This document shows positions 1-64,000 of a stretch of DNA of 64,000 nt, in pieces. Both the position numbers and the translations under genes were made by a program. The notes under the pieces were generated by a model. That model saw only the letters and a list, made by a program, of their open reading frames with translations, ran no database searches and had not been told where the DNA came from. Numbering within the stretch: position 1 is the first letter of the stretch; each line of letters starts with the position of its first letter. The stretch comes from an uncultured Aliiroseovarius sp. (GTDB lineage: Bacteria > Pseudomonadota > Alphaproteobacteria > Rhodobacterales > Rhodobacteraceae). Location: assembly GCF_947497285.1 (NCBI RefSeq), contig NZ_CANMFT010000001.1, positions 310,001 through 374,000 of the forward strand. The letters are read 5' to 3'.

Positions 1-1
1 T

Positions 2-94
2 GAGGGCGTTTCAGATGAAGACTTCACGAACGAACTCCGAGAGCTTCTTGAAGAGTTTTTTGACATCTACGATGGCTTGAGAGAGCTGAAGTAA
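2..94 (+). CDS. 3' end of an unidentified acidic protein (partial)
   Basis: The window opens inside a plus-strand reading frame that ends at a TAA at 92-94. The visible C-terminal tail of 30 residues is rich in Glu, Asp and Leu. It ends one base before the ATG of the next gene, so the two are probably co-transcribed. The fragment is too short to assign a family. Confidence 0.45.
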   Translation, partial: EGVSDEDFTNELRELLEEFFDIYDGLRELK

Positions 95-316
95 ATGAAA
101 ACAATCAAGTGGCTTTGGATCGCAGCCCTATTGGCAATAGGCTTCAAGTTCTACGGTTTGATTAGTTCCGGGCCCGACGGCTACGGGGCGAATGAAATGG
201 AATCCTTTGTTGGCATGGTCTTAACTTTTGCCCTGTTATCTGCGATCTGGTTGGTTCTGTGGGCAATTGGTCGAGCCAAACAGGCAGTTGCCAGCAGATT
301 AGCTGATCGCGGCTAA
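95..316 (+). CDS. small two-helix membrane protein
   Basis: This 73-residue protein has two hydrophobic stretches (about residues 5-23 and 38-58), a short polar loop between them and a basic C-terminus, so it is probably an inner-membrane protein. The ATG directly abuts the stop of the preceding frame, which suggests translational coupling. A good terminator follows at 357-381. I do not recognise the family. The position upstream of the relaxosome genes would suit an entry-exclusion or accessory transfer role, but that is only a guess. Confidence 0.5.
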   Translation: MKTIKWLWIAALLAIGFKFYGLISSGPDGYGANEMESFVGMVLTFALLSAIWLVLWAIGRAKQAVASRLADRG

Positions 317-356
317 AGGCAACGCACCACATAACTCTGCAGAATGAAAAGGAATG

Positions 357-381
357 AGCCGCCAGTCTTGGCGGCTTTTTT
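357..381 (+). terminator. rho-independent terminator after the small membrane protein
   Basis: There is a perfect 8-bp stem AGCCGCCA / TGGCGGCT with a 4-nt loop, followed directly by a run of six T. It closes the transcription unit ending at 316. Confidence 0.85.
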
Positions 382-417
382 GATTTGGCTCGGTAAGCAA
401 ACGTGATTGCGCATGTG

Positions 418-434
418 GCCGGGCTTTGCCCGGC
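418..434. other. GC-rich inverted repeat, candidate oriT element
   Basis: A perfect inverted repeat GCCGGGC-TTT-GCCCGGC lies in the non-coding stretch upstream of the MobC-like and relaxase genes. It has no T-run, so it is not an obvious terminator. Transfer origins usually sit beside the relaxosome genes and carry inverted repeats next to the nick site, so this 382-480 interval is the natural oriT candidate. I could not match a nic consensus. Confidence 0.3.
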
Positions 435-479
435 GGTCGCAGCGTAGGGCTGCTCCAAACGGAATACAGGCAGTTGATG

Positions 480-520
480 CAATATTATAATATTGAATCA
501 ATTATGGTGAAATGCCATAA
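480..520. promoter_or_regulatory. double-palindrome operator/promoter of the mob operon
   Basis: A perfect 16-bp palindrome CAATATTATAATATTG (480-495) is followed by a second inverted repeat TTATGG-N7-CCATAA (502-520). A plausible promoter overlaps them: TTGAAT at 493-498, 17 bp, then CATAAC at 516-521, driving the mob operon whose first ATG is at 569. Nearly the same palindrome plus a second 7-nt-spaced repeat occurs at 18295-18342 before the virB operon, so one regulator probably binds both sites. Confidence 0.6.
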
Positions 521-568
521 CAGAGCTGCCTGTATGATGCTGGCAAGAAATAGGGGTGATTACTTCAC

Positions 569-1159
569 ATGGGCCGACCGCGCGCACCACGGCACAAGCG
601 ACTGACGCAAAACCAGCGTTTTGCCATCGTGCGCAAGCGTGCCGAAGGGGTGGCGATCGAGGATCTGGCCCGTGAATTCGGTGTCACGACCCGCAGCATA
701 TTTTACACGTTGAAGGCCGATCAAAGCCGCAAGTTGGATGCGCGCGTGCGCTCCGAACTGGTGAATGTCCGGCTCACGCCAAAGGAGCTTGCCAGCTTCG
801 ATGCGGTGCTGACGCGGCATGATATCAACAGCCGCGCCGACGGGTTGCGGCGGCTGATCTATGCGTCGAACGATCTCTTCGTCCCCGACGATGAGCTGGC
901 CAATCAGATGCAAGGTCTGTCGGCCTCGCTCAATCGTACCGGCAACAATATCAATCAAATTGCGCAGCGCCTGAACGAGGCAAAGCGCCAGGGCAAGACG
1001 CCACCTTATGGCAATTCCGCCCATGCTCAGGTCCGCGCTTTGGCCGGGCTGATCTTCGACATCGCCGACCAGGTTCAGGACATGGCGCAGCGCCGCCGAA
1101 GCGCGCTTTCTGGCGAGGTTGCCCGCGTACTGGGAGGCTTTGCCGATGGCCCGGAATAG
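569..1159 (+). CDS. mobC: MobC-like relaxosome accessory protein
   Basis: This 196-residue protein combines a basic N-terminal helix-turn-helix-like part (about residues 10-55) with a C-terminal segment containing the MobC signature LNRTGNNINQIAQRLN around residues 121-136. MobC proteins bind oriT and help the relaxase open DNA at the nick site, acting in the cytoplasm before transfer. The gene overlaps the start of the relaxase gene by 14 bases, which supports a joint operon and function. It lies just downstream of the double-palindrome promoter, and its HTH part makes it one candidate for the protein that reads that site. Confidence 0.82.
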   Translation: MGRPRAPRHKRLTQNQRFAIVRKRAEGVAIEDLAREFGVTTRSIFYTLKADQSRKLDARVRSELVNVRLTPKELASFDAVLTRHDINSRADGLRRLIYASNDLFVPDDELANQMQGLSASLNRTGNNINQIAQRLNEAKRQGKTPPYGNSAHAQVRALAGLIFDIADQVQDMAQRRRSALSGEVARVLGGFADGPE

Positions 1160-2954
1160 CGCCGTTGCCGCCGCGCAGGAGGCCTTTTTCGATCGCGACT
1201 GGAGCCGCATTCGCGGCAGCGTTCCGCGCGCCCGTGCCAAGCAAATGGCGCGCGCTGCCATGGGGCATTCCCCCGCGATCTTCAAAGCCATTCGCGACGG
1301 CGGCACACACAACAAAACGCAACTCCGCAACCAGCTGGAGTACCTGACCACCAAGTCGAGCTTCATCATCGACAGCCGTGGCACCTATGACGGCCAAAGC
1401 GTTCTGTCAGCCAAAGAAATCGAACAGGTCACGCGTCGGTTTTCAGCGCAGTGGAATGAGGGGTTTCATCCCAAGCTGGGACACACCTCGCATCTCTTGA
1501 TGGCTTTCCCAATTGGCACGCGCGGTGAGGATGTCGCCGAGATCACGCGCGAGATCTGCGAGCGGTTCTTTCAGGGTGAAGGCAGCCACTTTGACTACAT
1601 CGCCGCCGTGCATGAGGACCGGGATCACCCACACGCCCATATCGTCCTGAACCGGCGCAGCAAAGACGGTGAATTCTTCTTTCTGAAAGAAGGGCACCAT
1701 TTCAACTACGACAGTTTTCGCGAAGCGATGGTGGAGGTGTCGGACCGCTATGGGCTGCGGCTTGAGGCGACGCGAAAGCTGGAGCGAGGGATCACGACGA
1801 AGAGGCCAAGCGATGCAGACCAGCGTCGTGCAGAAGCCACGGGGCAGAAGCTGACCGAGTGTGAGCGCGTGGGGCCGGAGCTTGACCGTGCCTTGGCTGA
1901 GGTGGCGCAGAACGCGCGGCACTATCGCGGCTTGGCGGCCGAGGCCTCGCGCGAGAACCAGCATGACATTGCAGCAGCCTTGGACAAGGCCGCGACGCTT
2001 TTGGCGCAGGGCAAACCGATTGAAGCAGATGGAAAGGTATATGGCATGGCCAAAGAACAGCATTCGTTTGATGAGGTCGTGGATGCCTTTCACGACAAGA
2101 TCCATCAGGCTGAACGGATCGTCGCGGACGCTTCGGTTGAACGGCGGGCGGCGCTCGAGCATGAGCTCAACGACATCTATCGCTCACTGTCACATCTCAG
2201 CCCAATGGGAACGCAGTCTCACACATTGCTCGAGGATGCGTCCAAAAGTGGGATTTATTCTGCCGCAAATATCCAGGCCGAAGCTCAAGAAGCGTTGCAG
2301 GATCCAGCTCTGGCAGAACGTCTCCAGCAGGCTTTGAAAGGCACCGGCATTAACGCGCAAGAGGTGACACGTCGTGTCGAAAACGGCGCGGGCAATGCCG
2401 CGCTCGAGCGGCAATGGCTTGGACAGGATCTGAAGGCGATTGCCGAGAAGGACGGCTTTGACCTGTCACGCGCCGATGAGCTTGAGAAAGCGATCGACCG
2501 CCTTGACCGGGTGCACAGTGATCTGGGTCGTATGTTGGCCGATGCTGAAGTTCTCAAGGACAGTGGAGTGGTGGAGGCCGACCGGCAGGAAGCCATAGTC
2601 GACGGGTTGCCGCCGACCACGGCTGATATCCTGAGCCGTATGAGAGACGACCCAACGGCAGATCCATTCCGAAACGATCTGGAACGCGAGACCTGGCGTG
2701 CTGAGATGGCGGAACTGGTCGGTGAAGAGGGCACCCAGGATTTGGCGATTGGCGATGAGACAGCGTTTGAGGAGCATATCGAAGACCGTCTGGACCGCCT
2801 TTATGCGGCCAAGGCCTATCTGCAGAGCGATGCCGCTCTGGCGAACAGCGTGGCGATGGAGCATGTCCTTGACGAGATCGCCAATGAGGAAATAGACCTC
2901 CAACGCGAGCGGCATGTCGATGCCGACGGCGAAAAGGGCGTGACGCATGGGTAA
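1146..2954 (+). CDS. VirD2-like relaxase (mobilization nuclease)
   Basis: This 602-residue relaxase nicks oriT and pilots the strand through the VirB channel. The motif NQLEYLT places the probable catalytic tyrosine at Tyr66, and the metal-binding motif HEDRDHPHAH is at residues 156-165, close to the Agrobacterium VirD2 pattern. The long C-terminal half (about 240-602) is charged and helical and may carry the secretion signal. I chose the ATG at 1146 because GGGAGG lies about 8 bases upstream; a TTG at 1119 would lengthen it by nine residues. It overlaps mobC on the left and virD4 by 8 bases on the right. Confidence 0.88.
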   Translation: MARNSAVAAAQEAFFDRDWSRIRGSVPRARAKQMARAAMGHSPAIFKAIRDGGTHNKTQLRNQLEYLTTKSSFIIDSRGTYDGQSVLSAKEIEQVTRRFSAQWNEGFHPKLGHTSHLLMAFPIGTRGEDVAEITREICERFFQGEGSHFDYIAAVHEDRDHPHAHIVLNRRSKDGEFFFLKEGHHFNYDSFREAMVEVSDRYGLRLEATRKLERGITTKRPSDADQRRAEATGQKLTECERVGPELDRALAEVAQNARHYRGLAAEASRENQHDIAAALDKAATLLAQGKPIEADGKVYGMAKEQHSFDEVVDAFHDKIHQAERIVADASVERRAALEHELNDIYRSLSHLSPMGTQSHTLLEDASKSGIYSAANIQAEAQEALQDPALAERLQQALKGTGINAQEVTRRVENGAGNAALERQWLGQDLKAIAEKDGFDLSRADELEKAIDRLDRVHSDLGRMLADAEVLKDSGVVEADRQEAIVDGLPPTTADILSRMRDDPTADPFRNDLERETWRAEMAELVGEEGTQDLAIGDETAFEEHIEDRLDRLYAAKAYLQSDAALANSVAMEHVLDEIANEEIDLQRERHVDADGEKGVTHG

Positions 2955-4839
2955 GGCGCGGATCGCACTTGGCGTCATAAGCTTTGCTCTTCTCGGCGCG
3001 GTGCTGGGGTATGTTCTGGCGTCGGCCTTTCTGACGTTCCGCTGGTTCGGGGTCGGGGCGGATATCGATTTCTTGATGCTGGCACGTAGCTATGGGGGGC
3101 TCCGCACGACCCATCCGGCCGATATGCAGATTGTTCACTTGATCGTGGGGATCAGCACTGGTGCCGGTGTTTTGCTCAGTGCGGTCTTGATGAACGATGC
3201 GCTAACCAAATTTGGGGAAACCCACTGGCAGCACATGTCCGAGATGAAGCGCAACGGTTTCTTCGGCAAGCCTGGCCACGGCTTTGTTCTCGGTAAAATG
3301 GGTAAGCCCAGGAGCCGCAAACCCTTTGTGATGTCCAAGGTGTTCCCCCATGCCCTGATCGTCGCCCCGACTGGACGCGGCAAAACGACGGGGTTTGTCA
3401 TCCCGAACCTTCTGACCTATCAGGGCAGTGCGGTGGTGCTCGACGTAAAAGGCGAAAACTTCGAAGCAACATCGCGCCACAGGGCAGCGCAGGGCGACAA
3501 GGTTTTTCGGTTCGCGCCCACTGACTGGAAAGATAGCCGCTCGCACCGATACAATCCTTTGCTGCGGATCTCGGCGCTGGAAAACGTCGACCGCCAGCAA
3601 ATGGAGCTGCAGCTCTTGGCCTCATTGTTCCTCCAAGCTGATAACGACCGAGTTCAAGGACTCCTCGATGGCGGCATCGACCTATTTGTGGCGGCAGGGC
3701 TTTTGGCGTTTGAGCGCAAGCGGCCGACCCTGGGCGAGATTTACCGCATCACCGCATCTGGCGGAGACAAGCAGAAGGAATATCGCCGCCGAGCCGACGA
3801 AGTCGTTAATCCAGCTGCCAAGCTGATCTTCATGCGCATGGCCTCGACCAACAACGACACGCTGACCTCTTACCTTTCGCTCTTGATGACATCTGGCCTC
3901 AAACAATGGTCCAACCCCGCAATCGATCGCGCAACCGCGACCTCAGACTTCGATTTCCGGGACATCCGAAAGACGCCGTTCTCGGTCTATCTCGTGGTCG
4001 AGCCGCTTATGGTGAAACCCCTCGCTCCGCTGATCCGTCTGTTCTTCTCGGACTTGCTGGCATCGCTGCAGGACCATGAACCTGGCAAGGACGAGCCTTG
4101 GCCGGTGATGATCATGCTCGATGAGTTCAATCGGCTGGGCAAAATGCCAATCGTTCTGGACAGCATCGAAACCCTTCGATCCTACCGGGCTAATCTGGCG
4201 ATCGTCACCCAGACCATCCCGGCGCTAGATGAAATCTACGGCGAAAATTCCCGCCGCGCCTTGCAGGGTAACGCGGGCATCAAGCTCTATCTGACCCCCT
4301 CAGATGAAAAGACCATCGAAGAGCTCAGCAAAGCCGTCGGCAAAACCACCAAACGCGTTGTGACCCGTTCGCGCTCGGTCGGCCGCAACCCATTCGCGGG
4401 GCGCAGTATGTCTGAACGGACGGAAGAGACGCCTTTGTTACCGGAGGATGAGGCCCGTCGCATGGATCTTGATGACATTGTTCTGGTGGTCGACGCGCAA
4501 ATGCCCGTGCGCGCCAAGCGGATCAAATACTATGAAGACCGGTTCTTTAAGCAGATCTTCGATAAGCAGTCCGGGGATCTGCCATATCCCTCAGCCGGAG
4601 ACCAGATGCGCGGTCTGCAAGGGCAAATCAAGGCGCTGGAGGCGAAGATCGGGGCGCTGGAGGTGCCAAGAGCGGTTTCAGGTGATGGCACTGAAATTGA
4701 CGGGAAGCGACGTGCAGAGATCGATGCTTTGGTCAATGAAGAGCGGGGTGCGGCGTCAGGCGAAAAGCCTGGTTTGGGCGAGTATCAAGCAGGAGCTAAA
4801 CGGGTGGAGAGATTTATGGAGGAGGCAGCTCGGGGATGA
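2947..4839 (+). CDS. virD4: type IV secretion coupling protein VirD4/TraG
   Basis: This 630-residue coupling ATPase links the relaxosome to the secretion channel at the inner membrane. Two N-terminal membrane segments (about residues 5-28 and 60-85) are followed by the nucleotide-binding domain with Walker A APTGRGKT at 140-147 and Walker B ending in Asp392-Glu393 (IMLDEFNRLG). The C-terminus holds a helical tail. The ATG overlaps the relaxase stop by 8 bases, so mobC, relaxase and virD4 form one operon. Length and motif spacing are normal for the family. Confidence 0.93.
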   Translation: MGKARIALGVISFALLGAVLGYVLASAFLTFRWFGVGADIDFLMLARSYGGLRTTHPADMQIVHLIVGISTGAGVLLSAVLMNDALTKFGETHWQHMSEMKRNGFFGKPGHGFVLGKMGKPRSRKPFVMSKVFPHALIVAPTGRGKTTGFVIPNLLTYQGSAVVLDVKGENFEATSRHRAAQGDKVFRFAPTDWKDSRSHRYNPLLRISALENVDRQQMELQLLASLFLQADNDRVQGLLDGGIDLFVAAGLLAFERKRPTLGEIYRITASGGDKQKEYRRRADEVVNPAAKLIFMRMASTNNDTLTSYLSLLMTSGLKQWSNPAIDRATATSDFDFRDIRKTPFSVYLVVEPLMVKPLAPLIRLFFSDLLASLQDHEPGKDEPWPVMIMLDEFNRLGKMPIVLDSIETLRSYRANLAIVTQTIPALDEIYGENSRRALQGNAGIKLYLTPSDEKTIEELSKAVGKTTKRVVTRSRSVGRNPFAGRSMSERTEETPLLPEDEARRMDLDDIVLVVDAQMPVRAKRIKYYEDRFFKQIFDKQSGDLPYPSAGDQMRGLQGQIKALEAKIGALEVPRAVSGDGTEIDGKRRAEIDALVNEERGAASGEKPGLGEYQAGAKRVERFMEEAARG

Positions 4840-5144
4840 AACGCGGGAAGCGGTCATTCTCTGCATATGCGGGGTGCAAGGCATTCAGCTGGAAGAGCAG
4901 ACATTCAAAACTGGTTTTTTGATCAGAAGAAAAAGTAGGCGTGCTCGGTTGTTTGGTGACCGACGACTATTGGCAAGCTCTAAGCAACCTGCATCACTTT
5001 CGCTAAGTGGGGAAGCAATCCGATCAGGCCCCCGTGTCTGGTTTTACAATCGCTCCTTGGCAGTCTACCTATAGGTTGAGCAGACGGTGAATGCATGGAC
5101 GATTTGGATGGATCACCGCGAATTTGAACAAAGGGTTTTTGTAC
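4840..5144. other. non-coding gap between virD4 and the nuclease cassette
   Basis: About 300 bases with no convincing gene. A frame reading through the virD4 3' end extends to 5074, but its residue composition (Arg- and Ser-rich, no family features) looks like an out-of-frame shadow. No T-tailed hairpin was seen after virD4. The gap may hold the promoter of the cassette starting at 5145. Confidence 0.4.
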
Positions 5145-6224
5145 ATGGATTTGAGAATTCTCAATTCTCTTGAAGCAAGGATGCCTTGGACTCTTGCCAA
5201 CAGAGCGATGAAGCGAGCCGGTTTGGACGGGTCCCAAGGTTGGGACGGTGCGCGCGCAAAATATTCAACGACGGACCATCCAAAGGCCGAAGCGTTCCTG
5301 ATTGGTCTGCTGCGGCAACATGCTCTCTGCGGCGAAAAAATGACCAAGTTTTATGCGGTTAGGGATGCCGTCAAAGCGGAGCTTTTGGAGGCGATAAACG
5401 AACTGTCCCCTGCGGATCATGCGTTCGCCGAAAGTTATCCCTTTGTGATGAGCGAAACGGAACTTACCGAGCAGACTTCTGAACCGGTTCTAGTCTCTGT
5501 GGAACGAACCGACGATGGCGTCGGGGCAGTCTTCGCTCAGACAATAAAGCTGACTTCGCGCGAGCAAATACCCATCGGCGAAGTCTTCAATGACCCGGAC
5601 AATGTCAGGGAACGCTACGACGAGGTGATTGGCCTCAAGTTTGAGGCGGTACAGATGTTCAACATCATTTGGGTGCCGCACCATGACGGTTTGGTTGAGG
5701 TTCGAACCGACTTTCCCAGAGGCATGCGGCAGGAGCTGGCACACGAAATCCAATCGCAATTCAAGGCAATTGCGAACAGCTTGGTTGAAGGGTCGCCTTT
5801 GGAGCAGCCGATTGACTTGTTTCCACTGATTTCGTCAATGTACGAGACCAAGGGTGAGGGGACGGTGGTGGAACTGAGTTTCAAGACTTCAACCGCATCA
5901 ATCAAGAACGAGAAGATGCGCCGAACGAGGCTCTGCCTGCGTGATGAGCTGTATCACAAGGGCGGTAAGGATGCGCTCGGAACGAAGATTGAGCCTTTCA
6001 AGGTGAGCATCCGCTGGGAGTTCCAGCACGAGGGCCAAGCCTACCAGCCTGAACTGACGCTGGCAGGGACGTCTCGCGGTCAACAAACCGCAGGTGGACC
6101 CGCAAAAGGTCAGCTCGTTTCGGGAGCCGTCATTAAGAACTGCATCGGTATGGTGGACTATGAGCATGTGAAGGCCAAAATGGTGGCTCACATGCCCAGC
6201 AACGAAGGAGAAGCTGCGAGCTAG
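5145..6224 (+). CDS. uncharacterised protein, first gene of nuclease cassette
   Basis: This 359-residue soluble protein has no signal peptide or membrane segment and no motif I recognise. The N-terminal third looks helical and resembles a small folded module (conserved-looking GSQGWDGARAK). The middle and C-terminal parts alternate strands and helices. I prefer the ATG at 5145, with AAAGGG about 9 bases upstream, over 5091, which lacks a clear ribosome-binding site. It is followed 11 bases later by a 133-residue protein and then a PD-(D/E)xK nuclease, so it is likely a partner of that nuclease. It could serve as a sensor or specificity subunit; this is inference from context. Confidence 0.6.
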   Translation: MDLRILNSLEARMPWTLANRAMKRAGLDGSQGWDGARAKYSTTDHPKAEAFLIGLLRQHALCGEKMTKFYAVRDAVKAELLEAINELSPADHAFAESYPFVMSETELTEQTSEPVLVSVERTDDGVGAVFAQTIKLTSREQIPIGEVFNDPDNVRERYDEVIGLKFEAVQMFNIIWVPHHDGLVEVRTDFPRGMRQELAHEIQSQFKAIANSLVEGSPLEQPIDLFPLISSMYETKGEGTVVELSFKTSTASIKNEKMRRTRLCLRDELYHKGGKDALGTKIEPFKVSIRWEFQHEGQAYQPELTLAGTSRGQQTAGGPAKGQLVSGAVIKNCIGMVDYEHVKAKMVAHMPSNEGEAAS

Positions 6225-6235
6225 CTTGGATTGAC

Positions 6236-6637
6236 GTGGAAGTTGCAGAGATAAAGAGCGCGATTGAAAAAGACTGGGGCCATACCCCTGTCGGTGAAGT
6301 GTGCCTTGTTCTTGTTGACCGCATCTTGGGTTTGCAGCCACAAGCTTCGGCGGCGCTTACCTACCAGAACATCCTCGATTTGGTCGGGGAAGACTCAGTA
6401 ACACCCGAACTAGTCGCAGCGTTAAATCTGCTCACCACCGCCGAGTTTGCGATTTTGGACGCCGGTGGATTCTTTATCGACGAGGACGACAACAGTCATG
6501 AGTTGACCGCCGAGGAGTTTCAGAACGTCCTTAGTCGCAACTTTTTGGTACATCCAGACTCCGGTTACCCAGTTGAGGATGCCGCGAACAAGGTGTGTCC
6601 GTTTTTTTCGCTCAAGAACGCGGAGGCCAGTTCCTGA
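6236..6637 (+). CDS. small acidic uncharacterised protein, second gene of cassette
   Basis: This 133-residue acidic protein starts with GTG at 6236, 11 bases after the preceding stop, and ends in TGATG overlapping the ATG of the nuclease gene. The N-terminal half reads like a compact helical domain; the C-terminal half carries an acidic segment around FIDEDDNSHE. No known catalytic motif is visible. Its tight coupling to the nuclease gene suggests a small adaptor or middle component, or an inhibitor that keeps the nuclease in check. The GTG start has only a weak ribosome-binding site, so the exact start is uncertain. Confidence 0.55.
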   Translation: MEVAEIKSAIEKDWGHTPVGEVCLVLVDRILGLQPQASAALTYQNILDLVGEDSVTPELVAALNLLTTAEFAILDAGGFFIDEDDNSHELTAEEFQNVLSRNFLVHPDSGYPVEDAANKVCPFFSLKNAEASS

Positions 6638-7269
6638 TGGCCTCAGAAATGACACTCAGTACCGTTCTAGCTCTGCACGATGGCACGGCCCTAGCGGCTG
6701 CTCTACGCTATACCCTCGCACAAACGCATGATGCCCGGCTTGAAGCCGTAAGGACAGTGATTGACCACGCCTGCAGTGAGCTGGAAGTGAATAGCCACCT
6801 TAAACAAGACCTATCGGAAGACCAGTTGACGATTGAAATTTGCCAATACATGCGCGGATTGGGTTTCGAACCTCGGCATGATGAGCAAGCTGGCGGACAC
6901 TGCGACATTCTCATTCGCGGCAAAGACATGTTCATGTTTGTCGCTGAGGCCAAGTGGCACACGAGTTATTCATGGCTCGATCAAGGATTCCAACAACTCG
7001 CAACGCGTTATTCCACGGGCGTACCCGGCCAGGATCAAGGCGAAGTCATCATCTACTGCAGAAATCGTGATGCACTCGCCATGCTTAGAAAGTGGCGCGA
7101 GGAACTGACTGATCGAAATGCCGCAGTTGAAACTGCCGATGATGAGAACGGAAATCCACTCGCATTTTGGTCCACCCACAAACATGAAAAAACGGGTCTA
7201 GATTATCGTGTTCGACACAAAGTTGTAACGCTGCACCACGAACCGGCAGACAAGAAAAAAGCCGCATGA
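6637..7269 (+). CDS. predicted PD-(D/E)xK restriction-endonuclease-like protein
   Basis: This 210-residue protein has the restriction-endonuclease core pattern: a helix with Glu67, then Asp90 in GGHCDILI, then Glu104-Ala-Lys106 in FVAEAKW, and Gln119/Gln120 in the next helix. Such enzymes cleave DNA or sometimes RNA. The ATG at 6637 overlaps the upstream stop (TGATG), with CGGAGG at 6621-6626 as ribosome-binding site; a longer start at 6595 would overlap the upstream gene by 43 bases. It closes a three-gene cassette lying between virD4 and virB6, a usual cargo position in conjugative elements. A defence role is inferred. Confidence 0.72.
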   Translation: MASEMTLSTVLALHDGTALAAALRYTLAQTHDARLEAVRTVIDHACSELEVNSHLKQDLSEDQLTIEICQYMRGLGFEPRHDEQAGGHCDILIRGKDMFMFVAEAKWHTSYSWLDQGFQQLATRYSTGVPGQDQGEVIIYCRNRDALAMLRKWREELTDRNAAVETADDENGNPLAFWSTHKHEKTGLDYRVRHKVVTLHHEPADKKKAA

Positions 7270-7418
7270 GATTCTCTTTGATAAATAATCTTGGATAGCA
7301 CCTGTGGCACCGTTTACCGTTCGCGGAGCAACGCAAAGTCATCTGCGGCGAATGTCTGCAAAGCGTGCTGCGACTGCAGAAAAATGCTCTATTCTCGAGT
7401 GACCGCAACGGGCCGGTT

Positions 7419-8417
7419 TCATTCCAACCTTTTCGCCCGTTCTGCCATCCGCTGAACCACTGAAATAGTCGCAGCGCCCGCCTGACTTATCCCAGCCCCG
7501 GCGATCTCCGCATTTGACCTCGTCCCAAACCTTGCCCGTGCCCGTGACCCCTTGGTGCCCATCAAGCCTTTAGCGAACCCGCCGGGCCCCGGAATGCTTG
7601 GCGGTCCGGCCATCATGAAATTGCCCGAGATCGAGCGGACGATTAGCGGGGTGGCGATGATCATGCCGCCTGCGAGAAACATCATCATGAAGAAGGGGAC
7701 CAGCGCGCCGATGTTGCTTGCGCCGGAGGGGTCTCCGAGTTCGGCCATCAGCGAGCGCGACATTCCGACGACGGTGGAAAACACCCCCGCAATCACGAGG
7801 GGGTAGAGTGCGTAGGACACCGTGCTGGACAGCCAGCGATGGAAATAGTCCTTGCTGACATCAAACAGGGAAAGCGCGATCATGATGGGGGCGATGCCGA
7901 TCATGAATGCCAGCATGATCTTCGCGAAAATCAGGACCAGGCCGCAAAGCGCGCCTATGACGCCTAAAAGGAACGCACCAATCGCGCCGATCAGGGCTCC
8001 GGCCATCCAATGCATGTTGTCACCAGCCGCGTTCAGGTAGTCGCCGAACTCTTCGATGAGGTCGTCAAAGGCCCCGGCAAAGTAGGATGCGCCTGCACCG
8101 CCCCCGCCAAGTCCTGCCACCATGCCGCCCGCGAGCTGGTCTAGCCCGTTGATGAGGGCGCTGGCTACTGCGTTGAATTGGACCCAGTTCATCGCAAACA
8201 GAAAGATGAGCATGAGCTTGAGGGCGAACCAGAACGCGGTGCGCCCATCCATGGATTTGTACTGAAACACCATGTTGAGGAAGACGCCGATCACGGCGAG
8301 CGTCGAGGCCACGGCAATGACGCCGCCAAGCTGACCGGCGACGTTGCCAAAAGTGGTTTGGGCCGCGTCATCCAAAAAATTGTTGGTTGTCTCTACCATC
8401 CAGGTGACAACGCCCAT
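7419..8417 (-). CDS. virB6: type IV secretion polytopic membrane protein VirB6/TrbL
   Basis: This 332-residue inner-membrane protein has about six hydrophobic segments and a Gly/Ala-rich loop around residues 100-110, typical of VirB6/TrbL, which forms part of the DNA path across the inner membrane. A strong ribosome-binding site (GAGGAGG) precedes the ATG at 8417. It is the last gene of the minus-strand virB operon, after virB11 and a small DUF4177-like gene. It converges with the plus-strand nuclease cassette, with about 150 bases between them. Confidence 0.88.
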   Translation of the reverse strand: MGVVTWMVETTNNFLDDAAQTTFGNVAGQLGGVIAVASTLAVIGVFLNMVFQYKSMDGRTAFWFALKLMLIFLFAMNWVQFNAVASALINGLDQLAGGMVAGLGGGGAGASYFAGAFDDLIEEFGDYLNAAGDNMHWMAGALIGAIGAFLLGVIGALCGLVLIFAKIMLAFMIGIAPIMIALSLFDVSKDYFHRWLSSTVSYALYPLVIAGVFSTVVGMSRSLMAELGDPSGASNIGALVPFFMMMFLAGGMIIATPLIVRSISGNFMMAGPPSIPGPGGFAKGLMGTKGSRARARFGTRSNAEIAGAGISQAGAATISVVQRMAERAKRLE

Positions 8418-8437
8418 GGGATCCTCCTCGGTTGGGC

Positions 8438-8614
8438 TTAGGTGCTGTCACCAGTGCGACGTTTCAGGAAGGCCTTTAGGATATGCTCGCCGTCAAAATC
8501 CGGCACGACGGAAACCAGTTCCCAGCCAACTTGGCCAAGAGCCGTCAGCTGCGCTTCGATCTTCGGTGACTTTGTCTTGGCGGTGTTGATCAGTTCAATC
8601 TTGTATTCAAACAT
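8438..8614 (-). CDS. small DUF4177-like protein in the virB operon
   Basis: This 58-residue protein has the pattern MFEYKIE...GWELVSV...KAFLKR, which fits the DUF4177 family, whose function is unknown. The ATG at 8614 overlaps the virB11 stop by 8 bases and the gene ends 20 bases before virB6, so it is translated as part of the secretion operon. A longer frame to 8683 is less likely because it would overlap virB11 much more. I cannot say what it does in transfer. Confidence 0.65.
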   Translation of the reverse strand: MFEYKIELINTAKTKSPKIEAQLTALGQVGWELVSVVPDFDGEHILKAFLKRRTGDST

Positions 8615-9602
8615 GGGTTGTTTCCTTTGATAGGGCCGGATCGTTCGGCAGGTAAAATTCAGTGATGCCGCGCGCGCCTTCATGGCGACCGGCCTGGATA
8701 ATCACATCGATCGAGCGGGTGATATATTCGCTCATGTCCCGGTAGGTCATGGGCACATCGGTTTTCAGGGCGGCGATGGCGAGACGCTGAACCGCCAACT
8801 GAGGTGTTTCAGCATGCAGTGTGGTGAGTGAGCCACCATGGCCGGTGTTTATAGCCTCAAGGAAGGTCATGGCCTCTTTGCCGCGCACTTCGCCCAGGAC
8901 GATGCGGTCTGGCCGCATGCGAAGGGTGGAAGTCAGTAGGACATCAGCGCTGCGCGTGGCTTCATCGCGATCAGACATCAGCGTCACGACATTGGGCTGC
9001 GTCGGTCGCAGCTCCGCGGCCTCTTCAATCGTGATGACCCGCTCGTCGGCGGGCACGAAGGAGAGGATCTTGCGCGCCGTGACGGTCTTGCCCGTCGAAG
9101 TGCCACCGGACACGATCATGTTAAGCTTGTGCGTGACGCAAAACTTGATTGCGGCATCGATGTCACCCGTGACCACGACATCGCGCAGCTCGGCGTTGCG
9201 CTTGCGGCGCGCACCTTCATTGCTGCGTTCTTTGCCGAAAAGATAGGATAGCTTGATCTGATCCAGTGGCAGGTCCGCAAAGAACCGCAGTGAAATCGCG
9301 TAACCGCCATCAACGGCGGGGGGCTGGATGACTTGCGCCCGGATTGGGCGGTCTCGGTAGGTAATGCTGACCGAGACGATGGGCTTCGTTCGGCTGAGCG
9401 TGGTGTTCGCGGCGGAGGCAATCTGATTTCCCAGGTCCTTGATCTCATTCGCCGAGAGCTGTCGATTGACGTTCCGCATGAAGTGATCCCCCTGAAACTC
9501 CGCCCAAAGCGAACCATCAGGATTGACGCAAAGCTCGATAAGCTTTGGATCACGCGCCTCGGGGATCTTGTCCATTGAGCTTTGCAGATAGCTGGCCGCC
9601 AT
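8607..9602 (-). CDS. virB11: type IV secretion ATPase VirB11
   Basis: This 331-residue hexameric traffic ATPase sits at the cytoplasmic face of the channel and powers pilus assembly and substrate transfer. The N-terminal domain is followed by Walker A GGTSTGKT (166-173), an acidic Asp-box region, GEVRG (237-241) and the His box GHGGSLTTLHA (254-264). Length matches the family. It lies 2 bases after virB10 and overlaps the DUF4177-like gene. Confidence 0.95.
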   Translation of the reverse strand: MAASYLQSSMDKIPEARDPKLIELCVNPDGSLWAEFQGDHFMRNVNRQLSANEIKDLGNQIASAANTTLSRTKPIVSVSITYRDRPIRAQVIQPPAVDGGYAISLRFFADLPLDQIKLSYLFGKERSNEGARRKRNAELRDVVVTGDIDAAIKFCVTHKLNMIVSGGTSTGKTVTARKILSFVPADERVITIEEAAELRPTQPNVVTLMSDRDEATRSADVLLTSTLRMRPDRIVLGEVRGKEAMTFLEAINTGHGGSLTTLHAETPQLAVQRLAIAALKTDVPMTYRDMSEYITRSIDVIIQAGRHEGARGITEFYLPNDPALSKETTHV

Positions 9603-9604
9603 GA

Positions 9605-10918
9605 TCAGAAGATCTCCAGATCGCGGTCGACCATCACGGTGACGCGGGCACCCTGATCCACATAGATCACCGGCGAGACGGAGAGATATTCGCCGATCAC
9701 GCTTTGCGCGCTGTCCTGAAGGTCTTCGGCAATGCCCTCGAGAACATCAGAAGTGATCTCATCTTCTGTGTTCTGGGCGGCCATGGCGGGCAAGGCTCCG
9801 ATCAGGGATATCAGGGCGGCAGAACCGAACCGTGTGCCAAAGCGGCTGTCGACGAAACCAGTTGTGCCGGAGCGCCCCAGTTCATCACCACCGAAGGCGC
9901 TGATTTCTACGGTCTGGTTGCTGGGCAGAATGATCCTGTCCCAAGCGATCGTCACGCGTTGTTGTGCGATATCGAGGCCAGATTGATAGCGCCCGATCAG
10001 GCGTGCGCCGCGCGGGATCAGGATCCGTGAGCCGTCGTAAGCATGGACATCTTCAGAAACCAATGCGCGGACCTGACCGGCGAGCGAGCTGTCGATCGCT
10101 GTCTCGAGCACAGCCTGGATCATCGTGCCCTGAACGACGGTGTTTGACGGGTTCACAATCAACTGGGCTTGCGTCACCTCAGCGGGTTCAGCGCCATTGC
10201 GGACAAAGTCTGTGTCACCATCAAGCCGCCGCTGTTGCGCGGCGGTATCATTGTTGCCGCTTCCAGTGCCGCCAAAGGCGATGATTGGGCTGGCAATACG
10301 CGCTTGCAGTTCCTCAAGCTCGGCTCGCCGCCGCCGCTCGAGCTCTTGCAGACGCAGCTCCTCGGCCGTGGGGCCGGTTGGTGCGAGCGTGCGCGGGGTT
10401 TCCAGGCGCGCAAGCTCCAGATCGTTCTGCAGTCGCTGTATCTGACGTGCGCGTTCTTCCAACTCTTCGCGCAAGGCGGCTTGCGTAGCAGCGGCCTCAC
10501 TGCGCAGGGCATCGATCTCTGCACCCAAGGTCTCCAATGCTTCAGTGTTGACGGCTGGGACTTCAGGTGCGGGTGCGTTGCGCAGGGCTTCGAGCTCGGT
10601 GCGCATGGCGTCCATTTGCGCGCGCAGCTCTTCTGTGTCGCGGGCCGGTTCCGGCTCCGGCGGCGGGGCTGTGTCAATCGGTGCGGGCGTGGGCTCGAGC
10701 GCACCAAAGCCCGGTCCTGCCGCTTGGAACTCATCTGGGGAGGCGGTTTCCAAACTGTCGGGTTCAGAGCCGCCAGAGAACAACAGCAATAGGCCGCCAA
10801 GAGCCGCGATTGCCCCAATGCCTAGGGCGACGGCGAAAAAAGATGGTCGCGTTTTTGGGCTTTGTGTTTTTCCTTCAAGCGCTTCGAGACGCTTTTTAAG
10901 CTCGACTGTTTCACTCAT
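9605..10918 (-). CDS. virB10: type IV secretion core protein VirB10/TrbI
   Basis: This 437-residue core-complex protein spans both membranes. It has a short cytoplasmic start, one membrane helix at about residues 26-48, a Pro/Glu-rich linker, a long Arg/Glu/Leu-rich coiled coil (about 90-210) and the C-terminal TrbI-type outer-membrane domain (about 250-430, with the motif IPRGARLIGRY). It overlaps virB9 by 8 bases. The long coiled coil is larger than in Agrobacterium VirB10 but is seen in related Rhodobacteraceae plasmids, as far as I recall. Confidence 0.93.
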   Translation of the reverse strand: MSETVELKKRLEALEGKTQSPKTRPSFFAVALGIGAIAALGGLLLLFSGGSEPDSLETASPDEFQAAGPGFGALEPTPAPIDTAPPPEPEPARDTEELRAQMDAMRTELEALRNAPAPEVPAVNTEALETLGAEIDALRSEAAATQAALREELEERARQIQRLQNDLELARLETPRTLAPTGPTAEELRLQELERRRRAELEELQARIASPIIAFGGTGSGNNDTAAQQRRLDGDTDFVRNGAEPAEVTQAQLIVNPSNTVVQGTMIQAVLETAIDSSLAGQVRALVSEDVHAYDGSRILIPRGARLIGRYQSGLDIAQQRVTIAWDRIILPSNQTVEISAFGGDELGRSGTTGFVDSRFGTRFGSAALISLIGALPAMAAQNTEDEITSDVLEGIAEDLQDSAQSVIGEYLSVSPVIYVDQGARVTVMVDRDLEIF

Positions 10919-11606
10919 CCTGACTTGCCTCGCTCATCTCTTGGACGCAGATTTCGTCCTCGCCGAGCCTGAGAACCCATCGATTGCTGACACCTGACAC
11001 GCGGATCACGCCATCTGGCCGCGCCAGCGCATTCACGCTCCGCTCATTACCGCCGGACCAACGAAAGATCGCGGGCAACGGCGCGTTCGCAGCAAAGCGG
11101 AAATAGGTGAAGGTGCCGTCGTCCCAAATCTCACGCGGAGTGATTTCGGACCGCGCGCTGACGCCATAGGCGTGGTTTGCTGGTGCGTTCGCTGCCACAC
11201 GCGATTGCCGTGGTGTCGCTTCGGGGTAGGTAAAGCGGATGACATAGAACGTCGGAGAGCTCGCCTCAGTGACGTTGAAATAATAGCTGCGCCGGTTGGT
11301 GTAGACCGTGATGTTTGTATGAGCGCCGCTTGTGACGGGCTTGATCGCGAAGGCCTGACCACCGGGCACGCCGTCCAAAAGGAACCCTTCAGTGTCGCCC
11401 GCAATGATCGAGCGGATGGTCTCGCCCTGGCCAAACTCAATGCTGGTCACATGGGTCAGGCTGGTGCGGATACGGTAGACCTGCCCATCCTGATAGGTGG
11501 CCAGCCGGACGCGGGCATCATAGGGGCCTTGGCGCGGCTGCGTTTCGGCATAGGCGGTGCCAGCAAGCGGCACGAGGAAGACGAGTGTCAGGAACAGGCG
11601 ACGCAT
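10911..11606 (-). CDS. virB9: type IV secretion core protein VirB9
   Basis: This 231-residue periplasmic protein carries an N-terminal signal peptide (about residues 1-20, cut after AYA). VirB9 forms the outer ring of the core complex with VirB10 and a VirB7-like lipoprotein. The C-terminal half contains the usual strand pattern TYFRFAAN...PAIF. It sits 3 bases after virB8 and overlaps virB10. Confidence 0.9.
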   Translation of the reverse strand: MRRLFLTLVFLVPLAGTAYAETQPRQGPYDARVRLATYQDGQVYRIRTSLTHVTSIEFGQGETIRSIIAGDTEGFLLDGVPGGQAFAIKPVTSGAHTNITVYTNRRSYYFNVTEASSPTFYVIRFTYPEATPRQSRVAANAPANHAYGVSARSEITPREIWDDGTFTYFRFAANAPLPAIFRWSGGNERSVNALARPDGVIRVSGVSNRWVLRLGEDEICVQEMSEASQDE

Positions 11607-11609
11607 TGG

Positions 11610-12260
11610 TTACTCCAGACGATCCGAGCGGATCGCGTATTCGGTGACGGTGAAGCCGAAAGGGTTCTGCCAGACATCGTCGATCGACCGGCTGTTCTCG
11701 GGCCGAAACTCAAACATCAGCGTTGCGGTGAAGAGCCCGTTTTGACTGCCACGCGGCGAGTTCAAGCGCTTGCGCAGGCGCACCTGGGCACGATTGGCGC
11801 TGATGTGCGTGATCGACAGAACCTCGACATCCAAACGGGCATCTGTGCCGTAGCTGTCGGGCGGATAGGCCTCATGGCCGCTGGTCCAAAGGGCGCGCAG
11901 TCCTGAAGCGGCCGCGCCGTCTGACTGGTCCAGGACCCGCCGCACACGCACATCATTGTCGAGCTGATTGTACGTCTCTCGCTCAATGACATAGCGGTAG
12001 ACCTGTGCCTCGATGATAGCGGGGCGTTCCGTGAGTGAGACCGCTTCAACCACGGCATTGGGGAGGGCCATGCCGGTTTCGCTATCAAAGGGCACGATCA
12101 TGGGCGGCGGGTCCACGTCGAACAGGGCCACAAGGGCAGCGACGAGGCAACCTGCCATGCCAAACGCCATGCCTGTCAGCCCCAATTTCTGCCACATGAG
12201 CTCGCGTCGTCTTGCGCCGTAGACGAGCTCTTCTTCGATGATTTCGGCCTCGCTGTTCAT
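11610..12260 (-). CDS. virB8: type IV secretion protein VirB8
   Basis: This 216-residue bitopic inner-membrane protein has a short cytoplasmic N-terminus, a membrane helix at about residues 24-45 and a periplasmic domain ending in a conserved FTVTEY pattern. VirB8 nucleates channel assembly. I chose the ATG at 12260, which begins 4 bases after the virB5 stop; an upstream start at 12359 would overlap virB5 by about 95 bases. It is followed directly by virB9. Confidence 0.9.
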   Translation of the reverse strand: MNSEAEIIEEELVYGARRRELMWQKLGLTGMAFGMAGCLVAALVALFDVDPPPMIVPFDSETGMALPNAVVEAVSLTERPAIIEAQVYRYVIERETYNQLDNDVRVRRVLDQSDGAAASGLRALWTSGHEAYPPDSYGTDARLDVEVLSITHISANRAQVRLRKRLNSPRGSQNGLFTATLMFEFRPENSRSIDDVWQNPFGFTVTEYAIRSDRLE

Positions 12261-12264
12261 GGGA

Positions 12265-13044
12265 TCAATCCGCGCGAAGCTCTGGTAGGGTGAAGTCCAT
12301 GTAGCGGCGCTCTTCGGCCAGCGTGGCGGCATCCACCACGCCGGATTGGCCCGCGCCAACGGTCTGGATGGCTTCGAGCTCCCACATGCGCGTCATGGCA
12401 ATCGCCAGCTCAGCGGTGACGCGGGTGTTGTGATCGACGGCTTCTTTGAGCGTTTCCATATCCGGGATTAGCGAGACCAGCTGTTCGACCCGTTCGAGGG
12501 ATTGCGCGGCCTCGTCATAGCTGTTCTCGGCCGCCGCCGACATCACCGCCCCGGTGCCTGCCTGGCTCGCAATGCGTTCTGCCCCTGGATTGCCGCTGCT
12601 GGCCATGTCGGACAGGCTGTCTTGGTCAAAGCCTGCATCTTCCAGTGCTTGTGTCATGCGGCCTTCCATTTGAGGGGCGGCATTGCCGATGAGGCCGCTG
12701 AAATCGCCGCTTTGGATTTGCCGTATGGTGCCAAGGAGGTCGCCAAATTCTTGGTCTAGGAGGCCGTCAAGGTCGCCGCCCATGGCCATCTCGATGATGT
12801 CCGTCGCTCCGGTCAGGGCGGCGTAGGTCTCATTGAGCGTGTCGAGTTGCTGCTGCACCAGGTCGAGCTGCTCGAGAAGCGTGTCGAGCTGGTCGGTCTG
12901 GATCCCGAAATCCTCCAGCATCTGCTGCAACTGGCGAATTTCCTGCGCGATATTGCGCGTGTCGACCGTGGGGACACCTTGGGCAAATAGGGGTGAGGCA
13001 ACCAACAGCGCGCAAGTGGCAACGGTAGTAAGAAAGCGGATCAT
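12265..13044 (-). CDS. virB5: type IV secretion pilus-tip protein VirB5/TrbJ
   Basis: This 259-residue secreted protein has a signal peptide (about residues 1-21, ending SPLFAQG) and long amphipathic helices with repeated Leu-Gln (about 30-75), the usual VirB5/TrbJ build. VirB5 caps the conjugative pilus. It overlaps the upstream lytic transglycosylase by 4 bases. The mature N-terminus GVPTVDTRN resembles that of the upstream gene product (GVPTFDAG), a feature shared by proteins of this operon. Confidence 0.85.
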   Translation of the reverse strand: MIRFLTTVATCALLVASPLFAQGVPTVDTRNIAQEIRQLQQMLEDFGIQTDQLDTLLEQLDLVQQQLDTLNETYAALTGATDIIEMAMGGDLDGLLDQEFGDLLGTIRQIQSGDFSGLIGNAAPQMEGRMTQALEDAGFDQDSLSDMASSGNPGAERIASQAGTGAVMSAAAENSYDEAAQSLERVEQLVSLIPDMETLKEAVDHNTRVTAELAIAMTRMWELEAIQTVGAGQSGVVDAATLAEERRYMDFTLPELRAD

Positions 13045-14189
13045 CGGAATGCCTCCAGATCGAATTGCATGAAGTCTTCTTCGCGCGCCTGAGCGGCCGC
13101 CATGGCTAGTTCTGACGCGCTGAGTGGGCGGGTATGGGCGGCCTTGAGACGCGTGCGGATGGCGATCAGACGAGCGAGTTCGGCCCGCGCATAGGTGTTG
13201 AGCGACATGGCCGCGTGAATGTCATCTGTCTCGCCAATGCGGGTGATGATGTCCTGCACCCGAAGCGCGGCCGCTTGCACGGAGACCAAGGAGTAATCGC
13301 CGTAGATCCCTGCGCCGAAAGAGGTGAGGCTCATGGTCGAGTTGGCAAGCAAGACGGGATCAATGGTGCCGAGCGCGTCAACGCCACCCACGCGGGCAAG
13401 GTAGAGATTGTAGCGCTCGGGGATCACCTGAACGTAGTGCTGGGTCTCGGCAAAAGGCGGCACGCCACCGTAGCGCTGCACATTGCCGGGACCGGCGTTG
13501 TAGGCGGCCAGCCCATGAATGATGTTGCCGTCAAACATGGCCAGCATCTGCGCCAGATAGCGCGCGCCGCCCGTGACCTGGATATAGGGATTTTCGTAGT
13601 AGGCCGGGTAAATCCCCAGATCCTGCGCCGTGCCGGGCATAATCTGGGTCAGGCCGAATGCGCCAACAGGGGATCGCGCGCCGATGGTAAAGCGGCTTTC
13701 CTGCCAGATCAGCGCCTGTAAAAGGCAGCGCCATTGCTTGGGCGATAGACCCGCCGCGCGCACGCCGGGCATGTGGTGCGTTTCTTGAGCCGCGCGAATG
13801 ATCAGCTGTTCGATCGAGCCCGAGGCATCGCCGAACATCTGTGCCGCGCCAGGGTTTGGATCGACCGGGCTGTAAAGCGTGTCTGCGGCGCTTTCAGGTG
13901 ATGAACCAGCTTCCAGGCTTGCGACCAGTGCGCCGGAATTCCCGCTGGCCAACGTCGTGGCATCGAGGATGTCTTCCAGTGCCTGGAGTTGTTCTTGCTC
14001 GAGCTCTTCAAGCTCTTCCTCTTTAGTCAACCGATCCCGCTGCAGCGCCAGATCTTGTTCTCCCTGCTGCAGCACGCGCTCGCGCTGCAAGAACATGCCC
14101 GCATCAAACGTGGGCACGCCTTGGGCAAAGGCCATTGGCGTGGCTAGCCACACCAAGCACGCAAGGATATGCAGGCGGTGCTTACTCAC
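13041..14189 (-). CDS. secreted lytic transglycosylase of the virB operon
   Basis: This protein of about 382 residues has a signal peptide, a Glu/Leu-rich coiled coil (mature residues about 20-70) and a C-terminal SLT domain with the catalytic Glu in IWQESRF, then GAFGLTQIMPGTA and AYNAGPGNV. It would open peptidoglycan for the channel or pilus. A GTG at 14189 is the likeliest start, since it overlaps the lipoprotein stop by 8 bases and leads straight into the signal peptide. This operon therefore has two lytic transglycosylases, the other being the VirB1 at 17265. Confidence 0.82.
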   Translation of the reverse strand: MSKHRLHILACLVWLATPMAFAQGVPTFDAGMFLQRERVLQQGEQDLALQRDRLTKEEELEELEQEQLQALEDILDATTLASGNSGALVASLEAGSSPESAADTLYSPVDPNPGAAQMFGDASGSIEQLIIRAAQETHHMPGVRAAGLSPKQWRCLLQALIWQESRFTIGARSPVGAFGLTQIMPGTAQDLGIYPAYYENPYIQVTGGARYLAQMLAMFDGNIIHGLAAYNAGPGNVQRYGGVPPFAETQHYVQVIPERYNLYLARVGGVDALGTIDPVLLANSTMSLTSFGAGIYGDYSLVSVQAAALRVQDIITRIGETDDIHAAMSLNTYARAELARLIAIRTRLKAAHTRPLSASELAMAAAQAREEDFMQFDLEAFR

Positions 14190-14340
14190 CGAGACCACCA
14201 ATCGGGCCAAGCAACTCGAAATTACAATTGCTGCGGCTGACCTCGGCAAAGGAGTTGAAGCATTCGGCTTCAGACGGCCGATATTCCGCGCAGGCTGTCA
14301 GGGCCAAAAGGGTGAGGGTCAGCACGCAAAGTCTACGCAT
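14182..14340 (-). CDS. small lipoprotein, probable VirB7-like component
   Basis: This 52-residue protein has a lipoprotein signal peptide with lipobox LTAC around residues 13-16 and two further cysteines in the mature part. Its ATG overlaps the virB4 stop by 8 bases and its stop overlaps the next gene. The size, lipobox and position within the virB cluster fit a VirB7- or TrbK-like lipoprotein that would pair with VirB9 in the outer membrane or act in entry exclusion. Sequence alone cannot decide between these. Confidence 0.68.
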   Translation of the reverse strand: MRRLCVLTLTLLALTACAEYRPSEAECFNSFAEVSRSNCNFELLGPIGGLGE

Positions 14341-16699
14341 CAATCTGTCTCCAAAAATCGAGGTTCTTGCGGTAATCCGCGCCCACCAGCGCTTCGCCTT
14401 TTTCCATGCCGCCAAGGATCGTGAGGTAGGGGCCGAGCGCGCTGAGATCTGCGTCGATCACCACCGAGCCTTGATCATCACGCACCAGCGCCAGACGGGA
14501 ATTGCTGCCTGTGCTGAGCAGAACGCTGAGCTCTTTTTCAGTGAGGCCCAGCATAGTGTAATCGCTGGCCGAGGCGCGAATGTTGGGTAGCAGTAGCTGC
14601 GTCGGAACGGCCTCGACGATTGTTTTGCCGGTGCGGGTTTTCTCAAGCTGGCTTGCGTATTGGGTCATCATCACAACGACGGCATTCTGTTTCCGCGCCG
14701 TGACCAGCCAGTTGCTGAGCCGGTCGGCAAAATACGGGTTGTCGAGCGCCTTCCAGGCTTCATCGATAATGATCAGCGTCGGCTTGCGGTCCTCGATCAC
14801 CCGCTCCACCCGTCGAAACAGGTAGGACAGGACCGCCATGCGTTCCTTCTCGCTTTCGCTGTCGAGAATGCCGGTCAGGTCGAACCCGACCACATCACCA
14901 TTGAGCGAAAAGGTATCCTCAGAGCTTTGCCCGAAAATCCAACCGTAGCGGCCATCAGCAGTCCATTCCTGAATCCGTTCGAACAGATCCCCTTCATCTG
15001 CCCCCGCCACAAAGAGGGAGGCCAAATCCTGCCAGTTGCGTAGGGCGGCATCGCTCGCCCCGGCGTTCTGGCGTACCACTTCCTGAATGCGGTTGATCTG
15101 AACAGGGCTCAGGGGTTTGTCGGCGCGATGCAGCAGCGTGGCCAGCCAATCAGAAAGCCAGGCTTGCCCGCGCCCGTCGATTTCCGTGCGGAGCGGGTTC
15201 AGACCTGTGGCTTCACCCGCCTTGATGGCGCTGTAGCGCCCGCCATTGGCGCGCACCGCCATTTCCATGCCCGCGCGATAGTCGAACACGAATACGCGCG
15301 CGTCGCAGCGACGGGCTTGGGTCATGAGGAAGGCTGATAACACCGACTTGCCGGACCCAGGACGGCCAAGGATCAAAGTGTGGCCGCCCGTCGGCTCTTT
15401 GTTTGGCTGACCCGTTTCATGGTAATTGAACAAGAAGCCCGAGCGTTCAGGCGTTGGAAACAGTGTGATTGGCTTGCCCCAAGGCACTTGGTGGCCAGGT
15501 TTGCCCAGTTGACCGCGATGAAGCGCTGCGAGGTCGGCAAAGTTGGTGTTGGTGATGGCGGCCTTGCGGCTGCGCATCTGCCCATTGCCCGGATGCTGCG
15601 CGAAATAATGGGTGCGCGCCGCAAAGCTCTCGTTCACCAGATTAACACCTTCGCTGGCCGCGATGTTGCGCACTTCGGCGGCGATGGCTTCCAGCTTTTC
15701 TTCGGTCTCGGCGAAGACCGTCACCGTCATGTGATGATCGCCAAAGCTCAGCCGTTTGGATTCCAGATCGTCCAGAGCGTCGACCAGTTCTTCGGCGAGG
15801 GAAATCGCGCCGTCATCGCTGGCCTTCATTAGGCGCTGTTGGCGCTTGATCCGGCTGGCCATGATGTTGCTGTTGATAGGTGTGAAAGAATGCGAAACCA
15901 CCATGTCGACAGGCAGGTTCAGCTCATCGAACATCGTGCAGCTGGTTTTGGCCGGGTAGGTCTTGATCGCAAAGCTGGTGCCAAGCCGCTTACCTGCCGT
16001 CCCATCGTCGAGGGAAAAGTCGCGCCCCTGAAAAGTGACGCGCGTGTTGGCTACATCTTCGGCAATGACGCCAAAGCGCGATTTTGCGAAGAGCGGTCGC
16101 TCTTGGCCGATGTTGAGCGCCCCGAGGAACCCGAGTAGCTCGCCGCTTTCGGCCCCAAGCAGATGTGGGTTCATTTCCGCAAAAGACGACAGCAGAAACC
16201 CAACGACCTCCTCGAGCTTGCGCAGCTGCTTGGCCGTCTGGTCTTTCAGCTGTGAGATTGAGTCTGCACGTTTCAGACGCAGCCGCGCACCGAGGGGAGG
16301 AAGTTTCAGAACTGTCAGCGTGAGTGTCTTGTCCCGCAGACCCGCCCGCGCCATGGCCGATTGCCAACGGCTGTCCAGGGCTTGGGCAAACCCCTCATTG
16401 GGCACTGGTGGCAAGCCGGTTTCGATCGCTTTTGAAACCTTGTGGACGTAGAAACTGTACTCCGGCCCTATCTGCGCGATGATCGCCGCGAAGAGCGCGC
16501 GGACCTTCTCCAAATGCGCGTCATCGCTTGTCATGCTGTTGACGCCATCAAGGCGGATGCACTGGAACAAAGCATTGCCGCGCGTGCGGATCGTCACGTC
16601 ATTCACCAGGCTGACATAGGGCAGCATGCTGGCCATCGGCCGCTCTTTGCGCGCCCAGTCCGGCAGTGTTGCAAGATCATCCGAGGGGTCACGGAGCAT
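14333..16699 (-). CDS. virB4: type IV secretion ATPase VirB4
   Basis: This 788-residue ATPase drives substrate transfer and pilin handling at the inner membrane. An N-terminal CagE/TrbE-type domain (about residues 180-390) precedes Walker A GRPGSGKS at 445-452 and Walker B ending in Asp646-Glu647 (LIIIDEAW). Length is normal. The ATG overlaps virB3 by 11 bases. Confidence 0.95.
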   Translation of the reverse strand: MLRDPSDDLATLPDWARKERPMASMLPYVSLVNDVTIRTRGNALFQCIRLDGVNSMTSDDAHLEKVRALFAAIIAQIGPEYSFYVHKVSKAIETGLPPVPNEGFAQALDSRWQSAMARAGLRDKTLTLTVLKLPPLGARLRLKRADSISQLKDQTAKQLRKLEEVVGFLLSSFAEMNPHLLGAESGELLGFLGALNIGQERPLFAKSRFGVIAEDVANTRVTFQGRDFSLDDGTAGKRLGTSFAIKTYPAKTSCTMFDELNLPVDMVVSHSFTPINSNIMASRIKRQQRLMKASDDGAISLAEELVDALDDLESKRLSFGDHHMTVTVFAETEEKLEAIAAEVRNIAASEGVNLVNESFAARTHYFAQHPGNGQMRSRKAAITNTNFADLAALHRGQLGKPGHQVPWGKPITLFPTPERSGFLFNYHETGQPNKEPTGGHTLILGRPGSGKSVLSAFLMTQARRCDARVFVFDYRAGMEMAVRANGGRYSAIKAGEATGLNPLRTEIDGRGQAWLSDWLATLLHRADKPLSPVQINRIQEVVRQNAGASDAALRNWQDLASLFVAGADEGDLFERIQEWTADGRYGWIFGQSSEDTFSLNGDVVGFDLTGILDSESEKERMAVLSYLFRRVERVIEDRKPTLIIIDEAWKALDNPYFADRLSNWLVTARKQNAVVVMMTQYASQLEKTRTGKTIVEAVPTQLLLPNIRASASDYTMLGLTEKELSVLLSTGSNSRLALVRDDQGSVVIDADLSALGPYLTILGGMEKGEALVGADYRKNLDFWRQIDA

Positions 16700-16967
16700 A
16701 GCTGTCCCCCGAATGGATCTTGCGGTTCGGGGTGCGCGGCGTTTCCTGCAGGGCAGTGACCATCACCTCAAGAAAGGCCGGATCCCAGTCTGCTGCTTTC
16801 CACAATGCGGGATAGGCCAGTGCGGCGATGATGATCACCGGCCAGCTCTGGACCCACAAAAACAACAATACAAACCCGAAGAGCCAAACCATTGCATACA
16901 TGATCGGCAAGCCGATGAGCTTTGGCGGCCGGATCAGGCCCAGGAAGAGGCGGGTCTGCGTTGCCAT
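16689..16967 (-). CDS. virB3: type IV secretion protein VirB3
   Basis: This 92-residue inner-membrane protein has one long hydrophobic stretch (about residues 20-55), a Pro/Leu-rich start (GLIRPPKLIG) typical of VirB3, and a hydrophilic C-terminus. VirB3 works with VirB4 in pilus biogenesis. It sits between virB2 (7 bases upstream) and virB4 (overlap). Confidence 0.88.
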   Translation of the reverse strand: MATQTRLFLGLIRPPKLIGLPIMYAMVWLFGFVLLFLWVQSWPVIIIAALAYPALWKAADWDPAFLEVMVTALQETPRTPNRKIHSGDSYAP

Positions 16968-16974
16968 GCCGGAT

Positions 16975-17265
16975 TTACGCGCCCCAGATGGCGGTCACGA
17001 TGGTCGGCGCGGCCGCGATGCCTGCAATGGCCACCAGCACCCAGAGGGCTTGACGGAAATCGAGAATGCCAAAGAGCCAGGAGAGGAACACGCCGATCAA
17101 GGCCAAGGTGCCGATGACAATGCCCAAGGGGCCGGTGATCGTGTCGACGATGCCCTGCAAAAGGTTCTGCACCGGGGAGAGGTCGATGCTCTGGGCAAAG
17201 GCCGGGTTGGCAATCATCAAACTGGCCAGAGCCAGCGATAGGATCGTGCGGAATTGAATGTGCAT
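16975..17265 (-). CDS. virB2: type IV pilin subunit VirB2
   Basis: This 96-residue prepilin has a signal peptide ending near AFAQS (residue 24-25) and two hydrophobic helices in the mature part, the standard VirB2/TrbC form. It would build the conjugative pilus. The ATG overlaps the virB1 stop by one base (TCA/CAT on the plus strand), and virB3 follows after 9 bases. Confidence 0.88.
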   Translation of the reverse strand: MHIQFRTILSLALASLMIANPAFAQSIDLSPVQNLLQGIVDTITGPLGIVIGTLALIGVFLSWLFGILDFRQALWVLVAIAGIAAAPTIVTAIWGA

Positions 17266-17975
17266 CAGGAGGCTCCAGTCAGTCGGTCACGCACAGCTAT
17301 GACGCGGCGCACGTGATTTTGGGTTTCTTGGTAGGGAGGGATGCCGCCATAGCGTGCGACCGCGTCAGGTCCCGCGTTATAGGCGGCAAGCGCAAGTTCA
17401 GCCGTGCCAAACTGCGCCAGCATCATCAGAAGGTAACGGGCAGACCCGTCCAGGTTCGCCTGCCAATCATGCGGATCAACGCCGAGCTGTGCGGCCGTCG
17501 CGGGCATCAACTGACCGAGGCCAATCGCGCCAGCGGAGCTGCGCGCATTTGGGCGATAGGCGCTTTCGATCTCGATATTGGCTTGGAAGAGGGCCCGCCA
17601 TTCCGTCACCGACAGACCCGCGCGACGCAACGCCGGATGCCCACCATAACGGTGAGCGGTGCTTTCGAGGGCTGCGAGGATTTCGGGGCGGGGAACTGCA
17701 CGGGCGCGTTGCGGAGACGGCACGGGCTCATGTGCATTGAAGACGATCAGTTCTGGTGGGTTTGCGCCAATCCCGTCGACATAGCTTTGAGCAAAACCTG
17801 TTTGGGGAGCTTTGGTCTCTAGCTGGCCATCGGCCCGCATGGAAAGCACGAAGCCTTCAGAATAGGCAGGAGCGGCAAGGAATGCTGCGAGGACGGAAAG
17901 TGGCTTAGCCCGCGTCGTCCAACTTGTGAGAAGCGATCTTGCCTTCGAGCATCGGGATCGAGACGATCGAGACAC
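17265..17975 (-). CDS. virB1: lytic transglycosylase VirB1
   Basis: This protein of about 236 residues has a hydrophobic signal segment (VLAAFLAAPAYS) and an SLT domain with catalytic Glu in NIEIESAY, then AIGLGQLMPATA and ALAAYNAGPDAV. It makes gaps in the cell wall for channel assembly. The start is uncertain: no ATG lies close to the signal segment, and the GTG at 17975 is the nearest in-frame candidate, giving a 71-base overlap with the upstream gene. The frame stays open up to 18206, where an alternative start lies. Confidence 0.75.
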   Translation of the reverse strand: MSRSSRSRCSKARSLLTSWTTRAKPLSVLAAFLAAPAYSEGFVLSMRADGQLETKAPQTGFAQSYVDGIGANPPELIVFNAHEPVPSPQRARAVPRPEILAALESTAHRYGGHPALRRAGLSVTEWRALFQANIEIESAYRPNARSSAGAIGLGQLMPATAAQLGVDPHDWQANLDGSARYLLMMLAQFGTAELALAAYNAGPDAVARYGGIPPYQETQNHVRRVIAVRDRLTGAS

Positions 17976-18258
17976 CAAGTCCAGCAAGGAAGCTGGATAA
18001 GCCGTTGATTGTCTTGAACTCTCGGGCAGCCATGTTGTTGCGCGCTGTAACGAGCAGGCGACGCGTCTCGCCATCAGGCGAGACGCAATGCACGGTCCAA
18101 ACTCCGGACCACTGAGCACCTGTACGTTTGGGCGTAACCCGGCACACAACGTCTGCCGAATGACCCTCGGCAAGCAGCGTGCGCAGCCCGTCTTCACTGA
18201 CAACATTTGGGGCGTCTTGCATCAAATTCATAGGATCGAGCCTTGCAGAATTGTGCAT
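17905..18258 (-). CDS. uncharacterised first gene of the virB operon
   Basis: This protein of 108-117 residues has no signal peptide and a basic to neutral soluble sequence; the motif INGLSSFLAGLGV suggests a small conserved fold. A second ATG at 18231 has AAGG about 10 bases upstream and may be the true start. It is the first gene after the double-palindrome operator (18295-18342) and overlaps virB1, so a regulatory role in transfer is possible. I do not recognise a DNA-binding motif. Confidence 0.6.
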   Translation of the reverse strand: MHNSARLDPMNLMQDAPNVVSEDGLRTLLAEGHSADVVCRVTPKRTGAQWSGVWTVHCVSPDGETRRLLVTARNNMAAREFKTINGLSSFLAGLGVSIVSIPMLEGKIASHKLDDAG

Positions 18259-18294
18259 TAGCCCGGCAGTCCCTCATGGACTCCCGAACTGATA

Positions 18295-18342
18295 CAATAT
18301 TATAATCTTGCAATCAATAGGTGCAATTTGCGTTATTGCACC
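18295..18342. promoter_or_regulatory. double-palindrome operator between the virB operon and 18395
   Basis: CAATATTATAATCTTG (18295-18310), one mismatch from the perfect palindrome at 480-495, is followed by an 8-bp inverted repeat GGTGCAAT-N7-ATTGCACC (18320-18342). Both copies also share a following AATCAAT. On the minus strand a TTGATT box sits 17 bp from TATCAG, a weak promoter for the virB operon. The region also lies upstream of the plus-strand gene at 18395. Confidence 0.6.
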
Positions 18343-18394
18343 CCTCATGCGTTGAAACAAATTTACTGCAACGGAGTGGCTGAGCCAAGATAAT

Positions 18395-18673
18395 ATGGTG
18401 CTTTTGAAACAAACATGGGCGGTGATGGTCGTTCTGAGCTGGGATTCTGCCGCTATCGCAGGCAGCTGCCTGCCGCCAGCGCCGCCCTGGATACCCACTG
18501 ATCCCGATGATGTCAGGTCATATGCTGACCTATTGAGGCGTGAAGCGGAGACGTACTTTGCCGATGTCGAGAAATATTTCCGTTGTCAGGATCAGGAGCG
18601 ACGGGAGGTGTTTGTGCAGGCGCGAGAATTTAGCGAAGCATATGCGCGATTGCTAGAATTGGAAGCTGAGTAG
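18395..18673 (+). CDS. small secreted protein, divergent from the virB operon
   Basis: This 92-residue protein has a probable signal peptide (about residues 1-22, cut after AIAG) and a mature part starting with Ser-Cys-Leu-Pro-Pro, with a second Cys at FRCQD and a helical C-terminus. It is likely periplasmic, perhaps with one disulphide. It is transcribed away from the virB operon from the shared operator region, which suggests co-regulation with transfer. A degenerate relative of its C-terminal part occurs at 19786-19891. Function unknown. The ribosome-binding site at 18395 is weak; an ATG at 18425 is an alternative but would cut the signal peptide. Confidence 0.6.
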   Translation: MVLLKQTWAVMVVLSWDSAAIAGSCLPPAPPWIPTDPDDVRSYADLLRREAETYFADVEKYFRCQDQERREVFVQAREFSEAYARLLELEAE

Positions 18674-18818
18674 GTATCACTATCAAATCTCTCAGACTTG
18701 TCCGGGTGGGGTATGCAAATGTCTAGCGACAACCATCTGGTCGAAAACAAAATAGTGGGATCATAAGTGATGCCGGTGTTATGTTGGCTGGGCAGGTTAT
18801 TTTGACTAGGTACTTTAA

Positions 18819-19667
18819 ATGGATGTATCGCTTGAGAACGAGCTGGACGCGCACCAGAAAGAGGTCCAGCTTTTTCTGGGAAAATGCTTACTGCGGCTTC
18901 AACAATACGAGCGGCTCATTAAAGCTATCGTGGCTGATCACAAAGTATCAGGGCGTGCCCACAGCATAGAGCAAGTTCGAGCGGCGCGAGCGGAGGAAAC
19001 CGCTCGCAAGACACTTGGCTCGCTAGTTGGTGAACTCCTCGGTTCTTATGTCGTTCCCATTGACGAAAGTGCACCCCAAGATACATCCTCAAGCTTGCCT
19101 GAAGATGGCGCTTGGATTGCCCTAGGGACGCAATTGAGCCTTCCAGTTTCGGAATTTGCGCGAATAGATCAGGAACTCAAAGAGCTTGTAACCTTGCGCA
19201 ACGATTTGGTTCATCACTTTTTCGACCGCTTTGACATGCAAAGTGTGGATGGTTGCGTTGTGGCTAAAGAGTCCTTGAGCGTGTCGCTCAACCGTATCGA
19301 AGATCATTTCCAGCAGCTGTCGGAGTGGGCGAAGGATATGATTCGAATGCGCAGGGCGTTGTCTGGCGTGATCCAATCTGACGCATTTAGAGATAAGGTA
19401 TTCAACGGTGTTTCCGAAGACCAGGCGCTGGAATGGGAACATAGTGGCGTTGTCATAGCACTCAGGGAGGCATTTTCGGTTCTGTCGGTCGACGGGTGGG
19501 CATGTGTCGACGAGGCTGGTAGATGGATAGCTGCACGGAATCCCGAACAAACTCCATCGAAGTACGGCTGCAAAAGTTGGCGCCAGGTTGTACATGAAGC
19601 GTCCATTTTTAAGCTGAAGTATTTTGAGAAGCAGGGTCGGCGATCCGCGTTCTTTCAAGAAAAATAA
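18819..19667 (+). CDS. HEPN-like plus LOTUS (OST-HTH) domain protein
   Basis: This is a 282-residue soluble protein. The N-terminal two thirds is helical and contains LRNDLVHHFF at residues 126-135, the R-x4-H pattern of HEPN nucleases (Arg127, His132). The C-terminal 75 residues (about 205-282) follow the OST-HTH/LOTUS pattern, with DGWACVDEAG...SKYGCKSW and a final strand RRSAFF. LOTUS domains bind RNA, including G-rich or structured RNA, and HEPN domains are often RNases in toxin and defence systems, so an RNA-targeting function is a reasonable inference. It stands alone, 150 bases after the secreted-protein gene, with an AGG box about 10 bases before the ATG. Confidence 0.68.
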   Translation: MDVSLENELDAHQKEVQLFLGKCLLRLQQYERLIKAIVADHKVSGRAHSIEQVRAARAEETARKTLGSLVGELLGSYVVPIDESAPQDTSSSLPEDGAWIALGTQLSLPVSEFARIDQELKELVTLRNDLVHHFFDRFDMQSVDGCVVAKESLSVSLNRIEDHFQQLSEWAKDMIRMRRALSGVIQSDAFRDKVFNGVSEDQALEWEHSGVVIALREAFSVLSVDGWACVDEAGRWIAARNPEQTPSKYGCKSWRQVVHEASIFKLKYFEKQGRRSAFFQEK

Positions 19668-19684
19668 CGTGTCAAAGGTCGCGT

Positions 19685-19891
19685 GTGTGCTGGGCGGTTT
19701 ATGTAGCGTTGGTCGGAACACCAGATCATTCTGATGGCGTTCCAAGGGTGGACTCACTTAGAGCTCGCACAAAACTCGCCCAGCGACGCGCATTGCTGGA
19801 GACGCCTTTGATGACCGAGGCCTTCGAGGAGGCGCGCGAGTTCTCCAATGACTATTCTCGCGTTTTGGAGATCAACAGCATTGAGCGATAA
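19685..19891 (+). pseudogene. remnant of a second copy of the 18395-type secreted protein
   Basis: The last 35 codons of this 68-codon frame read QRRALLETP...EAFEEAREFSNDYSRVLEIN, which resembles the C-terminus of the protein at 18395-18673 (ERREVFVQAREFSEAYARLLELE). The N-terminal half has no matching signal peptide or Cys residues and looks like unrelated sequence. I read it as a truncated, diverged paralogue left downstream of the HEPN-LOTUS gene. Confidence 0.5.
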
Positions 19892-20203
19892 CGATGGTCA
19901 ACCGCGCCACCGTGAAAATGGCATTTAACAATTCTGATGACCCTATTTTCTCTGCGGAAGCTGCCTGAACTTGTCTAGCGTAAGACTTACAAATCTTCGT
20001 TAAGTCACTGGCGTCAGTTAAGTCGACGGCACTTGCTTCATCGGCTTAACGCTGTTCTACAACGCAAATTCCGGCGCAACAGTGCGCATCCACAAAGTCA
20101 TTCAACATTGAACTCGAATTAGACCGTCGAGCAATTGGCCGAGGGAGTACTGGCGACGAAACGCCCTCTAAACGCTCGCGTCAAAGTACATGCGCGAGGG
20201 CGA
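19892..20203. other. non-coding stretch between two cargo genes
   Basis: About 310 bases without a credible gene, lying between the plus-strand remnant and the 3' end of the minus-strand HEPN gene. It contains two GTTAAGTC copies near 19997-20022 and GGCTTAACG near 20042, short repeats with no clear meaning. No T-tailed hairpin was seen. Confidence 0.4.
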
Positions 20204-20869
20204 CTAGGCTACCACCGGATAAAATGGTTTACCCCAGTTTTCATTTGGATTGTCCATCATGATGTCGATGAACACAGGCATAAGAAACCCAAGGATTTCA
20301 GCCCCGTCCCGAACCTGCGCCCGGTTCACACCGCTGTTCCAGGTCGACCCTCCGTGAACGAGCTGATTGCGCAGGACGTACAACCGGTCGAAGACGAAGC
20401 TCAGGACGCGTGTGCTGTCGCCCGCTTGGAACGACGATGCAAAGGAGCGGGCGGAGGCGGCAAAGCGATCCTCCCAATCCTCTAACCCATCAATCCCATT
20501 GTGGTATTGCCAGAAGGGATTGAAGACATACCGGTTTTCCATGAGCATTCGAACCGGGCCTGAAAACCGCTGCCACAGCGCCTTGTAGATGCGTTGGTCT
20601 CGATCAAAGGCGACCAGCCGACCGAAGTATTCCACGAAAGCAGCGCGCTCTCCTGGGGCGACCGCCTGAAACTCCTGCTCGTCGGCGTAGGCAGCGTTGA
20701 ATGCGATCCAAAGGAAAATGAAACGCGCATCATCATCCTCGCCGCAGGCTTCGGCTCGACCGACCCAACTGATGGCGCGATGGGCGCGCAGTCCCATGGT
20801 TTCGGGGAAGCTTTCGCGAATGGCGCGTTGTTTTGCTTTCAGGGCTGCATGGTCAAAACCGTTTGTCAT
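20204..20869 (-). CDS. HEPN-like protein co-transcribed with the WYL regulator
   Basis: This 221-residue helical protein carries LRNQLVHGGS near the C-terminus, giving an R-x4-H motif at Arg167-His172, which is characteristic of HEPN-type proteins. Such proteins are often RNases, or substrate-binding partners, in toxin and defence systems. The ATG at 20869 lies 22 bases after the WYL gene stop, so the two form an operon divergent from the helicase operon. A longer start at 20932 would overlap the WYL gene. Whether it is catalytic is not shown by sequence. Confidence 0.65.
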   Translation of the reverse strand: MTNGFDHAALKAKQRAIRESFPETMGLRAHRAISWVGRAEACGEDDDARFIFLWIAFNAAYADEQEFQAVAPGERAAFVEYFGRLVAFDRDQRIYKALWQRFSGPVRMLMENRYVFNPFWQYHNGIDGLEDWEDRFAASARSFASSFQAGDSTRVLSFVFDRLYVLRNQLVHGGSTWNSGVNRAQVRDGAEILGFLMPVFIDIMMDNPNENWGKPFYPVVA

Positions 20870-20891
20870 AGTAATTTCCTGTTCGATATCG

Positions 20892-21875
20892 TCATGGCAG
20901 GGCGTCGAAATCCGACCTCTGGTGGCCCGCAATCAATTCGCGCAACCCTGCGGGCGCCAACACGTCCACCTTGTCGCCCCATTGATAAAGATGCCATGCC
21001 ATTTCCAGCCAACCCGCTGCTTTGAACCTGACGATCAGGCTGCCATCGTCCTGAGGCTCGACAACTTGGGTTGGGTGGAAACGGAATTCGGCGGCGCGCT
21101 CAGCGGCTTCAGGTGTGAAGCGCCACACGACTTCGCCGTATTGTTCGGGGTCTTGATAGACACCAAACGCCTGAGCGGCATAGGATTCTAGAGAGAAACC
21201 CGGGGCCAGCTGAAAGCTTTCGTTCAGAGCCTCCGCCTCATGAATCCGATCCATGCGGAAATTCAGAATGTCTTCTCCACGCGAGGGTTGACGTGCGACG
21301 AGATAGCTGCGGTGCCCCAGCAGTATACCGTGTGGCTCAATCACACGCTGCGTAGCACCCTGAGTCCCATAGCAGACGCGCAGCCGGAACGGACCGCGCA
21401 GCGCTTCGATGACAGCATCTGTCACGGCAGGCTTCAGTGTGACGGTCGGGCCGGGGCGCGTGACCTGGCCCAATCCAGCCAGCACTGCCTCTGCATCGGC
21501 TTCCGACCGAAGCGCGTCCCTTGGTTTCAAACGCGCCAGCAGCCCGTCGCGAAGATCCTCCAGAGCACGTGAATGCCGTATTCGCCCTTCAGCGCGCGCA
21601 GTACGTGCCGCAATTTCCAGCGCCTCGATCGCCGTTTCCTGCCGGGGCTGCAGTCGGTCTGGCAAGGGTGTGTCCATCCGCCAGTATCGCCGTCTTTCTG
21701 CGTCGTCTGCGGTCGAAACGTTCACGAAAGTTGCTTCGAGAGCCTCAGTCATCCGTTGAGCGGTGCGATGCGAAACATCAAATTCAGCGCAAATGTCCTC
21801 GAGACTGACACCGCCCCGGCGGGATGCAGCCATTTGAGCGAGGCGAAGCAGATCCTGCGCTTTGGCGAAAGACAT
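20892..21875 (-). CDS. WYL-domain transcriptional regulator (BrxR/CapW/PafC-like)
   Basis: This 327-residue regulator has an N-terminal winged HTH (about residues 1-65, with SLEDICAEFDVSHRTAQR), a central WYL domain (about 140-235, with GILLGHRSYLVAR) and a C-terminal WCX-like segment (about 250-325). WYL proteins of this build repress bacterial defence islands and sense nucleic-acid ligands. The ATG at 21875 has GGAGG six bases upstream, which rules out the longer frame. It is divergent from the nuclease-helicase gene, with a 105-base intergenic region that probably holds its operator. Confidence 0.85.
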   Translation of the reverse strand: MSFAKAQDLLRLAQMAASRRGGVSLEDICAEFDVSHRTAQRMTEALEATFVNVSTADDAERRRYWRMDTPLPDRLQPRQETAIEALEIAARTARAEGRIRHSRALEDLRDGLLARLKPRDALRSEADAEAVLAGLGQVTRPGPTVTLKPAVTDAVIEALRGPFRLRVCYGTQGATQRVIEPHGILLGHRSYLVARQPSRGEDILNFRMDRIHEAEALNESFQLAPGFSLESYAAQAFGVYQDPEQYGEVVWRFTPEAAERAAEFRFHPTQVVEPQDDGSLIVRFKAAGWLEMAWHLYQWGDKVDVLAPAGLRELIAGHQRSDFDALP

Positions 21876-21901
21876 TTGACCTCCATGCCAGAAATTGACA
21901 C

Positions 21902-21938
21902 CCTCGTAAGGTATTGATGAACTTACAATCTGTCGAGG
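21902..21938. promoter_or_regulatory. candidate WYL operator in the divergent promoter
   Basis: The 105-base gap between the WYL gene and the helicase gene contains an inverted repeat GTAAG (21906-21910) / CTTAC (21922-21926) and a wider one, CCTCG (21902-21906) / CGAGG (21934-21938). Their centres differ by 4 bp, so only one may be real. The position suits autorepression plus control of the divergent operon. Confidence 0.4.
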
Positions 21939-21980
21939 TGATTCCCTTGGAGATTGATTTGCATTTGTAATGGAGTAGTC

Positions 21981-24900
21981 ATGAGGGATCTCGACGGCCG
22001 CATCTTTCTGTCCGCCACGGATCTCATGCGCTTCATGGGCTGCGCACATGCGACCACCCTTGATCTGGCACATATGCGCGGAACGGGTCCAGAGCCGGGA
22101 GAAGACACCGAGGACGCAGCACTGTTGCAAAAGCAGGGCGATGCGCACGAGGCGGCGCATCTAGCGCGCCTCAAGGAGGCCGGACGCAAGGTCAAGGAAA
22201 TCGAGCGTGGCAAACTTGGTGATAACGCCGAGGCCACGCGCGCAGCGCTTGCCGCAGGTCCGGATGTCGTGTTTCAGGGCGCGTTTCTGTCGGGGAACTG
22301 GGGCGGCTGGTCTGATTTCCTGGAGCGTGTCGAGACACCTTCGGCGCTCGGACCGTTCAGCTATGAGGTGGCCGACACTAAGCTGAAACGGCGGGCCGAT
22401 CCCAAACATGTGCTTCAGCTGGTTCTGTATTCCGACCTGTTGGCGGAAATTCAGGGTGTGGTACCTACGTTCGCGCATGTCGAATTGGGCGACGGTACCC
22501 GCGCGACACTGCGCCTGGCGGACTACTCTGCCTATGCACGCATGGCCCGCACACGGCTGGAAGCTTTCGTTGCCGATCCGCAGCCGACACGCCCGGTGCC
22601 ATGTGCTGATTGCGGTCTGTGCCGTTGGGCCGAACATTGCAACAGCGTCTGGCAAGAAGAAGACAGTTTGTTCAATGTCGCCAACATCAGTCGTGGTCAG
22701 GTAAAGAAACTTGAAGCCGCTGGCGTTCACACCTTGGAGGCTCTCTCAACGCTGGATCACCCAATCCGCGGTATGGCTGAAAACACGCTGGCCCGTCTGA
22801 TCACTCAGGCCCGCCTGCAACAGGCCCGCAAAACTGGGGAGCCAGATTTCGAACTGCGGGCACCCGAGCCTGGCAAAGGCTTCGATCTCCTGCCTGAACC
22901 CCAGATGGGCGACCTGTTCTACGACATTGAAGGCGATCCTCACTACGAGGGCGGCCTCGAATATCTGCACGGGATCTGGTTCGACGGGCAATTCGAGGCG
23001 TTCTGGGCCCATGACCAGGATGCCGAGGCGCGGGCATTGTCCGACTTGCTGGCGTTCTTTCGCGCGCGGATTTCGCAATACCCCACTGCGCGCATCTATC
23101 ACTACGCGCCATACGAGATCACAGCGCTCAAACGCCTGACCACGAAATATGGGATCGGTGAGGCTTTCCTCGACCGGCTGCTAAGGGAACGCCGCTTCGT
23201 GGATCTGTTCGCCGTGGTACGCGGCGGGCTGATCGGATCGGAGCTGAACTATTCCATTAAGTCGATGGAGGCTTTCTACGACCGAAAGCGCGACGGCGAG
23301 GTCAAGACGGCGGGTGGCTCGGTCGTTGCCTATGAGCGCTGGCGCGAAACGCAGGACCAGCAGATTCTGGACGAGATCGAGGATTACAACCGCGTCGACT
23401 GTATCTCGACCGAGGAATTGCGCGATTGGCTGGTTGGCATCCGGCCTGTCGGCCCTTGGCCGACTCTTGCCCCGGATGCAGGCGATAAAGAGGTCGAAGA
23501 GGATGCCGATACGCAAGCATTGCGGAACATGCTCACAGAGTCCGGCTTGCCCGAGGCGCGGCAGGATTTGTTGTTCAACCTCGGCGTCTTCCACAGCCGT
23601 GAGGTGAAGCCTGCGCAATGGGCCGTGTTCGATAGTGCTGCGAAGGACGAAGATGATCTGATCGACGATCTCGATGCGCTTGCGGGGCTCAAGGCAGCGG
23701 GTCCAGTGGAGCCTGTCAAGCGATCCTTCGCGCGCAGCTACACCTATCCTGAACAGGAAACGAAGCTTCGAAGCGGTAAAAAGGCGACGGTTCCGGTGTT
23801 CGACAGCCCACCTACGACGGTCGGGATCGAGTCCATGGATCGCCGCGCCCGTCATATCACCGTCAAGGCAGGTCCGGGCAAGGCCGATCTTCTGGCGGAT
23901 CAACTGACGTTGCATCCGGACTGGCCAATACAGACAGGCGTCATTGCCGGTGCTTTGCGTGATGTGATCGCCGATCAGTGCGGCGCGCGCCGGTACACGG
24001 CCGTGGATGACCTGCTGTCGCGCACAGCGCCGCGCCTCCGCTCCGGGCCAAGAGGTGATCTTTTGGGCGAAGAAGATCCTGTTGCAGGCACCATTGCCGT
24101 GGTGAATGACATGGATGGAACGGTCCTGCCGATCCAGGGACCGCCCGGGACCGGTAAGACCTATGTGAGCGCGCGCGCGATCCTGTCACTTGTCCGCCAA
24201 GGGTTCCGCGTTGGAGTCGCTTCGAACAGTCACGAGGCGATCCGCAATGTTCTGATGGGCTGTCTTCTCGCCCTCGAGGATGACGATCCCGACATCACGT
24301 TGGAAAACGCCGAACTGGCGCACAAGGTTGGCGGCGGTGAGGATGGGTATCCCGACGGTTTTTCCGGGATTACCCGCGCCCAGTCGAACGACGACCCTGC
24401 GCTGTCAGACGCCAATGTCGTGGGCGGCACGGCGTGGTTTTTTTCCCGCGGCGAGAATGTGCAGGCTTTTGATTGGCTGTTCGTCGACGAGGCGGGCCAG
24501 GTTGGCTTGGCAAACATGGCTGCCATGGGTCGTGCCGCGCGAAACATCGTCCTTGTGGGTGACCCGCGCCAGTTGCCGCAGGTCATCCAGGGGGCACATC
24601 CCGAGCCTGCGAACCTGTCGTGCCTGGATTGGATGCTCGGAGAGCATGCGACGGTTCCAGCCGAGCGGGGCGTCTTCCTTCCCACATCCCGGCGCATGCA
24701 CCCGGAGGTCTGTCGGTTTGTCTCGGAGCAGGTGTATGAAGGCCGACTGACCAGCCATCCTGATACGGCTAACCAGTGCGTGACAGGCACGGCGCTCCCC
24801 GAAGCTGGAGCTTTCTGGGTGCCGGTTCCGCATGAGGGCAATGCACAGATCGCACAGGAAGAAGTCGCCGCTATTGGCAAAACCGTCACTGACCTCCTTG

Positions 24901-25274
24901 ACAGCAGCTGGACGGAGAAGGATGGCAGCACGCGGTCAATGTGCGAGACGGACATCATCGTCGTCGCCCCGTATAACGCACAGGTAAACGCTCTCAGGGA
25001 TGCACTTCCATCGGGTGTCCGTGTCGGAACCGTGGACAAGTTTCAGGGACAAGAGGCACCGATCTGCCTGGTTTCCATGACCGCATCCTCCACCGAAGAA
25101 ACTTCGCGCGGGATGGAGTTCCTGTTTTCGCTGAACCGCATCAATGTCGCGGTCTCACGTGCCAAGGGCCTCGCATTGGTCTTTGGATCGTCCCGATTGC
25201 GCGAAGCGAAGTGCAATACTGTTGAGCAAATGCAGCTGGTGAATACGCTGTGTGCTCTGCCATTGATCAAATAG
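21981..25274 (+). CDS. RecB-like nuclease / DEDD exonuclease / SF1 helicase fusion
   Basis: This 1097-residue protein has three parts. An N-terminal PD-(D/E)xK nuclease of the TM0106 (Cas4/RecB-like) type has Asp112 and Asp132-Thr-Lys134 and a cysteine cluster C208, C211, C214, C220 that could hold an iron-sulphur centre. A middle RNase-H-like DEDD domain (about 310-500) has FYDIEGDP and YNRVDC. A C-terminal SF1 Dna2/Upf1-type helicase has Walker A GPPGTGKT at 720-727, Asp836-Glu837-Ala-Gly, GDPRQLPQ, and motifs VDKFQGQE and NVAVSRAKG. GGAG precedes the ATG at 21981 by about 6 bases. It leads a defence-like operon with the DUF4357 and DUF3883 genes. Confidence 0.88.
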   Translation: MRDLDGRIFLSATDLMRFMGCAHATTLDLAHMRGTGPEPGEDTEDAALLQKQGDAHEAAHLARLKEAGRKVKEIERGKLGDNAEATRAALAAGPDVVFQGAFLSGNWGGWSDFLERVETPSALGPFSYEVADTKLKRRADPKHVLQLVLYSDLLAEIQGVVPTFAHVELGDGTRATLRLADYSAYARMARTRLEAFVADPQPTRPVPCADCGLCRWAEHCNSVWQEEDSLFNVANISRGQVKKLEAAGVHTLEALSTLDHPIRGMAENTLARLITQARLQQARKTGEPDFELRAPEPGKGFDLLPEPQMGDLFYDIEGDPHYEGGLEYLHGIWFDGQFEAFWAHDQDAEARALSDLLAFFRARISQYPTARIYHYAPYEITALKRLTTKYGIGEAFLDRLLRERRFVDLFAVVRGGLIGSELNYSIKSMEAFYDRKRDGEVKTAGGSVVAYERWRETQDQQILDEIEDYNRVDCISTEELRDWLVGIRPVGPWPTLAPDAGDKEVEEDADTQALRNMLTESGLPEARQDLLFNLGVFHSREVKPAQWAVFDSAAKDEDDLIDDLDALAGLKAAGPVEPVKRSFARSYTYPEQETKLRSGKKATVPVFDSPPTTVGIESMDRRARHITVKAGPGKADLLADQLTLHPDWPIQTGVIAGALRDVIADQCGARRYTAVDDLLSRTAPRLRSGPRGDLLGEEDPVAGTIAVVNDMDGTVLPIQGPPGTGKTYVSARAILSLVRQGFRVGVASNSHEAIRNVLMGCLLALEDDDPDITLENAELAHKVGGGEDGYPDGFSGITRAQSNDDPALSDANVVGGTAWFFSRGENVQAFDWLFVDEAGQVGLANMAAMGRAARNIVLVGDPRQLPQVIQGAHPEPANLSCLDWMLGEHATVPAERGVFLPTSRRMHPEVCRFVSEQVYEGRLTSHPDTANQCVTGTALPEAGAFWVPVPHEGNAQIAQEEVAAIGKTVTDLLDSSWTEKDGSTRSMCETDIIVVAPYNAQVNALRDALPSGVRVGTVDKFQGQEAPICLVSMTASSTEETSRGMEFLFSLNRINVAVSRAKGLALVFGSSRLREAKCNTVEQMQLVNTLCALPLIK

Positions 25275-25291
25275 AATGAAAGACGGAATTC

Positions 25292-25621
25292 ATGAGAGAG
25301 AACGGTTGGTTTGTGATGCGTCCGCAGAAGGCTCAAGCTTATGGTAGGCCGGAAGGTGACGGCTTCCTTGTCCGCAAAGACTCGACGGCGATGCGCGATG
25401 GCTCCCCTAGCGTGAAGCGGGATCGCGAGGAGCGTGACCGTCTGGTTCGCGAGGGAATCCTCATCCCAGACAGTGATCCTGACTTGTATCGTTTTTCACG
25501 AGATCACCTGTTTCCAAGCGCGAGCATGGCTGGCGGCGTGGTTAAGGACGGTAATTGCAGCGGACCGCAGACTTGGCGCCGCAGCAAGGACGGGAAACTC
25601 TCAAGGAGCTTTCGTGAATAA
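25292..25621 (+). CDS. small DUF4357-domain protein
   Basis: This 109-residue protein follows the DUF4357 pattern: GDGFLVRKDS, EERDRLVREGIL, a YRFSRDHLFPSAS stretch and VVKDGNCSGPQTWR. DUF4357 is usually found at the C-terminus of nucleases or restriction-system proteins; here it stands alone. It lies 17 bases after the helicase gene and 38 bases before the giant ATPase gene, so it is part of that operon and may be a small DNA- or RNA-binding subunit. That role is inferred. Confidence 0.72.
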   Translation: MRENGWFVMRPQKAQAYGRPEGDGFLVRKDSTAMRDGSPSVKRDREERDRLVREGILIPDSDPDLYRFSRDHLFPSASMAGGVVKDGNCSGPQTWRRSKDGKLSRSFRE

Positions 25622-25659
25622 TATTTCCATATATCGCTCAGAAAGATGAGGCTATTTAA

Positions 25660-28600
25660 TTGAACCTGTCCACCGATATAGCGTCCCACAGCCTTTCCGA
25701 ATCTCTGAAGACCAAGGCCCGCAATGCTCTTTCGAACGCACTCGATGCGCATCGGAAGGAGCTGTCGACCTATGAAAGCCTAAAGAATTTGGGAGAAGTC
25801 ATTGGGACTGAATACGGTGACCGAGTTCTTTTTGAGCTTATCCAGAATGCGCACGATGCTCACGAAATTGGTGAGAATGGTGCGATCACGATCAAGTTTG
25901 TCAAAATATCGGACACTGAAGGTTACCTTTTTGTGGCCAACCGAGGGCGTGGTTTCAAAGAGCGTGATGTGAATGGAATCATGAACTTGGCGACCAGTGG
26001 AAAAGAGATCGGCGAGGGGATCGGCAACAAGGGTCTCGGCTTTCGCAGTATTGAGGCGATCACTGATGATGTGCGAATCTACTCGCGATCGCAGGACCCA
26101 GCGTCGAACTCGTTTGACGGTTACTGTTTCCGTTTTTCTCAACCTGGTGAGATACGTGACATCATTCTTTCCGAGCTGCTCGATCAAGAAGTTAGGGAAG
26201 ATGAAGCGGATCAGATCTCGCAGACAATCCCTCGATACCTGGTGCCGCAACCGCTAGCTGAAGTCCCTCCCGAGGTCGAACGCTTCGCGACTGCCGGCTA
26301 TGCGACGGTTGTAGTTGCTCCTCTGCGATCCACGTCAGCGGTGGCTCTGGTGGGAAAACAAGTCGACGAGATCGCAAACCTGGAACACCCCCTTCTCCTT
26401 TTTCTCGATCGTATCGCGGAGGTCCGCATAGACGTTGAAATCGAAGGAAAAAGAACGGGTAGCCGTCGCCTGACCAGACGCCAGAAAATTTTACGGGAGG
26501 GGGGGCGTCCGGGGAACCCGCGGATCTCTGCAATTGACGTCGGAGAGCGGCGTCGCTTCCTCCTGGTCCAGCAGGAGGTCGAGAAGGAACGGGTTCTTGA
26601 TGCCGTAAGAGAAAGCATCGACCGAGCCCCCGCTTTGAAACGTTGGTTGGACTGGAAGGGGCAACCATCTGTTTCGGTTGCAGTAGGGATATCCACCGCA
26701 GCCATTTTGAACGGACAACTCTACAACTTTCTGCCAATGGCAGCAGAGGCCGGATCGCCGCTCTTGGGGCACATAGACGCTCCCTTTTTTGCAGACATCG
26801 ACCGACGCAACATTGAACTGGATCTTCCGCTCAACAGTATCCTGATGGAGGCTGTCGCAGAGACCTGCCTTTCTGGGGCTCTAGCTGTGGTAAATGAGCA
26901 GATAGATGTTCCCGGTCGCAGTGTCTTTGACCTGATTGCGTGGACCGGAAGTGCTGCTAGGAATCTTGATAACGCCGTCCGGGTTGCCGACTTGCAATTA
27001 GAAGACCTTAGCTTTGTTCCAATCATTCCGACCAATGACGGCGAAAGCTGGTCAACGATCAATGAAGTCACCATCTGGCCCGAGGTCAAATTCGCGCTAC
27101 TGAAGTCGCGCGAAATAGTAAAGCATGTCGGAGCGCACCTCACTTCAAGCGAGCTGGAGAGCCAGCGGCTTGAACGTCTGCGCGAGATGGCCGGACGCTG
27201 TTTGGGTCGCTATGGCTGGCAGTATTCTCGCCTGCCTTCACCTGATGAGATCCCGGTTTGGGCGGAAGTCTATGCGAGATCTCTGATCGAACGGTCCGCA
27301 AAGCCGCTAACGTGGGCAAAATTCTACAAGGATCTGGTCGCGCTCTGCGAGGCTTCTGGTGTGAACTTAGATTGCCTCGACGGTACCGAGGTTCTTCTCG
27401 ACCGGGCTGGGAAACTGCGCTCGGCCGGTGGACATGAGGAGGGCGATCGGCGCGGTCTTTACGTTCGCGGCGCAAGTGAAATCGGCAAGCGCAAGAAGGG
27501 AAATGTTCCTCTACCACCATCCTCCCTCACCAGAGGGTACCGCTTTTTCGACGAGAAGATCCCTCTGTCCGACGAAACCCTGAATGCTCTGTCTGATGCT
27601 GGACTTGTCCGGCAGTTTGATCCGCTAGAAGCGCTTTCCGGTTTGGGTACAGCGGTGGGCAAGACGCCTAGCGAAAAGAGGCGGATGGACGCTCTCGATT
27701 GGGCGTTTCGAGTTTGGGATGCGGCGGGCAAGAGTGCGGAAGCCGCAGTCAAAGATGCCAACTTGCACGTGCCGACAATCGGGGGGTGGCTGCCAGCAAC
27801 CGAGGCCGTTTTCTCAGGCACATGGACTGAAATTGGAAAGCGTCTGGAAGCCTTCCTTAGCGAGGCTTCCGAGTATTCACCGGATTGCCGGCGCTCGAGA
27901 AACCAGCTTGTCAAACCACTAAAAGAGTGGGTTCTGCCGATTGCAGAAGGCAACCGAAAATGGGGTGCCTTTCTGGATCTCTTGGGCGTGAGCGATGGTC
28001 TGAAAGAATTAGCATCCGGGGTTAAGAAAAGAGGGTCGCCCGCGTACCATTGGGACAATCTTTTGCGAAATGGGGATGCCAACCTAGGGCTTGGGAAAGA
28101 GTGGACAAAGCTGGCTCGGCAGACATCCTTTTATCATCCATACACTGAAGACTATACGCTTAAGGGAGATTTCTGGCGACTGCCGGGACAGATTGATTAC
28201 GGTGAGTTTCCAGACCACCTGCGCGAGGCGTTCTATGAATTGCTTGTCCACCATATCGCGCTTCACCGCAGCAAATTCTTTTCTGCTAGGATCGGGCGCT
28301 ATCGTCGATCGGAACGTGATTGGGATGAGCGCCGCATTGTCACGCCTTTAGGTGCCTTCTTGCGGTCCGAGGAGTGGCTGCAGGGAGAGATGCGCGGAGA
28401 GCGCATGTTCTTATCACCGAGCCAATGCTGGGCATCGAGAACAAAGAGACCGGGTGTTCCGGCATTCATGCCGCGTCTCTCGGACAACGCGAGGGTTCTC
28501 ATTGACCGGGACGAAGTCGCCGAAATTGCATTTGGCGAGGGGCTCGGGCTTCTAGATTGGGCCAGCCACGAAACAGCCGCGCTTCGCCTCGTTGCCTTGG

Positions 28601-30990
28601 CAAACTGCTGCGAGAAACTTCAGTCTGGAGATATCGCAACGTTTCGACGCCAATATAGTCGGGCTTGGGCAGAAGTCGCCGAAAGCCACGCCGAATTGCC
28701 ACCCAATCTCCCGCTTGCCGTCAATCGTTTTGGAAACTTGATCCGGATCGAAGGTGACGATGGCACCCAGACTAAAGTGATCCTCGTCGAAAACGCGCAA
28801 GGCTTTGAGGCGCGGGCGCTTTCCGCAGCAGGCATTGCAGTACTTGAGCTGGGTGAATTGGACCTCGGGGTCATCGAAAAGAGCTTAGGGCAGATTGAGG
28901 CATACTCGGCCGAGAAACTGGATCGTGACTCAGTTCGATTGCTGGTGGACGGCTCGGTTTTCGTACCTTCGGTCGACGACGAGTATCTGGTGTCAATGGG
29001 GCTGGATTGGCTTCCTGAAATTGCAGTTATTGCCAACGAAATGATCGGCGAAAACCTAGAGCGAGGTATCCTCCAAACGACACTCGACAGCCGAATTAGG
29101 TCGATCAGGGTTCGGAGGTGCAGATCGATTTCTCTGACAGTGGCTGGCCAGGAAGTGGCGAACGGCAGTCACATGCAGTGGTACGCCTATCGCGATGAAG
29201 CCAACCCGACGCTCATACTGACGGACGGTATCACAATTGACTGGCCTCGACTGGCAAAGGGCCTTGCGGCCGAACTCTCGAAACTTATCCACGCTCGACT
29301 TCGATCTCTCGAGTTGGCCCTTCTTCGGCTTGCGCCGGGACACCCTGATGGCACTATTGATCGACCTACCGAAATCGAACTCGCTTCTGCGCTTGGATGT
29401 GATGCTAGAATAATCGAAGACATGCGTGCAGGGATGCGGACTGACCTAGCGCACGTACTTCACTTGGTCATTCCGGTCGTCGCATACTTTGAAAATGTCG
29501 ATCTTGCTCGGGACCTTGCAGATGCCGCCAAGGATCAAGGCGCTGAATTTAAACTTCGGGTTTGGCTGGAGGCGCATCTTTCAGCGGAGTCTCCTGCTGT
29601 CGCCGACCTGCTCGCGGCATGTGAGGATAATCCTGATCGGCGGTCAATTGCGGCAGCGCTTGACCTTAACTACGGACAGTTCAACCGAGTGCTCCTGTCG
29701 CTCGGTGAGGAAACCCTATCAAGTGACGTGGAATTGCGAGCCACCTTCGAAGCTTTTTTGCGTGAGATGGCGCCCACGTTAAGGGACCGACTACGGCGGC
29801 TGCATCTAGATGACTACCGGCTCGGTAAAGACCTTTCGACTTACCTTTCAAGACGCGAACTCAAATTCATCCAATTTGACCCAGCTTGGGTTGTCGACTT
29901 TGAGACGCTCGACCGACAGATGGTCGTCGAGCATGTGGAGACGTCCTTTGCCGAGGTGTTGGGGATGGTGCCGCAAGTTGAGCTTCCGCCTTTCGAGAAG
30001 ACGATCAGCGAGAACCGCAAAGTGGTTCGCGCCTTTGCGGGCGAAGCCAAACCCGTAATAGGGGCGTGGTGCCGCAAGAACCATATTGATCTTCCGGAGG
30101 TCTGGGAAAGAGGAGAGGCACAGGAGGTCGTGCGCTTGGTCGAGAATGCAGGCCTGCTTGACTTCGATGTGATCAACTCGGACCGTGTCGCAGCTCTCTG
30201 CGAGCGCGCCGGTATCTGGCCTGATGATATGCCTGCAAGGATTGATCCAGAAAGCCTCGGGCTGGACGAAAGCGCTGTGCGCGAGGAGCAAGAACGGAAG
30301 GTTAGAGAGCAACAAGAGCGTGACCGTCGGAAGCGGATCATCCAATTTGCCGGGCAAGACCTTGATTCAGGTGATCCCTCATTTGCCGCAGCCATGCAGA
30401 ACATTGCCGAGGCCGCGATGGCATCCGACGATGGCTGGTTCGCGCGGAGTCGTCAGCGAACCAGGTTGGTGCCATTTGATGGGGCGTCGAGATCGGACGC
30501 CGATGGCGGCAACGGCAGGGGAGGCAAACGGGGGCAGCGCACCGCCCGACTGACAGAGACGCAGAAGGTCGCAATGGGCGTCGCCAGTGAATGGTTGGCC
30601 TATCAGTACCTAAAGCGACGGTTTCCCGACGCCGTCGACGAGAGTTCATGGGTATCGGAGAATAGAAAGAAGTTCTTTGGCGGCGGCGAAGGTGATGACT
30701 CAGCCGGCTACGATTTTCTGGTACAGACACCGACGGTTGATTGGATGTTTGAGGTGAAGTCCACTTTGGAGGACGGCTGCGAATTCGAACTGACCTCCAA
30801 CGAACTTCGCGTCGCTAGTTCCGCCTCACGAACCGGCCGCAGGCGATATCGCATTCTCTATGTTCCCTATGTTTTCTCGCCCGAAAACTGGTGCGTTTTC
30901 GAACTGCCAAACCCGATGGATAAGGAAACACAGGCTCAGTTCTCCGTCGTTGGACGCGGATCGCTTAGATTACGCTTTGAGCGCCGGTAA
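25660..30990 (+). CDS. giant GHKL (sacsin-like) ATPase with C-terminal DUF3883 nuclease-like domain
   Basis: This is a 1776-residue protein. The N-terminal HSP90/sacsin-type GHKL ATPase shows the N-box ELIQNAHDA (Glu59, Asn63, Asp66), GRG at 96-98 and the GNKGLGF lid motif at 122-128. The C-terminal DUF3883 domain (about 1620-1745) has Asp1685 and Glu1698-Val-Lys1700 in a PD-(D/E)xK-like arrangement, so nuclease activity is plausible. The roughly 1300 residues between show no motif I recognise. The start is TTG at 25660, directly after an in-frame stop, with GATGAGG upstream. It ends the WYL-controlled operon. Family members occur in defence islands; a defence role is inferred. Confidence 0.85.
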   Translation: MNLSTDIASHSLSESLKTKARNALSNALDAHRKELSTYESLKNLGEVIGTEYGDRVLFELIQNAHDAHEIGENGAITIKFVKISDTEGYLFVANRGRGFKERDVNGIMNLATSGKEIGEGIGNKGLGFRSIEAITDDVRIYSRSQDPASNSFDGYCFRFSQPGEIRDIILSELLDQEVREDEADQISQTIPRYLVPQPLAEVPPEVERFATAGYATVVVAPLRSTSAVALVGKQVDEIANLEHPLLLFLDRIAEVRIDVEIEGKRTGSRRLTRRQKILREGGRPGNPRISAIDVGERRRFLLVQQEVEKERVLDAVRESIDRAPALKRWLDWKGQPSVSVAVGISTAAILNGQLYNFLPMAAEAGSPLLGHIDAPFFADIDRRNIELDLPLNSILMEAVAETCLSGALAVVNEQIDVPGRSVFDLIAWTGSAARNLDNAVRVADLQLEDLSFVPIIPTNDGESWSTINEVTIWPEVKFALLKSREIVKHVGAHLTSSELESQRLERLREMAGRCLGRYGWQYSRLPSPDEIPVWAEVYARSLIERSAKPLTWAKFYKDLVALCEASGVNLDCLDGTEVLLDRAGKLRSAGGHEEGDRRGLYVRGASEIGKRKKGNVPLPPSSLTRGYRFFDEKIPLSDETLNALSDAGLVRQFDPLEALSGLGTAVGKTPSEKRRMDALDWAFRVWDAAGKSAEAAVKDANLHVPTIGGWLPATEAVFSGTWTEIGKRLEAFLSEASEYSPDCRRSRNQLVKPLKEWVLPIAEGNRKWGAFLDLLGVSDGLKELASGVKKRGSPAYHWDNLLRNGDANLGLGKEWTKLARQTSFYHPYTEDYTLKGDFWRLPGQIDYGEFPDHLREAFYELLVHHIALHRSKFFSARIGRYRRSERDWDERRIVTPLGAFLRSEEWLQGEMRGERMFLSPSQCWASRTKRPGVPAFMPRLSDNARVLIDRDEVAEIAFGEGLGLLDWASHETAALRLVALANCCEKLQSGDIATFRRQYSRAWAEVAESHAELPPNLPLAVNRFGNLIRIEGDDGTQTKVILVENAQGFEARALSAAGIAVLELGELDLGVIEKSLGQIEAYSAEKLDRDSVRLLVDGSVFVPSVDDEYLVSMGLDWLPEIAVIANEMIGENLERGILQTTLDSRIRSIRVRRCRSISLTVAGQEVANGSHMQWYAYRDEANPTLILTDGITIDWPRLAKGLAAELSKLIHARLRSLELALLRLAPGHPDGTIDRPTEIELASALGCDARIIEDMRAGMRTDLAHVLHLVIPVVAYFENVDLARDLADAAKDQGAEFKLRVWLEAHLSAESPAVADLLAACEDNPDRRSIAAALDLNYGQFNRVLLSLGEETLSSDVELRATFEAFLREMAPTLRDRLRRLHLDDYRLGKDLSTYLSRRELKFIQFDPAWVVDFETLDRQMVVEHVETSFAEVLGMVPQVELPPFEKTISENRKVVRAFAGEAKPVIGAWCRKNHIDLPEVWERGEAQEVVRLVENAGLLDFDVINSDRVAALCERAGIWPDDMPARIDPESLGLDESAVREEQERKVREQQERDRRKRIIQFAGQDLDSGDPSFAAAMQNIAEAAMASDDGWFARSRQRTRLVPFDGASRSDADGGNGRGGKRGQRTARLTETQKVAMGVASEWLAYQYLKRRFPDAVDESSWVSENRKKFFGGGEGDDSAGYDFLVQTPTVDWMFEVKSTLEDGCEFELTSNELRVASSASRTGRRRYRILYVPYVFSPENWCVFELPNPMDKETQAQFSVVGRGSLRLRFERR

Positions 30991-31164
30991 ACTTGTTAGA
31001 AGCAAAGAAAGTTCGCTCCCAGTCTCGTTTCCTCCACCAAAGTTCCAACGCCGTTGCCCCCTGAATTTCCTCTTCTGGGTATCCACATCTCGACCAACGG
31101 CAGCTTTTCTGCAGCTCTTGGCTATTCGTGCCTGACGCAACAGCGGACAGTCCCGTTCTTGACG

Positions 31165-31368
31165 TTAGCTGCGGTCAGGATCAAGGTTTGTATCTTGCTC
31201 AGACATGTTTGGCGTACCAGTTGGGTTTTTCTCATACGGCTCATAAAGCGCTGCCTGCGTTTCGCCGTTGTCCCACTGGTACAGTAGGCCGATTTCTTCG
31301 CCTGTATTGATGCACGTAATGCGGCCGATGGCTTCGGCCGTTGTGCGCACACTCTCAAATTCGGGCAA
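31165..31368 (-). CDS. small protein paired with the Xre regulator
   Basis: This 67-residue acidic protein starts with TTG at 31368, two bases after the regulator stop, with a good ribosome-binding site (GAGAGGGG). No motif is recognised. The tight coupling to an Xre regulator could mean a small effector, antitoxin-like or anti-restriction partner; nothing in the sequence decides this. Confidence 0.5.
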   Translation of the reverse strand: MPEFESVRTTAEAIGRITCINTGEEIGLLYQWDNGETQAALYEPYEKNPTGTPNMSEQDTNLDPDRS

Positions 31369-31370
31369 AA

Positions 31371-31583
31371 CTAGCCCCTCTCGTTAAACAATTCCTTGGG
31401 ATCGACCTCGAGAGCATCCGCGATCCGCTCCAGAACATCGATTGATGCTGAATTTTTGGCGAGTTCGATCTCGCTGATATAGCTGCGATCCACATCCGCA
31501 GCTAACGCTAGTTGTTCTTGGCTTAATCCTCTGGAACTTCTGAGATTCCGGACATTTAACCCTACTCGTTCCCGTAATTTCAT
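31371..31583 (-). CDS. Xre-family transcriptional regulator
   Basis: This 70-residue single-domain Cro/C1-type HTH protein has a clear helix-turn-helix (LSQEQLALAADVDRSYISEIE, about residues 20-40, shown in part) and GLNVRNLR at the start. Such short Xre proteins resemble restriction-modification controllers and phage repressors. It is divergent from the secreted-protein gene at 31741. Two perfect palindromes lie upstream (31620-31673), so it probably represses itself and may control the neighbouring genes. Confidence 0.85.
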   Translation of the reverse strand: MKLRERVGLNVRNLRSSRGLSQEQLALAADVDRSYISEIELAKNSASIDVLERIADALEVDPKELFNERG

Positions 31584-31619
31584 GGCCTCTATTCGGCCAG
31601 ATCACAAGAACTGCTCTAC

Positions 31620-31673
31620 GGAATATATTCCACAAAACGCGCGCGAACCTCGCAAATCATATGCTCGCATATG
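31620..31673. promoter_or_regulatory. palindromic operators upstream of the Xre gene
   Basis: GGAATATATTCC (31620-31631) is a perfect 12-bp palindrome, and CATATGC-TC-GCATATG (31658-31673) is a perfect 7-bp inverted repeat with 2-bp spacer. They lie 37-90 bases upstream of the Xre ATG and 67 or more bases before the divergent gene at 31741, the right place for autoregulation. Confidence 0.6.
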
Positions 31674-31740
31674 GTGTAAAGGCGGAGGTGATTGTAAAGT
31701 TTCAATAATGCAGTAATGTAGTCAAAAGGCAATTATTGAT

Positions 31741-32382
31741 ATGTGGTGCAGACTTTTCAGAAAATGGACCGCCGGAACTACTCTGGCTCTGCTTTCAACC
31801 CTGTCTCCGCAGGCGGCGAAAGCCTATCAGGTCGACTGCGCCATTCTGCTTTGCCTAGCAGGTGGTTGGCCTGCGTCAGCAGAATGTGCCCATGCCCGCG
31901 CCGTGTTTATCCGCCGGATCACGCCCTGGCCAATTGAGCCGCCATTGCAAATTTGGCGTTGTCCGATGGGTGTTTCTGAGCGTGCGCCTTTGCAAAGCAC
32001 GGCCTCAAGGATCTGGGAGGCCAGCGACCAATCAGGTCAGACGCTCGGCCAAGTCATTCAGGCACAGGTGGTCGAAGGCCGTGCCGATATCGACATCAGT
32101 GGCTTGGAATTCGATTTCGTGCGCTCGATCCGTGTCTGGGATGTACGACACTACAGTCATCGCGAACGTGGACGCGACGATGATTGCTCTGAGAGTTACA
32201 ACATGCGCCTCGGGTCCTACGGCGCGCAGGGCGAATTTGGCTGGCAACGCACGACACCAGCCGCCGCCCCGCGATGGGTTTTGCCGACGCGACACTGTTC
32301 GTCATCAAATTGGAGGCGCGGGGTTGGCGTTGAATGGGAAGATCACGAGGGCAACCACGGATATGAGTGGGTGGCCTACTAG
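31741..32382 (+). CDS. secreted cysteine-containing protein of unknown function
   Basis: This 213-residue protein has a signal peptide (about residues 1-28, cut near AKA) followed by a cysteine-containing mature part starting YQVDCAILLCLAGGWP, with later Cys at WRCP and DDDC. It is likely periplasmic or outer-membrane associated. From memory, similar proteins are found near conjugation genes in Rhodobacteraceae plasmids, but I cannot confirm this or name the function. It lies between the Xre pair and the integration module. Confidence 0.6.
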   Translation: MWCRLFRKWTAGTTLALLSTLSPQAAKAYQVDCAILLCLAGGWPASAECAHARAVFIRRITPWPIEPPLQIWRCPMGVSERAPLQSTASRIWEASDQSGQTLGQVIQAQVVEGRADIDISGLEFDFVRSIRVWDVRHYSHRERGRDDDCSESYNMRLGSYGAQGEFGWQRTTPAAAPRWVLPTRHCSSSNWRRGVGVEWEDHEGNHGYEWVAY

Positions 32383-32384
32383 GG

Positions 32385-32690
32385 TTATTCGCCGATGTCT
32401 TTCATGCGTTCGGCGATATCGCCCGCAATGCGCTCATACAGGGCGGCTTGTTTGTCCCTTGGCGTTCCAGGCTTAGGGTTTCTCCGGCGGATGCGTTTGG
32501 CGAGCCAGAAGAGCAGCCGGGCCGCTGGATCCGACGTCGCATCCGGTTCTGCAGCCGGGTACTTCTCCTCAAGAGCGACGACGATTTCCTGAGACAGGCT
32601 GCGCCGGTTCAGTGTTGCATGCGTTTCCAGACGCTTCTTGAGCGCGGCAGGAAGCAAGAGTTTGAATTGGACCAAGGCTTCTTCTTTCAT
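32385..32690 (-). CDS. ribbon-helix-helix (Arc-like) regulator
   Basis: This protein of about 101 residues has an N-terminal strand-helix-helix (VQFKLLLPAALKKRLETHA, residues 6-24) typical of Arc/MetJ-type DNA-binding proteins, followed by a basic tail. The ATG at 32690 is preferred over one at 32732, which lies inside the tandem operators. It is divergent from the second RHH gene and so probably a repressor of the integration module. Confidence 0.75.
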   Translation of the reverse strand: MKEEALVQFKLLLPAALKKRLETHATLNRRSLSQEIVVALEEKYPAAEPDATSDPAARLLFWLAKRIRRRNPKPGTPRDKQAALYERIAGDIAERMKDIGE

Positions 32691-32701
32691 GATTGCATGA
32701 T

Positions 32702-32741
32702 GGACAATATTTGTCCTCAATGATATGGACATTTTATGTCC
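32702..32741. promoter_or_regulatory. tandem GGACA-N5-TGTCC operators
   Basis: Two inverted repeats, GGACAATATTTGTCC (32702-32716) and GGACATTTTATGTCC (32727-32741), 25 bp apart, lie between the divergent RHH genes at 32690 and 32760. Tandem boxes of this kind fit cooperative RHH-repressor binding and would control both the repressor and the RHH-xis-int operon. Confidence 0.7.
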
Positions 32742-32759
32742 TTTTGTTGAGGTGTAAAT

Positions 32760-32921
32760 ATGAAGACAACCCAGTTCAAACTTAACCTTCCAGCGGACGT
32801 GAAAGCCTGGCTTGAAGAGGAGGCTGTGCGGAATTTACGCTCACAGGGCGCTCAGGTGGTGTCTTGTTTGCGGGCAGCCATGTCGCGGCAAGAAGCCGTG
32901 GGTGAGAGGGCTAAGAAATGA
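32760..32921 (+). CDS. small ribbon-helix-helix protein of the integration operon
   Basis: This 53-residue protein has the RHH pattern TQFKLNLPADVKAWLEEEA at its start and a second helix carrying SQGAQVVSCLRAAM. It may be a repressor or an excision cofactor that binds the upstream GGACA boxes. Its stop overlaps the next ATG (ATGA at 32918-32921), so it opens a three-gene operon with the excisionase-like and integrase genes. It lies just after the operator boxes. Confidence 0.72.
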   Translation: MKTTQFKLNLPADVKAWLEEEAVRNLRSQGAQVVSCLRAAMSRQEAVGERAKK

Positions 32922-33175
32922 GCTCAAGCCATATTCAGCTGATTCCGACCCCAGAGCTCGCGCTTCTCTTTGGTTACAGTGAGCCGAGCGCGTCCTTTTA
33001 TGATTTCTGCCGTAGGACGGGTATCGCTCCGGTGCCAGGGCGGCGCGGGTGGTATGACCCGAAACTCATTCGCGCGCGATTGGATGCTGTTCAGGGAATC
33101 AGCGCAGCTGACCGCGAAGCTACTTCCCAACCGAGCCTTGTTGCACAGCGGAGAGCGCGCCGTGCCCAGAAGTAA
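32918..33175 (+). CDS. excisionase-like DNA-binding protein
   Basis: This 85-residue protein has an HTH-17/winged-helix-like core (ELALLFGYSEPSASFYDFCRRTGI, residues 14-37, shown in part) and a GRRGWYDPKLIRARLD segment, typical of excisionase and MerR-like small proteins. The basic tail ends in RRARRAQK. It overlaps the RHH gene by 4 bases and the integrase gene by 14. In this position it is probably the recombination directionality factor. Confidence 0.68.
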   Translation: MSSSHIQLIPTPELALLFGYSEPSASFYDFCRRTGIAPVPGRRGWYDPKLIRARLDAVQGISAADREATSQPSLVAQRRARRAQK

Positions 33176-34238
33176 CCTTCCCAAGGGCGTCCACCGTGTC
33201 CGGCGCAAGGTCGTGTCTGGTGTTCGCTACCATTTCTATGCTTGGCGGGGCGGCCCCAAATTTTGGGAAGGAACGGACCCAAACCCCAAAGATCCCGAAT
33301 TCTATCATGCGTTTTCTCAGTGCGGCAGGCCCGCGAGTCCTGCCGAATATCTGACGACTCACTTGGTCGACGATTTTCTGTCCAGTGCGTCCTTGCCAAA
33401 AGCCGAGCGTTCGAAGGCCGATATCCGCAAGTGGCTGGAACTGTTTCGCGAGGAATTTGGGGCAGATCCCGTCGCGATGTTCGAAGAGCGTGCCTCTCGA
33501 GGCGAGGTCAACAATTGGCGCAAAAAGTGGCTTCATTCGCCCAAGCAACACGATATGGCGGGCACCCATGTGACGCGCGTCCTCAATTGGGCGGTGGAAG
33601 AGGGGAAGCTGAAAGAGCATCACTGCCACAAGCTCAAGAAGCTCTACCAATCGAACCGCACAGAAATCATCTGGACGAGCGGCGATATCGCCCAGTTCAA
33701 CAAACATGCACCCAAGTGGGTCCAAAGGATCCTGACCGCAGGATGCGAAACCGGTTTACGTGCAGCTGATCTGGTTCAGGTCAAGATGGACCAATTCGAA
33801 GACACGCCGCACGGCAAGCGCCTTCGTTTCAGGACCAGCAAGCGCGGCCAGATCGCATATATCCCGGCCACTTCAGCCCTTGAGAAATTGATCGCAGAGA
33901 CGCCGGAAGGCCAAGAGGTGCTGCTGGTATCAGAGCTTGGCAGGCCTTTGACGGCCCGTTGGGCATCGAACCAGATTACCAAGTGGCGACGCGAAGCTCA
34001 GATCCCCCCTTGGATCGACGGTAGAGAGAAGACTCTGTCTGACACGCGCGGGACAGCGGCGACAAGATTGCTGAATGCCGATCTGTCTTTGCGCCAAATC
34101 GCAGTTCTGATGGGGTGGTCGGTTCGCTACGCGGCGCAGGTTATCGAGCATTATGCGCAGGTTAGCCCAGACGAAAGCGATGCAGTTTTGCGCAAGCTCA
34201 ATCGAGCAAAATCACTGTCTCAAGACTCAAAAATGTAA
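33162..34238 (+). CDS. tyrosine recombinase (integrase) of the element
   Basis: This 358-residue site-specific recombinase would integrate and excise the element at tRNA-Cys. The catalytic set is Arg200 (GLRAADL), Arg296 (SDTRGTAATR) and Tyr331 (IEHYAQV), with a Trp in MGWS in place of the usual second histidine. The residue before Arg296 that is usually His in the HxxR box is Ser293. A GTG at 33162 is the likely start, as it overlaps the excisionase gene by 14 bases. The gene ends 62 bases from the tRNA 3' end. Confidence 0.9.
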   Translation: MPRSNLPKGVHRVRRKVVSGVRYHFYAWRGGPKFWEGTDPNPKDPEFYHAFSQCGRPASPAEYLTTHLVDDFLSSASLPKAERSKADIRKWLELFREEFGADPVAMFEERASRGEVNNWRKKWLHSPKQHDMAGTHVTRVLNWAVEEGKLKEHHCHKLKKLYQSNRTEIIWTSGDIAQFNKHAPKWVQRILTAGCETGLRAADLVQVKMDQFEDTPHGKRLRFRTSKRGQIAYIPATSALEKLIAETPEGQEVLLVSELGRPLTARWASNQITKWRREAQIPPWIDGREKTLSDTRGTAATRLLNADLSLRQIAVLMGWSVRYAAQVIEHYAQVSPDESDAVLRKLNRAKSLSQDSKM

Positions 34239-34300
34239 ACGCCCCTGTAAACGCGGGGCCTCAAACACGGCAAGGAGTGATCTAAGTGATTGTTTTTAAA

Positions 34301-34330
34301 TGGAGGCGAGTACCGGAATCGAACCGGTGT
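34301..34330. other. probable right attachment site (tRNA-Cys 3' end)
   Basis: Integrases next to a tRNA 3' end usually recombine within it, so the element boundary should lie in this part of tRNA-Cys. I found no second copy of this sequence within the window, so the left junction is expected outside it, left of position 1. The exact core length cannot be set without the other end. Confidence 0.55.
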
Positions 34331-34374
34331 ACACGGATTTGCAATCCGCTGCGTCACCACTCCGCCAACTCGCC
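34301..34374 (-). tRNA. tRNA-Cys (GCA anticodon)
   Basis: The minus-strand sequence starts GGCGAGTTGGCGGAG, has the anticodon loop with GCA (CGGATTGCAAATCCG), a T-arm with GGTTCGATTCC, and ends in an encoded CCA (TGGA on the plus strand at 34301-34304). The 74-base length and cloverleaf stems fit. Its 3' end faces the integrase gene, the usual arrangement for a tRNA used as attachment site. Confidence 0.95.
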
Positions 34375-34573
34375 ATCCGTGGTGTTGGGCTTCTCTAGCG
34401 CCAATGGCAGGGACTTGTCCAGCCCGGAACTGACAGGGGCGCAGTGGTCGTTTCATTTAGGGTAGCTGCGGCGCCCGGTCGCGATCGAAATTGCACATAT
34501 TTCCTTGCGGGATTGCCGCTATAGGCTAACTATGGCAAGAGAAGCCCGACGTTTCAGATAAGATAGGCTAGCT

Positions 34574-35227
34574 ATGACCAATTTTGCCATGCGCCGCACA
34601 AAGATGGTGGACACGCAAGTTCGCCCTTCGGATGTGACCAAGTTCCCGATCCTTGACGCCATGTTGTCCGTTCCGCGCGAAGATTATGTGCCGGATTCCA
34701 AGCGTGAAGCGGCATATATGGGCGAGAATGTCGACCTGGGCGGAGGTCGCGTAATGCTGGAGCCGCGCACGCTGGCCAAGATGCTGGATGCTGTGGATAT
34801 ACAGGCAGATGAGTTGGTGCTCGATCTTGGGTGCGGGCTTGGCTACAGCTCGGCAGTGATTGCCCGTATGGCCGATTTCGTCGTGGCCGTGGAAGAAGAC
34901 GAAGCGATGGCTGCCGAAGCGCAATCCACCCTGTCCGAGCATGGCGTGGACAACGTGGCGGTCATTGCCGGTCCGCTTACGGCAGGCAATGCCAAGAACG
35001 GACCATATGACGTGATCATGATCCAAGGTGCGGTCGAAGCCGTGCCGGATGTTCTGACCGACCAATTGAAGGATGGTGGTCGCATGACCTGCATCTTCGC
35101 AGAGGGGATGCTTGGAACGGTGAAAATCGGCTATAAGATAGATGGGGCCATGGTTTGGCGCCACGGGTTTAGCGCAGGCGCACCGCTGATCGCCGGGTTC
35201 GAAGCGCCACGGGGCTTCGTATTGTAA
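34574..35227 (+). CDS. pcm: protein-L-isoaspartate O-methyltransferase
   Basis: This 217-residue SAM-dependent methyltransferase repairs isoaspartyl residues in damaged proteins in the cytoplasm. The glycine-rich SAM motif DLGCGLGYSSA lies at residues 84-94, the N-terminal region has VDTQVRPSDVT, and the substrate-binding part includes MLEPRT (61-66). It is the first chromosomal gene after tRNA-Cys and lies 56 bases before the tolC gene. As in related Rhodobacteraceae, pcm and tolC may be co-transcribed. Confidence 0.85.
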   Translation: MTNFAMRRTKMVDTQVRPSDVTKFPILDAMLSVPREDYVPDSKREAAYMGENVDLGGGRVMLEPRTLAKMLDAVDIQADELVLDLGCGLGYSSAVIARMADFVVAVEEDEAMAAEAQSTLSEHGVDNVAVIAGPLTAGNAKNGPYDVIMIQGAVEAVPDVLTDQLKDGGRMTCIFAEGMLGTVKIGYKIDGAMVWRHGFSAGAPLIAGFEAPRGFVL

Positions 35228-35282
35228 AGCTGTTAAAATGCTCTTGCCGGAACGGCGACGCGGGTTAGGAAAAGGGAAAAAG

Positions 35283-36689
35283 ATGACCATTGGTATCAAA
35301 CGCAAACTTACAGGCGTGGCCATGGCGGCGGTGCTTTCGGTTGTTCATGTTCCCGCAGTGATGGCGGAAAGCCTGTCTGACGCGATGGCCTCGGCCTACA
35401 AGCACAGCGGCTTGCTGCAGCAAAACCAAGCCCTGTTGCGTGCGACGGACGAAGACGTTGCGATCGCGCGATCCCGTCTGCGGCCCGTTTTGTCATATGC
35501 AATCCAGCATGGCTGGACTGATCCGACATCACTTGTATCGAACGATGACTATTGGGAAACGTCCGCGACGTTGACCGCAGAGATCCTCATTTTCAACTTT
35601 GGTCGCGGAAAGATGGCGGTCGAAGCGGCGAAAGAGGTCGTGCTTGCGACGCGCGAAAGCCTTGTCGGTGTTGAGCAACAGATCTTGCTGCGCGCTGTCA
35701 AAGCCTTTCTGGATGTGCGCTCGGCTGCGGAAAACGTGCAATTGCAAGGCAATTCGGTGCGCGTTCTGACACAGGAATTGCGCGCTGCGAATGATCGCTT
35801 TGAAGTGGGCGAGGTCACCCAGACCGATGTGGCGCTGGCACAGGCGCGGCTTGCGGCCGCCCGGTCCGGCGCGGCGTCTGCTCAGGGTAGTCTGGCAATC
35901 GCCCGTGAGGAATACAAAGCCGCGATTGGCCATATGCCAAATGGATTGTCCACGCCGCCTGCCTTGCCAATGACGGCCAAGACACTGGATGCCGCCAAGG
36001 CGGTCGCCCGTGAACGCCACCCGGACATTCTGGCCGCTCAGCACAATGTTGCTGCGGCAGATCTGGCGATTGCAATTTCCAAGGCCGCGATGAAGCCGTC
36101 GGTTGTCGGCACGGCGCGCACCACATGGGCCGACCGTTCGACCTTTCCGTCAGGCACCGATAGCGTGAACAGCAGCGTCGGCGTTGCCATTCGCGGCGAG
36201 ATTTACTCAGGCGGCTTGCGGTCGGCTGAATACCGTAAGGCTGTTGCACAAGCAGAGGCCGCGCGGGCAGGATTGTATCAGGTCCGCTTTGGGGTCGATC
36301 AGGGGGTCGCCAATGCTTGGGCGCAACTGGCGATTGCGGCTGCATCCCTTGAAGCGACAGAACGTCAGATCCGCGCAAGCCGGGTTGCTTTACGCGGGGC
36401 CCGCGAAGAAGCGACACTGGGGTCGCGCACCACATTGGACGTGTTGAACGCCGAGCAAGAGCTTCTGGACGCCGAAGCAAGCCGCATCGCAGCGCAGTCA
36501 AACCAGTATCTGGCTGCCTATTCGTTGCTGTCGTCGATGGGTTTGTTGACCGCCGAGCACCTGAAGCTTGGCGTTGTCACTTATGATCCCGAAGCCTATT
36601 TCAACACGGTGCAAAGCGCGCCGGTGCATCGCGTTAGCCCTCAGGGCAAGCGTCTGGACAGCCTGCTGGAAGCGCTTGGAAAGGACTGA
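35283..36689 (+). CDS. tolC: TolC-family outer-membrane efflux protein
   Basis: This 468-residue protein has a signal peptide (about residues 1-29, cut after VMA) and two repeated coiled-coil halves typical of TolC, which forms the outer-membrane tunnel for exporters and type I secretion. GGAAAAGGG precedes the ATG at 35283; a start at 35238 would place unlikely residues before the signal peptide. It follows pcm closely. Confidence 0.88.
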   Translation: MTIGIKRKLTGVAMAAVLSVVHVPAVMAESLSDAMASAYKHSGLLQQNQALLRATDEDVAIARSRLRPVLSYAIQHGWTDPTSLVSNDDYWETSATLTAEILIFNFGRGKMAVEAAKEVVLATRESLVGVEQQILLRAVKAFLDVRSAAENVQLQGNSVRVLTQELRAANDRFEVGEVTQTDVALAQARLAAARSGAASAQGSLAIAREEYKAAIGHMPNGLSTPPALPMTAKTLDAAKAVARERHPDILAAQHNVAAADLAIAISKAAMKPSVVGTARTTWADRSTFPSGTDSVNSSVGVAIRGEIYSGGLRSAEYRKAVAQAEAARAGLYQVRFGVDQGVANAWAQLAIAAASLEATERQIRASRVALRGAREEATLGSRTTLDVLNAEQELLDAEASRIAAQSNQYLAAYSLLSSMGLLTAEHLKLGVVTYDPEAYFNTVQSAPVHRVSPQGKRLDSLLEALGKD

Positions 36690-36790
36690 TCTGCGCGGAT
36701 CAGTTGTGTGAAGCGACGTGTTTGGGTAAAGTTCAATTAACGAAGGCCAGATAGACTGGTCCAACACGTCGCTTTACAGGTAGTTTTTAA

Positions 36791-37792
36791 ATGTCAGATC
36801 CGGTCTCCAACATCGAAATCGAAGATGTCCTGTCATCGATTCGTCGCCTCATTTCCGAAAGCGCGTCGTCAGATGACCGGGATCGGGCAGTGACGGGCGA
36901 AAAGCTGGTGCTCACGCCAGCGTTCCGTGTGCATGATACAGGGTCGGAAGATCAAGACGACAGCGCGGCGGAAACAAAAGCACCCGTGTTGGAACTTGTG
37001 CACCCGATTGCATTTGACGCGCGCAAGCCATCTGACACGCCAGAAGAACCTCCGACATTTTCCCATTGGAATGGGGGGCTGGCTTCCCCTGAAGCAGATG
37101 CGCAGGACGAGATCACGGCAGACGCAGTAGATCATGACGACAGCGCATACGATGATGCTGAGCTGCTTTCTGGCTTTGACGAGATGGCGACGCCCTCTGG
37201 TGCTGCCGCGAGCGAAGCCGAAAGCCTGGAGAACCGGATTGCAGAGCTGGAAGCCGCTGTCAGTGCGACCTTGGGCGGCTGGGAACCGGATGGCGGTGAA
37301 GAAACCGCGCAGGCCGAAGTCCTAAAGTTTCACGCAGCCCGCCTTCGCGCTGAAGGTGAGGGCCGTGATTTGCAAAGCGACGGACCGTCGTTGGAAATCA
37401 CTGACGCCGAACTGACAGATGCCGCACCGACAGACGCTGAAACCGACAGCGAAACGGTTAGCGAAACGGTCGAGGAACCGGCAGAACAAAACGCGCCCCT
37501 TGCGGAAAAGCCTCTCTTGTTCCGGAGCTATAGTGCGCAGACGATCAAGGCCGATTTGCCGGAGGTTCCAATAGCGAACCGCGGGGCTGAGCAGGGCGCA
37601 GAGCAAGTCGACCCGCTGGATCTTCGGGATGAAGATACGGACGTGATCGACGAAGCGGCTTTGCAGGCTCTGGTGTCTCGCCTGGTGCGTGAAGAACTGC
37701 AAGGCGACGTGGGTGAAAAGATCACCCGATCGGTTCGTAGCCTGGTGCGGCGCGAAATCGCGCGGGCTTTCACGCTGAAAGGGCTCGAATAG
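36791..37792 (+). CDS. PopZ/DUF2497-like polar organising protein
   Basis: This 333-residue, acidic, low-complexity protein has an N-terminal short helix IEIEDVLSSIRRLISE (residues 8-23) and a C-terminal helical region (about 285-333) that resemble the PopZ/DUF2497 family. The long middle is Asp/Glu/Ala-rich and likely disordered. PopZ proteins anchor polar complexes, but the match here is at pattern level only. It follows tolC by 101 bases. Confidence 0.68.
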   Translation: MSDPVSNIEIEDVLSSIRRLISESASSDDRDRAVTGEKLVLTPAFRVHDTGSEDQDDSAAETKAPVLELVHPIAFDARKPSDTPEEPPTFSHWNGGLASPEADAQDEITADAVDHDDSAYDDAELLSGFDEMATPSGAAASEAESLENRIAELEAAVSATLGGWEPDGGEETAQAEVLKFHAARLRAEGEGRDLQSDGPSLEITDAELTDAAPTDAETDSETVSETVEEPAEQNAPLAEKPLLFRSYSAQTIKADLPEVPIANRGAEQGAEQVDPLDLRDEDTDVIDEAALQALVSRLVREELQGDVGEKITRSVRSLVRREIARAFTLKGLE

Positions 37793-37804
37793 CGACGGCT
37801 CGAC

Positions 37805-39247
37805 CTAACCGGCAATTGCAAGCAACGCGTCCAAATCCAAGTGGGCCTCAAGATGGCGGGCAAGGTCGTCCAGCGTGTTTTCGATGCGCACATCAAATGC
37901 GGTGTCGCTGACGGTCGCACCAAGGCTCTGCAGGTAGGTTCGCCTGAATGCGTCAGATGCGAAAAGGCCATGCAGATAACAGCCAAGGATGCGTCCGTCT
38001 GTGCTTGAGGCTCCCTCGGGGCGCCCGTTGACAGATAGCCAAGCGCGCGCTGTATCCGCGCCTTCAGTCTGCCCCAGATGGATCTCATACCCCTCGACGG
38101 GGGCGCCAGAGGCAATGTGCTGGGCGCGGGTCAGCGCCAGCGTTTTGCGAGGCTGCAACCGTGTTGAAATATCCAGATGCCCAAGGCCATCAATGCGTCC
38201 GTGCGGGCCTTCAAGCCCCTCTGGGTCAACGATTTCGCGCCCCAACATCTGATATCCGCCACAGATCCCCATCACATGACCGCCCCGGCGAATGTGGGCG
38301 TGCAAATCAATATGCCAGCCCTGCGCTCGAAAATCGACCAAATCGGCAATCGTGGATTTCGAACCGGGGATCAATACAAGATCGGCGTCGCCGGGCAGTG
38401 CCTGACCGGGCGCTATGATGTCCACGGTCACACCGGGTTCATTGACCAAGGGATCCAGGTCGTCGAAATTGGAGATCCGGTTCAGGCGTGGCACAGCCAC
38501 CTTGAAAGCACCGCCGCCTCGTGATGCGATGTCCATCACGTCCTCTGCCGGCAATCGCCACGCATCTGCAAACCACGGCACCGTGCCCATATTTCGCCAC
38601 CCGGTCTGATCTGCGATGGCGGACGCGCCCTCGGTGAACAGGCTGGGGTCACCGCGAAACTTGTTGACGAGAAACGCCTTGATCCGTGCGCGGTCGTCTG
38701 GCGGCAGAACGGCATAGGTGCCAACGAGTTGGGCAATGACGCCACCTCGGTCGATATCACCTGCCAGAAGGACCGGAATGTCCGCAGCCTCGGCAAAGCC
38801 CATATTGGCGATATCGCCTGCCCGCAAGTTGATCTCGGCCGGACTGCCAGCCCCTTCGACCAAGATCAGGTCGTGGTTTCGGGCCAGCCTGTGATAGCTT
38901 TCCAAAACACGCGGCATCAGGTCAGCTTTCGCTTTGCCATAGTCGCGCGCCTTCATCGTTGCAAAGCGCTTGCCTTGCACGATGACCTGCGCCCCGGTAT
39001 CGGTTTCGGGTTTCAGCAGCACGGGGTTCATGTCCACCTGCGGGTCCAACCCACAAGCGCGCGCCTGTAAGGCTTGAGCGCGCCCGATCTCGCCGCCATC
39101 CGTTGTTACGGCAGCGTTGTTTGACATGTTTTGCGGTTTGAACGGCGCAACAGAGAGGCCGCGCCTAAGGCATGCCCGCGCGATCCCAGCCACCAGCAGG
39201 GATTTTCCGACATTTGAGCCTGCGCCCTGTATCATGATCGCTTTGGT
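37805..39247 (-). CDS. cobQ: cobyric acid synthase
   Basis: This 480-residue enzyme amidates adenosylcobyrinic a,c-diamide in cobalamin synthesis. The N-terminal P-loop-like part [17 protein letters not shown] (residues 1-17) and the C-terminal glutaminase domain with [11 protein letters not shown] fit the family. The ATG at 39247 starts directly at that conserved N-terminus. No cobalamin riboswitch was seen upstream. Confidence 0.92.
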
Positions 39248-39317
39248 CATGCCGATTGAATATGGTCTTTTGAGGTTTCTGCCCAGCCCTGAACTGACCC
39301 ATATCGCCACCAAAACG

Positions 39318-39341
39318 AAAAACGCGCCCCAGTGAGGCGCG
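39318..39341 (-). terminator. terminator downstream of the 39372 gene
   Basis: CGCGCC (39323-39328) and GGCGCG (39336-39341) form a 6-bp stem followed on the minus strand by five T. It would end transcription of the 39372-39689 gene before cobQ. Confidence 0.65.
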
Positions 39342-39371
39342 CTTTTTCTCGACTATTTTGGCTGTGCTACG

Positions 39372-39689
39372 TCAGGCGGCTTCGGCCTGCGCTGCGTTGC
39401 GGCGTTCGCTTTCTTCGCGGCTCAACGCAACCGAGGTGCGGACGCCTTTGGAAACGAACTCCATCAATCCTTTGACGACGCGTTCGTTCGGGTCGATGCC
39501 GGCGCAGCTCAACACTTCGCGGCCGTCACGCGACCGGGCCCAGCGGGCAATCTGATCAGGACCATTGCCATACTTCTTGTCGTCGGAAATTGCGTCATCC
39601 AACGCGGCGAGGACCACCGCCGCAAAAAGCTTGCGGGCGCGATTGCCTTGTTCGTTGTTGAATGCAGTGCCGTCTACGGAATCCAGCAT
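39372..39689 (-). CDS. conserved hypothetical protein (DUF6280-like)
   Basis: This 105-residue soluble, largely helical protein has the pattern RARKLFAAVVLAALDDAI followed by GPDQIARWARSRDGREVLSCAG. I recall it as a conserved Rhodobacteraceae protein of unknown function (DUF6280-like), though the family name is from memory. It is divergent from efp. Confidence 0.65.
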   Translation of the reverse strand: MLDSVDGTAFNNEQGNRARKLFAAVVLAALDDAISDDKKYGNGPDQIARWARSRDGREVLSCAGIDPNERVVKGLMEFVSKGVRTSVALSREESERRNAAQAEAA

Positions 39690-39899
39690 GGTGGTCCTTT
39701 ATTATTCTTGGCCTTGTTCTTGCGGGCGTGACGGCCAATATGGCCTTTTCCACGCGATTCGGTATCCCCGCCGATACATGCCTGCTATGCGCCCAGTGCA
39801 TACCTAGGTCGAGCGGATTTCGTCGCCTTGCCACGGGCAGACCGCCAAGATATAGGTGCGGGTCAACAAACTTCAACCTTTTTCTATGGGTTTTCCGAT

Positions 39900-40463
39900 A
39901 TGGCCAAGATCAACGGCAACGAAATTCGTCCCGGCAATGTGCTGGAACACAATGGTGGCCTTTGGGCTGCGGTAAAAGTCGATCATGTGAAGCCCGGCAA
40001 GGGTGGTGCCTTCGCGCAGGTCGAGATGCGTAATTTGCGCAATGGGTCCAAACTGAACGAGCGGTTCCGGTCAGCAGACAAGGTCGAACGGGTTCGGCTG
40101 GAGCAAAAAGATCAGCAATTCCTCTACGAAGATGATGGCATGCTGATCTTCATGGACACCGAAACCTACGACCAGATCCAGCTTCCTGCAGATTTGCTTG
40201 GCGAGCGGCGCCCCTTCTTGCAGGATGGCATGACAATTGTGGTCGAGTTTTATGAAAGCGAGGCGCTGAACGCGTCGCTGCCGCAGAAAGTGACCTGCAC
40301 GATCGAAGAAACCGAACCAGTGGTGAAAGGGCAAACCGCAGCCAACAGCTTCAAGCCGGCTTTGTTGGACAATGGCGTTCGCGTCAGCGTGCCGCCCTTC
40401 GTTGGCCCCGGCGAGGCGATCGTGGTGAACACCGAAACCATGGAATACGCTGAACGCGCCTGA
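39900..40463 (+). CDS. efp: elongation factor P
   Basis: This 187-residue factor helps ribosomes through polyproline stretches. The three-domain sequence starts [14 protein letters not shown], and Lys34 lies in the conserved tip loop KPGKGGAF. The ATG at 39900 is the conserved family start. The 210-base divergent region separates it from the DUF6280-like gene. Confidence 0.95.
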
Positions 40464-40530
40464 TCAATCTGCGATGATGCATGATAAAGGGCAGGGCGCA
40501 GGCTCTGCCCTTATGTGTTGGACCCCACCG

Positions 40531-41076
40531 ATGACGACGATCCTTTTCAACAAACCTTTCGATACCCTGTCGCAGTTCACAGACAGGGGAAGTGAAGGGA
40601 CCAAACGTCAGACCCTGTCCGATTTCATCGACCTGCCGGGTGTCTATGCTGCGGGTCGGTTGGATCGCGACAGCGAGGGGCTTTTGGTTCTGACCGACGA
40701 CGGCAAGCTGCAAGCACGTATTGCCAATCCGCGGCACAAGTTGCCAAAGACATACTGGGTGCAGGTGGAAGGCATTCCCGATGATGTTGCCCTGCAGGCG
40801 CTGCGTGAGGGTGTCGATTTGAAAGACGGGCGTACCCGACCTGCAAAGGTGGTGCGCATGGATGCGCCACCCGCCCTTTGGCCGCGCAATCCCCCTGTGC
40901 GGTTTCGCAAATCGGTTCCCGATTGTTGGATTGCGCTGACGATCAGCGAAGGACGTAACCGCCAAGTGCGTCGGATGACGGCAGCCGTCGGGCACCCAAC
41001 CTTGCGGTTGATCCGCTATTCTATCGGAGAGTGGTGTCTGGACGGGCTTGCGCCGGGAAGTTGGCGGCACGCGTGA
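40531..41076 (+). CDS. rluE: 23S rRNA pseudouridine synthase (RluE-like)
   Basis: This 181-residue enzyme of the RsuA/RluE subgroup has the catalytic motif [15 protein letters not shown] (catalytic Asp45) and GRNRQVRRM near the C-terminus. It modifies uridine in rRNA. The N-terminus starts right at ILFNKPFD, so the S4 domain is absent, as expected for RluE. A weak hairpin (40487-40512) lies between efp and its start. Confidence 0.88.
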
Positions 41077-41079
41077 CGG

Positions 41080-41883
41080 TCATACACCAAGCTGGTCCAG
41101 CAAGCCTGTCACCATCGGGGTGTAGCCCGCACCAAACAGGCGCCAATGAACCAGCGCGGGCCAGAGCTGATAGATGGCCCGGCGTGTCTGCCAGTCCGCC
41201 TCCAGGGGGCCATAGCAATCAGTAAATGCGGCGGGCGGCGTGCCGAAAAGATGAAGCATCGCCAGATCAACTTCGTTGTGCCCAAAGTAACAGGCCGGGT
41301 CGATGAAATAAGCGCCGTTGCTTGTAAACAGCGCGTTGCCTGTCCAGAGGTCTCCGTGCAGCAAGGCGAGGGGCGGGTGGCTGGGCAACCGTTCGGGCAG
41401 CTGCTTGGCAAGCACTTCGATCCGGGACATCAGCGCGGGGGGAAGTTTCTCGCCAGCTGGCAGCAGACGGTGATTTGCCCAAAACTCCGGCCAAGTCGCG
41501 CAGGGTTGGTTGGAGATGGTGACGTGGCCAAAGGCATAGTCCTCCGCCCATCCATAGCGGTCGCCATGGGTCGCATGCAGTTTACCCAATCCGCGCGCCA
41601 AGGCGGTCCAGCCCTTGGTTGACGCTGGCGCTTGCGGTAAGGCGTCCATCAAAAGCACCTGACCCGCCACACCCAACACCATTGGCGCAGGTGCTTCGGC
41701 CTTGGCAATCGCCTTCAGCATGCGCGCTTCACGGGCCACCAGAGGTCCGTGTTTCGCGACGATCTCGCGACCATCGATCAAGGTGACCAATTCGACTGTG
41801 GACAGGTTGCCGCCATGCAAGGGGCGTGTCGTCTGAATGGCGACACCAAGTAGCATCCGAATTGCGGTGCTTAGCCCCTCCAT
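41080..41883 (-). CDS. fructosamine-3-kinase-family protein
   Basis: This 267-residue protein has the kinase-like fold of the fructosamine kinase family, with the catalytic loop LLHGDLWTGNAL and the metal-binding segment FIDPACYFGHNEVDLAML. Such enzymes phosphorylate sugar-modified lysines or related ketosamines so that they fall off proteins. The ATG overlaps the YgfZ gene by 13 bases and so is probably co-transcribed with it. Confidence 0.85.
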   Translation of the reverse strand: MEGLSTAIRMLLGVAIQTTRPLHGGNLSTVELVTLIDGREIVAKHGPLVAREARMLKAIAKAEAPAPMVLGVAGQVLLMDALPQAPASTKGWTALARGLGKLHATHGDRYGWAEDYAFGHVTISNQPCATWPEFWANHRLLPAGEKLPPALMSRIEVLAKQLPERLPSHPPLALLHGDLWTGNALFTSNGAYFIDPACYFGHNEVDLAMLHLFGTPPAAFTDCYGPLEADWQTRRAIYQLWPALVHWRLFGAGYTPMVTGLLDQLGV

Positions 41884-42614
41884 GAGACTTTGGCGTCGCC
41901 GGCCTGCATGTCCGGCCCGGCGCGATCGAACCGCAAATAGGCGATGGCGTGACCGCCTGCTTGGGTGAAAAGATGTCCTGCGGGCTTGCTACCTGAGGTG
42001 ATCTGGCTGCCGATCGGGGCTGCGCCTGAGACGCTGACAGTGACCAGCCCCTTTTTCAGCTCGGTCTTGTGCTTCATGCGGGCCGTGACCTCTTGACCGA
42101 CATAGCAGCCCTTGTGGAAATCCACGCCGTTCAGCCGTTCAAATCCGGCCTCCAGCACATAGCTGTCCGGTGTCAGTTCGATACCCGTTTCAGGGATGCA
42201 GTGGGTCACCCGAATTTGATCCCAATCAACGCCTTGCTGCCCGTCGCGCCCGTCATAGGCGCGCCAGCCAAGTGCGGGGTGGCGCGGGTCGGTGAAAGCG
42301 CCCGCCGGTGCGTCGCCCAGCCCGCGCGCGGGTTCAATCTGCGTGGGTTCGATCGTGACGTTTGCGCGAAGTTTATACATCGTCAACCGCTGCAACAGCG
42401 CGGCGGCGAGCGGTTTGGCGACATCCAGCAATATCGCGTCAGTCGCCGGCACCAAGAAAAAGTCGGCCAGATATTTGCCCTGCGGGGTCAGAAGGGCCGC
42501 ATAGACTGCACCGCTTGCGAGTTTCGCTATGTCGTTCGAAACGAGGCCCTGCAAAAAGGCCTCTCGGTCAGGTCCGGATATCCGAAACACGGTGCGGGTG
42601 GTGTCGGTGGTCAT
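41871..42614 (-). CDS. ygfZ: YgfZ/GcvT-like folate-binding protein
   Basis: This 247-residue folate-dependent protein supports repair or assembly of iron-sulphur enzymes. The signature K-G-C-Y-x-G-Q-E is at residues 168-175, with the conserved Cys170. The ATG at 42614 suits the family start. It is upstream of the fructosamine-kinase-like gene. Confidence 0.88.
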   Translation of the reverse strand: MTTDTTRTVFRISGPDREAFLQGLVSNDIAKLASGAVYAALLTPQGKYLADFFLVPATDAILLDVAKPLAAALLQRLTMYKLRANVTIEPTQIEPARGLGDAPAGAFTDPRHPALGWRAYDGRDGQQGVDWDQIRVTHCIPETGIELTPDSYVLEAGFERLNGVDFHKGCYVGQEVTARMKHKTELKKGLVTVSVSGAAPIGSQITSGSKPAGHLFTQAGGHAIAYLRFDRAGPDMQAGDAKVSWRG

Positions 42615-42668
42615 ATGGCTCTCCTGTCGCATCCCCAATATAGGTGGGCTTGAGGCAAGGGGAAGTGC

Positions 42669-44537
42669 TCAAAACTGCTTTCGAAAGAAAAGCCGTTTCA
42701 GGGACCAGCGCGCAGGCTCTGTCTGGGTGGCAGAGGCTTTCAGGCCCTTTTGCGATGATCGCGATGCTCGTTGCGGGCTTTGCCGACCGGACCCGTCCTG
42801 AAACTGCAACTTATAGAGCTGGGCATAGATGCCCCCACGGGCCAGAAGCTCGTCATGGGTGCCCTGATCGACCACTTGCCCCTGATCCATCACAACGATC
42901 TTGTCGGCGTCGCGCACGGTGGCCAGACGGTGCGCGATCACCAATGTCGTGCGATCCTTGGACAGTCTGTCCAGCGCCTCTTGCACAAGTTTTTCAGATT
43001 TTGCATCCAACGCGGACGTGGCTTCGTCCAGCAGCAATACCGGCGCATCACGCAAGACAGCGCGGGCAATGGCGACGCGTTGGCGCTGCCCGCCTGACAG
43101 GTTTGATCCGCGCGGGCCGGCTTGGGTGTCCAGACCATGTTCCATGCGGGGCAGGAAATCGGCCACATGTGCGGCTTCAAGCGCATGGGCGAGTTTCTTC
43201 TCGCCCACGTCGGTGCGGCCCATCAGGATGTTGTCGCGCAGGGTTTCGTCAAAAAGCAACGCCTCTTGGCTCACCACGGAAAACAATCCGCGCAACTGGT
43301 CCAGCGGTAAGGTTGTGACGTCTGCGCCGCCGATCAAAACTTTGCCGGACTTCGCGTCCGCCAACCGTGACAAAAGGTTGAAGACGGTGCTTTTGCCCGC
43401 GCCCGAAGCCCCCACAAGCGCGGTCGTCTTTCCGGCTTCTGCCGTGAAGCTGGCACCGCGCAGGACCGGCGTATCCCCGTAAGAAAACGAAACATCGCGG
43501 AGTTCGATCTTTGCCTTGGTGGCTGACCCCGGAAGGGCTGCGGGTTTGGCTGGCGACAGAATCGAGGGGCGTTCGTCGAACACACGTCGAATGCGTTCCA
43601 AGCTGGCAAGGGCAGCCTGCCACGCGCCCGAAACCTTGCCCAGATTGCGTAAGGGGTCAAAGACCAACGCCATCGCGGTGAAAAAGCTCATGAATTCGCC
43701 GACGGTCTTGACGCCTGCGTTGATCTGGATGCCGCCATACACCAGCACACCAAAGAAACCGATGGCCGCAATGATATCAACCATCGCGACAATGCCGCCT
43801 TGATTGGCTTGGCTTTGTAAATGCGTGCGCGCGAACTGGTCGATCTCGCGGTCGACGCGACCCTGTTCGTGACGTTCGGTGCCAGACAGTTTGATCGAGT
43901 TGATGCCGTGAAAGATCTCGTCCAGCCGGGTCGAGATCTGCGCCGCAGAAGCGCGGCTGTCCGTTGTCGTTCGGCGCACCCGTTTTTGAAGGATTCCCAT
44001 CGGAATGGTCAGGATCGGTGCGGCCGCAACGGCGACAACGACCCATAGCCAGTCAATCGACAACGCCACACCCAGCAGCGCCAGAAGCGACACGACATCG
44101 CGCGCCACAGCCGCCAGGACCACTTCCCAGATGTTGGCGATGGCCTGGGCGTCGCCGCGCACACGCTCCATCAGGGTGCCGGGCGAGTTTTCGCGAAAGA
44201 AGCTGCTGTCCAATGTCAGCATATGCGCCACCATGTCCGACTGAAGCCTGGCGGCCACGCGTTGGCCAACATGGACCATCAAGATGCGATGTCCGAAGGC
44301 GGCAAAGGCGCGAACGACGAAGATCCCGGCAACGCCCAAAGCGACACCGATGATCGACGATGTGCTGCCCGATGAGAACGCCACATCGAACATCGGTTTG
44401 ATCATGTAGCTCAACCCGCCAAGGGCCAGCCCTTCCAGCAACATCAGAAACACCGCCGCGATCAGCGGTAGCCGGTAAGCCCGCATGTAGCTTTTCCAGA
44501 TCCACCGGATCATGTCGGGGTGTTTCGGGTCGCTCAT
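42669..44537 (-). CDS. ABC transporter, MsbA-type exporter
   Basis: This 622-residue half-transporter joins a six-helix exporter domain (about residues 15-320) to an ATPase domain with Walker A GASGAGKST at 376-384, the signature LSGGQRQRVA and a Walker B ending DEATS. It likely exports lipid or lipid-like substrates across the inner membrane, but the substrate cannot be read from sequence. It overlaps the phosphatase gene by 4 bases. Confidence 0.88.
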   Translation of the reverse strand: MSDPKHPDMIRWIWKSYMRAYRLPLIAAVFLMLLEGLALGGLSYMIKPMFDVAFSSGSTSSIIGVALGVAGIFVVRAFAAFGHRILMVHVGQRVAARLQSDMVAHMLTLDSSFFRENSPGTLMERVRGDAQAIANIWEVVLAAVARDVVSLLALLGVALSIDWLWVVVAVAAAPILTIPMGILQKRVRRTTTDSRASAAQISTRLDEIFHGINSIKLSGTERHEQGRVDREIDQFARTHLQSQANQGGIVAMVDIIAAIGFFGVLVYGGIQINAGVKTVGEFMSFFTAMALVFDPLRNLGKVSGAWQAALASLERIRRVFDERPSILSPAKPAALPGSATKAKIELRDVSFSYGDTPVLRGASFTAEAGKTTALVGASGAGKSTVFNLLSRLADAKSGKVLIGGADVTTLPLDQLRGLFSVVSQEALLFDETLRDNILMGRTDVGEKKLAHALEAAHVADFLPRMEHGLDTQAGPRGSNLSGGQRQRVAIARAVLRDAPVLLLDEATSALDAKSEKLVQEALDRLSKDRTTLVIAHRLATVRDADKIVVMDQGQVVDQGTHDELLARGGIYAQLYKLQFQDGSGRQSPQRASRSSQKGLKASATQTEPARWSLKRLFFRKQF

Positions 44538-45220
44538 CCTTTGCTCCGCTTGGCTAAGAACGAGGCGGTTAGCGCCTCGGGGTCATAATGGGTCGCCAGC
44601 CAGTCCCGGATGGGCATAGGGTCGGTTTCGATTTGGGTGGCGTAGGCTTCTAGAAGATGATCCAGAATACCTGCCTTTGACCAGCGTTGATGCGCATATT
44701 TCAACGAAAGTTGCGCACGTGCCGCGTCGATGCTGGCCCCTTTTTGGTCCAGCAGATACAGCGCAGCTGCAATGCCGGTGCGGTCGGCCCCCGATTTGCA
44801 GTGTATGAGCATCGGCTTTTCGACACTGTCCATCAGGTCGAGTAGATCAAGATAATCCTGCGCGCTGCCCAGCTCGCGGGCGAACAGTTCGTGATCGTAG
44901 AGGGTCATGCCATAGTCCGCACAGGCCTCTTTCTCGAACAAATAATACGAAAACTTGTCCGGCCCGCGCAGGTTGATCACGCTTTTGATGCCGATCTTGG
45001 CAAGGGCGGGAAAATGCACCGGGTCGGGTTGGTTCGACCGCCATGCCTCGTCCGACAGCTTGTAGCGATTGGGCAGGATTCGGCGCAGAAAGGCATGGTC
45101 CACGAGGTTGTTGTGACACCGCGCGGCCCGTCGCGCCTCGGGCGTCGAGATATCGGTGCCAAACGAGCTTTTCCAGCTGCGTTCCCACTGTTTGATCCGG
45201 GCATAGACCTTGGAAAACAT
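44534..45220 (-). CDS. tyrosine/dual-specificity protein phosphatase
   Basis: This 228-residue phosphatase has the C-x5-R motif HCKSGADRTG with Cys141 and Arg147, and a general-acid Asp probably in YDHELF. The ATG at 45220 is supported by GGAG about 6 bases upstream; longer starts would not fit. It is translationally coupled to the ABC exporter gene. Confidence 0.85.
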   Translation of the reverse strand: MFSKVYARIKQWERSWKSSFGTDISTPEARRAARCHNNLVDHAFLRRILPNRYKLSDEAWRSNQPDPVHFPALAKIGIKSVINLRGPDKFSYYLFEKEACADYGMTLYDHELFARELGSAQDYLDLLDLMDSVEKPMLIHCKSGADRTGIAAALYLLDQKGASIDAARAQLSLKYAHQRWSKAGILDHLLEAYATQIETDPMPIRDWLATHYDPEALTASFLAKRSKG

Positions 45221-45369
45221 TGTGTCTCCGGGTGGATGGCCCAACGGTTTCGCGGGCGGTTTCGAGGCGGTGTAGCCTGTCGGACAAGTCCAGACAAGCA
45301 CGGCCCGATCTTCGGTCAGTTGACGGGGCGGCGGGCGCGCACTACCGCTTGGAGGATTGATAACACGAG

Positions 45370-46578
45370 ATGACTCGCATGACTCTCTCCTTTGGACGCT
45401 CATATCTTGCCATACCGGGACCGTCTGTGATTCCCGACCGCGTGCTGCGCGCAATGCACCGACCCGGCCCGAACATCTATGAGGGCGCCTTGGTCGCGAT
45501 GATGCCGGACCTGACCCAAGGTCTGCGCGACGTGGCGCGAACCCGGCACAATGTGGCGATCTATATCGCAAACGGGCACGGCGCGTGGGAGGCCGCATTG
45601 TCGAACGTGCTTGCGCCGGGCGACCGGGTCTTATCGCTGTGCACCGGCCGGTTTGGCCATGGGTGGAGCGAAATGGCCGAGGCTTTGGGGGGCGACGTGC
45701 AGGTCGAAGACTTCGGCATGCGCGCACCTGTTGATCCGGGCCGGGTCGAGGCTGCTTTGCGCGCCGATCCAGCCGGCAACATCCGCGCCATCCTGCTGAC
45801 CCATGTGGATACCTCGACCTCGATCCTGAACGATGTGGCGTCTGTGCGGGCGGCCATGGACGCCGCCGGCCACCCTGCGCTGTTGATGGTCGACTGCATC
45901 GCTTCGATGGGCTGTGACCGGTTTGAAATGGACGCATGGGGTGTCGATGTCGCCGTGACAGCCTCGCAAAAAGGGCTGATGGTGCCGCCGGGCGTGGCGT
46001 TTGTCTTTTTCAGCGACAAGGCCGCGCAGGTGCGGGCTGGAATGCCCCGCGTTTCGCGGTATTGGGATTGGACCGACCGCGCCAACCCCGAACTGTTCTA
46101 TCAGTTTTTTGGCGGCACGGCCCCCACCCATCACCTGTATGGTCTGCGCGAGGCACTGGACATGATCGCCGAGGAGGGCGGGATCGAAGCCGTCTGGGCC
46201 CGCCACGCTCATCTTGCCCGCGCGATCTGGGCCGCGTTTGAGGCGTGGTCCTGCGATGGCCCGCTGGAGATGAACGTAGCGGATCGCGCGCATCGGTCGA
46301 ACGCGGTCACGTCGCTGCGGATCGGCGCGCCACATGGGACGGCGCTCAGGCGCTGGACCGAGGATAAGACCGGCGTGACGCTTGGCATCGGGCTGGGAAT
46401 GCAAACCGAAGACGACCCCAACGCAGACGGGTTTTTCCGGCTGGGCCATATGGGGCATCTGAACGCGCAAATGGTGATGGGCGCGCTGTCGTCGATCCAG
46501 TCCGGGTTGATTGCCTTGGATATCCCGTACGGTCACGGTGCGCTTGATGCCGCCGCGCGCGTGATCGCCGAGGCTTAG
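45370..46578 (+). CDS. class V aminotransferase (serine-glyoxylate/alanine-glyoxylate type)
   Basis: This 402-residue PLP enzyme has the lysine in TASQKGLMVPPG (Lys201), preceded by DCIASMG (175-181). The fold and the length match serine-glyoxylate and alanine-glyoxylate aminotransferases; the donor is not decided by sequence. It converges with hisC-like 46575-47687 (overlap 4 bases). Confidence 0.85.
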   Translation: MTRMTLSFGRSYLAIPGPSVIPDRVLRAMHRPGPNIYEGALVAMMPDLTQGLRDVARTRHNVAIYIANGHGAWEAALSNVLAPGDRVLSLCTGRFGHGWSEMAEALGGDVQVEDFGMRAPVDPGRVEAALRADPAGNIRAILLTHVDTSTSILNDVASVRAAMDAAGHPALLMVDCIASMGCDRFEMDAWGVDVAVTASQKGLMVPPGVAFVFFSDKAAQVRAGMPRVSRYWDWTDRANPELFYQFFGGTAPTHHLYGLREALDMIAEEGGIEAVWARHAHLARAIWAAFEAWSCDGPLEMNVADRAHRSNAVTSLRIGAPHGTALRRWTEDKTGVTLGIGLGMQTEDDPNADGFFRLGHMGHLNAQMVMGALSSIQSGLIALDIPYGHGALDAAARVIAEA

Positions 46579-47687
46579 TCGCGTGCGTTTTCCAGCGCGA
46601 CCGGTAGGGCGGCCGCGAAAGCATCCAGATCTTCTGGGCGACCCGCTGACACACGGATGCAGCGGTTTTGCGGGGCGGCGAAGGGCATGCGCACGAAGAT
46701 GTCCTGTTCGGTCAGCGCGTCCAGCACGGCTTTGGCAAAGGCGCCGTCGCGACCGCAATCCACGGCCACGAAATTGGTGGCAGAGGGCAGGGTGGTCAAG
46801 CCGTTTTCGCGTGCGATCTGGTCTATCCGGGTTCTGGCGGCAGCCACATTGGCGATGGTTTGCGACAGGTGATCCTGATCGCGAAGCGCCGCCAGCGCCC
46901 CTGCTTGGCTGATCCGACACATGCCGAAATGATTGCGGATTTTGTGAAACGCGGTGATCAGGTCTTTTCCGCCAATCGCATACCCGACCCGCGCCCCTGC
47001 CATGCCGTAAGCCTTTGAAAAGGTGCGCATACGGATGACACGGGGGTCATCGGGGGCAAGACGCGGGGCCGTGCCGTCCGGGGCAAACTCGACATAGGCT
47101 TCGTCAAGGATCAACAGACAGCCCTGCGGCACACTGTCGATCATGCGCTGGATGGTATCAGCGTTGTGCCATGTGCCCATCGGGTTGTCGGGATTGGCGA
47201 GATAAACAAGCTTCGCGCCCGTTTCGGTCGCCTTGGCGATCAACGCGTCGGGGTCTTCATGGTCGTCCTTGTAAGGCACGGTCTCGATCCGCCCACCAAA
47301 GCCCGCAACGTGATAATTGAAGGTCGGGTATGCGCCTTGCGACGTCACAACCACATCGCCCGGACCCACCAGCAGCCGCGCAAGATAGCCCAGCAGCCCG
47401 TCAATGCCTTCACCGACCATGATGTTGTCAGCGTCGATCTGATGATGCACGGCCAGTGCGGTGCGCAACTCGAAGTTCTCCGGGTCGCCATACATCCACA
47501 CATCCCGCGCAGCATCTGCCATCGCGGCGATGGCGTGGGGCGAGGGGCCGAACGTGTTTTCATTGGCACCCAGACGTGCGGCGAAGGCACGGCCACGGGC
47601 GCGTTCCTGCGTTTCGGGGCCCACAAATGGGACGGTCGCGGGAAGGCTTTCGGCAAGCGGGGTCAGGCGGGCATAGGTCTTGGTCAT
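46575..47687 (-). CDS. hisC: histidinol-phosphate aminotransferase family
   Basis: This 370-residue class I/II PLP aminotransferase has NPDNPMGTW (165-173), ILDEAYVEF (193-201) and the PLP lysine in TFSKAYGMAGARVG (Lys225). It is of the HisC type, which makes histidinol phosphate, but aromatic or other amino acids are also possible for stand-alone copies. The gene lies convergent to the class V aminotransferase. Confidence 0.82.
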   Translation of the reverse strand: MTKTYARLTPLAESLPATVPFVGPETQERARGRAFAARLGANENTFGPSPHAIAAMADAARDVWMYGDPENFELRTALAVHHQIDADNIMVGEGIDGLLGYLARLLVGPGDVVVTSQGAYPTFNYHVAGFGGRIETVPYKDDHEDPDALIAKATETGAKLVYLANPDNPMGTWHNADTIQRMIDSVPQGCLLILDEAYVEFAPDGTAPRLAPDDPRVIRMRTFSKAYGMAGARVGYAIGGKDLITAFHKIRNHFGMCRISQAGALAALRDQDHLSQTIANVAAARTRIDQIARENGLTTLPSATNFVAVDCGRDGAFAKAVLDALTEQDIFVRMPFAAPQNRCIRVSAGRPEDLDAFAAALPVALENARD

Positions 47688-47783
47688 AGGGGTGTTAGAG
47701 CAGGGCAGATCGCAGGCGACAAGGTTGAAAATCGAGCGGCAACACCCAAATAAGACGAGTTCTTAACGAGTGGAGGGCGCGCT

Positions 47784-47960
47784 ATGCCCAAAATGAACCG
47801 CCGACTTTTTCTGGCCAGTGCGGCCGCGGCTGGGGCGACCCGTGGGTTGCCACAGATCGCCAGCAAGGCCGTTAGTTCTCCGCCGATGCGCCGCGTTCTG
47901 ACGCTTGTCTATGACAAGTCGCTTGGGATGATGCGCGCGGTGGAGCGGCTGGTGCCGTAA
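47784..47960 (+). CDS. short Tat-signal peptide protein
   Basis: This 58-residue protein has a twin-arginine-like start NRRLFLASAAAAGA and a conserved-looking tail ending in Val-Pro. TGGAGGG lies about 7 bases before the ATG. It may be a small secreted protein with an unknown function. It is followed by the valS terminator on the other strand. Confidence 0.55.
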   Translation: MPKMNRRLFLASAAAAGATRGLPQIASKAVSSPPMRRVLTLVYDKSLGMMRAVERLVP

Positions 47961-47965
47961 GGCAC

Positions 47966-47998
47966 AAACAAAACAGGCCGGACTGCTTGCCCGGCCTG
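47966..47998 (-). terminator. valS terminator
   Basis: CAGGCCGG (47974-47981) pairs with CCGGCCTG (47991-47998) and is followed on the minus strand by TTTTGTTTG. It ends the valS transcript. Confidence 0.8.
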
Positions 47999-48022
47999 AT
48001 GTTCAGTTTGCTGCCATTGGCC

Positions 48023-51166
<3,144 letters not shown>

Positions 51167-51236
51167 GGTTTTGTCCCAAGTCTTATGAGTTCAAGACCGT
51201 TTACCCAAGACGAACGGAAAGGGGAAGCCCGGTCCC

Positions 51237-51268
51237 AAAAGACAACGCCCGAGCGCTGGGCTCGGGCG
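51237..51268 (-). terminator. terminator after the autotransporter gene
   Basis: An 8-bp stem CGCCCGAG (51246-51253) / CTCGGGCG (51261-51268) is followed on the minus strand by GTTGTC and four T. The short T-run makes it a moderate terminator. Confidence 0.6.
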
Positions 51269-51291
51269 TAGCTTTTCAAAGGTGCGTTGGG

Positions 51292-53418
51292 TCAGAAGTT
51301 CATCTGATAACCGATCGACGCCATGGCGGTCGCCTCTTTCGAATATGGGGTCTGTGTCGCGCCGATCCCAATATCAAAAGCGCGCCCGTTGCCCAATTGG
51401 TGGGTATAGCGAACTTCGGCAAAGACGCGGCGATCACGTTCCGTTATCGGACCGGCGATGGAAAAGTTTGTCATGCCCGGAATATCGCTTGTGCCTGTTA
51501 CAGGCCCGGAGTTGCGCGACAAATCCCACTCTACCCCAGCCGAAAAGCTTAGCCATCCGGCGTCCGACACGGCTTTGCCGACATTCGCGCCCAATGTCGC
51601 GACTGTTGCTGTGATCTCGTAATCATCGTAGGTCACCGGGAAGGCGACGTTGCCGGTTTCGGTATATCCGTCGCGGGTGACAGATGACCGTGCAAGTCGG
51701 GCAAATGGTGTGACATGTGCGGTGCCATACCGCATGCCGTATCCCAGCTCGACCGAGGCCGCCTGAGCGCGCATCTCCGACGAACCGGCGCCGGTTTCGG
51801 TGTTGGCCAGCTGCGTGGATCGGGTGATGTCCACATCCGCGCGCGTTTGCGCTGCGGCGACTTTCCATGTCAGCCCCTCGCCACCCACTGCACCGTTGCG
51901 CAGAAACAGACCATAGCTTGTGAAATTCCCATCGATCCCGAAACTGCCAAGCGTGTTGTTGTCCGATCCAAGACCGATATAGCCGCCAAGGGTCAACGAA
52001 GGCGTCAGGGCGGTTGCAGCAGTCAAACCCCCGACGACGGCATCGTTGTCATCGTCGCTGCGACTGGCCCCAATGGAAACGCGCATCGCGATGGGCATCG
52101 GCCCGCCTTCGCCACGGCTGGACAGGGCTTCGCCCGCCAAACCGCCTGATGGTGCTGCGATTTCCTGTCCCAGCACGAATTGGGCAAGGTTGGCGATTGT
52201 TGCGGCTGCGCTGGCCTGATCGGCAGCGCCTTGCGCCACCTGTGCCAAAGTGTTGACGTGGTCCAGCATCGTGCCGCCCGGCGCCTTTCGGTTCTCGCGC
52301 CAGATAAACCCGCGAAGGTTCGTGCTCGCATCGAACTCGGACACGCCGACAACGATGCTGCCATCATCGCTGATTCCGGTGGCCCGCGAGTTGCCATCGT
52401 TGTTGGGGGTCAGGTCGCCCAGATACATCCCGGTTCCTGCGCCGTCCCATCGGATCGCGCGGAAGCGTTTGGGTGTTTGTGCAATGGTGAACCCGGCGAC
52501 GTAAGTGCCGTCTTGGCTGACAGCCAACGCGCGCGTTTCGCGCAGGTCGGCTTCGTTTGGTGCCAACAATTGCACCATGCCGGTTCCCTCTGACCAACGA
52601 AATGCCCGGTTGTCCACCGGTGCAGGAATGGCAGAGCGCCCAACGACCACCAGGCCATCGCCGCTAACGGCATGGGCTTCGCTGAACCCTTTCACGCCGC
52701 CGATGGTGCCCAAATCCTGCATGCCGCCGGTCGGTGTCCAGCGGAAGGCGTGGAAGCCATTGCGAGCCGAGGCTCCGCCAACGACCACATTCCCGCTATC
52801 GTCAACGCCGTTGGCCCGCGCAAGCCCGCTCAGGTCGCTTTTCAGGGTGCCGATATCGGTTACGGTGCCGGTCTTCCGGTCCCAGACAAACGCGCGTTGC
52901 GGCAGCGAGCCGTTCCCCATCGTGCCGATGATTTTCTTTCCATTGCCGCTGACACCGTTGGCAAAGCTGTTGCCGCCCAGCATCGGGGGTGCTGCCACCA
53001 TCCCAGAGCCCGCGGTCCAGTAAAAGGCTGTCGGTTGGCCGGCCCCGACCGTCAGCTCGCCAACAATCACCGATCCGTCATCGCTGACCCCGCGCGCTGC
53101 GCTGAAGGTGCCCGAGAAGCTGGGGTCAAGTGCGGCTAAAGCGCCGTTCTGGAATGTGAAGGCTTGCGGGATCCCGGTGGCAGATTGTGAAAACCCGACG
53201 ACCAGCTTGCCGTCGCCCGAGACCGCAAAGGCTTCGGAAAAAGCGAGCCCGGTTGCTGGCGGAAGGGTTGGGATCTGTTCAAACGTAGGCCCTGCTGCAT
53301 GGCTGCCCTGCACGCTTGCAGCCAAGGCCACGCTTGCAATAATGCTTTTTGCGATCCCTAGATTTACCGTAGTGGCACACCCGTGCCGCCCTCTTTTTCG
53401 TGTTATGCACAAGCTCAT
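51292..53418 (-). CDS. HAF-repeat autotransporter
   Basis: This 708-residue secreted protein has a signal peptide (about residues 15-42), a passenger part built of repeated HAF-type units (patterns AFRW, FVWD and VSGDG...VVVG, about residues 55-380) and a C-terminal autotransporter beta-barrel (about 440-708) ending in the usual aromatic residue (MNF). It is likely displayed on or released from the outer membrane. The passenger function is unknown. Confidence 0.85.
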   Translation of the reverse strand: MSLCITRKRGRHGCATTVNLGIAKSIIASVALAASVQGSHAAGPTFEQIPTLPPATGLAFSEAFAVSGDGKLVVGFSQSATGIPQAFTFQNGALAALDPSFSGTFSAARGVSDDGSVIVGELTVGAGQPTAFYWTAGSGMVAAPPMLGGNSFANGVSGNGKKIIGTMGNGSLPQRAFVWDRKTGTVTDIGTLKSDLSGLARANGVDDSGNVVVGGASARNGFHAFRWTPTGGMQDLGTIGGVKGFSEAHAVSGDGLVVVGRSAIPAPVDNRAFRWSEGTGMVQLLAPNEADLRETRALAVSQDGTYVAGFTIAQTPKRFRAIRWDGAGTGMYLGDLTPNNDGNSRATGISDDGSIVVGVSEFDASTNLRGFIWRENRKAPGGTMLDHVNTLAQVAQGAADQASAAATIANLAQFVLGQEIAAPSGGLAGEALSSRGEGGPMPIAMRVSIGASRSDDDNDAVVGGLTAATALTPSLTLGGYIGLGSDNNTLGSFGIDGNFTSYGLFLRNGAVGGEGLTWKVAAAQTRADVDITRSTQLANTETGAGSSEMRAQAASVELGYGMRYGTAHVTPFARLARSSVTRDGYTETGNVAFPVTYDDYEITATVATLGANVGKAVSDAGWLSFSAGVEWDLSRNSGPVTGTSDIPGMTNFSIAGPITERDRRVFAEVRYTHQLGNGRAFDIGIGATQTPYSKEATAMASIGYQMNF

Positions 53419-53667
53419 TTTGTTCCCCTTGCCCTCGGCCGCGATCTTGCACGCTTCAGACGCAAATCCACACCCGTTAACTTAGGTTAACTATGCCTTG
53501 AGAAAGGCGAAAAGCCAAGAATTAAAGGGCTTTGTTAGTTCGTGTGGCGTTGAGGTAAAGGCCGGGTTCCTGGCCTGACGGGCAAGGGCGCTCTGAATCT
53601 CGCATTTTCGCAACTCAAAAGTTGCTTAAAGCAACCAATCCCACCGCACACCTTCGCTTTCTATGCG
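53419..53667. other. intergenic region between the autotransporter and pgm genes
   Basis: About 250 bases with several short inverted repeats (for example GCAACT-CAAA-AGTTGC near 53608-53623). No T-tailed terminator or gene was convincing. It holds the autotransporter promoter. Confidence 0.4.
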
Positions 53668-55296
53668 TCAGCTGATCACATCCGGAGCACTGCGCCCTGT
53701 GAAATGCTCGACCCTTGCAAGCGACATCGTGGCCTTGATCACGTGCTCCAAGGCGGTCTGTGCGTCAGTGTCGTGGCGCTGGTCTGGCGCGGCATATTGT
53801 TCCAGATAGACCCGCAAGGTCGCCCCTTCTGTGCCGGTGCCGGAAAGTCGCAACATTGCGCGTGCGTTGGTCGTAAATGTCAGGATGATCCCCTGACCGA
53901 CGCTTTCTGACCCGTCGATCGGGTCGGTATAGGCAAAATTCTCGGCCGATTTAACGGACAGCCCCGCGGCGCTTTGACCGGGTAGATTGGGCAGCGCGGC
54001 AATCAGTCTATCCATCAAGGCTTGGGCTTTTTCGCTTTCGATCGCCTCGAAATCGTGACGCGAATAGTAGTCGCGACCATATTTAGCCCAATGCGCCCTC
54101 AGGATGTCTGCGACCGGTTCCTTGCGCGCGGCCAGAATGTTCAGCCACAACAGCACCGCCCACAGGCCATCTTTTTCACGCACGTGATCGGAACCAGTGC
54201 CTGCGCTTTCTTCGCCGCAGATGGTCACGCGCCCGGCATCCAGCAAGTTGCCGAAAAACTTCCAGCCGGTTGGCGTGCGGAAGATCTCGATCCCCAAAGC
54301 TTCGGCAACCCGGTCGGCTGCCGCCGAGGTTGGCATTGAGCGTGCAATGCCCTTGAGACCCTGCGCATAGCCCGGCGCAAGCTGTGCGTTGGCCGCCAGA
54401 ATGGCCAGGCTGTCGGAAGGGGTTACATAGGCAGCCCGCCCCACGATCATGTTGCGATCCCCATCGCCATCCGAGGCTGCACCAAAATCGGGCGCGTCGG
54501 AGCTATGCATCAGATCAAAAAGCGGTTTCGCCCAGACCGGGTTGGGATCGGGGTGCCCGCCGCCGAAGGTCTCGCTTGGTTCGGCGTTGACCACGCTGCC
54601 TTGTTTCGCGCCAAGCCGATGTTCTAAAATGGCCGTGGCATAGGGGCCGGTCACCGCATGCATTGCGTCAAAGCACAGTGTAAACCCGCCGGCGATCAGG
54701 TCGCGGATGGCGTCGAAGTCGAACAAGGTCTCCATCAGGTCCGCGTAGTCCGAAACCGGGTCCACCACCTCGACCTCCATATCGCCCAATGTGGTTTCGC
54801 CGATCCGATCCAAAGATGGGGCGGCCATATCCGCAATCTGGTAGCGGGTGATCTGTTTTGCACAGGCAACGATGGCGTCGGTAACGGCCTCGGGGGCGGG
54901 GCCTCCATTGGCAACGTTGTATTTCAGGCCAAAATCGCCCTTGGGTCCACCGGGGTTGTGGCTTGCCGACAGGATCAACCCGCCATCGGCTGCACGTTTG
55001 CGGATCAGGTGGCTGGCGGCTGGTGTCGACAGCAAGCCGTTCTGACCGATGATCACCCGCGCCACGCCATTCGCCGCCGCCATGCGCAAGATCGTCGACA
55101 TCGCGGTGCGATTGAAATACCGCCCGTCGCCGCCCATCACCAATGTCTTGCCTGCGGGGTCGATCGCGTCAAAGATCGCCTGCACGTAGGTCTCAAGGTA
55201 GCCGGGCTGCGAAAACACCTCGACTTTCTTGCGCAACCCGGAGGTGCCGGGGACCTGCCCGTCGATCGGTTTGGTCGTGCAGGTGGAAATTTGCAT
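53668..55296 (-). CDS. pgm: phosphoglucomutase (alpha-D-glucose phosphate-specific)
   Basis: This 542-residue enzyme interconverts glucose 1- and 6-phosphate. The active-site serine is Ser112 in LSASHNPGG, and the start TSGLRKKVEVF is typical. It stands alone, followed by the AsnC-type regulator gene 46 bases upstream on the same strand. Confidence 0.92.
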   Translation of the reverse strand: MQISTCTTKPIDGQVPGTSGLRKKVEVFSQPGYLETYVQAIFDAIDPAGKTLVMGGDGRYFNRTAMSTILRMAAANGVARVIIGQNGLLSTPAASHLIRKRAADGGLILSASHNPGGPKGDFGLKYNVANGGPAPEAVTDAIVACAKQITRYQIADMAAPSLDRIGETTLGDMEVEVVDPVSDYADLMETLFDFDAIRDLIAGGFTLCFDAMHAVTGPYATAILEHRLGAKQGSVVNAEPSETFGGGHPDPNPVWAKPLFDLMHSSDAPDFGAASDGDGDRNMIVGRAAYVTPSDSLAILAANAQLAPGYAQGLKGIARSMPTSAAADRVAEALGIEIFRTPTGWKFFGNLLDAGRVTICGEESAGTGSDHVREKDGLWAVLLWLNILAARKEPVADILRAHWAKYGRDYYSRHDFEAIESEKAQALMDRLIAALPNLPGQSAAGLSVKSAENFAYTDPIDGSESVGQGIILTFTTNARAMLRLSGTGTEGATLRVYLEQYAAPDQRHDTDAQTALEHVIKATMSLARVEHFTGRSAPDVIS

Positions 55297-55341
55297 TGGG
55301 GAACCTCGTCCAGAATTCAGTCGGCATAGAATGGCGACATG

Positions 55342-55773
55342 TTAACCTAGCCGATTGATCCGCGTCGAGAGATGGATAAGGCTTTCTGAGCTTTTGACCC
55401 CGTCGATTTCGCCAATAGCATCAAGACTTTGGTCGAGCACAGTGGTCGAGGCCGCTGCAATTTGCAGGATCATGTCAAATCTTCCCGAGGCCGTATGGGC
55501 CGTTTCGACCTGCGGCATCGTTTTGAGCCGCGCCAATACAACCGGGGTCGAGCGCGGTTCGATTGCGATCAAGACGGTAGCGCGGATCCGGTCGCCGCGC
55601 GCCGCGTCGCCCAGACGCAAGGCATATCCCGCGATGATCCCCTTTTCTTCCAACCGTTCAATCCGCGCCTGCACGGTGGAGCGCGCAAGACCAAGCCGCC
55701 GCGCGAGCGTGGCCACGGGAAGGCGCGCATTTGTTTCCAGCTGGGCGATCAACTCGCGGTCTTTTTCGTCCAT
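55342..55773 (-). CDS. Lrp/AsnC-family regulator
   Basis: This 143-residue protein has an N-terminal HTH (RLPVATLARRLGLARSTVQAR, residues 17-37, shown in part) and a C-terminal RAM ligand-binding domain. It is divergent from the decarboxylase gene at 55910, so it probably regulates that gene in response to an amino acid. Confidence 0.88.
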   Translation of the reverse strand: MDEKDRELIAQLETNARLPVATLARRLGLARSTVQARIERLEEKGIIAGYALRLGDAARGDRIRATVLIAIEPRSTPVVLARLKTMPQVETAHTASGRFDMILQIAAASTTVLDQSLDAIGEIDGVKSSESLIHLSTRINRLG

Positions 55774-55909
55774 TCGCCTAAATCCTTCGATGTTTCGTCG
55801 GAAAATACCTTACATTTGGTATGAAATGCCACTGGAAATCGACGGTCGCGGGCCAGATTCTTAACATGTGACCGCGAACAGACACTCTAAGACCAAAAAG
55901 CGAGCAAAC

Positions 55910-57049
55910 ATGAGCAGGCAACCCTCGATCTGGCTGACAGCCTTGTCCCATCTGAAAACCGAAACGCCATCCCGGCCCGTGCTGTATTTTGCGCCTGCGA
56001 CCCTGCAGGCGACGGCGCGCCGTTTCATCGACGGGTTTGACGGGCTGGTGACATATGCTGTCAAAGCGAATGATAGCCGTGTCGTTCTGGAAAATCTTGT
56101 TGCGGCCGGGATCAGCGCATTCGATGTCGCAAGCCCCGAGGAAATGCATGCGCTGCGCGCCGTGTCACCCGATGCAGTGATGCACTACAACAACCCCGTC
56201 CGGTCGCGGGCCGAAATTGCCGAGGCGGTCGCGCTGGGCGTCAAATCCTATTCCGTGGATGCGCCTCATGAATTTCGCAAGCTGCAAGCCCAGGTCGCCC
56301 CGAAAGGCATCGAGGTTGCGGTGCGTTTGCGGCTTCCCGTTGCGGGGGCGGCCTATCATTTCGGTGCGAAGTTCGGGGCTGATACGGAAGATGCGATCGC
56401 GCTTTTGAAAGAGGTCGCCCAAGCGGGCTATACCCCGTCGATGACTTTTCACCCCGGCACACAATGTGCCGAGCCCGCAGCGTGGTCCACTTATATTGTG
56501 ACCTGCGCTGACGTGGCGAAGAAAGCTGGTGTGCGGCTGGCCCGGTTGAATGTCGGTGGCGGATTTGCCGCCGACCGTGGCGTTGCACCGGATCTTGAAG
56601 CGATCTTCGATGCGATCCACAACACGGCGCAAAGCGCCTTTGGTGCCGACGTGCCGCGTTTGGTTTGTGAACCCGGTCGCGCGATGGTGGCCGAGGCCTT
56701 CACCCTTGCCACGCAGGTCAAATCGATCCGCGAAGACGGGGCCGTCTTTCTGAACGACGGGATATATGGCGCCTTGTCCGAGGCGCCTTCGATTGGGGTG
56801 CCGGACCGGATTGTTACCGTTACACCGAAGGGTAAAGCGCACCAGGGTATCGCCACGCCGCGTGTGGTGTTCGGTCCGACCTGCGACTCAATTGACCAGC
56901 TGCCTCATCCGTTGGCTTTGCCTGCTGATCTGGCGGAAGAGGACTATGTGCTGTTTGCCGGAATGGGCGCCTATAGCATGGCGACCGTGACCCGCTTCAA
57001 TGGCTACGGGGTGCTTGAACTGGTGACGGTGCAGCACGCCGGACTGTAA
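55910..57049 (+). CDS. ornithine/lysine/arginine decarboxylase-like (type III PLP) protein
   Basis: This 379-residue PLP enzyme of the alanine-racemase fold has the PLP lysine Lys52 in YAVKANDS, the glycine-rich phosphate-binding GGGFA, and CDSIDQ near the C-terminus with the catalytic Cys. The best fit is ornithine decarboxylase in polyamine synthesis; related diaminopimelate-type enzymes cannot be excluded. The ATG at 55910 is preferred to a GTG at 55868. Confidence 0.82.
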   Translation: MSRQPSIWLTALSHLKTETPSRPVLYFAPATLQATARRFIDGFDGLVTYAVKANDSRVVLENLVAAGISAFDVASPEEMHALRAVSPDAVMHYNNPVRSRAEIAEAVALGVKSYSVDAPHEFRKLQAQVAPKGIEVAVRLRLPVAGAAYHFGAKFGADTEDAIALLKEVAQAGYTPSMTFHPGTQCAEPAAWSTYIVTCADVAKKAGVRLARLNVGGGFAADRGVAPDLEAIFDAIHNTAQSAFGADVPRLVCEPGRAMVAEAFTLATQVKSIREDGAVFLNDGIYGALSEAPSIGVPDRIVTVTPKGKAHQGIATPRVVFGPTCDSIDQLPHPLALPADLAEEDYVLFAGMGAYSMATVTRFNGYGVLELVTVQHAGL

Positions 57050-57070
57050 TCCGCCGCGCCGCGACGCGCC

Positions 57071-57937
57071 TTATGCGACGTCTTGAAGCGTGACGCGTGG
57101 GGTGATCCCCAGCGCGCGCGCGACATCGCGTGTCAGTGCCGGCTTGTTCAGGGTGTAGAAGTGCAGGTCCTCTACGCCGCCATCAATCAGGTCCGAGCAC
57201 AACTCGCTGCACAGTGCTGTTGCCAGCAGGTCTTCGCGGTTGTCGCGGTTGGCTTTGTCGAACGCGTCATCAAGCCACGCCGGAACCGTCGCACCGCAGC
57301 GTTCCGCAAATTTGCGCACACCTTTCCAGTTCTCGATCGGCAGAATGCCCGGAATGATCGGCACGGTGATGCCGGCCCGTTCGCACTTGTCGCGAAACCG
57401 GAAAAACGTGTCTGCTTCGAAGAAGAATTGAGTGATTGCCGATCCAGCGCCTGCGTCGACCTTGCGTTTCAGCCATGCAACATTGTCGTCCATGCTGCCG
57501 CTTTCAGGGTGGGGGTCGGGATAGGCGCCGACACGAAGGTGGAAGTCCCCAGTATCTGCCAGTGCCTCGATCAGTTCGACCGATGAGGCAAAGCCGTCAG
57601 GGTGCGGCACAAAGCCAGCGCTTCCTTTGGGGGGATCGCCGCGCAGGGCCACGATTTCGCGCACGCCTTCGGCGGCATAGCCGTTGGCGATTTCCATTGT
57701 TTCTTCGCGCGAGGCGTCGACGCAGGTCAGATGCGCGGCGACATTCAGGCCATAATGCTTGTGGATCGTGCCCACTGCGTCATGGGTCAGCTCTCGGGTC
57801 GTGCCGCCCGCGCCGTAAGTGACGGACACAAAGCCGGGATCCAGCGGTGCCAATTCACGAACGGTTTCCCAAAGTCGGAATGAGGCGTCCAAGGATTGTG
57901 GCGGGAAGAATTCGAAAGAGATGTTTGGCGTGATCAT
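57071..57937 (-). CDS. metF: methylenetetrahydrofolate reductase
   Basis: This 288-residue flavoenzyme makes 5-methyl-THF for methionine synthesis. The start ISFEFFPPQS and later VTYGAGG are typical, and the fold length is normal. The ATG at 57937 is the family start. It is divergent from a LysR-type regulator gene, as in metF-metR pairs. Confidence 0.92.
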   Translation of the reverse strand: MITPNISFEFFPPQSLDASFRLWETVRELAPLDPGFVSVTYGAGGTTRELTHDAVGTIHKHYGLNVAAHLTCVDASREETMEIANGYAAEGVREIVALRGDPPKGSAGFVPHPDGFASSVELIEALADTGDFHLRVGAYPDPHPESGSMDDNVAWLKRKVDAGAGSAITQFFFEADTFFRFRDKCERAGITVPIIPGILPIENWKGVRKFAERCGATVPAWLDDAFDKANRDNREDLLATALCSELCSDLIDGGVEDLHFYTLNKPALTRDVARALGITPRVTLQDVA

Positions 57938-57994
57938 GGTGGCCTCGGATTGCGACTCGTTAATCGGATGGCCCCTTGTGCCTGTTTTTGGTTT

Positions 57995-58030
57995 GTGAGA
58001 CAAATTCATATTACTCACATTTAACATGAG
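57995..58030. promoter_or_regulatory. candidate MetR-type operator between metF and the LysR gene
   Basis: GTGAG (57995-57999) pairs with CTCAC (58014-58018), and CTCA (58014-58017) pairs with TGAG (58027-58030). This lies within the 101-base divergent region, the usual place for a LysR-type operator. Confidence 0.5.
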
Positions 58031-58038
58031 CCTCATAC

Positions 58039-58944
58039 ATGTATCTGGAATTTAGGCATCTGCGCACAATCCGTGCCATTCACCAATCTGGCAGCTTGGC
58101 GCGCGCAGCAGACACCCTGCACATCACGCAGTCAGCCCTGAGCCACCAGATCAAGGGACTGGAAGATCAGGTCGGGATGGAGCTGTTCCACCGACGCACA
58201 AAACCCATGCGGCTTAGCCCGGCAGGTATGAAGATGTTGCGCCTTGCCGAAATGGTCCTGCCCGAAGTCGCACGGCTTGAGGAGGAATTTCGGGCGCTCA
58301 AATCCGGTCGTTCTGGTCGCCTTCACATCGCGATCGAATGTCACGCCTGCTTTGACTGGTTGTTTCCGGTGCTGGACCAGTTGCGCCACGCCTGGCCCGA
58401 GGTCGATCTGGACATCCGTCAGCGACTGGCTTTCGATGCGCTGGAAGCCCTCCGGCGCGAAGAAATCGACTTTGTCATTTCGTCGGACCCGGTGGCGTTG
58501 CCCGGGGTTACTTTTTCACCGCTGTTTGACTATGAACCCAGATTTGTCGCGGCTGCCGCGCACCCCTTGGCGCAACACGATCACATCGAAGCCGAAGACT
58601 TCGAGGAAGAGCTGTTGCTGACCTATCCCGTAGACCGTTCAAAAACCGATGTTTTCACTGGTTTGTTAACGCCTGCGCGGGTTGAACCGCGCGCTGTTCG
58701 GCAGGTCGAGATGACCGAGGTCATCTTGATGCTTGTCGCCGCTGGGCGTGGTGTGGCGGTGTTGCCGGATTGGGTTTTGCGCAAGGTCGCGGATAATTCG
58801 GATTTCGTGACAAGACCGCTGACACCAAACGGGCTGTCCAAGCGGATGTATGCGGCGACACGCGACGAAGACACGATGGTGCCCTATGTCGCCCATATGA
58901 TCCGGCTGTGTCGATCGGAGCCGGTAAAACGCCAACGCAGTTGA
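58039..58944 (+). CDS. metR: LysR-type regulator (MetR-like)
   Basis: This 301-residue protein has an N-terminal winged HTH (LARAADTLHITQSALSHQIK, residues 15-34) and a periplasmic-binding-like effector domain. The divergent position to metF suggests control of methionine genes, like MetR with homocysteine, though the ligand is inferred. Confidence 0.85.
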   Translation: MYLEFRHLRTIRAIHQSGSLARAADTLHITQSALSHQIKGLEDQVGMELFHRRTKPMRLSPAGMKMLRLAEMVLPEVARLEEEFRALKSGRSGRLHIAIECHACFDWLFPVLDQLRHAWPEVDLDIRQRLAFDALEALRREEIDFVISSDPVALPGVTFSPLFDYEPRFVAAAAHPLAQHDHIEAEDFEEELLLTYPVDRSKTDVFTGLLTPARVEPRAVRQVEMTEVILMLVAAGRGVAVLPDWVLRKVADNSDFVTRPLTPNGLSKRMYAATRDEDTMVPYVAHMIRLCRSEPVKRQRS

Positions 58945-59014
58945 GCCGCTAAACCGACTTGGCAAACAAGGCGTCTGCGCGTATACGCGCCGTCTGAGAA
59001 GATAGGAGCGCCCC

Positions 59015-59803
59015 ATGGAAGGCAGTGCAAATCTGAATGTGATGATCAAGGCTGCCCGAATGGCGGGTCGCAGCCTTGTGAAAGACTTCCGTGAAGTCGA
59101 GAACCTGCAAGTCTCGATGAAGGGGGCCGGTGATTTCGTCTCAAAAGCGGATATTGCGGCCGAAAAGATCATCCGTGATGAGCTTATGGAAGCGCGACCC
59201 AACTACGGCTGGCTGGCAGAGGAAAGCGAAGCGATCGAAGGCAAAGACCCGACGCGGCGCTGGATTGTTGACCCTCTGGACGGCACGACGAATTTCTTGC
59301 ACGGACTGCCACATTGGGCGGTGTCCATCGGTCTTGAGCACAAGGGCGAGGTCGTCGCAGGCGTCATCTTTGACGCCGCCAAGGACGAGATGTTCGTCGC
59401 CGAAAAAGGCAAAGGCGCCTGGCTGAACCAAAGCCGCCTGCGGGTTTCGGGCCGCGCGCGGTTGATCGAAAGCCTGTTTGCGACCGGATTGCCCTTCGGG
59501 GGGCGGTCGGATTTGCCGGAAACGATCCAGGATCTTGCGCGCATCCTGCCGTCGTGCTCTGGCGTGCGCCGGTATGGATCGGCGGCGCTTGATCTCGCGT
59601 ATGTAGCGGCCGGGCGGTATGATGGGTATTGGGAGCGGCGCCTGAATGCATGGGATATGGCCGCGGGGCTGATCATCGTGCGCGAAGCCGGCGGCTTCAT
59701 CGAACCGATCACGCCGGGCAAAAATGTGCTTGCTGACGGGGAAGTCATCGCAAGCAACGAAGCCATTTTCGACAAGTTCGCAAAGCTTGTTCGGGGCGCC
59801 TGA
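59015..59803 (+). CDS. inositol monophosphatase family protein
   Basis: This 262-residue phosphatase has the metal sites Glu69-Glu70 and WIVDPLDGTTNF (83-94), plus WDMAAG near residue 214. It resembles bacterial SuhB-type enzymes. An AGGAG box precedes the ATG. Confidence 0.9.
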   Translation: MEGSANLNVMIKAARMAGRSLVKDFREVENLQVSMKGAGDFVSKADIAAEKIIRDELMEARPNYGWLAEESEAIEGKDPTRRWIVDPLDGTTNFLHGLPHWAVSIGLEHKGEVVAGVIFDAAKDEMFVAEKGKGAWLNQSRLRVSGRARLIESLFATGLPFGGRSDLPETIQDLARILPSCSGVRRYGSAALDLAYVAAGRYDGYWERRLNAWDMAAGLIIVREAGGFIEPITPGKNVLADGEVIASNEAIFDKFAKLVRGA

Positions 59804-59874
59804 AATAGAAGTGTTTTCTGCAAAAAGACGTTTGAAGGTCACATTCCTGCCTGAAAGTCAGGTGAAAAGAGCCT

Positions 59875-60075
59875 ATGGAACGTATTTTATATATTAAATG
59901 CCAATTGGCTGATTTGTTTCGGGATGAGGACGGTGCTGTCACCGTCGATTGGATCGTCCTGACCGCTACAATATTGTTTTTGGGGATGATCAGCATGTTT
60001 ATTGTGACTGGCAACATCCCGGGATTTGCTGACAGGGTCAGCAGTTCCTTGTCAAACATGACGATTGGCGGCTAA
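59875..60075 (+). CDS. small Flp/TadE-like pilin peptide
   Basis: This 66-residue protein has a charged N-terminus, an acidic stretch DEDGAVTVDW (residues 17-26) and one hydrophobic helix (about residues 27-47), the pattern of Flp/TadE-like pilins and pseudopilins of the Tad system. No tad genes lie nearby, so its use is unclear. Confidence 0.6.
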   Translation: MERILYIKCQLADLFRDEDGAVTVDWIVLTATILFLGMISMFIVTGNIPGFADRVSSSLSNMTIGG

Positions 60076-60220
60076 GGCACGTCACCGATGCTAGGACCTG
60101 ATTGGTGCTTCGGAAGGTTTCCGGGGTGGGTGTCCTGACACGGCAAGATGCGCTTTATGCGACAAGCAGTGTTTTGCGCTGTCGTTTGGCGTCGTTAAAT
60201 GCGGCGCATGGGCATTCCAT

Positions 60221-60970
60221 CTATTTGCGTCGATAGACGGTCGGCACGCTGGTTCGGTCCAGCCGATAACGCGTTTCCGGATGGTCCGGGTGGCCGTCCG
60301 TTCTGGCCCAATAGGCCGTCCCTCCCAACCCCTTCCAAACAGGCAGCACGAATAAAAACCCAGCGATGAAGCCCCCGGCATGCGCCCAATATGCGACGCC
60401 GCCACCGACCTGCGACAGGCTCAGCGCGCCATTTACGACCTGAAGCGCGAACCAGATCAGTAGCATCAGCCAGGCTGGGAACGGAACGACCCTGAAAATG
60501 ATGACGATGATGAACAGCACATCGACACGGGCGCGCGGAAACAAAAGCAGATAGCCCCCCATTACGCCTGCAATGGCACCCGATGCGCCAACCATGGGCA
60601 CGGGGCTTGTGACGTCGGCACCGATTTGCAACAGCGCCGCGCCAAGCCCCGAGATGGCATAGAAAACGGCGAATCTGACATGCCCAAGAACATCTTCAAG
60701 GTTGTCGCCGAAGATATACAGAAACAGCATATTGCCCGCGAAATGCAGAAACCCTGCATGAAGAAACATCGAGGTCAGGATCGTCTCGAATCCGTCGCCG
60801 GACATCAGGCGCAGGGGTATAATCCCAAACCGCTGGAAGACGGCACCGGCGGCAGCCTCGTCGCTATAAAGCGGCCACATCATCGCAAACACGATCAGGT
60901 TGGCCGCGATCAGCCCATAAGTGACATAAGGGGTGCGCTCAGACGGGTTGTGATCACGGATCGGGAACAT
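60221..60970 (-). CDS. rhomboid-family intramembrane serine protease
   Basis: This 249-residue membrane protein has six hydrophobic segments and the rhomboid dyad: Ser130 in GASGAIAG and His197 in AHAGG. The conserved HFAGN (76-80) is also present. It cuts membrane proteins within the bilayer; substrates unknown. The ATG at 60970 suits the family start (MFPIRDHNP). Confidence 0.88.
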   Translation of the reverse strand: MFPIRDHNPSERTPYVTYGLIAANLIVFAMMWPLYSDEAAAGAVFQRFGIIPLRLMSGDGFETILTSMFLHAGFLHFAGNMLFLYIFGDNLEDVLGHVRFAVFYAISGLGAALLQIGADVTSPVPMVGASGAIAGVMGGYLLLFPRARVDVLFIIVIIFRVVPFPAWLMLLIWFALQVVNGALSLSQVGGGVAYWAHAGGFIAGFLFVLPVWKGLGGTAYWARTDGHPDHPETRYRLDRTSVPTVYRRK

Positions 60971-61025
60971 TGGCTGACTTGACCCGATGCGATGCACCTG
61001 GTCAAGCATAGGCTTGCGCTGTGGT

Positions 61026-64000
61026 CTATTGTGCGGCCAGATCAGGCGGCTGCGACATCAGCAGAAGCTCGGCATTGCCACCCGAGGCCGTGGTGTCGAC
61101 ACAGAGATGCCGTTCGTGGGTGACGACTTCTGCAGTTATTGCACCGGTGATCAAAGGCAAAATCGCGCCGTCGCGCGCTGCGAGTGCCGTCACCAAGGCG
61201 CGTGCGGTCTGTGCATCGCCCCAATAGACCGCACCACCGATGCCGTTCAGATCGCCAAGCGCTTCAGCGCTGAGGTTCGATGCAACGACAGCCCGCCCAC
61301 CAAGGGCTTCGATGTCGGCTTTCTGGCGCGTTGCCACAGCTTGTCCGGGTCCAAGGCAGACGAAAGGGTCGCGGGTGTGTGTTGACAGCTGGTTCAACTC
61401 TCCGGTCGGGCCGGGCAGCCGTTCTGAGCCAAGAACAAGGTCCGCGGTTGCTGCCGCTATGCTGGCAGACAAGGCGGCTGCGTCAGGCGGAGCCGTTTTG
61501 TCATCCGCACCGGAAACAGGCGAAGGCGCCGGTGCGCAGAACCGGTCCATATAGCATGGTCCGCCCGCTTTGGGGCCAGTGCCAGAAAGGCCCTCTCCCC
61601 CAAAGGGTTGCGACCCGACGATGGCCCCAATTTGGTTGCGGTTCACATAGGCATTGCCGACATGGATACGCTCAACCACGTGCTGCACCCGGTCGTCGAT
61701 CCGCGTGTGCAGGCCGAATGTCAGGCCATAGCCCGTGGCGTTCACCGCATCGATCACGGCGTCAAGGTCTTCGGATTTGAACCGGGCGATATGCAGGACC
61801 GGTCCAAAGATTTCGCGTTCCATCTGGTGAATGCCGTCGATGCGGATCAGGGCAGGGGCGATGAAATGCCCCGTTTGTGGGGCCGAAAGCTCGTGCAGCA
61901 ATCGGCCTTCGGCGCGGGCGGTGTCGACATAGGCTTGAATCCCGTCTTGCGCCTCTTGGTCGATGACGGGGCCAAGGTCCGATGACAAATCCCAAGGGTC
62001 GGCGGGTGAAAGCGCATCCATCGCGCCGATCAGCATTTCGGTCATGGCGTCCGCGATGTCATCTTGCACGTAAAGGCAGCGCAGCGCAGAGCAACGTTGA
62101 CCTGCCGACTGAAAGCTTGACGCGACAATGTCGCGCACGGCCTGTTCCGGCAGCGCGGTGCTGTCAACGATCATGGCATTCAGCCCGCCGGTTTCGGCAA
62201 TCAACGGGGCTGCGGGTGACAGATGCTTGGCCATCGCGCGCCGAATTACCAGTGCGGTTTCGGTCGAGCCGGTGAAGGCCACGCCACTGATGCGTGCATC
62301 CGACGTGACGGCTGCGCCGACCGTCGCCCCATCACCGGGCAACAGCTGAAGCACCTCGCGCGGCACACCGGCCTTGTGCAGCAGCTTCACGGCCTCATAC
62401 GCGATGATCCCGGTTTGCTCGGCCGGTTTGGCCACCACACCATTGCCCGCCGCCAAGGCTCCGGCGATCTGGCCGGTAAAGATGGCCAGCGGGAAGTTCC
62501 AGGGCGAGATACAGGCGAAAACCCCACAAGCATCGCGCGAAAGCAGCGGGATGCGGCTGGCATAGTAGCGAATGAAATCAACGGCTTCACGCAGCTCTCC
62601 CATGCAGTCGGGCAAAGTCTTGCCAGCCTCGCGGGCCAACAGGGCGAAGAAGGTGCCGAGATGATCCTCATACAGATCGGCAGCGCGGTTCAGCACCTTG
62701 GCGCGGTCGTCAGGGCTTGCATTCCAACGGGTGGCCGCGCCAAGGGCTGCCGACACGTCTTCGGCGCTTGCCCATGTGATCTTGCCGACCGGGCTGCCAT
62801 CGGCAGGGTTGGTGACGGACACGACTTGGCCACCCTTCGGCGTGGATGCGATCAGCGGCGCGGCCTTGAACGCCGTAGAATAGTGTTTGCCGCGTGCCGC
62901 ATCGATCCTTTCAAGATGCGGCTCATAAGTCAGGTCCAGCCCCATCGAGTTCTTTCTCGCGCCGAACAACTCTGGTCCGGTCGGAACATGCGGCGCGGGG
63001 TGATCGAGCGCGTCGAACGGGCAGGCCGCGACCTCTTCGGGCGTGACGCTTTCGTCAACGATCTGGTTTACAAACGAGCTGTTGGCGCCATTTTCAAGAA
63101 GGCGGCGCACAAGATAGGCCAGCAAGTCTCGATGTGCGCCGACCGGGGCGTAGATACGGCAACGGGTGCCGTTCTCGTCCATGATGATCTGATGCAAACG
63201 CTCGCCCATGCCGTGCAAGCGTTGGAATTCATACCCACGCGCGTCCACGCCCGAACTATGCGCAATGTCCAGAATGGCGGCCGCTGTATGGGCGTTATGC
63301 GTCGCAAACTGCGGATAGATGCGATCTGTCAACGACAGCAGTTTGCGCGCATTGGTGATATAGCTGACATCGGTGGCCACTTTGCGGGTGAAAACCGGAA
63401 ACGCGTCCAGCCCTTCGACCTGTGCGCGCTTGATTTCGGTGTCCCAATAAGCGCCTTTGACCAGACGGACCATGATCTTGCGGTCCAGTCGCTGGGCCAA
63501 TGCGTGAAGCCAGTCAATGACAGCGCCCGCTCGTTGGCCATAAGCCTGCACGACGACGCCGAACCCGTCCCACCCGGCCAGTGCCTTGTCGCTGAGCACA
63601 GCTTCGATCACGTCCAGCGAGATTTGCAAACGATCTGCTTCTTCGGCGTCGATATTGAAGCCCATGCCCGCCGACTTCGCCAAGTGCGCAAGGGCAGAGA
63701 CGCGTGGCACAAGTGTCGCCATCACCCGGTCGCGCTGGGCGCGTTCATAGCGTGGGAACAATGCCGACAGCTTGACGGAAATGCCGGGATTTGCACGGAT
63801 ATCTTTTGATTTACAGGCGCCTGCGATCTCGGAAATTGCCTTGGCATAGGACATTTGATACCGCCGGGCATCATCATCGGTCAGCGCAGCTTCGCCCAGC
63901 ATATCATAGGAATAGGTGAAGCCTTTCGCCTCCATCTTTGCACCGCGTTTCATCGCGTTGCCAATGGTCTCGCCCAAGACAAACTGGTTACCCATTTCCT
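61026..64000 (-). CDS. putA: bifunctional proline dehydrogenase / P5C dehydrogenase PutA (partial)
   Basis: The gene runs off the right end of the window, so about 990 C-terminal residues are seen. They contain the proline dehydrogenase barrel (with YSYDMLGEAA and KGAYWDTEIK) and the aldehyde dehydrogenase part with the catalytic Cys in SAGQRCSALRCL and the NAD site FTGSTETA. PutA oxidises proline to glutamate. Only the N-terminus, possibly with a DNA-binding ribbon-helix-helix, is missing, so autoregulation cannot be judged. Confidence 0.93.
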   Translation of the reverse strand, partial: EMGNQFVLGETIGNAMKRGAKMEAKGFTYSYDMLGEAALTDDDARRYQMSYAKAISEIAGACKSKDIRANPGISVKLSALFPRYERAQRDRVMATLVPRVSALAHLAKSAGMGFNIDAEEADRLQISLDVIEAVLSDKALAGWDGFGVVVQAYGQRAGAVIDWLHALAQRLDRKIMVRLVKGAYWDTEIKRAQVEGLDAFPVFTRKVATDVSYITNARKLLSLTDRIYPQFATHNAHTAAAILDIAHSSGVDARGYEFQRLHGMGERLHQIIMDENGTRCRIYAPVGAHRDLLAYLVRRLLENGANSSFVNQIVDESVTPEEVAACPFDALDHPAPHVPTGPELFGARKNSMGLDLTYEPHLERIDAARGKHYSTAFKAAPLIASTPKGGQVVSVTNPADGSPVGKITWASAEDVSAALGAATRWNASPDDRAKVLNRAADLYEDHLGTFFALLAREAGKTLPDCMGELREAVDFIRYYASRIPLLSRDACGVFACISPWNFPLAIFTGQIAGALAAGNGVVAKPAEQTGIIAYEAVKLLHKAGVPREVLQLLPGDGATVGAAVTSDARISGVAFTGSTETALVIRRAMAKHLSPAAPLIAETGGLNAMIVDSTALPEQAVRDIVASSFQSAGQRCSALRCLYVQDDIADAMTEMLIGAMDALSPADPWDLSSDLGPVIDQEAQDGIQAYVDTARAEGRLLHELSAPQTGHFIAPALIRIDGIHQMEREIFGPVLHIARFKSEDLDAVIDAVNATGYGLTFGLHTRIDDRVQHVVERIHVGNAYVNRNQIGAIVGSQPFGGEGLSGTGPKAGGPCYMDRFCAPAPSPVSGADDKTAPPDAAALSASIAAATADLVLGSERLPGPTGELNQLSTHTRDPFVCLGPGQAVATRQKADIEALGGRAVVASNLSAEALGDLNGIGGAVYWGDAQTARALVTALAARDGAILPLITGAITAEVVTHERHLCVDTTASGGNAELLLMSQPPDLAAQ

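Follow-up and report, generated by a model that had tools for sequence, protein, structure and literature searches.

The locus at positions 20204-30990 of the window, the 64,000-nucleotide stretch of an uncultured Aliiroseovarius contig analysed here, is best read (with a probability of roughly 0.55) as a mobile, WYL-controlled anti-invader system that would combine a constant Dna2-like core with an exchangeable partner and a HEPN accessory RNase. As judged from sequence comparison, the core pairs a WYL regulator with a divergently transcribed Dna2-like nuclease-helicase, and in many loci a HEPN-like gene follows the WYL gene. The gene immediately downstream on the nuclease-helicase strand has been replaced repeatedly by unrelated restriction or defence modules, the module in the window being a TmtA gene preceded by a DUF4357 gene.

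Gene organisation and mobile element

The minus-strand arm comprises the HEPN-like gene (20204-20869), encoding a putative RNase of 221 aa from its own ATG, and, 22 bp away, the WYL gene (20892-21875). Divergent from it, the plus strand encodes the TM0106-family nuclease-helicase (21981-25274), a 109-aa DUF4357 protein assigned by a domain match (25292-25621) and the 1776-aa sacsin/DUF3883 protein of the TmtA (Tiamat) type (25660-30990), with intergenic gaps of 17 and 38 bp. Gene calls were made using a simple ORF caller, and the starts of the WYL, nuclease-helicase and 1776-aa genes agree with the annotation of Roseovarius indicus pRIdsm_01. All five genes named in the first-pass annotation are present in the two divergent arms that it described; it overlooked that three of them form a constant unit.

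The locus lies within a putative 55.9-kb ICE at tRNA-Cys. The tyrosine integrase of the element was identified by profile matches (32970-34238, plus strand), and the putative right attachment site is a 49-bp direct repeat (34300-34348) in the 3' part of the tRNA-Cys gene (34301-34374, minus strand), the other copy of which is found 21.6 kb to the left of the window start (G000:C1:288408). SspABC is encoded in the same element, and BREX adjoins a distant relative of the locus.

The TM0106-family nuclease-helicase

The nuclease part was assigned to the TM0106 family by a TIGR03491 match (E=1.3e-76; 258.5 bits against a cut-off of 97.45) together with the presence of the nuclease residues. Its RecB/Cas4-like nuclease domain carries clustered cysteines and is joined to an RNase_H_2/DEDD exonuclease domain and a UPF1/DNA2-like SF1 helicase, which matches PDB chains of SMUBP-2, UPF1, SEN1 and DNA2. 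Residues D121, D141, K143, Q155, Y159, D324, E326, E388, Y478, D482, K735, D845, E846 and R1069 (1106-aa numbering) are each kept in 87 of 87 nuclease-helicases; the locus proteins also retain conserved nuclease (RecB, DEDD), SF1 helicase and GHKL motifs. The protein thus resembles Dna2-type enzymes in its RecB/Cas4-like nuclease, clustered cysteines and UPF1/DNA2 SF1 helicase, but differs from them in the extra DEDD exonuclease domain and in being prokaryotic and mobile. Likeness to Mokosh (MkoA/MkoC) is confined to the helicase, and Mokosh was rejected because model PDLC03920 (8.7e-47; best aligned stretch 811-1094) covers the helicase part and not full-length MkoA/MkoC, and no other Mokosh model was matched among the nine proteins scanned. 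No description of the TM0106 core was found in the literature searched, outside which lay subscription papers and some preprints, and the terms 'TM0106 family', 'RecB-like putative nuclease' and 'TIGR03491' were absent from it. The string 'TM0106' does occur there, in what are corrosion studies by title and start of abstract.

WYL regulator and candidate operator

The WYL protein has the HTH, WYL and C-terminal WCX domains and the divergent gene placement of a defence regulator; BrxR and CapW are WYL regulators of defence islands. In 66 of the 73 genome loci for which 2.6 kb or more of upstream sequence was available, a divergent WYL gene lies no more than 3 kb from TM0106, supporting the earlier proposal of a defence-type locus with an adjoining WYL gene; its absence within that distance in the other seven counts against the core-partner reading. 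Among plasmid relatives of 38-52% identity a divergent WYL gene was annotated in only one of five, and is also found in L015, a scarcity which indicates that the design is confined to one subfamily. The candidate operator TGCCAGAAATTGACACC (21886-21902) lies in the divergent promoter, consists of inverted-repeat half-sites with the consensus TGTCA/TGACA and contains a -35-like TTGACA. With up to two mismatches, a mean of 0.04 sites is expected in shuffles of the window. Of 86 core loci, 37 contain the exact pattern, each a single time, and all 38 exact copies, including that of the window, are upstream of TM0106 at a distance of at most 1 kb. Since the pattern was derived from the same loci, these counts are a description and not an independent test. 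In having an HTH-WYL-WCX gene divergent from an operon, with a candidate promoter inverted repeat, the arrangement resembles WYL-regulated defence islands (PMC9122601), but differs in that BREX and CBASS genes are absent at the locus itself.

A constant core across genomes

In a comparison of 15 loci, a block comprising the HEPN, WYL and nuclease-helicase genes (20211-25258) proved to be shared over 5.05-5.37 kb, at 84-89% nucleotide identity, with five other genomes (L016, L018, L019, L020 and L022). In these five its borders fall at gene ends or within 40 bp of them. Similarity extends to 25579, in the DUF4357 gene, in L016 and L019 and spans 20689 to 25579 in L017, and in the Roseovarius locus L010 the common stretch covers 20759-31028 at 91%, partner included; HEPN is truncated in the Roseovarius relative.

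Among 384 family genomes, the window's own included, HEPN (E ≤1e-3) was detected in 52 and the nuclease-helicase (E ≤1e-100) in 37, and both were present in 32, against 5.0 expected (Fisher 8e-28). All 28 pairs on one contig were at most 9 kb apart, with HEPN upstream on the opposite strand in 24. The first-pass view of the five genes as one system accordingly stands for HEPN, WYL and the nuclease-helicase, which are linked far beyond chance, but not for the five genes as a set; looking for their co-occurrence elsewhere, as had been suggested, largely refuted the set, in which the partner varies, and left the three-gene core unrefuted. A fixed five-gene system was rejected because a different partner, chiefly McrBC, is present in the majority of relatives. 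A complete set of five, with a TmtA of any family, is found in the window and in four of 80 genome loci, these 80 being the best of 199 confirmed in one scan and leaning to close relatives. The four (L016, L019, L047 and L077, from Alexandriicola, Thalassococcus, Mesorhizobium and Sphingomonas) have a PDLC03964-type TmtA in the five-part layout, a recurrence that speaks for the first-pass reading, and among 87 loci only the window combines the five genes with its own TmtA family.

The HEPN-like protein

The HEPN assignment is the weakest among the five genes. An RX4H motif (R167-N-Q-L-V-H172), within the RX4-6H pattern of HEPN RNases, is present in the window protein, and R-N-Q-[LI]-[VI]-H is kept in all 47 HEPN-like sequences that were examined from the 87 loci, that of the window among them. 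The predicted structure is all-helical (pLDDT 78). A Pfam scan of the window protein at E 0.1 gave no match, and PF18735 (RiboL-PSP-HEPN) was reached only at E=0.29, although 25 of the 39 family members scanned matched this domain at E ≤1 (best 1.7e-5). Foldseek of the model against the PDB returned nothing at E ≤0.001, which counts against the core-partner reading, and a HEPN profile search of PDB sequences returned nothing at E ≤1.

HEPN was found within 6 kb of TM0106 in 46 of 73 loci and was absent in the remaining 27; this absence makes HEPN non-essential and likewise weighs against the core-partner reading. HEPN and WYL might instead form a separate toxin-regulator pair, an abortive infection switch that only shares the divergent promoter. 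We consider this rather unlikely: WYL-TM0106 is found without HEPN nearby, and 13 of 44 strong HEPN matches are in genomes lacking TM0106 at E 1e-100, but HEPN lies inside the constant block, and in two of three annotated cases inspected away from TM0106 it adjoins another nuclease-helicase pair (UvrD-helicase and PD-(D/E)XK), which was absent beside the gene in the third.

Exchange of the downstream partner

The 1776-aa protein aligns end to end with the PADLOC TmtA model PDLC03971 (E=0; residues 1-1776 on model positions 1-1781 of 1782), so that the earlier statement that nothing here matched a named system no longer holds for the giant protein, a full-length Tiamat match. The sacsin-type GHKL ATPase at its N-terminus (NF047352, 8.2e-19) and NOV_C/DUF3883 at its C-terminus (1e-5; PD-(D/E)XK-like motif) confirm the domain ends first proposed. 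The GHKL N box, the G2 box (G[NA]KGLGF) and an EVK motif are conserved among window-type TmtA relatives, and the sacsin/GHKL ATPase motifs are thus retained; all 14 TmtA sequences compared have N-x-G in the G1 box, a departure from the usual D-x-G.

TmtA of this type lies downstream of a WYL/TM0106 core in the window, L010, L093 and L095 (35-92% identical) and, more distantly, in L050 and L087 (25%). In other relatives the partner gives a match to PDLC03964 (L019) or PDLC03968 (L017, L030). Across the 80 loci, the downstream partner was McrBC in 37, a TmtA of three families in 14, SbcCD-like in six, a giant sacsin protein in four, where it comes with a DrmD-like helicase, and a helicase pair in one, with 14 unclassified and four cut. 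L022, whose core is 89% identical to that of the window, is an example of the McrBC type. Labels were assigned by tblastn against reference modules at a coverage of at least 30%, the TmtA labels of L050, L087 (25%) and L057 (26%) resting on low identity. The 14 loci without a recurring module, among them L055 with an alginate-export-type gene, count against the core-partner reading; a clear partner was absent in L073, L076 and L092.

Parsimony on a rapidly built LG+G4 tree, in which 28 forks are open, required at least 22 partner changes for seven labels over 68 rows, 19 of the 87 rows ('other' 15, 'cut' 4) being left out. Shuffled labels required at least 24 changes (mean 27.9; none of 1000 at 22 or fewer). 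As the shuffles always need more changes, there is a weak tendency for the partner to follow the tree. Partners differ in 21 of 52 pairs at 95% core identity or above and in 32 of 53 pairs at 90-95%.

Such exchange could reflect turnover at a defence hotspot, with no partnership involved. In its explicit form, the nuclease-helicase 3' end would be a recombination hotspot for defence cassettes and the core a landing pad, a reading that we regard as improbable. The high exchange rate, the loss of similarity at, or close to, shared gene ends and the variable flank beyond HEPN among the compared loci speak for it, but it leaves unexplained the full catalytic conservation of the core and the one-sided bias of the junction. 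On the partner side, 71 of 76 loci have the following gene in the same orientation, and in 64 of the 76 it also starts no more than 150 bp away; at the other flank, 16 of 64 loci show such a neighbour (Fisher 1.2e-12).

The same bias argues against TmtA being the whole defence, with WYL, HEPN and the nuclease-helicase an independent repair or element-maintenance neighbour joined by chance in a defence island. This too is unlikely, since McrBC and other modules occupy the same position and DUF4357 either marks the junction or forms a fusion with the partner. It draws support from Tiamat having reportedly been described as a single-gene system, and from TmtA relatives apart from the core, genes of which were absent within 8 kb by annotation around L137-L140 (plasmids, 24-27% identity) and by tblastn in the stretches taken for L141, L142 and L143 (48, 36 and 25%); the L138 plasmid, however, carries a TM0106 relative 11.3 kb from TmtA. 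The locus matches Tiamat at the protein-model level and differs from it in the placement of the gene downstream of a WYL/TM0106 core.

DUF4357, whose predicted structure was too poor for use (pLDDT 52), is stand-alone in the window, whereas some relatives have it as an N-terminal fusion to the McrB-like protein. It was found in eight of 14 TmtA-partner and six of 37 McrBC-partner genome loci (Fisher 0.011), and may link core and partner or act as a specificity domain between them.

The commonest partner, McrB-like AAA_5 with McrC, recalls CoCoNuT systems (PMC11090510). In types II and III of these, McrBC is accompanied by a UPF1-like SF1 helicase, and in types II and III-A by HEPN effectors; DUF4357 is listed there among McrB 'aliases', while 'Cas4', 'DUF3883' and 'sacsin' have no occurrence in that text. 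The loci studied here differ in that the helicase is joined to TM0106 nuclease and DEDD domains, HEPN is encoded by a gene of its own on the divergent arm and non-McrBC partners also occur. CoCoNuT membership of the window itself was rejected, as McrB GTPase and McrC were absent among the nine proteins scanned in 18819-34238.

Proposed mechanism and implications

In the core-partner reading, the partner would recognise or first cut foreign DNA, and the nuclease-helicase would unwind and degrade it from the ends so produced. When bound at the conserved candidate site TGYCAGANATTGACACC, WYL would keep both arms low until released by a nucleic-acid ligand made during infection. HEPN, as an accessory RNase, would provide a second line, stopping growth or degrading transcripts if DNA destruction fails.

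A broader proposal, which we advance tentatively and at slightly less than even odds, is that the WYL/HEPN/Dna2-like core is a defence 'chassis' working with at least seven recognition or cleavage modules that are exchanged at a fixed operon junction, with DUF4357 connecting them. The modules would be, again tentatively, McrBC, three Tiamat families, Mre11/Rad50-like SbcCD, giant sacsin with helicase, and a further helicase pair. The five-gene candidate would then become a general, testable claim that several named defence systems are exchanged behind one DNA-degrading core, and the recurrence of TmtA and McrBC beside this TM0106 subfamily would be explained. If so, Tiamat and some McrBC systems would here not be complete systems but modules within a larger design, and annotation of TmtA alone would miss its partners in these elements.

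Gene content of the locus

The five genes and the divergent layout described in the first-pass annotation were present in the window. A HEPN-like gene (20204-20869) and a WYL gene (20892-21875) share the minus strand and are opposed by three plus-strand genes encoding TM0106 (21981-25274), a DUF4357 protein (25292-25621) and a 1776-residue protein (25660-30990). TM0106 joins a RecB/Cas4-like nuclease, a DEDD exonuclease and an SF1 helicase in one nuclease-helicase. The proposal that the set matches no named system fails for the 1776-residue protein, which is a member of the Tiamat family because it and PDLC03971, a PADLOC model for TmtA, matched over their full lengths (E=0, 1783 bits). The other four proteins gave partial or generic PADLOC matches at most: the helicase part of TM0106 matched MkoA, the DUF4357 protein PDC-S14 and the WYL protein CRISPR-associated WYL models, while the HEPN-like protein had no PADLOC match. 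A 282-residue protein with a C-terminal OST-HTH/LOTUS domain is encoded at 18819-19667 (plus strand); its N-terminal half carries an RNDLVH motif that looks HEPN-like by eye, making it a possible second RNase adjoining the locus.

Conservation of the core and divergent promoter

The window was compared with six plasmid loci and with 80 genome loci whose TM0106 relatives were the closest (best 80 of 199), upstream counts being restricted to the 73 genome loci with at least 2.6 kb of upstream sequence. Among these 73, a divergent WYL gene lay within 3 kb of TM0106 in 66 and HEPN within 6 kb in 46, 43 of them at ≥90% length. Using BLASTN, window block 20211-25258 was found in L016, L018, L019, L020 and L022 at 84-89% identity; its left border fell no more than 7 bp from the HEPN stop and its right border no more than 16 bp from the TM0106 end or, where DUF4357 was also shared, no more than 40 bp from the end of that gene. 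Similarity to L017 began only at 20689, and the Roseovarius locus L010 shared 20759-31028 and the same partner (the genes directly downstream of TM0106); both have a partial HEPN only. The truncated HEPN gene of the Roseovarius copy (L010:9958-10209) adjoins an ISKra4 transposase. The named RecB, DEDD and SF1 positions were kept in 87/87 nuclease-helicases, as were three of the clustered cysteines (the fourth in 79/87), and the HEPN RX4H motif in 47/47 sequences. Among five distantly related plasmid loci (38-52% identity), a divergent WYL was annotated in one; BREX genes neighboured one of the five, and DUF4007 and cysteine desulfurase genes another.

The 105-bp divergent promoter contains TGCCAGAAATTGACACC; an alignment of 43 loci gives this site the consensus of an inverted repeat, TGTCA/TGACA, enclosing a -35-like TTGACA. 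Exact matches to TGYCAGANATTGACACC occurred in 37 of 86 core loci, one copy each and, with the window counted, all 38 lay within 1 kb upstream of TM0106.

Co-occurrence of HEPN and TM0106

In an even sample of 384 genomes from 383 genera of the window's family, its own genome counted, 52 carried HEPN (E up to 1e-3), 37 carried TM0106 (E up to 1e-100) and 32 carried both (5.0 expected). All 28 same-contig pairs were ≤9 kb apart, 24 of them in the window-like arrangement, with HEPN upstream on the opposite strand. Strong HEPN matches fell in genomes without a TM0106 match at E up to 1e-100 in 13 of 44 cases. Five HEPN relatives away from TM0106 were opened, three of them in records with local annotation. 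One (L150:5227-14422) was in line with a PD-(D/E)XK and UvrD-helicase pair and WYL; beside another (L152:2170-16660) lay a pair of the same kind, followed 3-8 kb away by WYL and an SbcCD-like pair; the third had neither arrangement beside it. The first two arrangements possibly represent a second HEPN-linked DNA-end system.

Exchange of the partner and its possible coupling to the core

Among the best 80 of 199 loci, the partner was McrB-like in 37, with McrC recognised in most of these. TmtA followed in 7 loci of the L019 type (PDLC03964), 4 of the window type (PDLC03971) and 3 of the L030 type (PDLC03968), an SbcCD-like partner in 6, a 2480-residue sacsin protein with a DrmD-like helicase further on in 4, and a 476-residue protein with a helicase in 1. 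Four partners were cut by a contig end and 14 were classed as other, including HATPase_c_3 and Z1 (L029), Z1 and a C5-methylase (L054), a DEAD/MZB helicase (L071) and an AAA_5 protein (L070). In the same 80 loci, DUF4357 was detected with 8/14 TmtA versus 6/37 McrBC partners (Fisher 0.011); at the core-partner junction it is either a separate gene or the N-terminus of the McrB-like protein.

The partner differed in 21 of 52 pairs with ≥95% core identity and in 32 of 53 with 90-95%. On a tree of 87 nuclease-helicases, counted over the 68 rows whose partner had a name (seven labels), at least 22 partner changes were required; shuffled labels needed at least 24 (mean 27.9), indicating some partner inheritance, though little, which was clearest in the SbcCD clade. 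Simple island turnover could also account for such exchange, but appears less likely, mainly because of a strand and spacing bias on the partner side and the place of DUF4357 at the junction. Of 76 loci, 71 had the first gene of ≥100 residues after TM0106 on the TM0106 strand, and in 64 it began no more than 150 bp away; past the opposite flank of the block, 33/64 next genes were co-directional and 16/64 lay within 150 bp (Fisher 1.2e-12 for 64/76 versus 16/64).

TmtA also occurs away from the core. Plasmid relatives L137-L140 (24-27% identity) had no WYL, TM0106 or HEPN annotated within 8 kb, the L138 plasmid carrying a TM0106 relative 11.3 kb from TmtA, and tblastn found no core genes in the stretches taken around L141 (48%), L142 (36%) and L143 (25%). 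The L136 copy is partial (990 residues) and adjoins insertion genes; in L144 the order is HEPN-WYL-TM0106-SbcD-SbcC, then TmtA. The N and G2 boxes were conserved in TmtA relatives, as was G-[YF]-D-F...EVK except in the two PDLC03964-type rows, where the alignment breaks down.

Putative mobile element

Two direct copies of a 49-bp stretch from the 3' part of tRNA-Cys lie at positions 288408 and 344300 of the window's contig (the latter 34300 in the window), 55.9 kb apart, and enclose an integrase (32970-34238). The window part of the element carries relaxase, coupling protein and VirB4/5/10/11-type genes, and we infer a putative ICE. Beyond the window's left end, this element contains PADLOC matches to the phosphorothioation defence proteins SspA, SspB and SspC (contig 296111-301661; L147:12112-17662), then, in L148, genes for a DEAD helicase, an HSP90-like ATPase (MzaB match, 1.5e-16) and a PLD-type protein; an ArdC-type anti-restriction protein (ArdcN and a zincin-like metallopeptidase) is at L148:5522-6400. 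The stretch separating TmtA from the integrase encodes a 213-residue protein (31741-32382), for which Pfam, PADLOC and NCBIfam gave no match, and a protein with weak similarity to the RHH type (32385-32732).

Interpretation and proposed mechanism

The locus is real and non-random, and differs from what the first-pass annotation proposed. In place of a fixed five-gene system, it is a fixed core joined to interchangeable modules, some of them already named: among the best 80 of 199 loci, WYL, full HEPN, TM0106, DUF4357 and any TmtA came together only in L016, L019, L047 and L077, besides the window, and TmtA in those four is of the PDLC03964 type. Judging from sequence, core and module may act as functional partners, possibly in a complex, and may protect against phage. 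The partner module would recognise or nick invading DNA, which TM0106 would resect and degrade, with WYL gating expression and HEPN serving as an accessory RNase.
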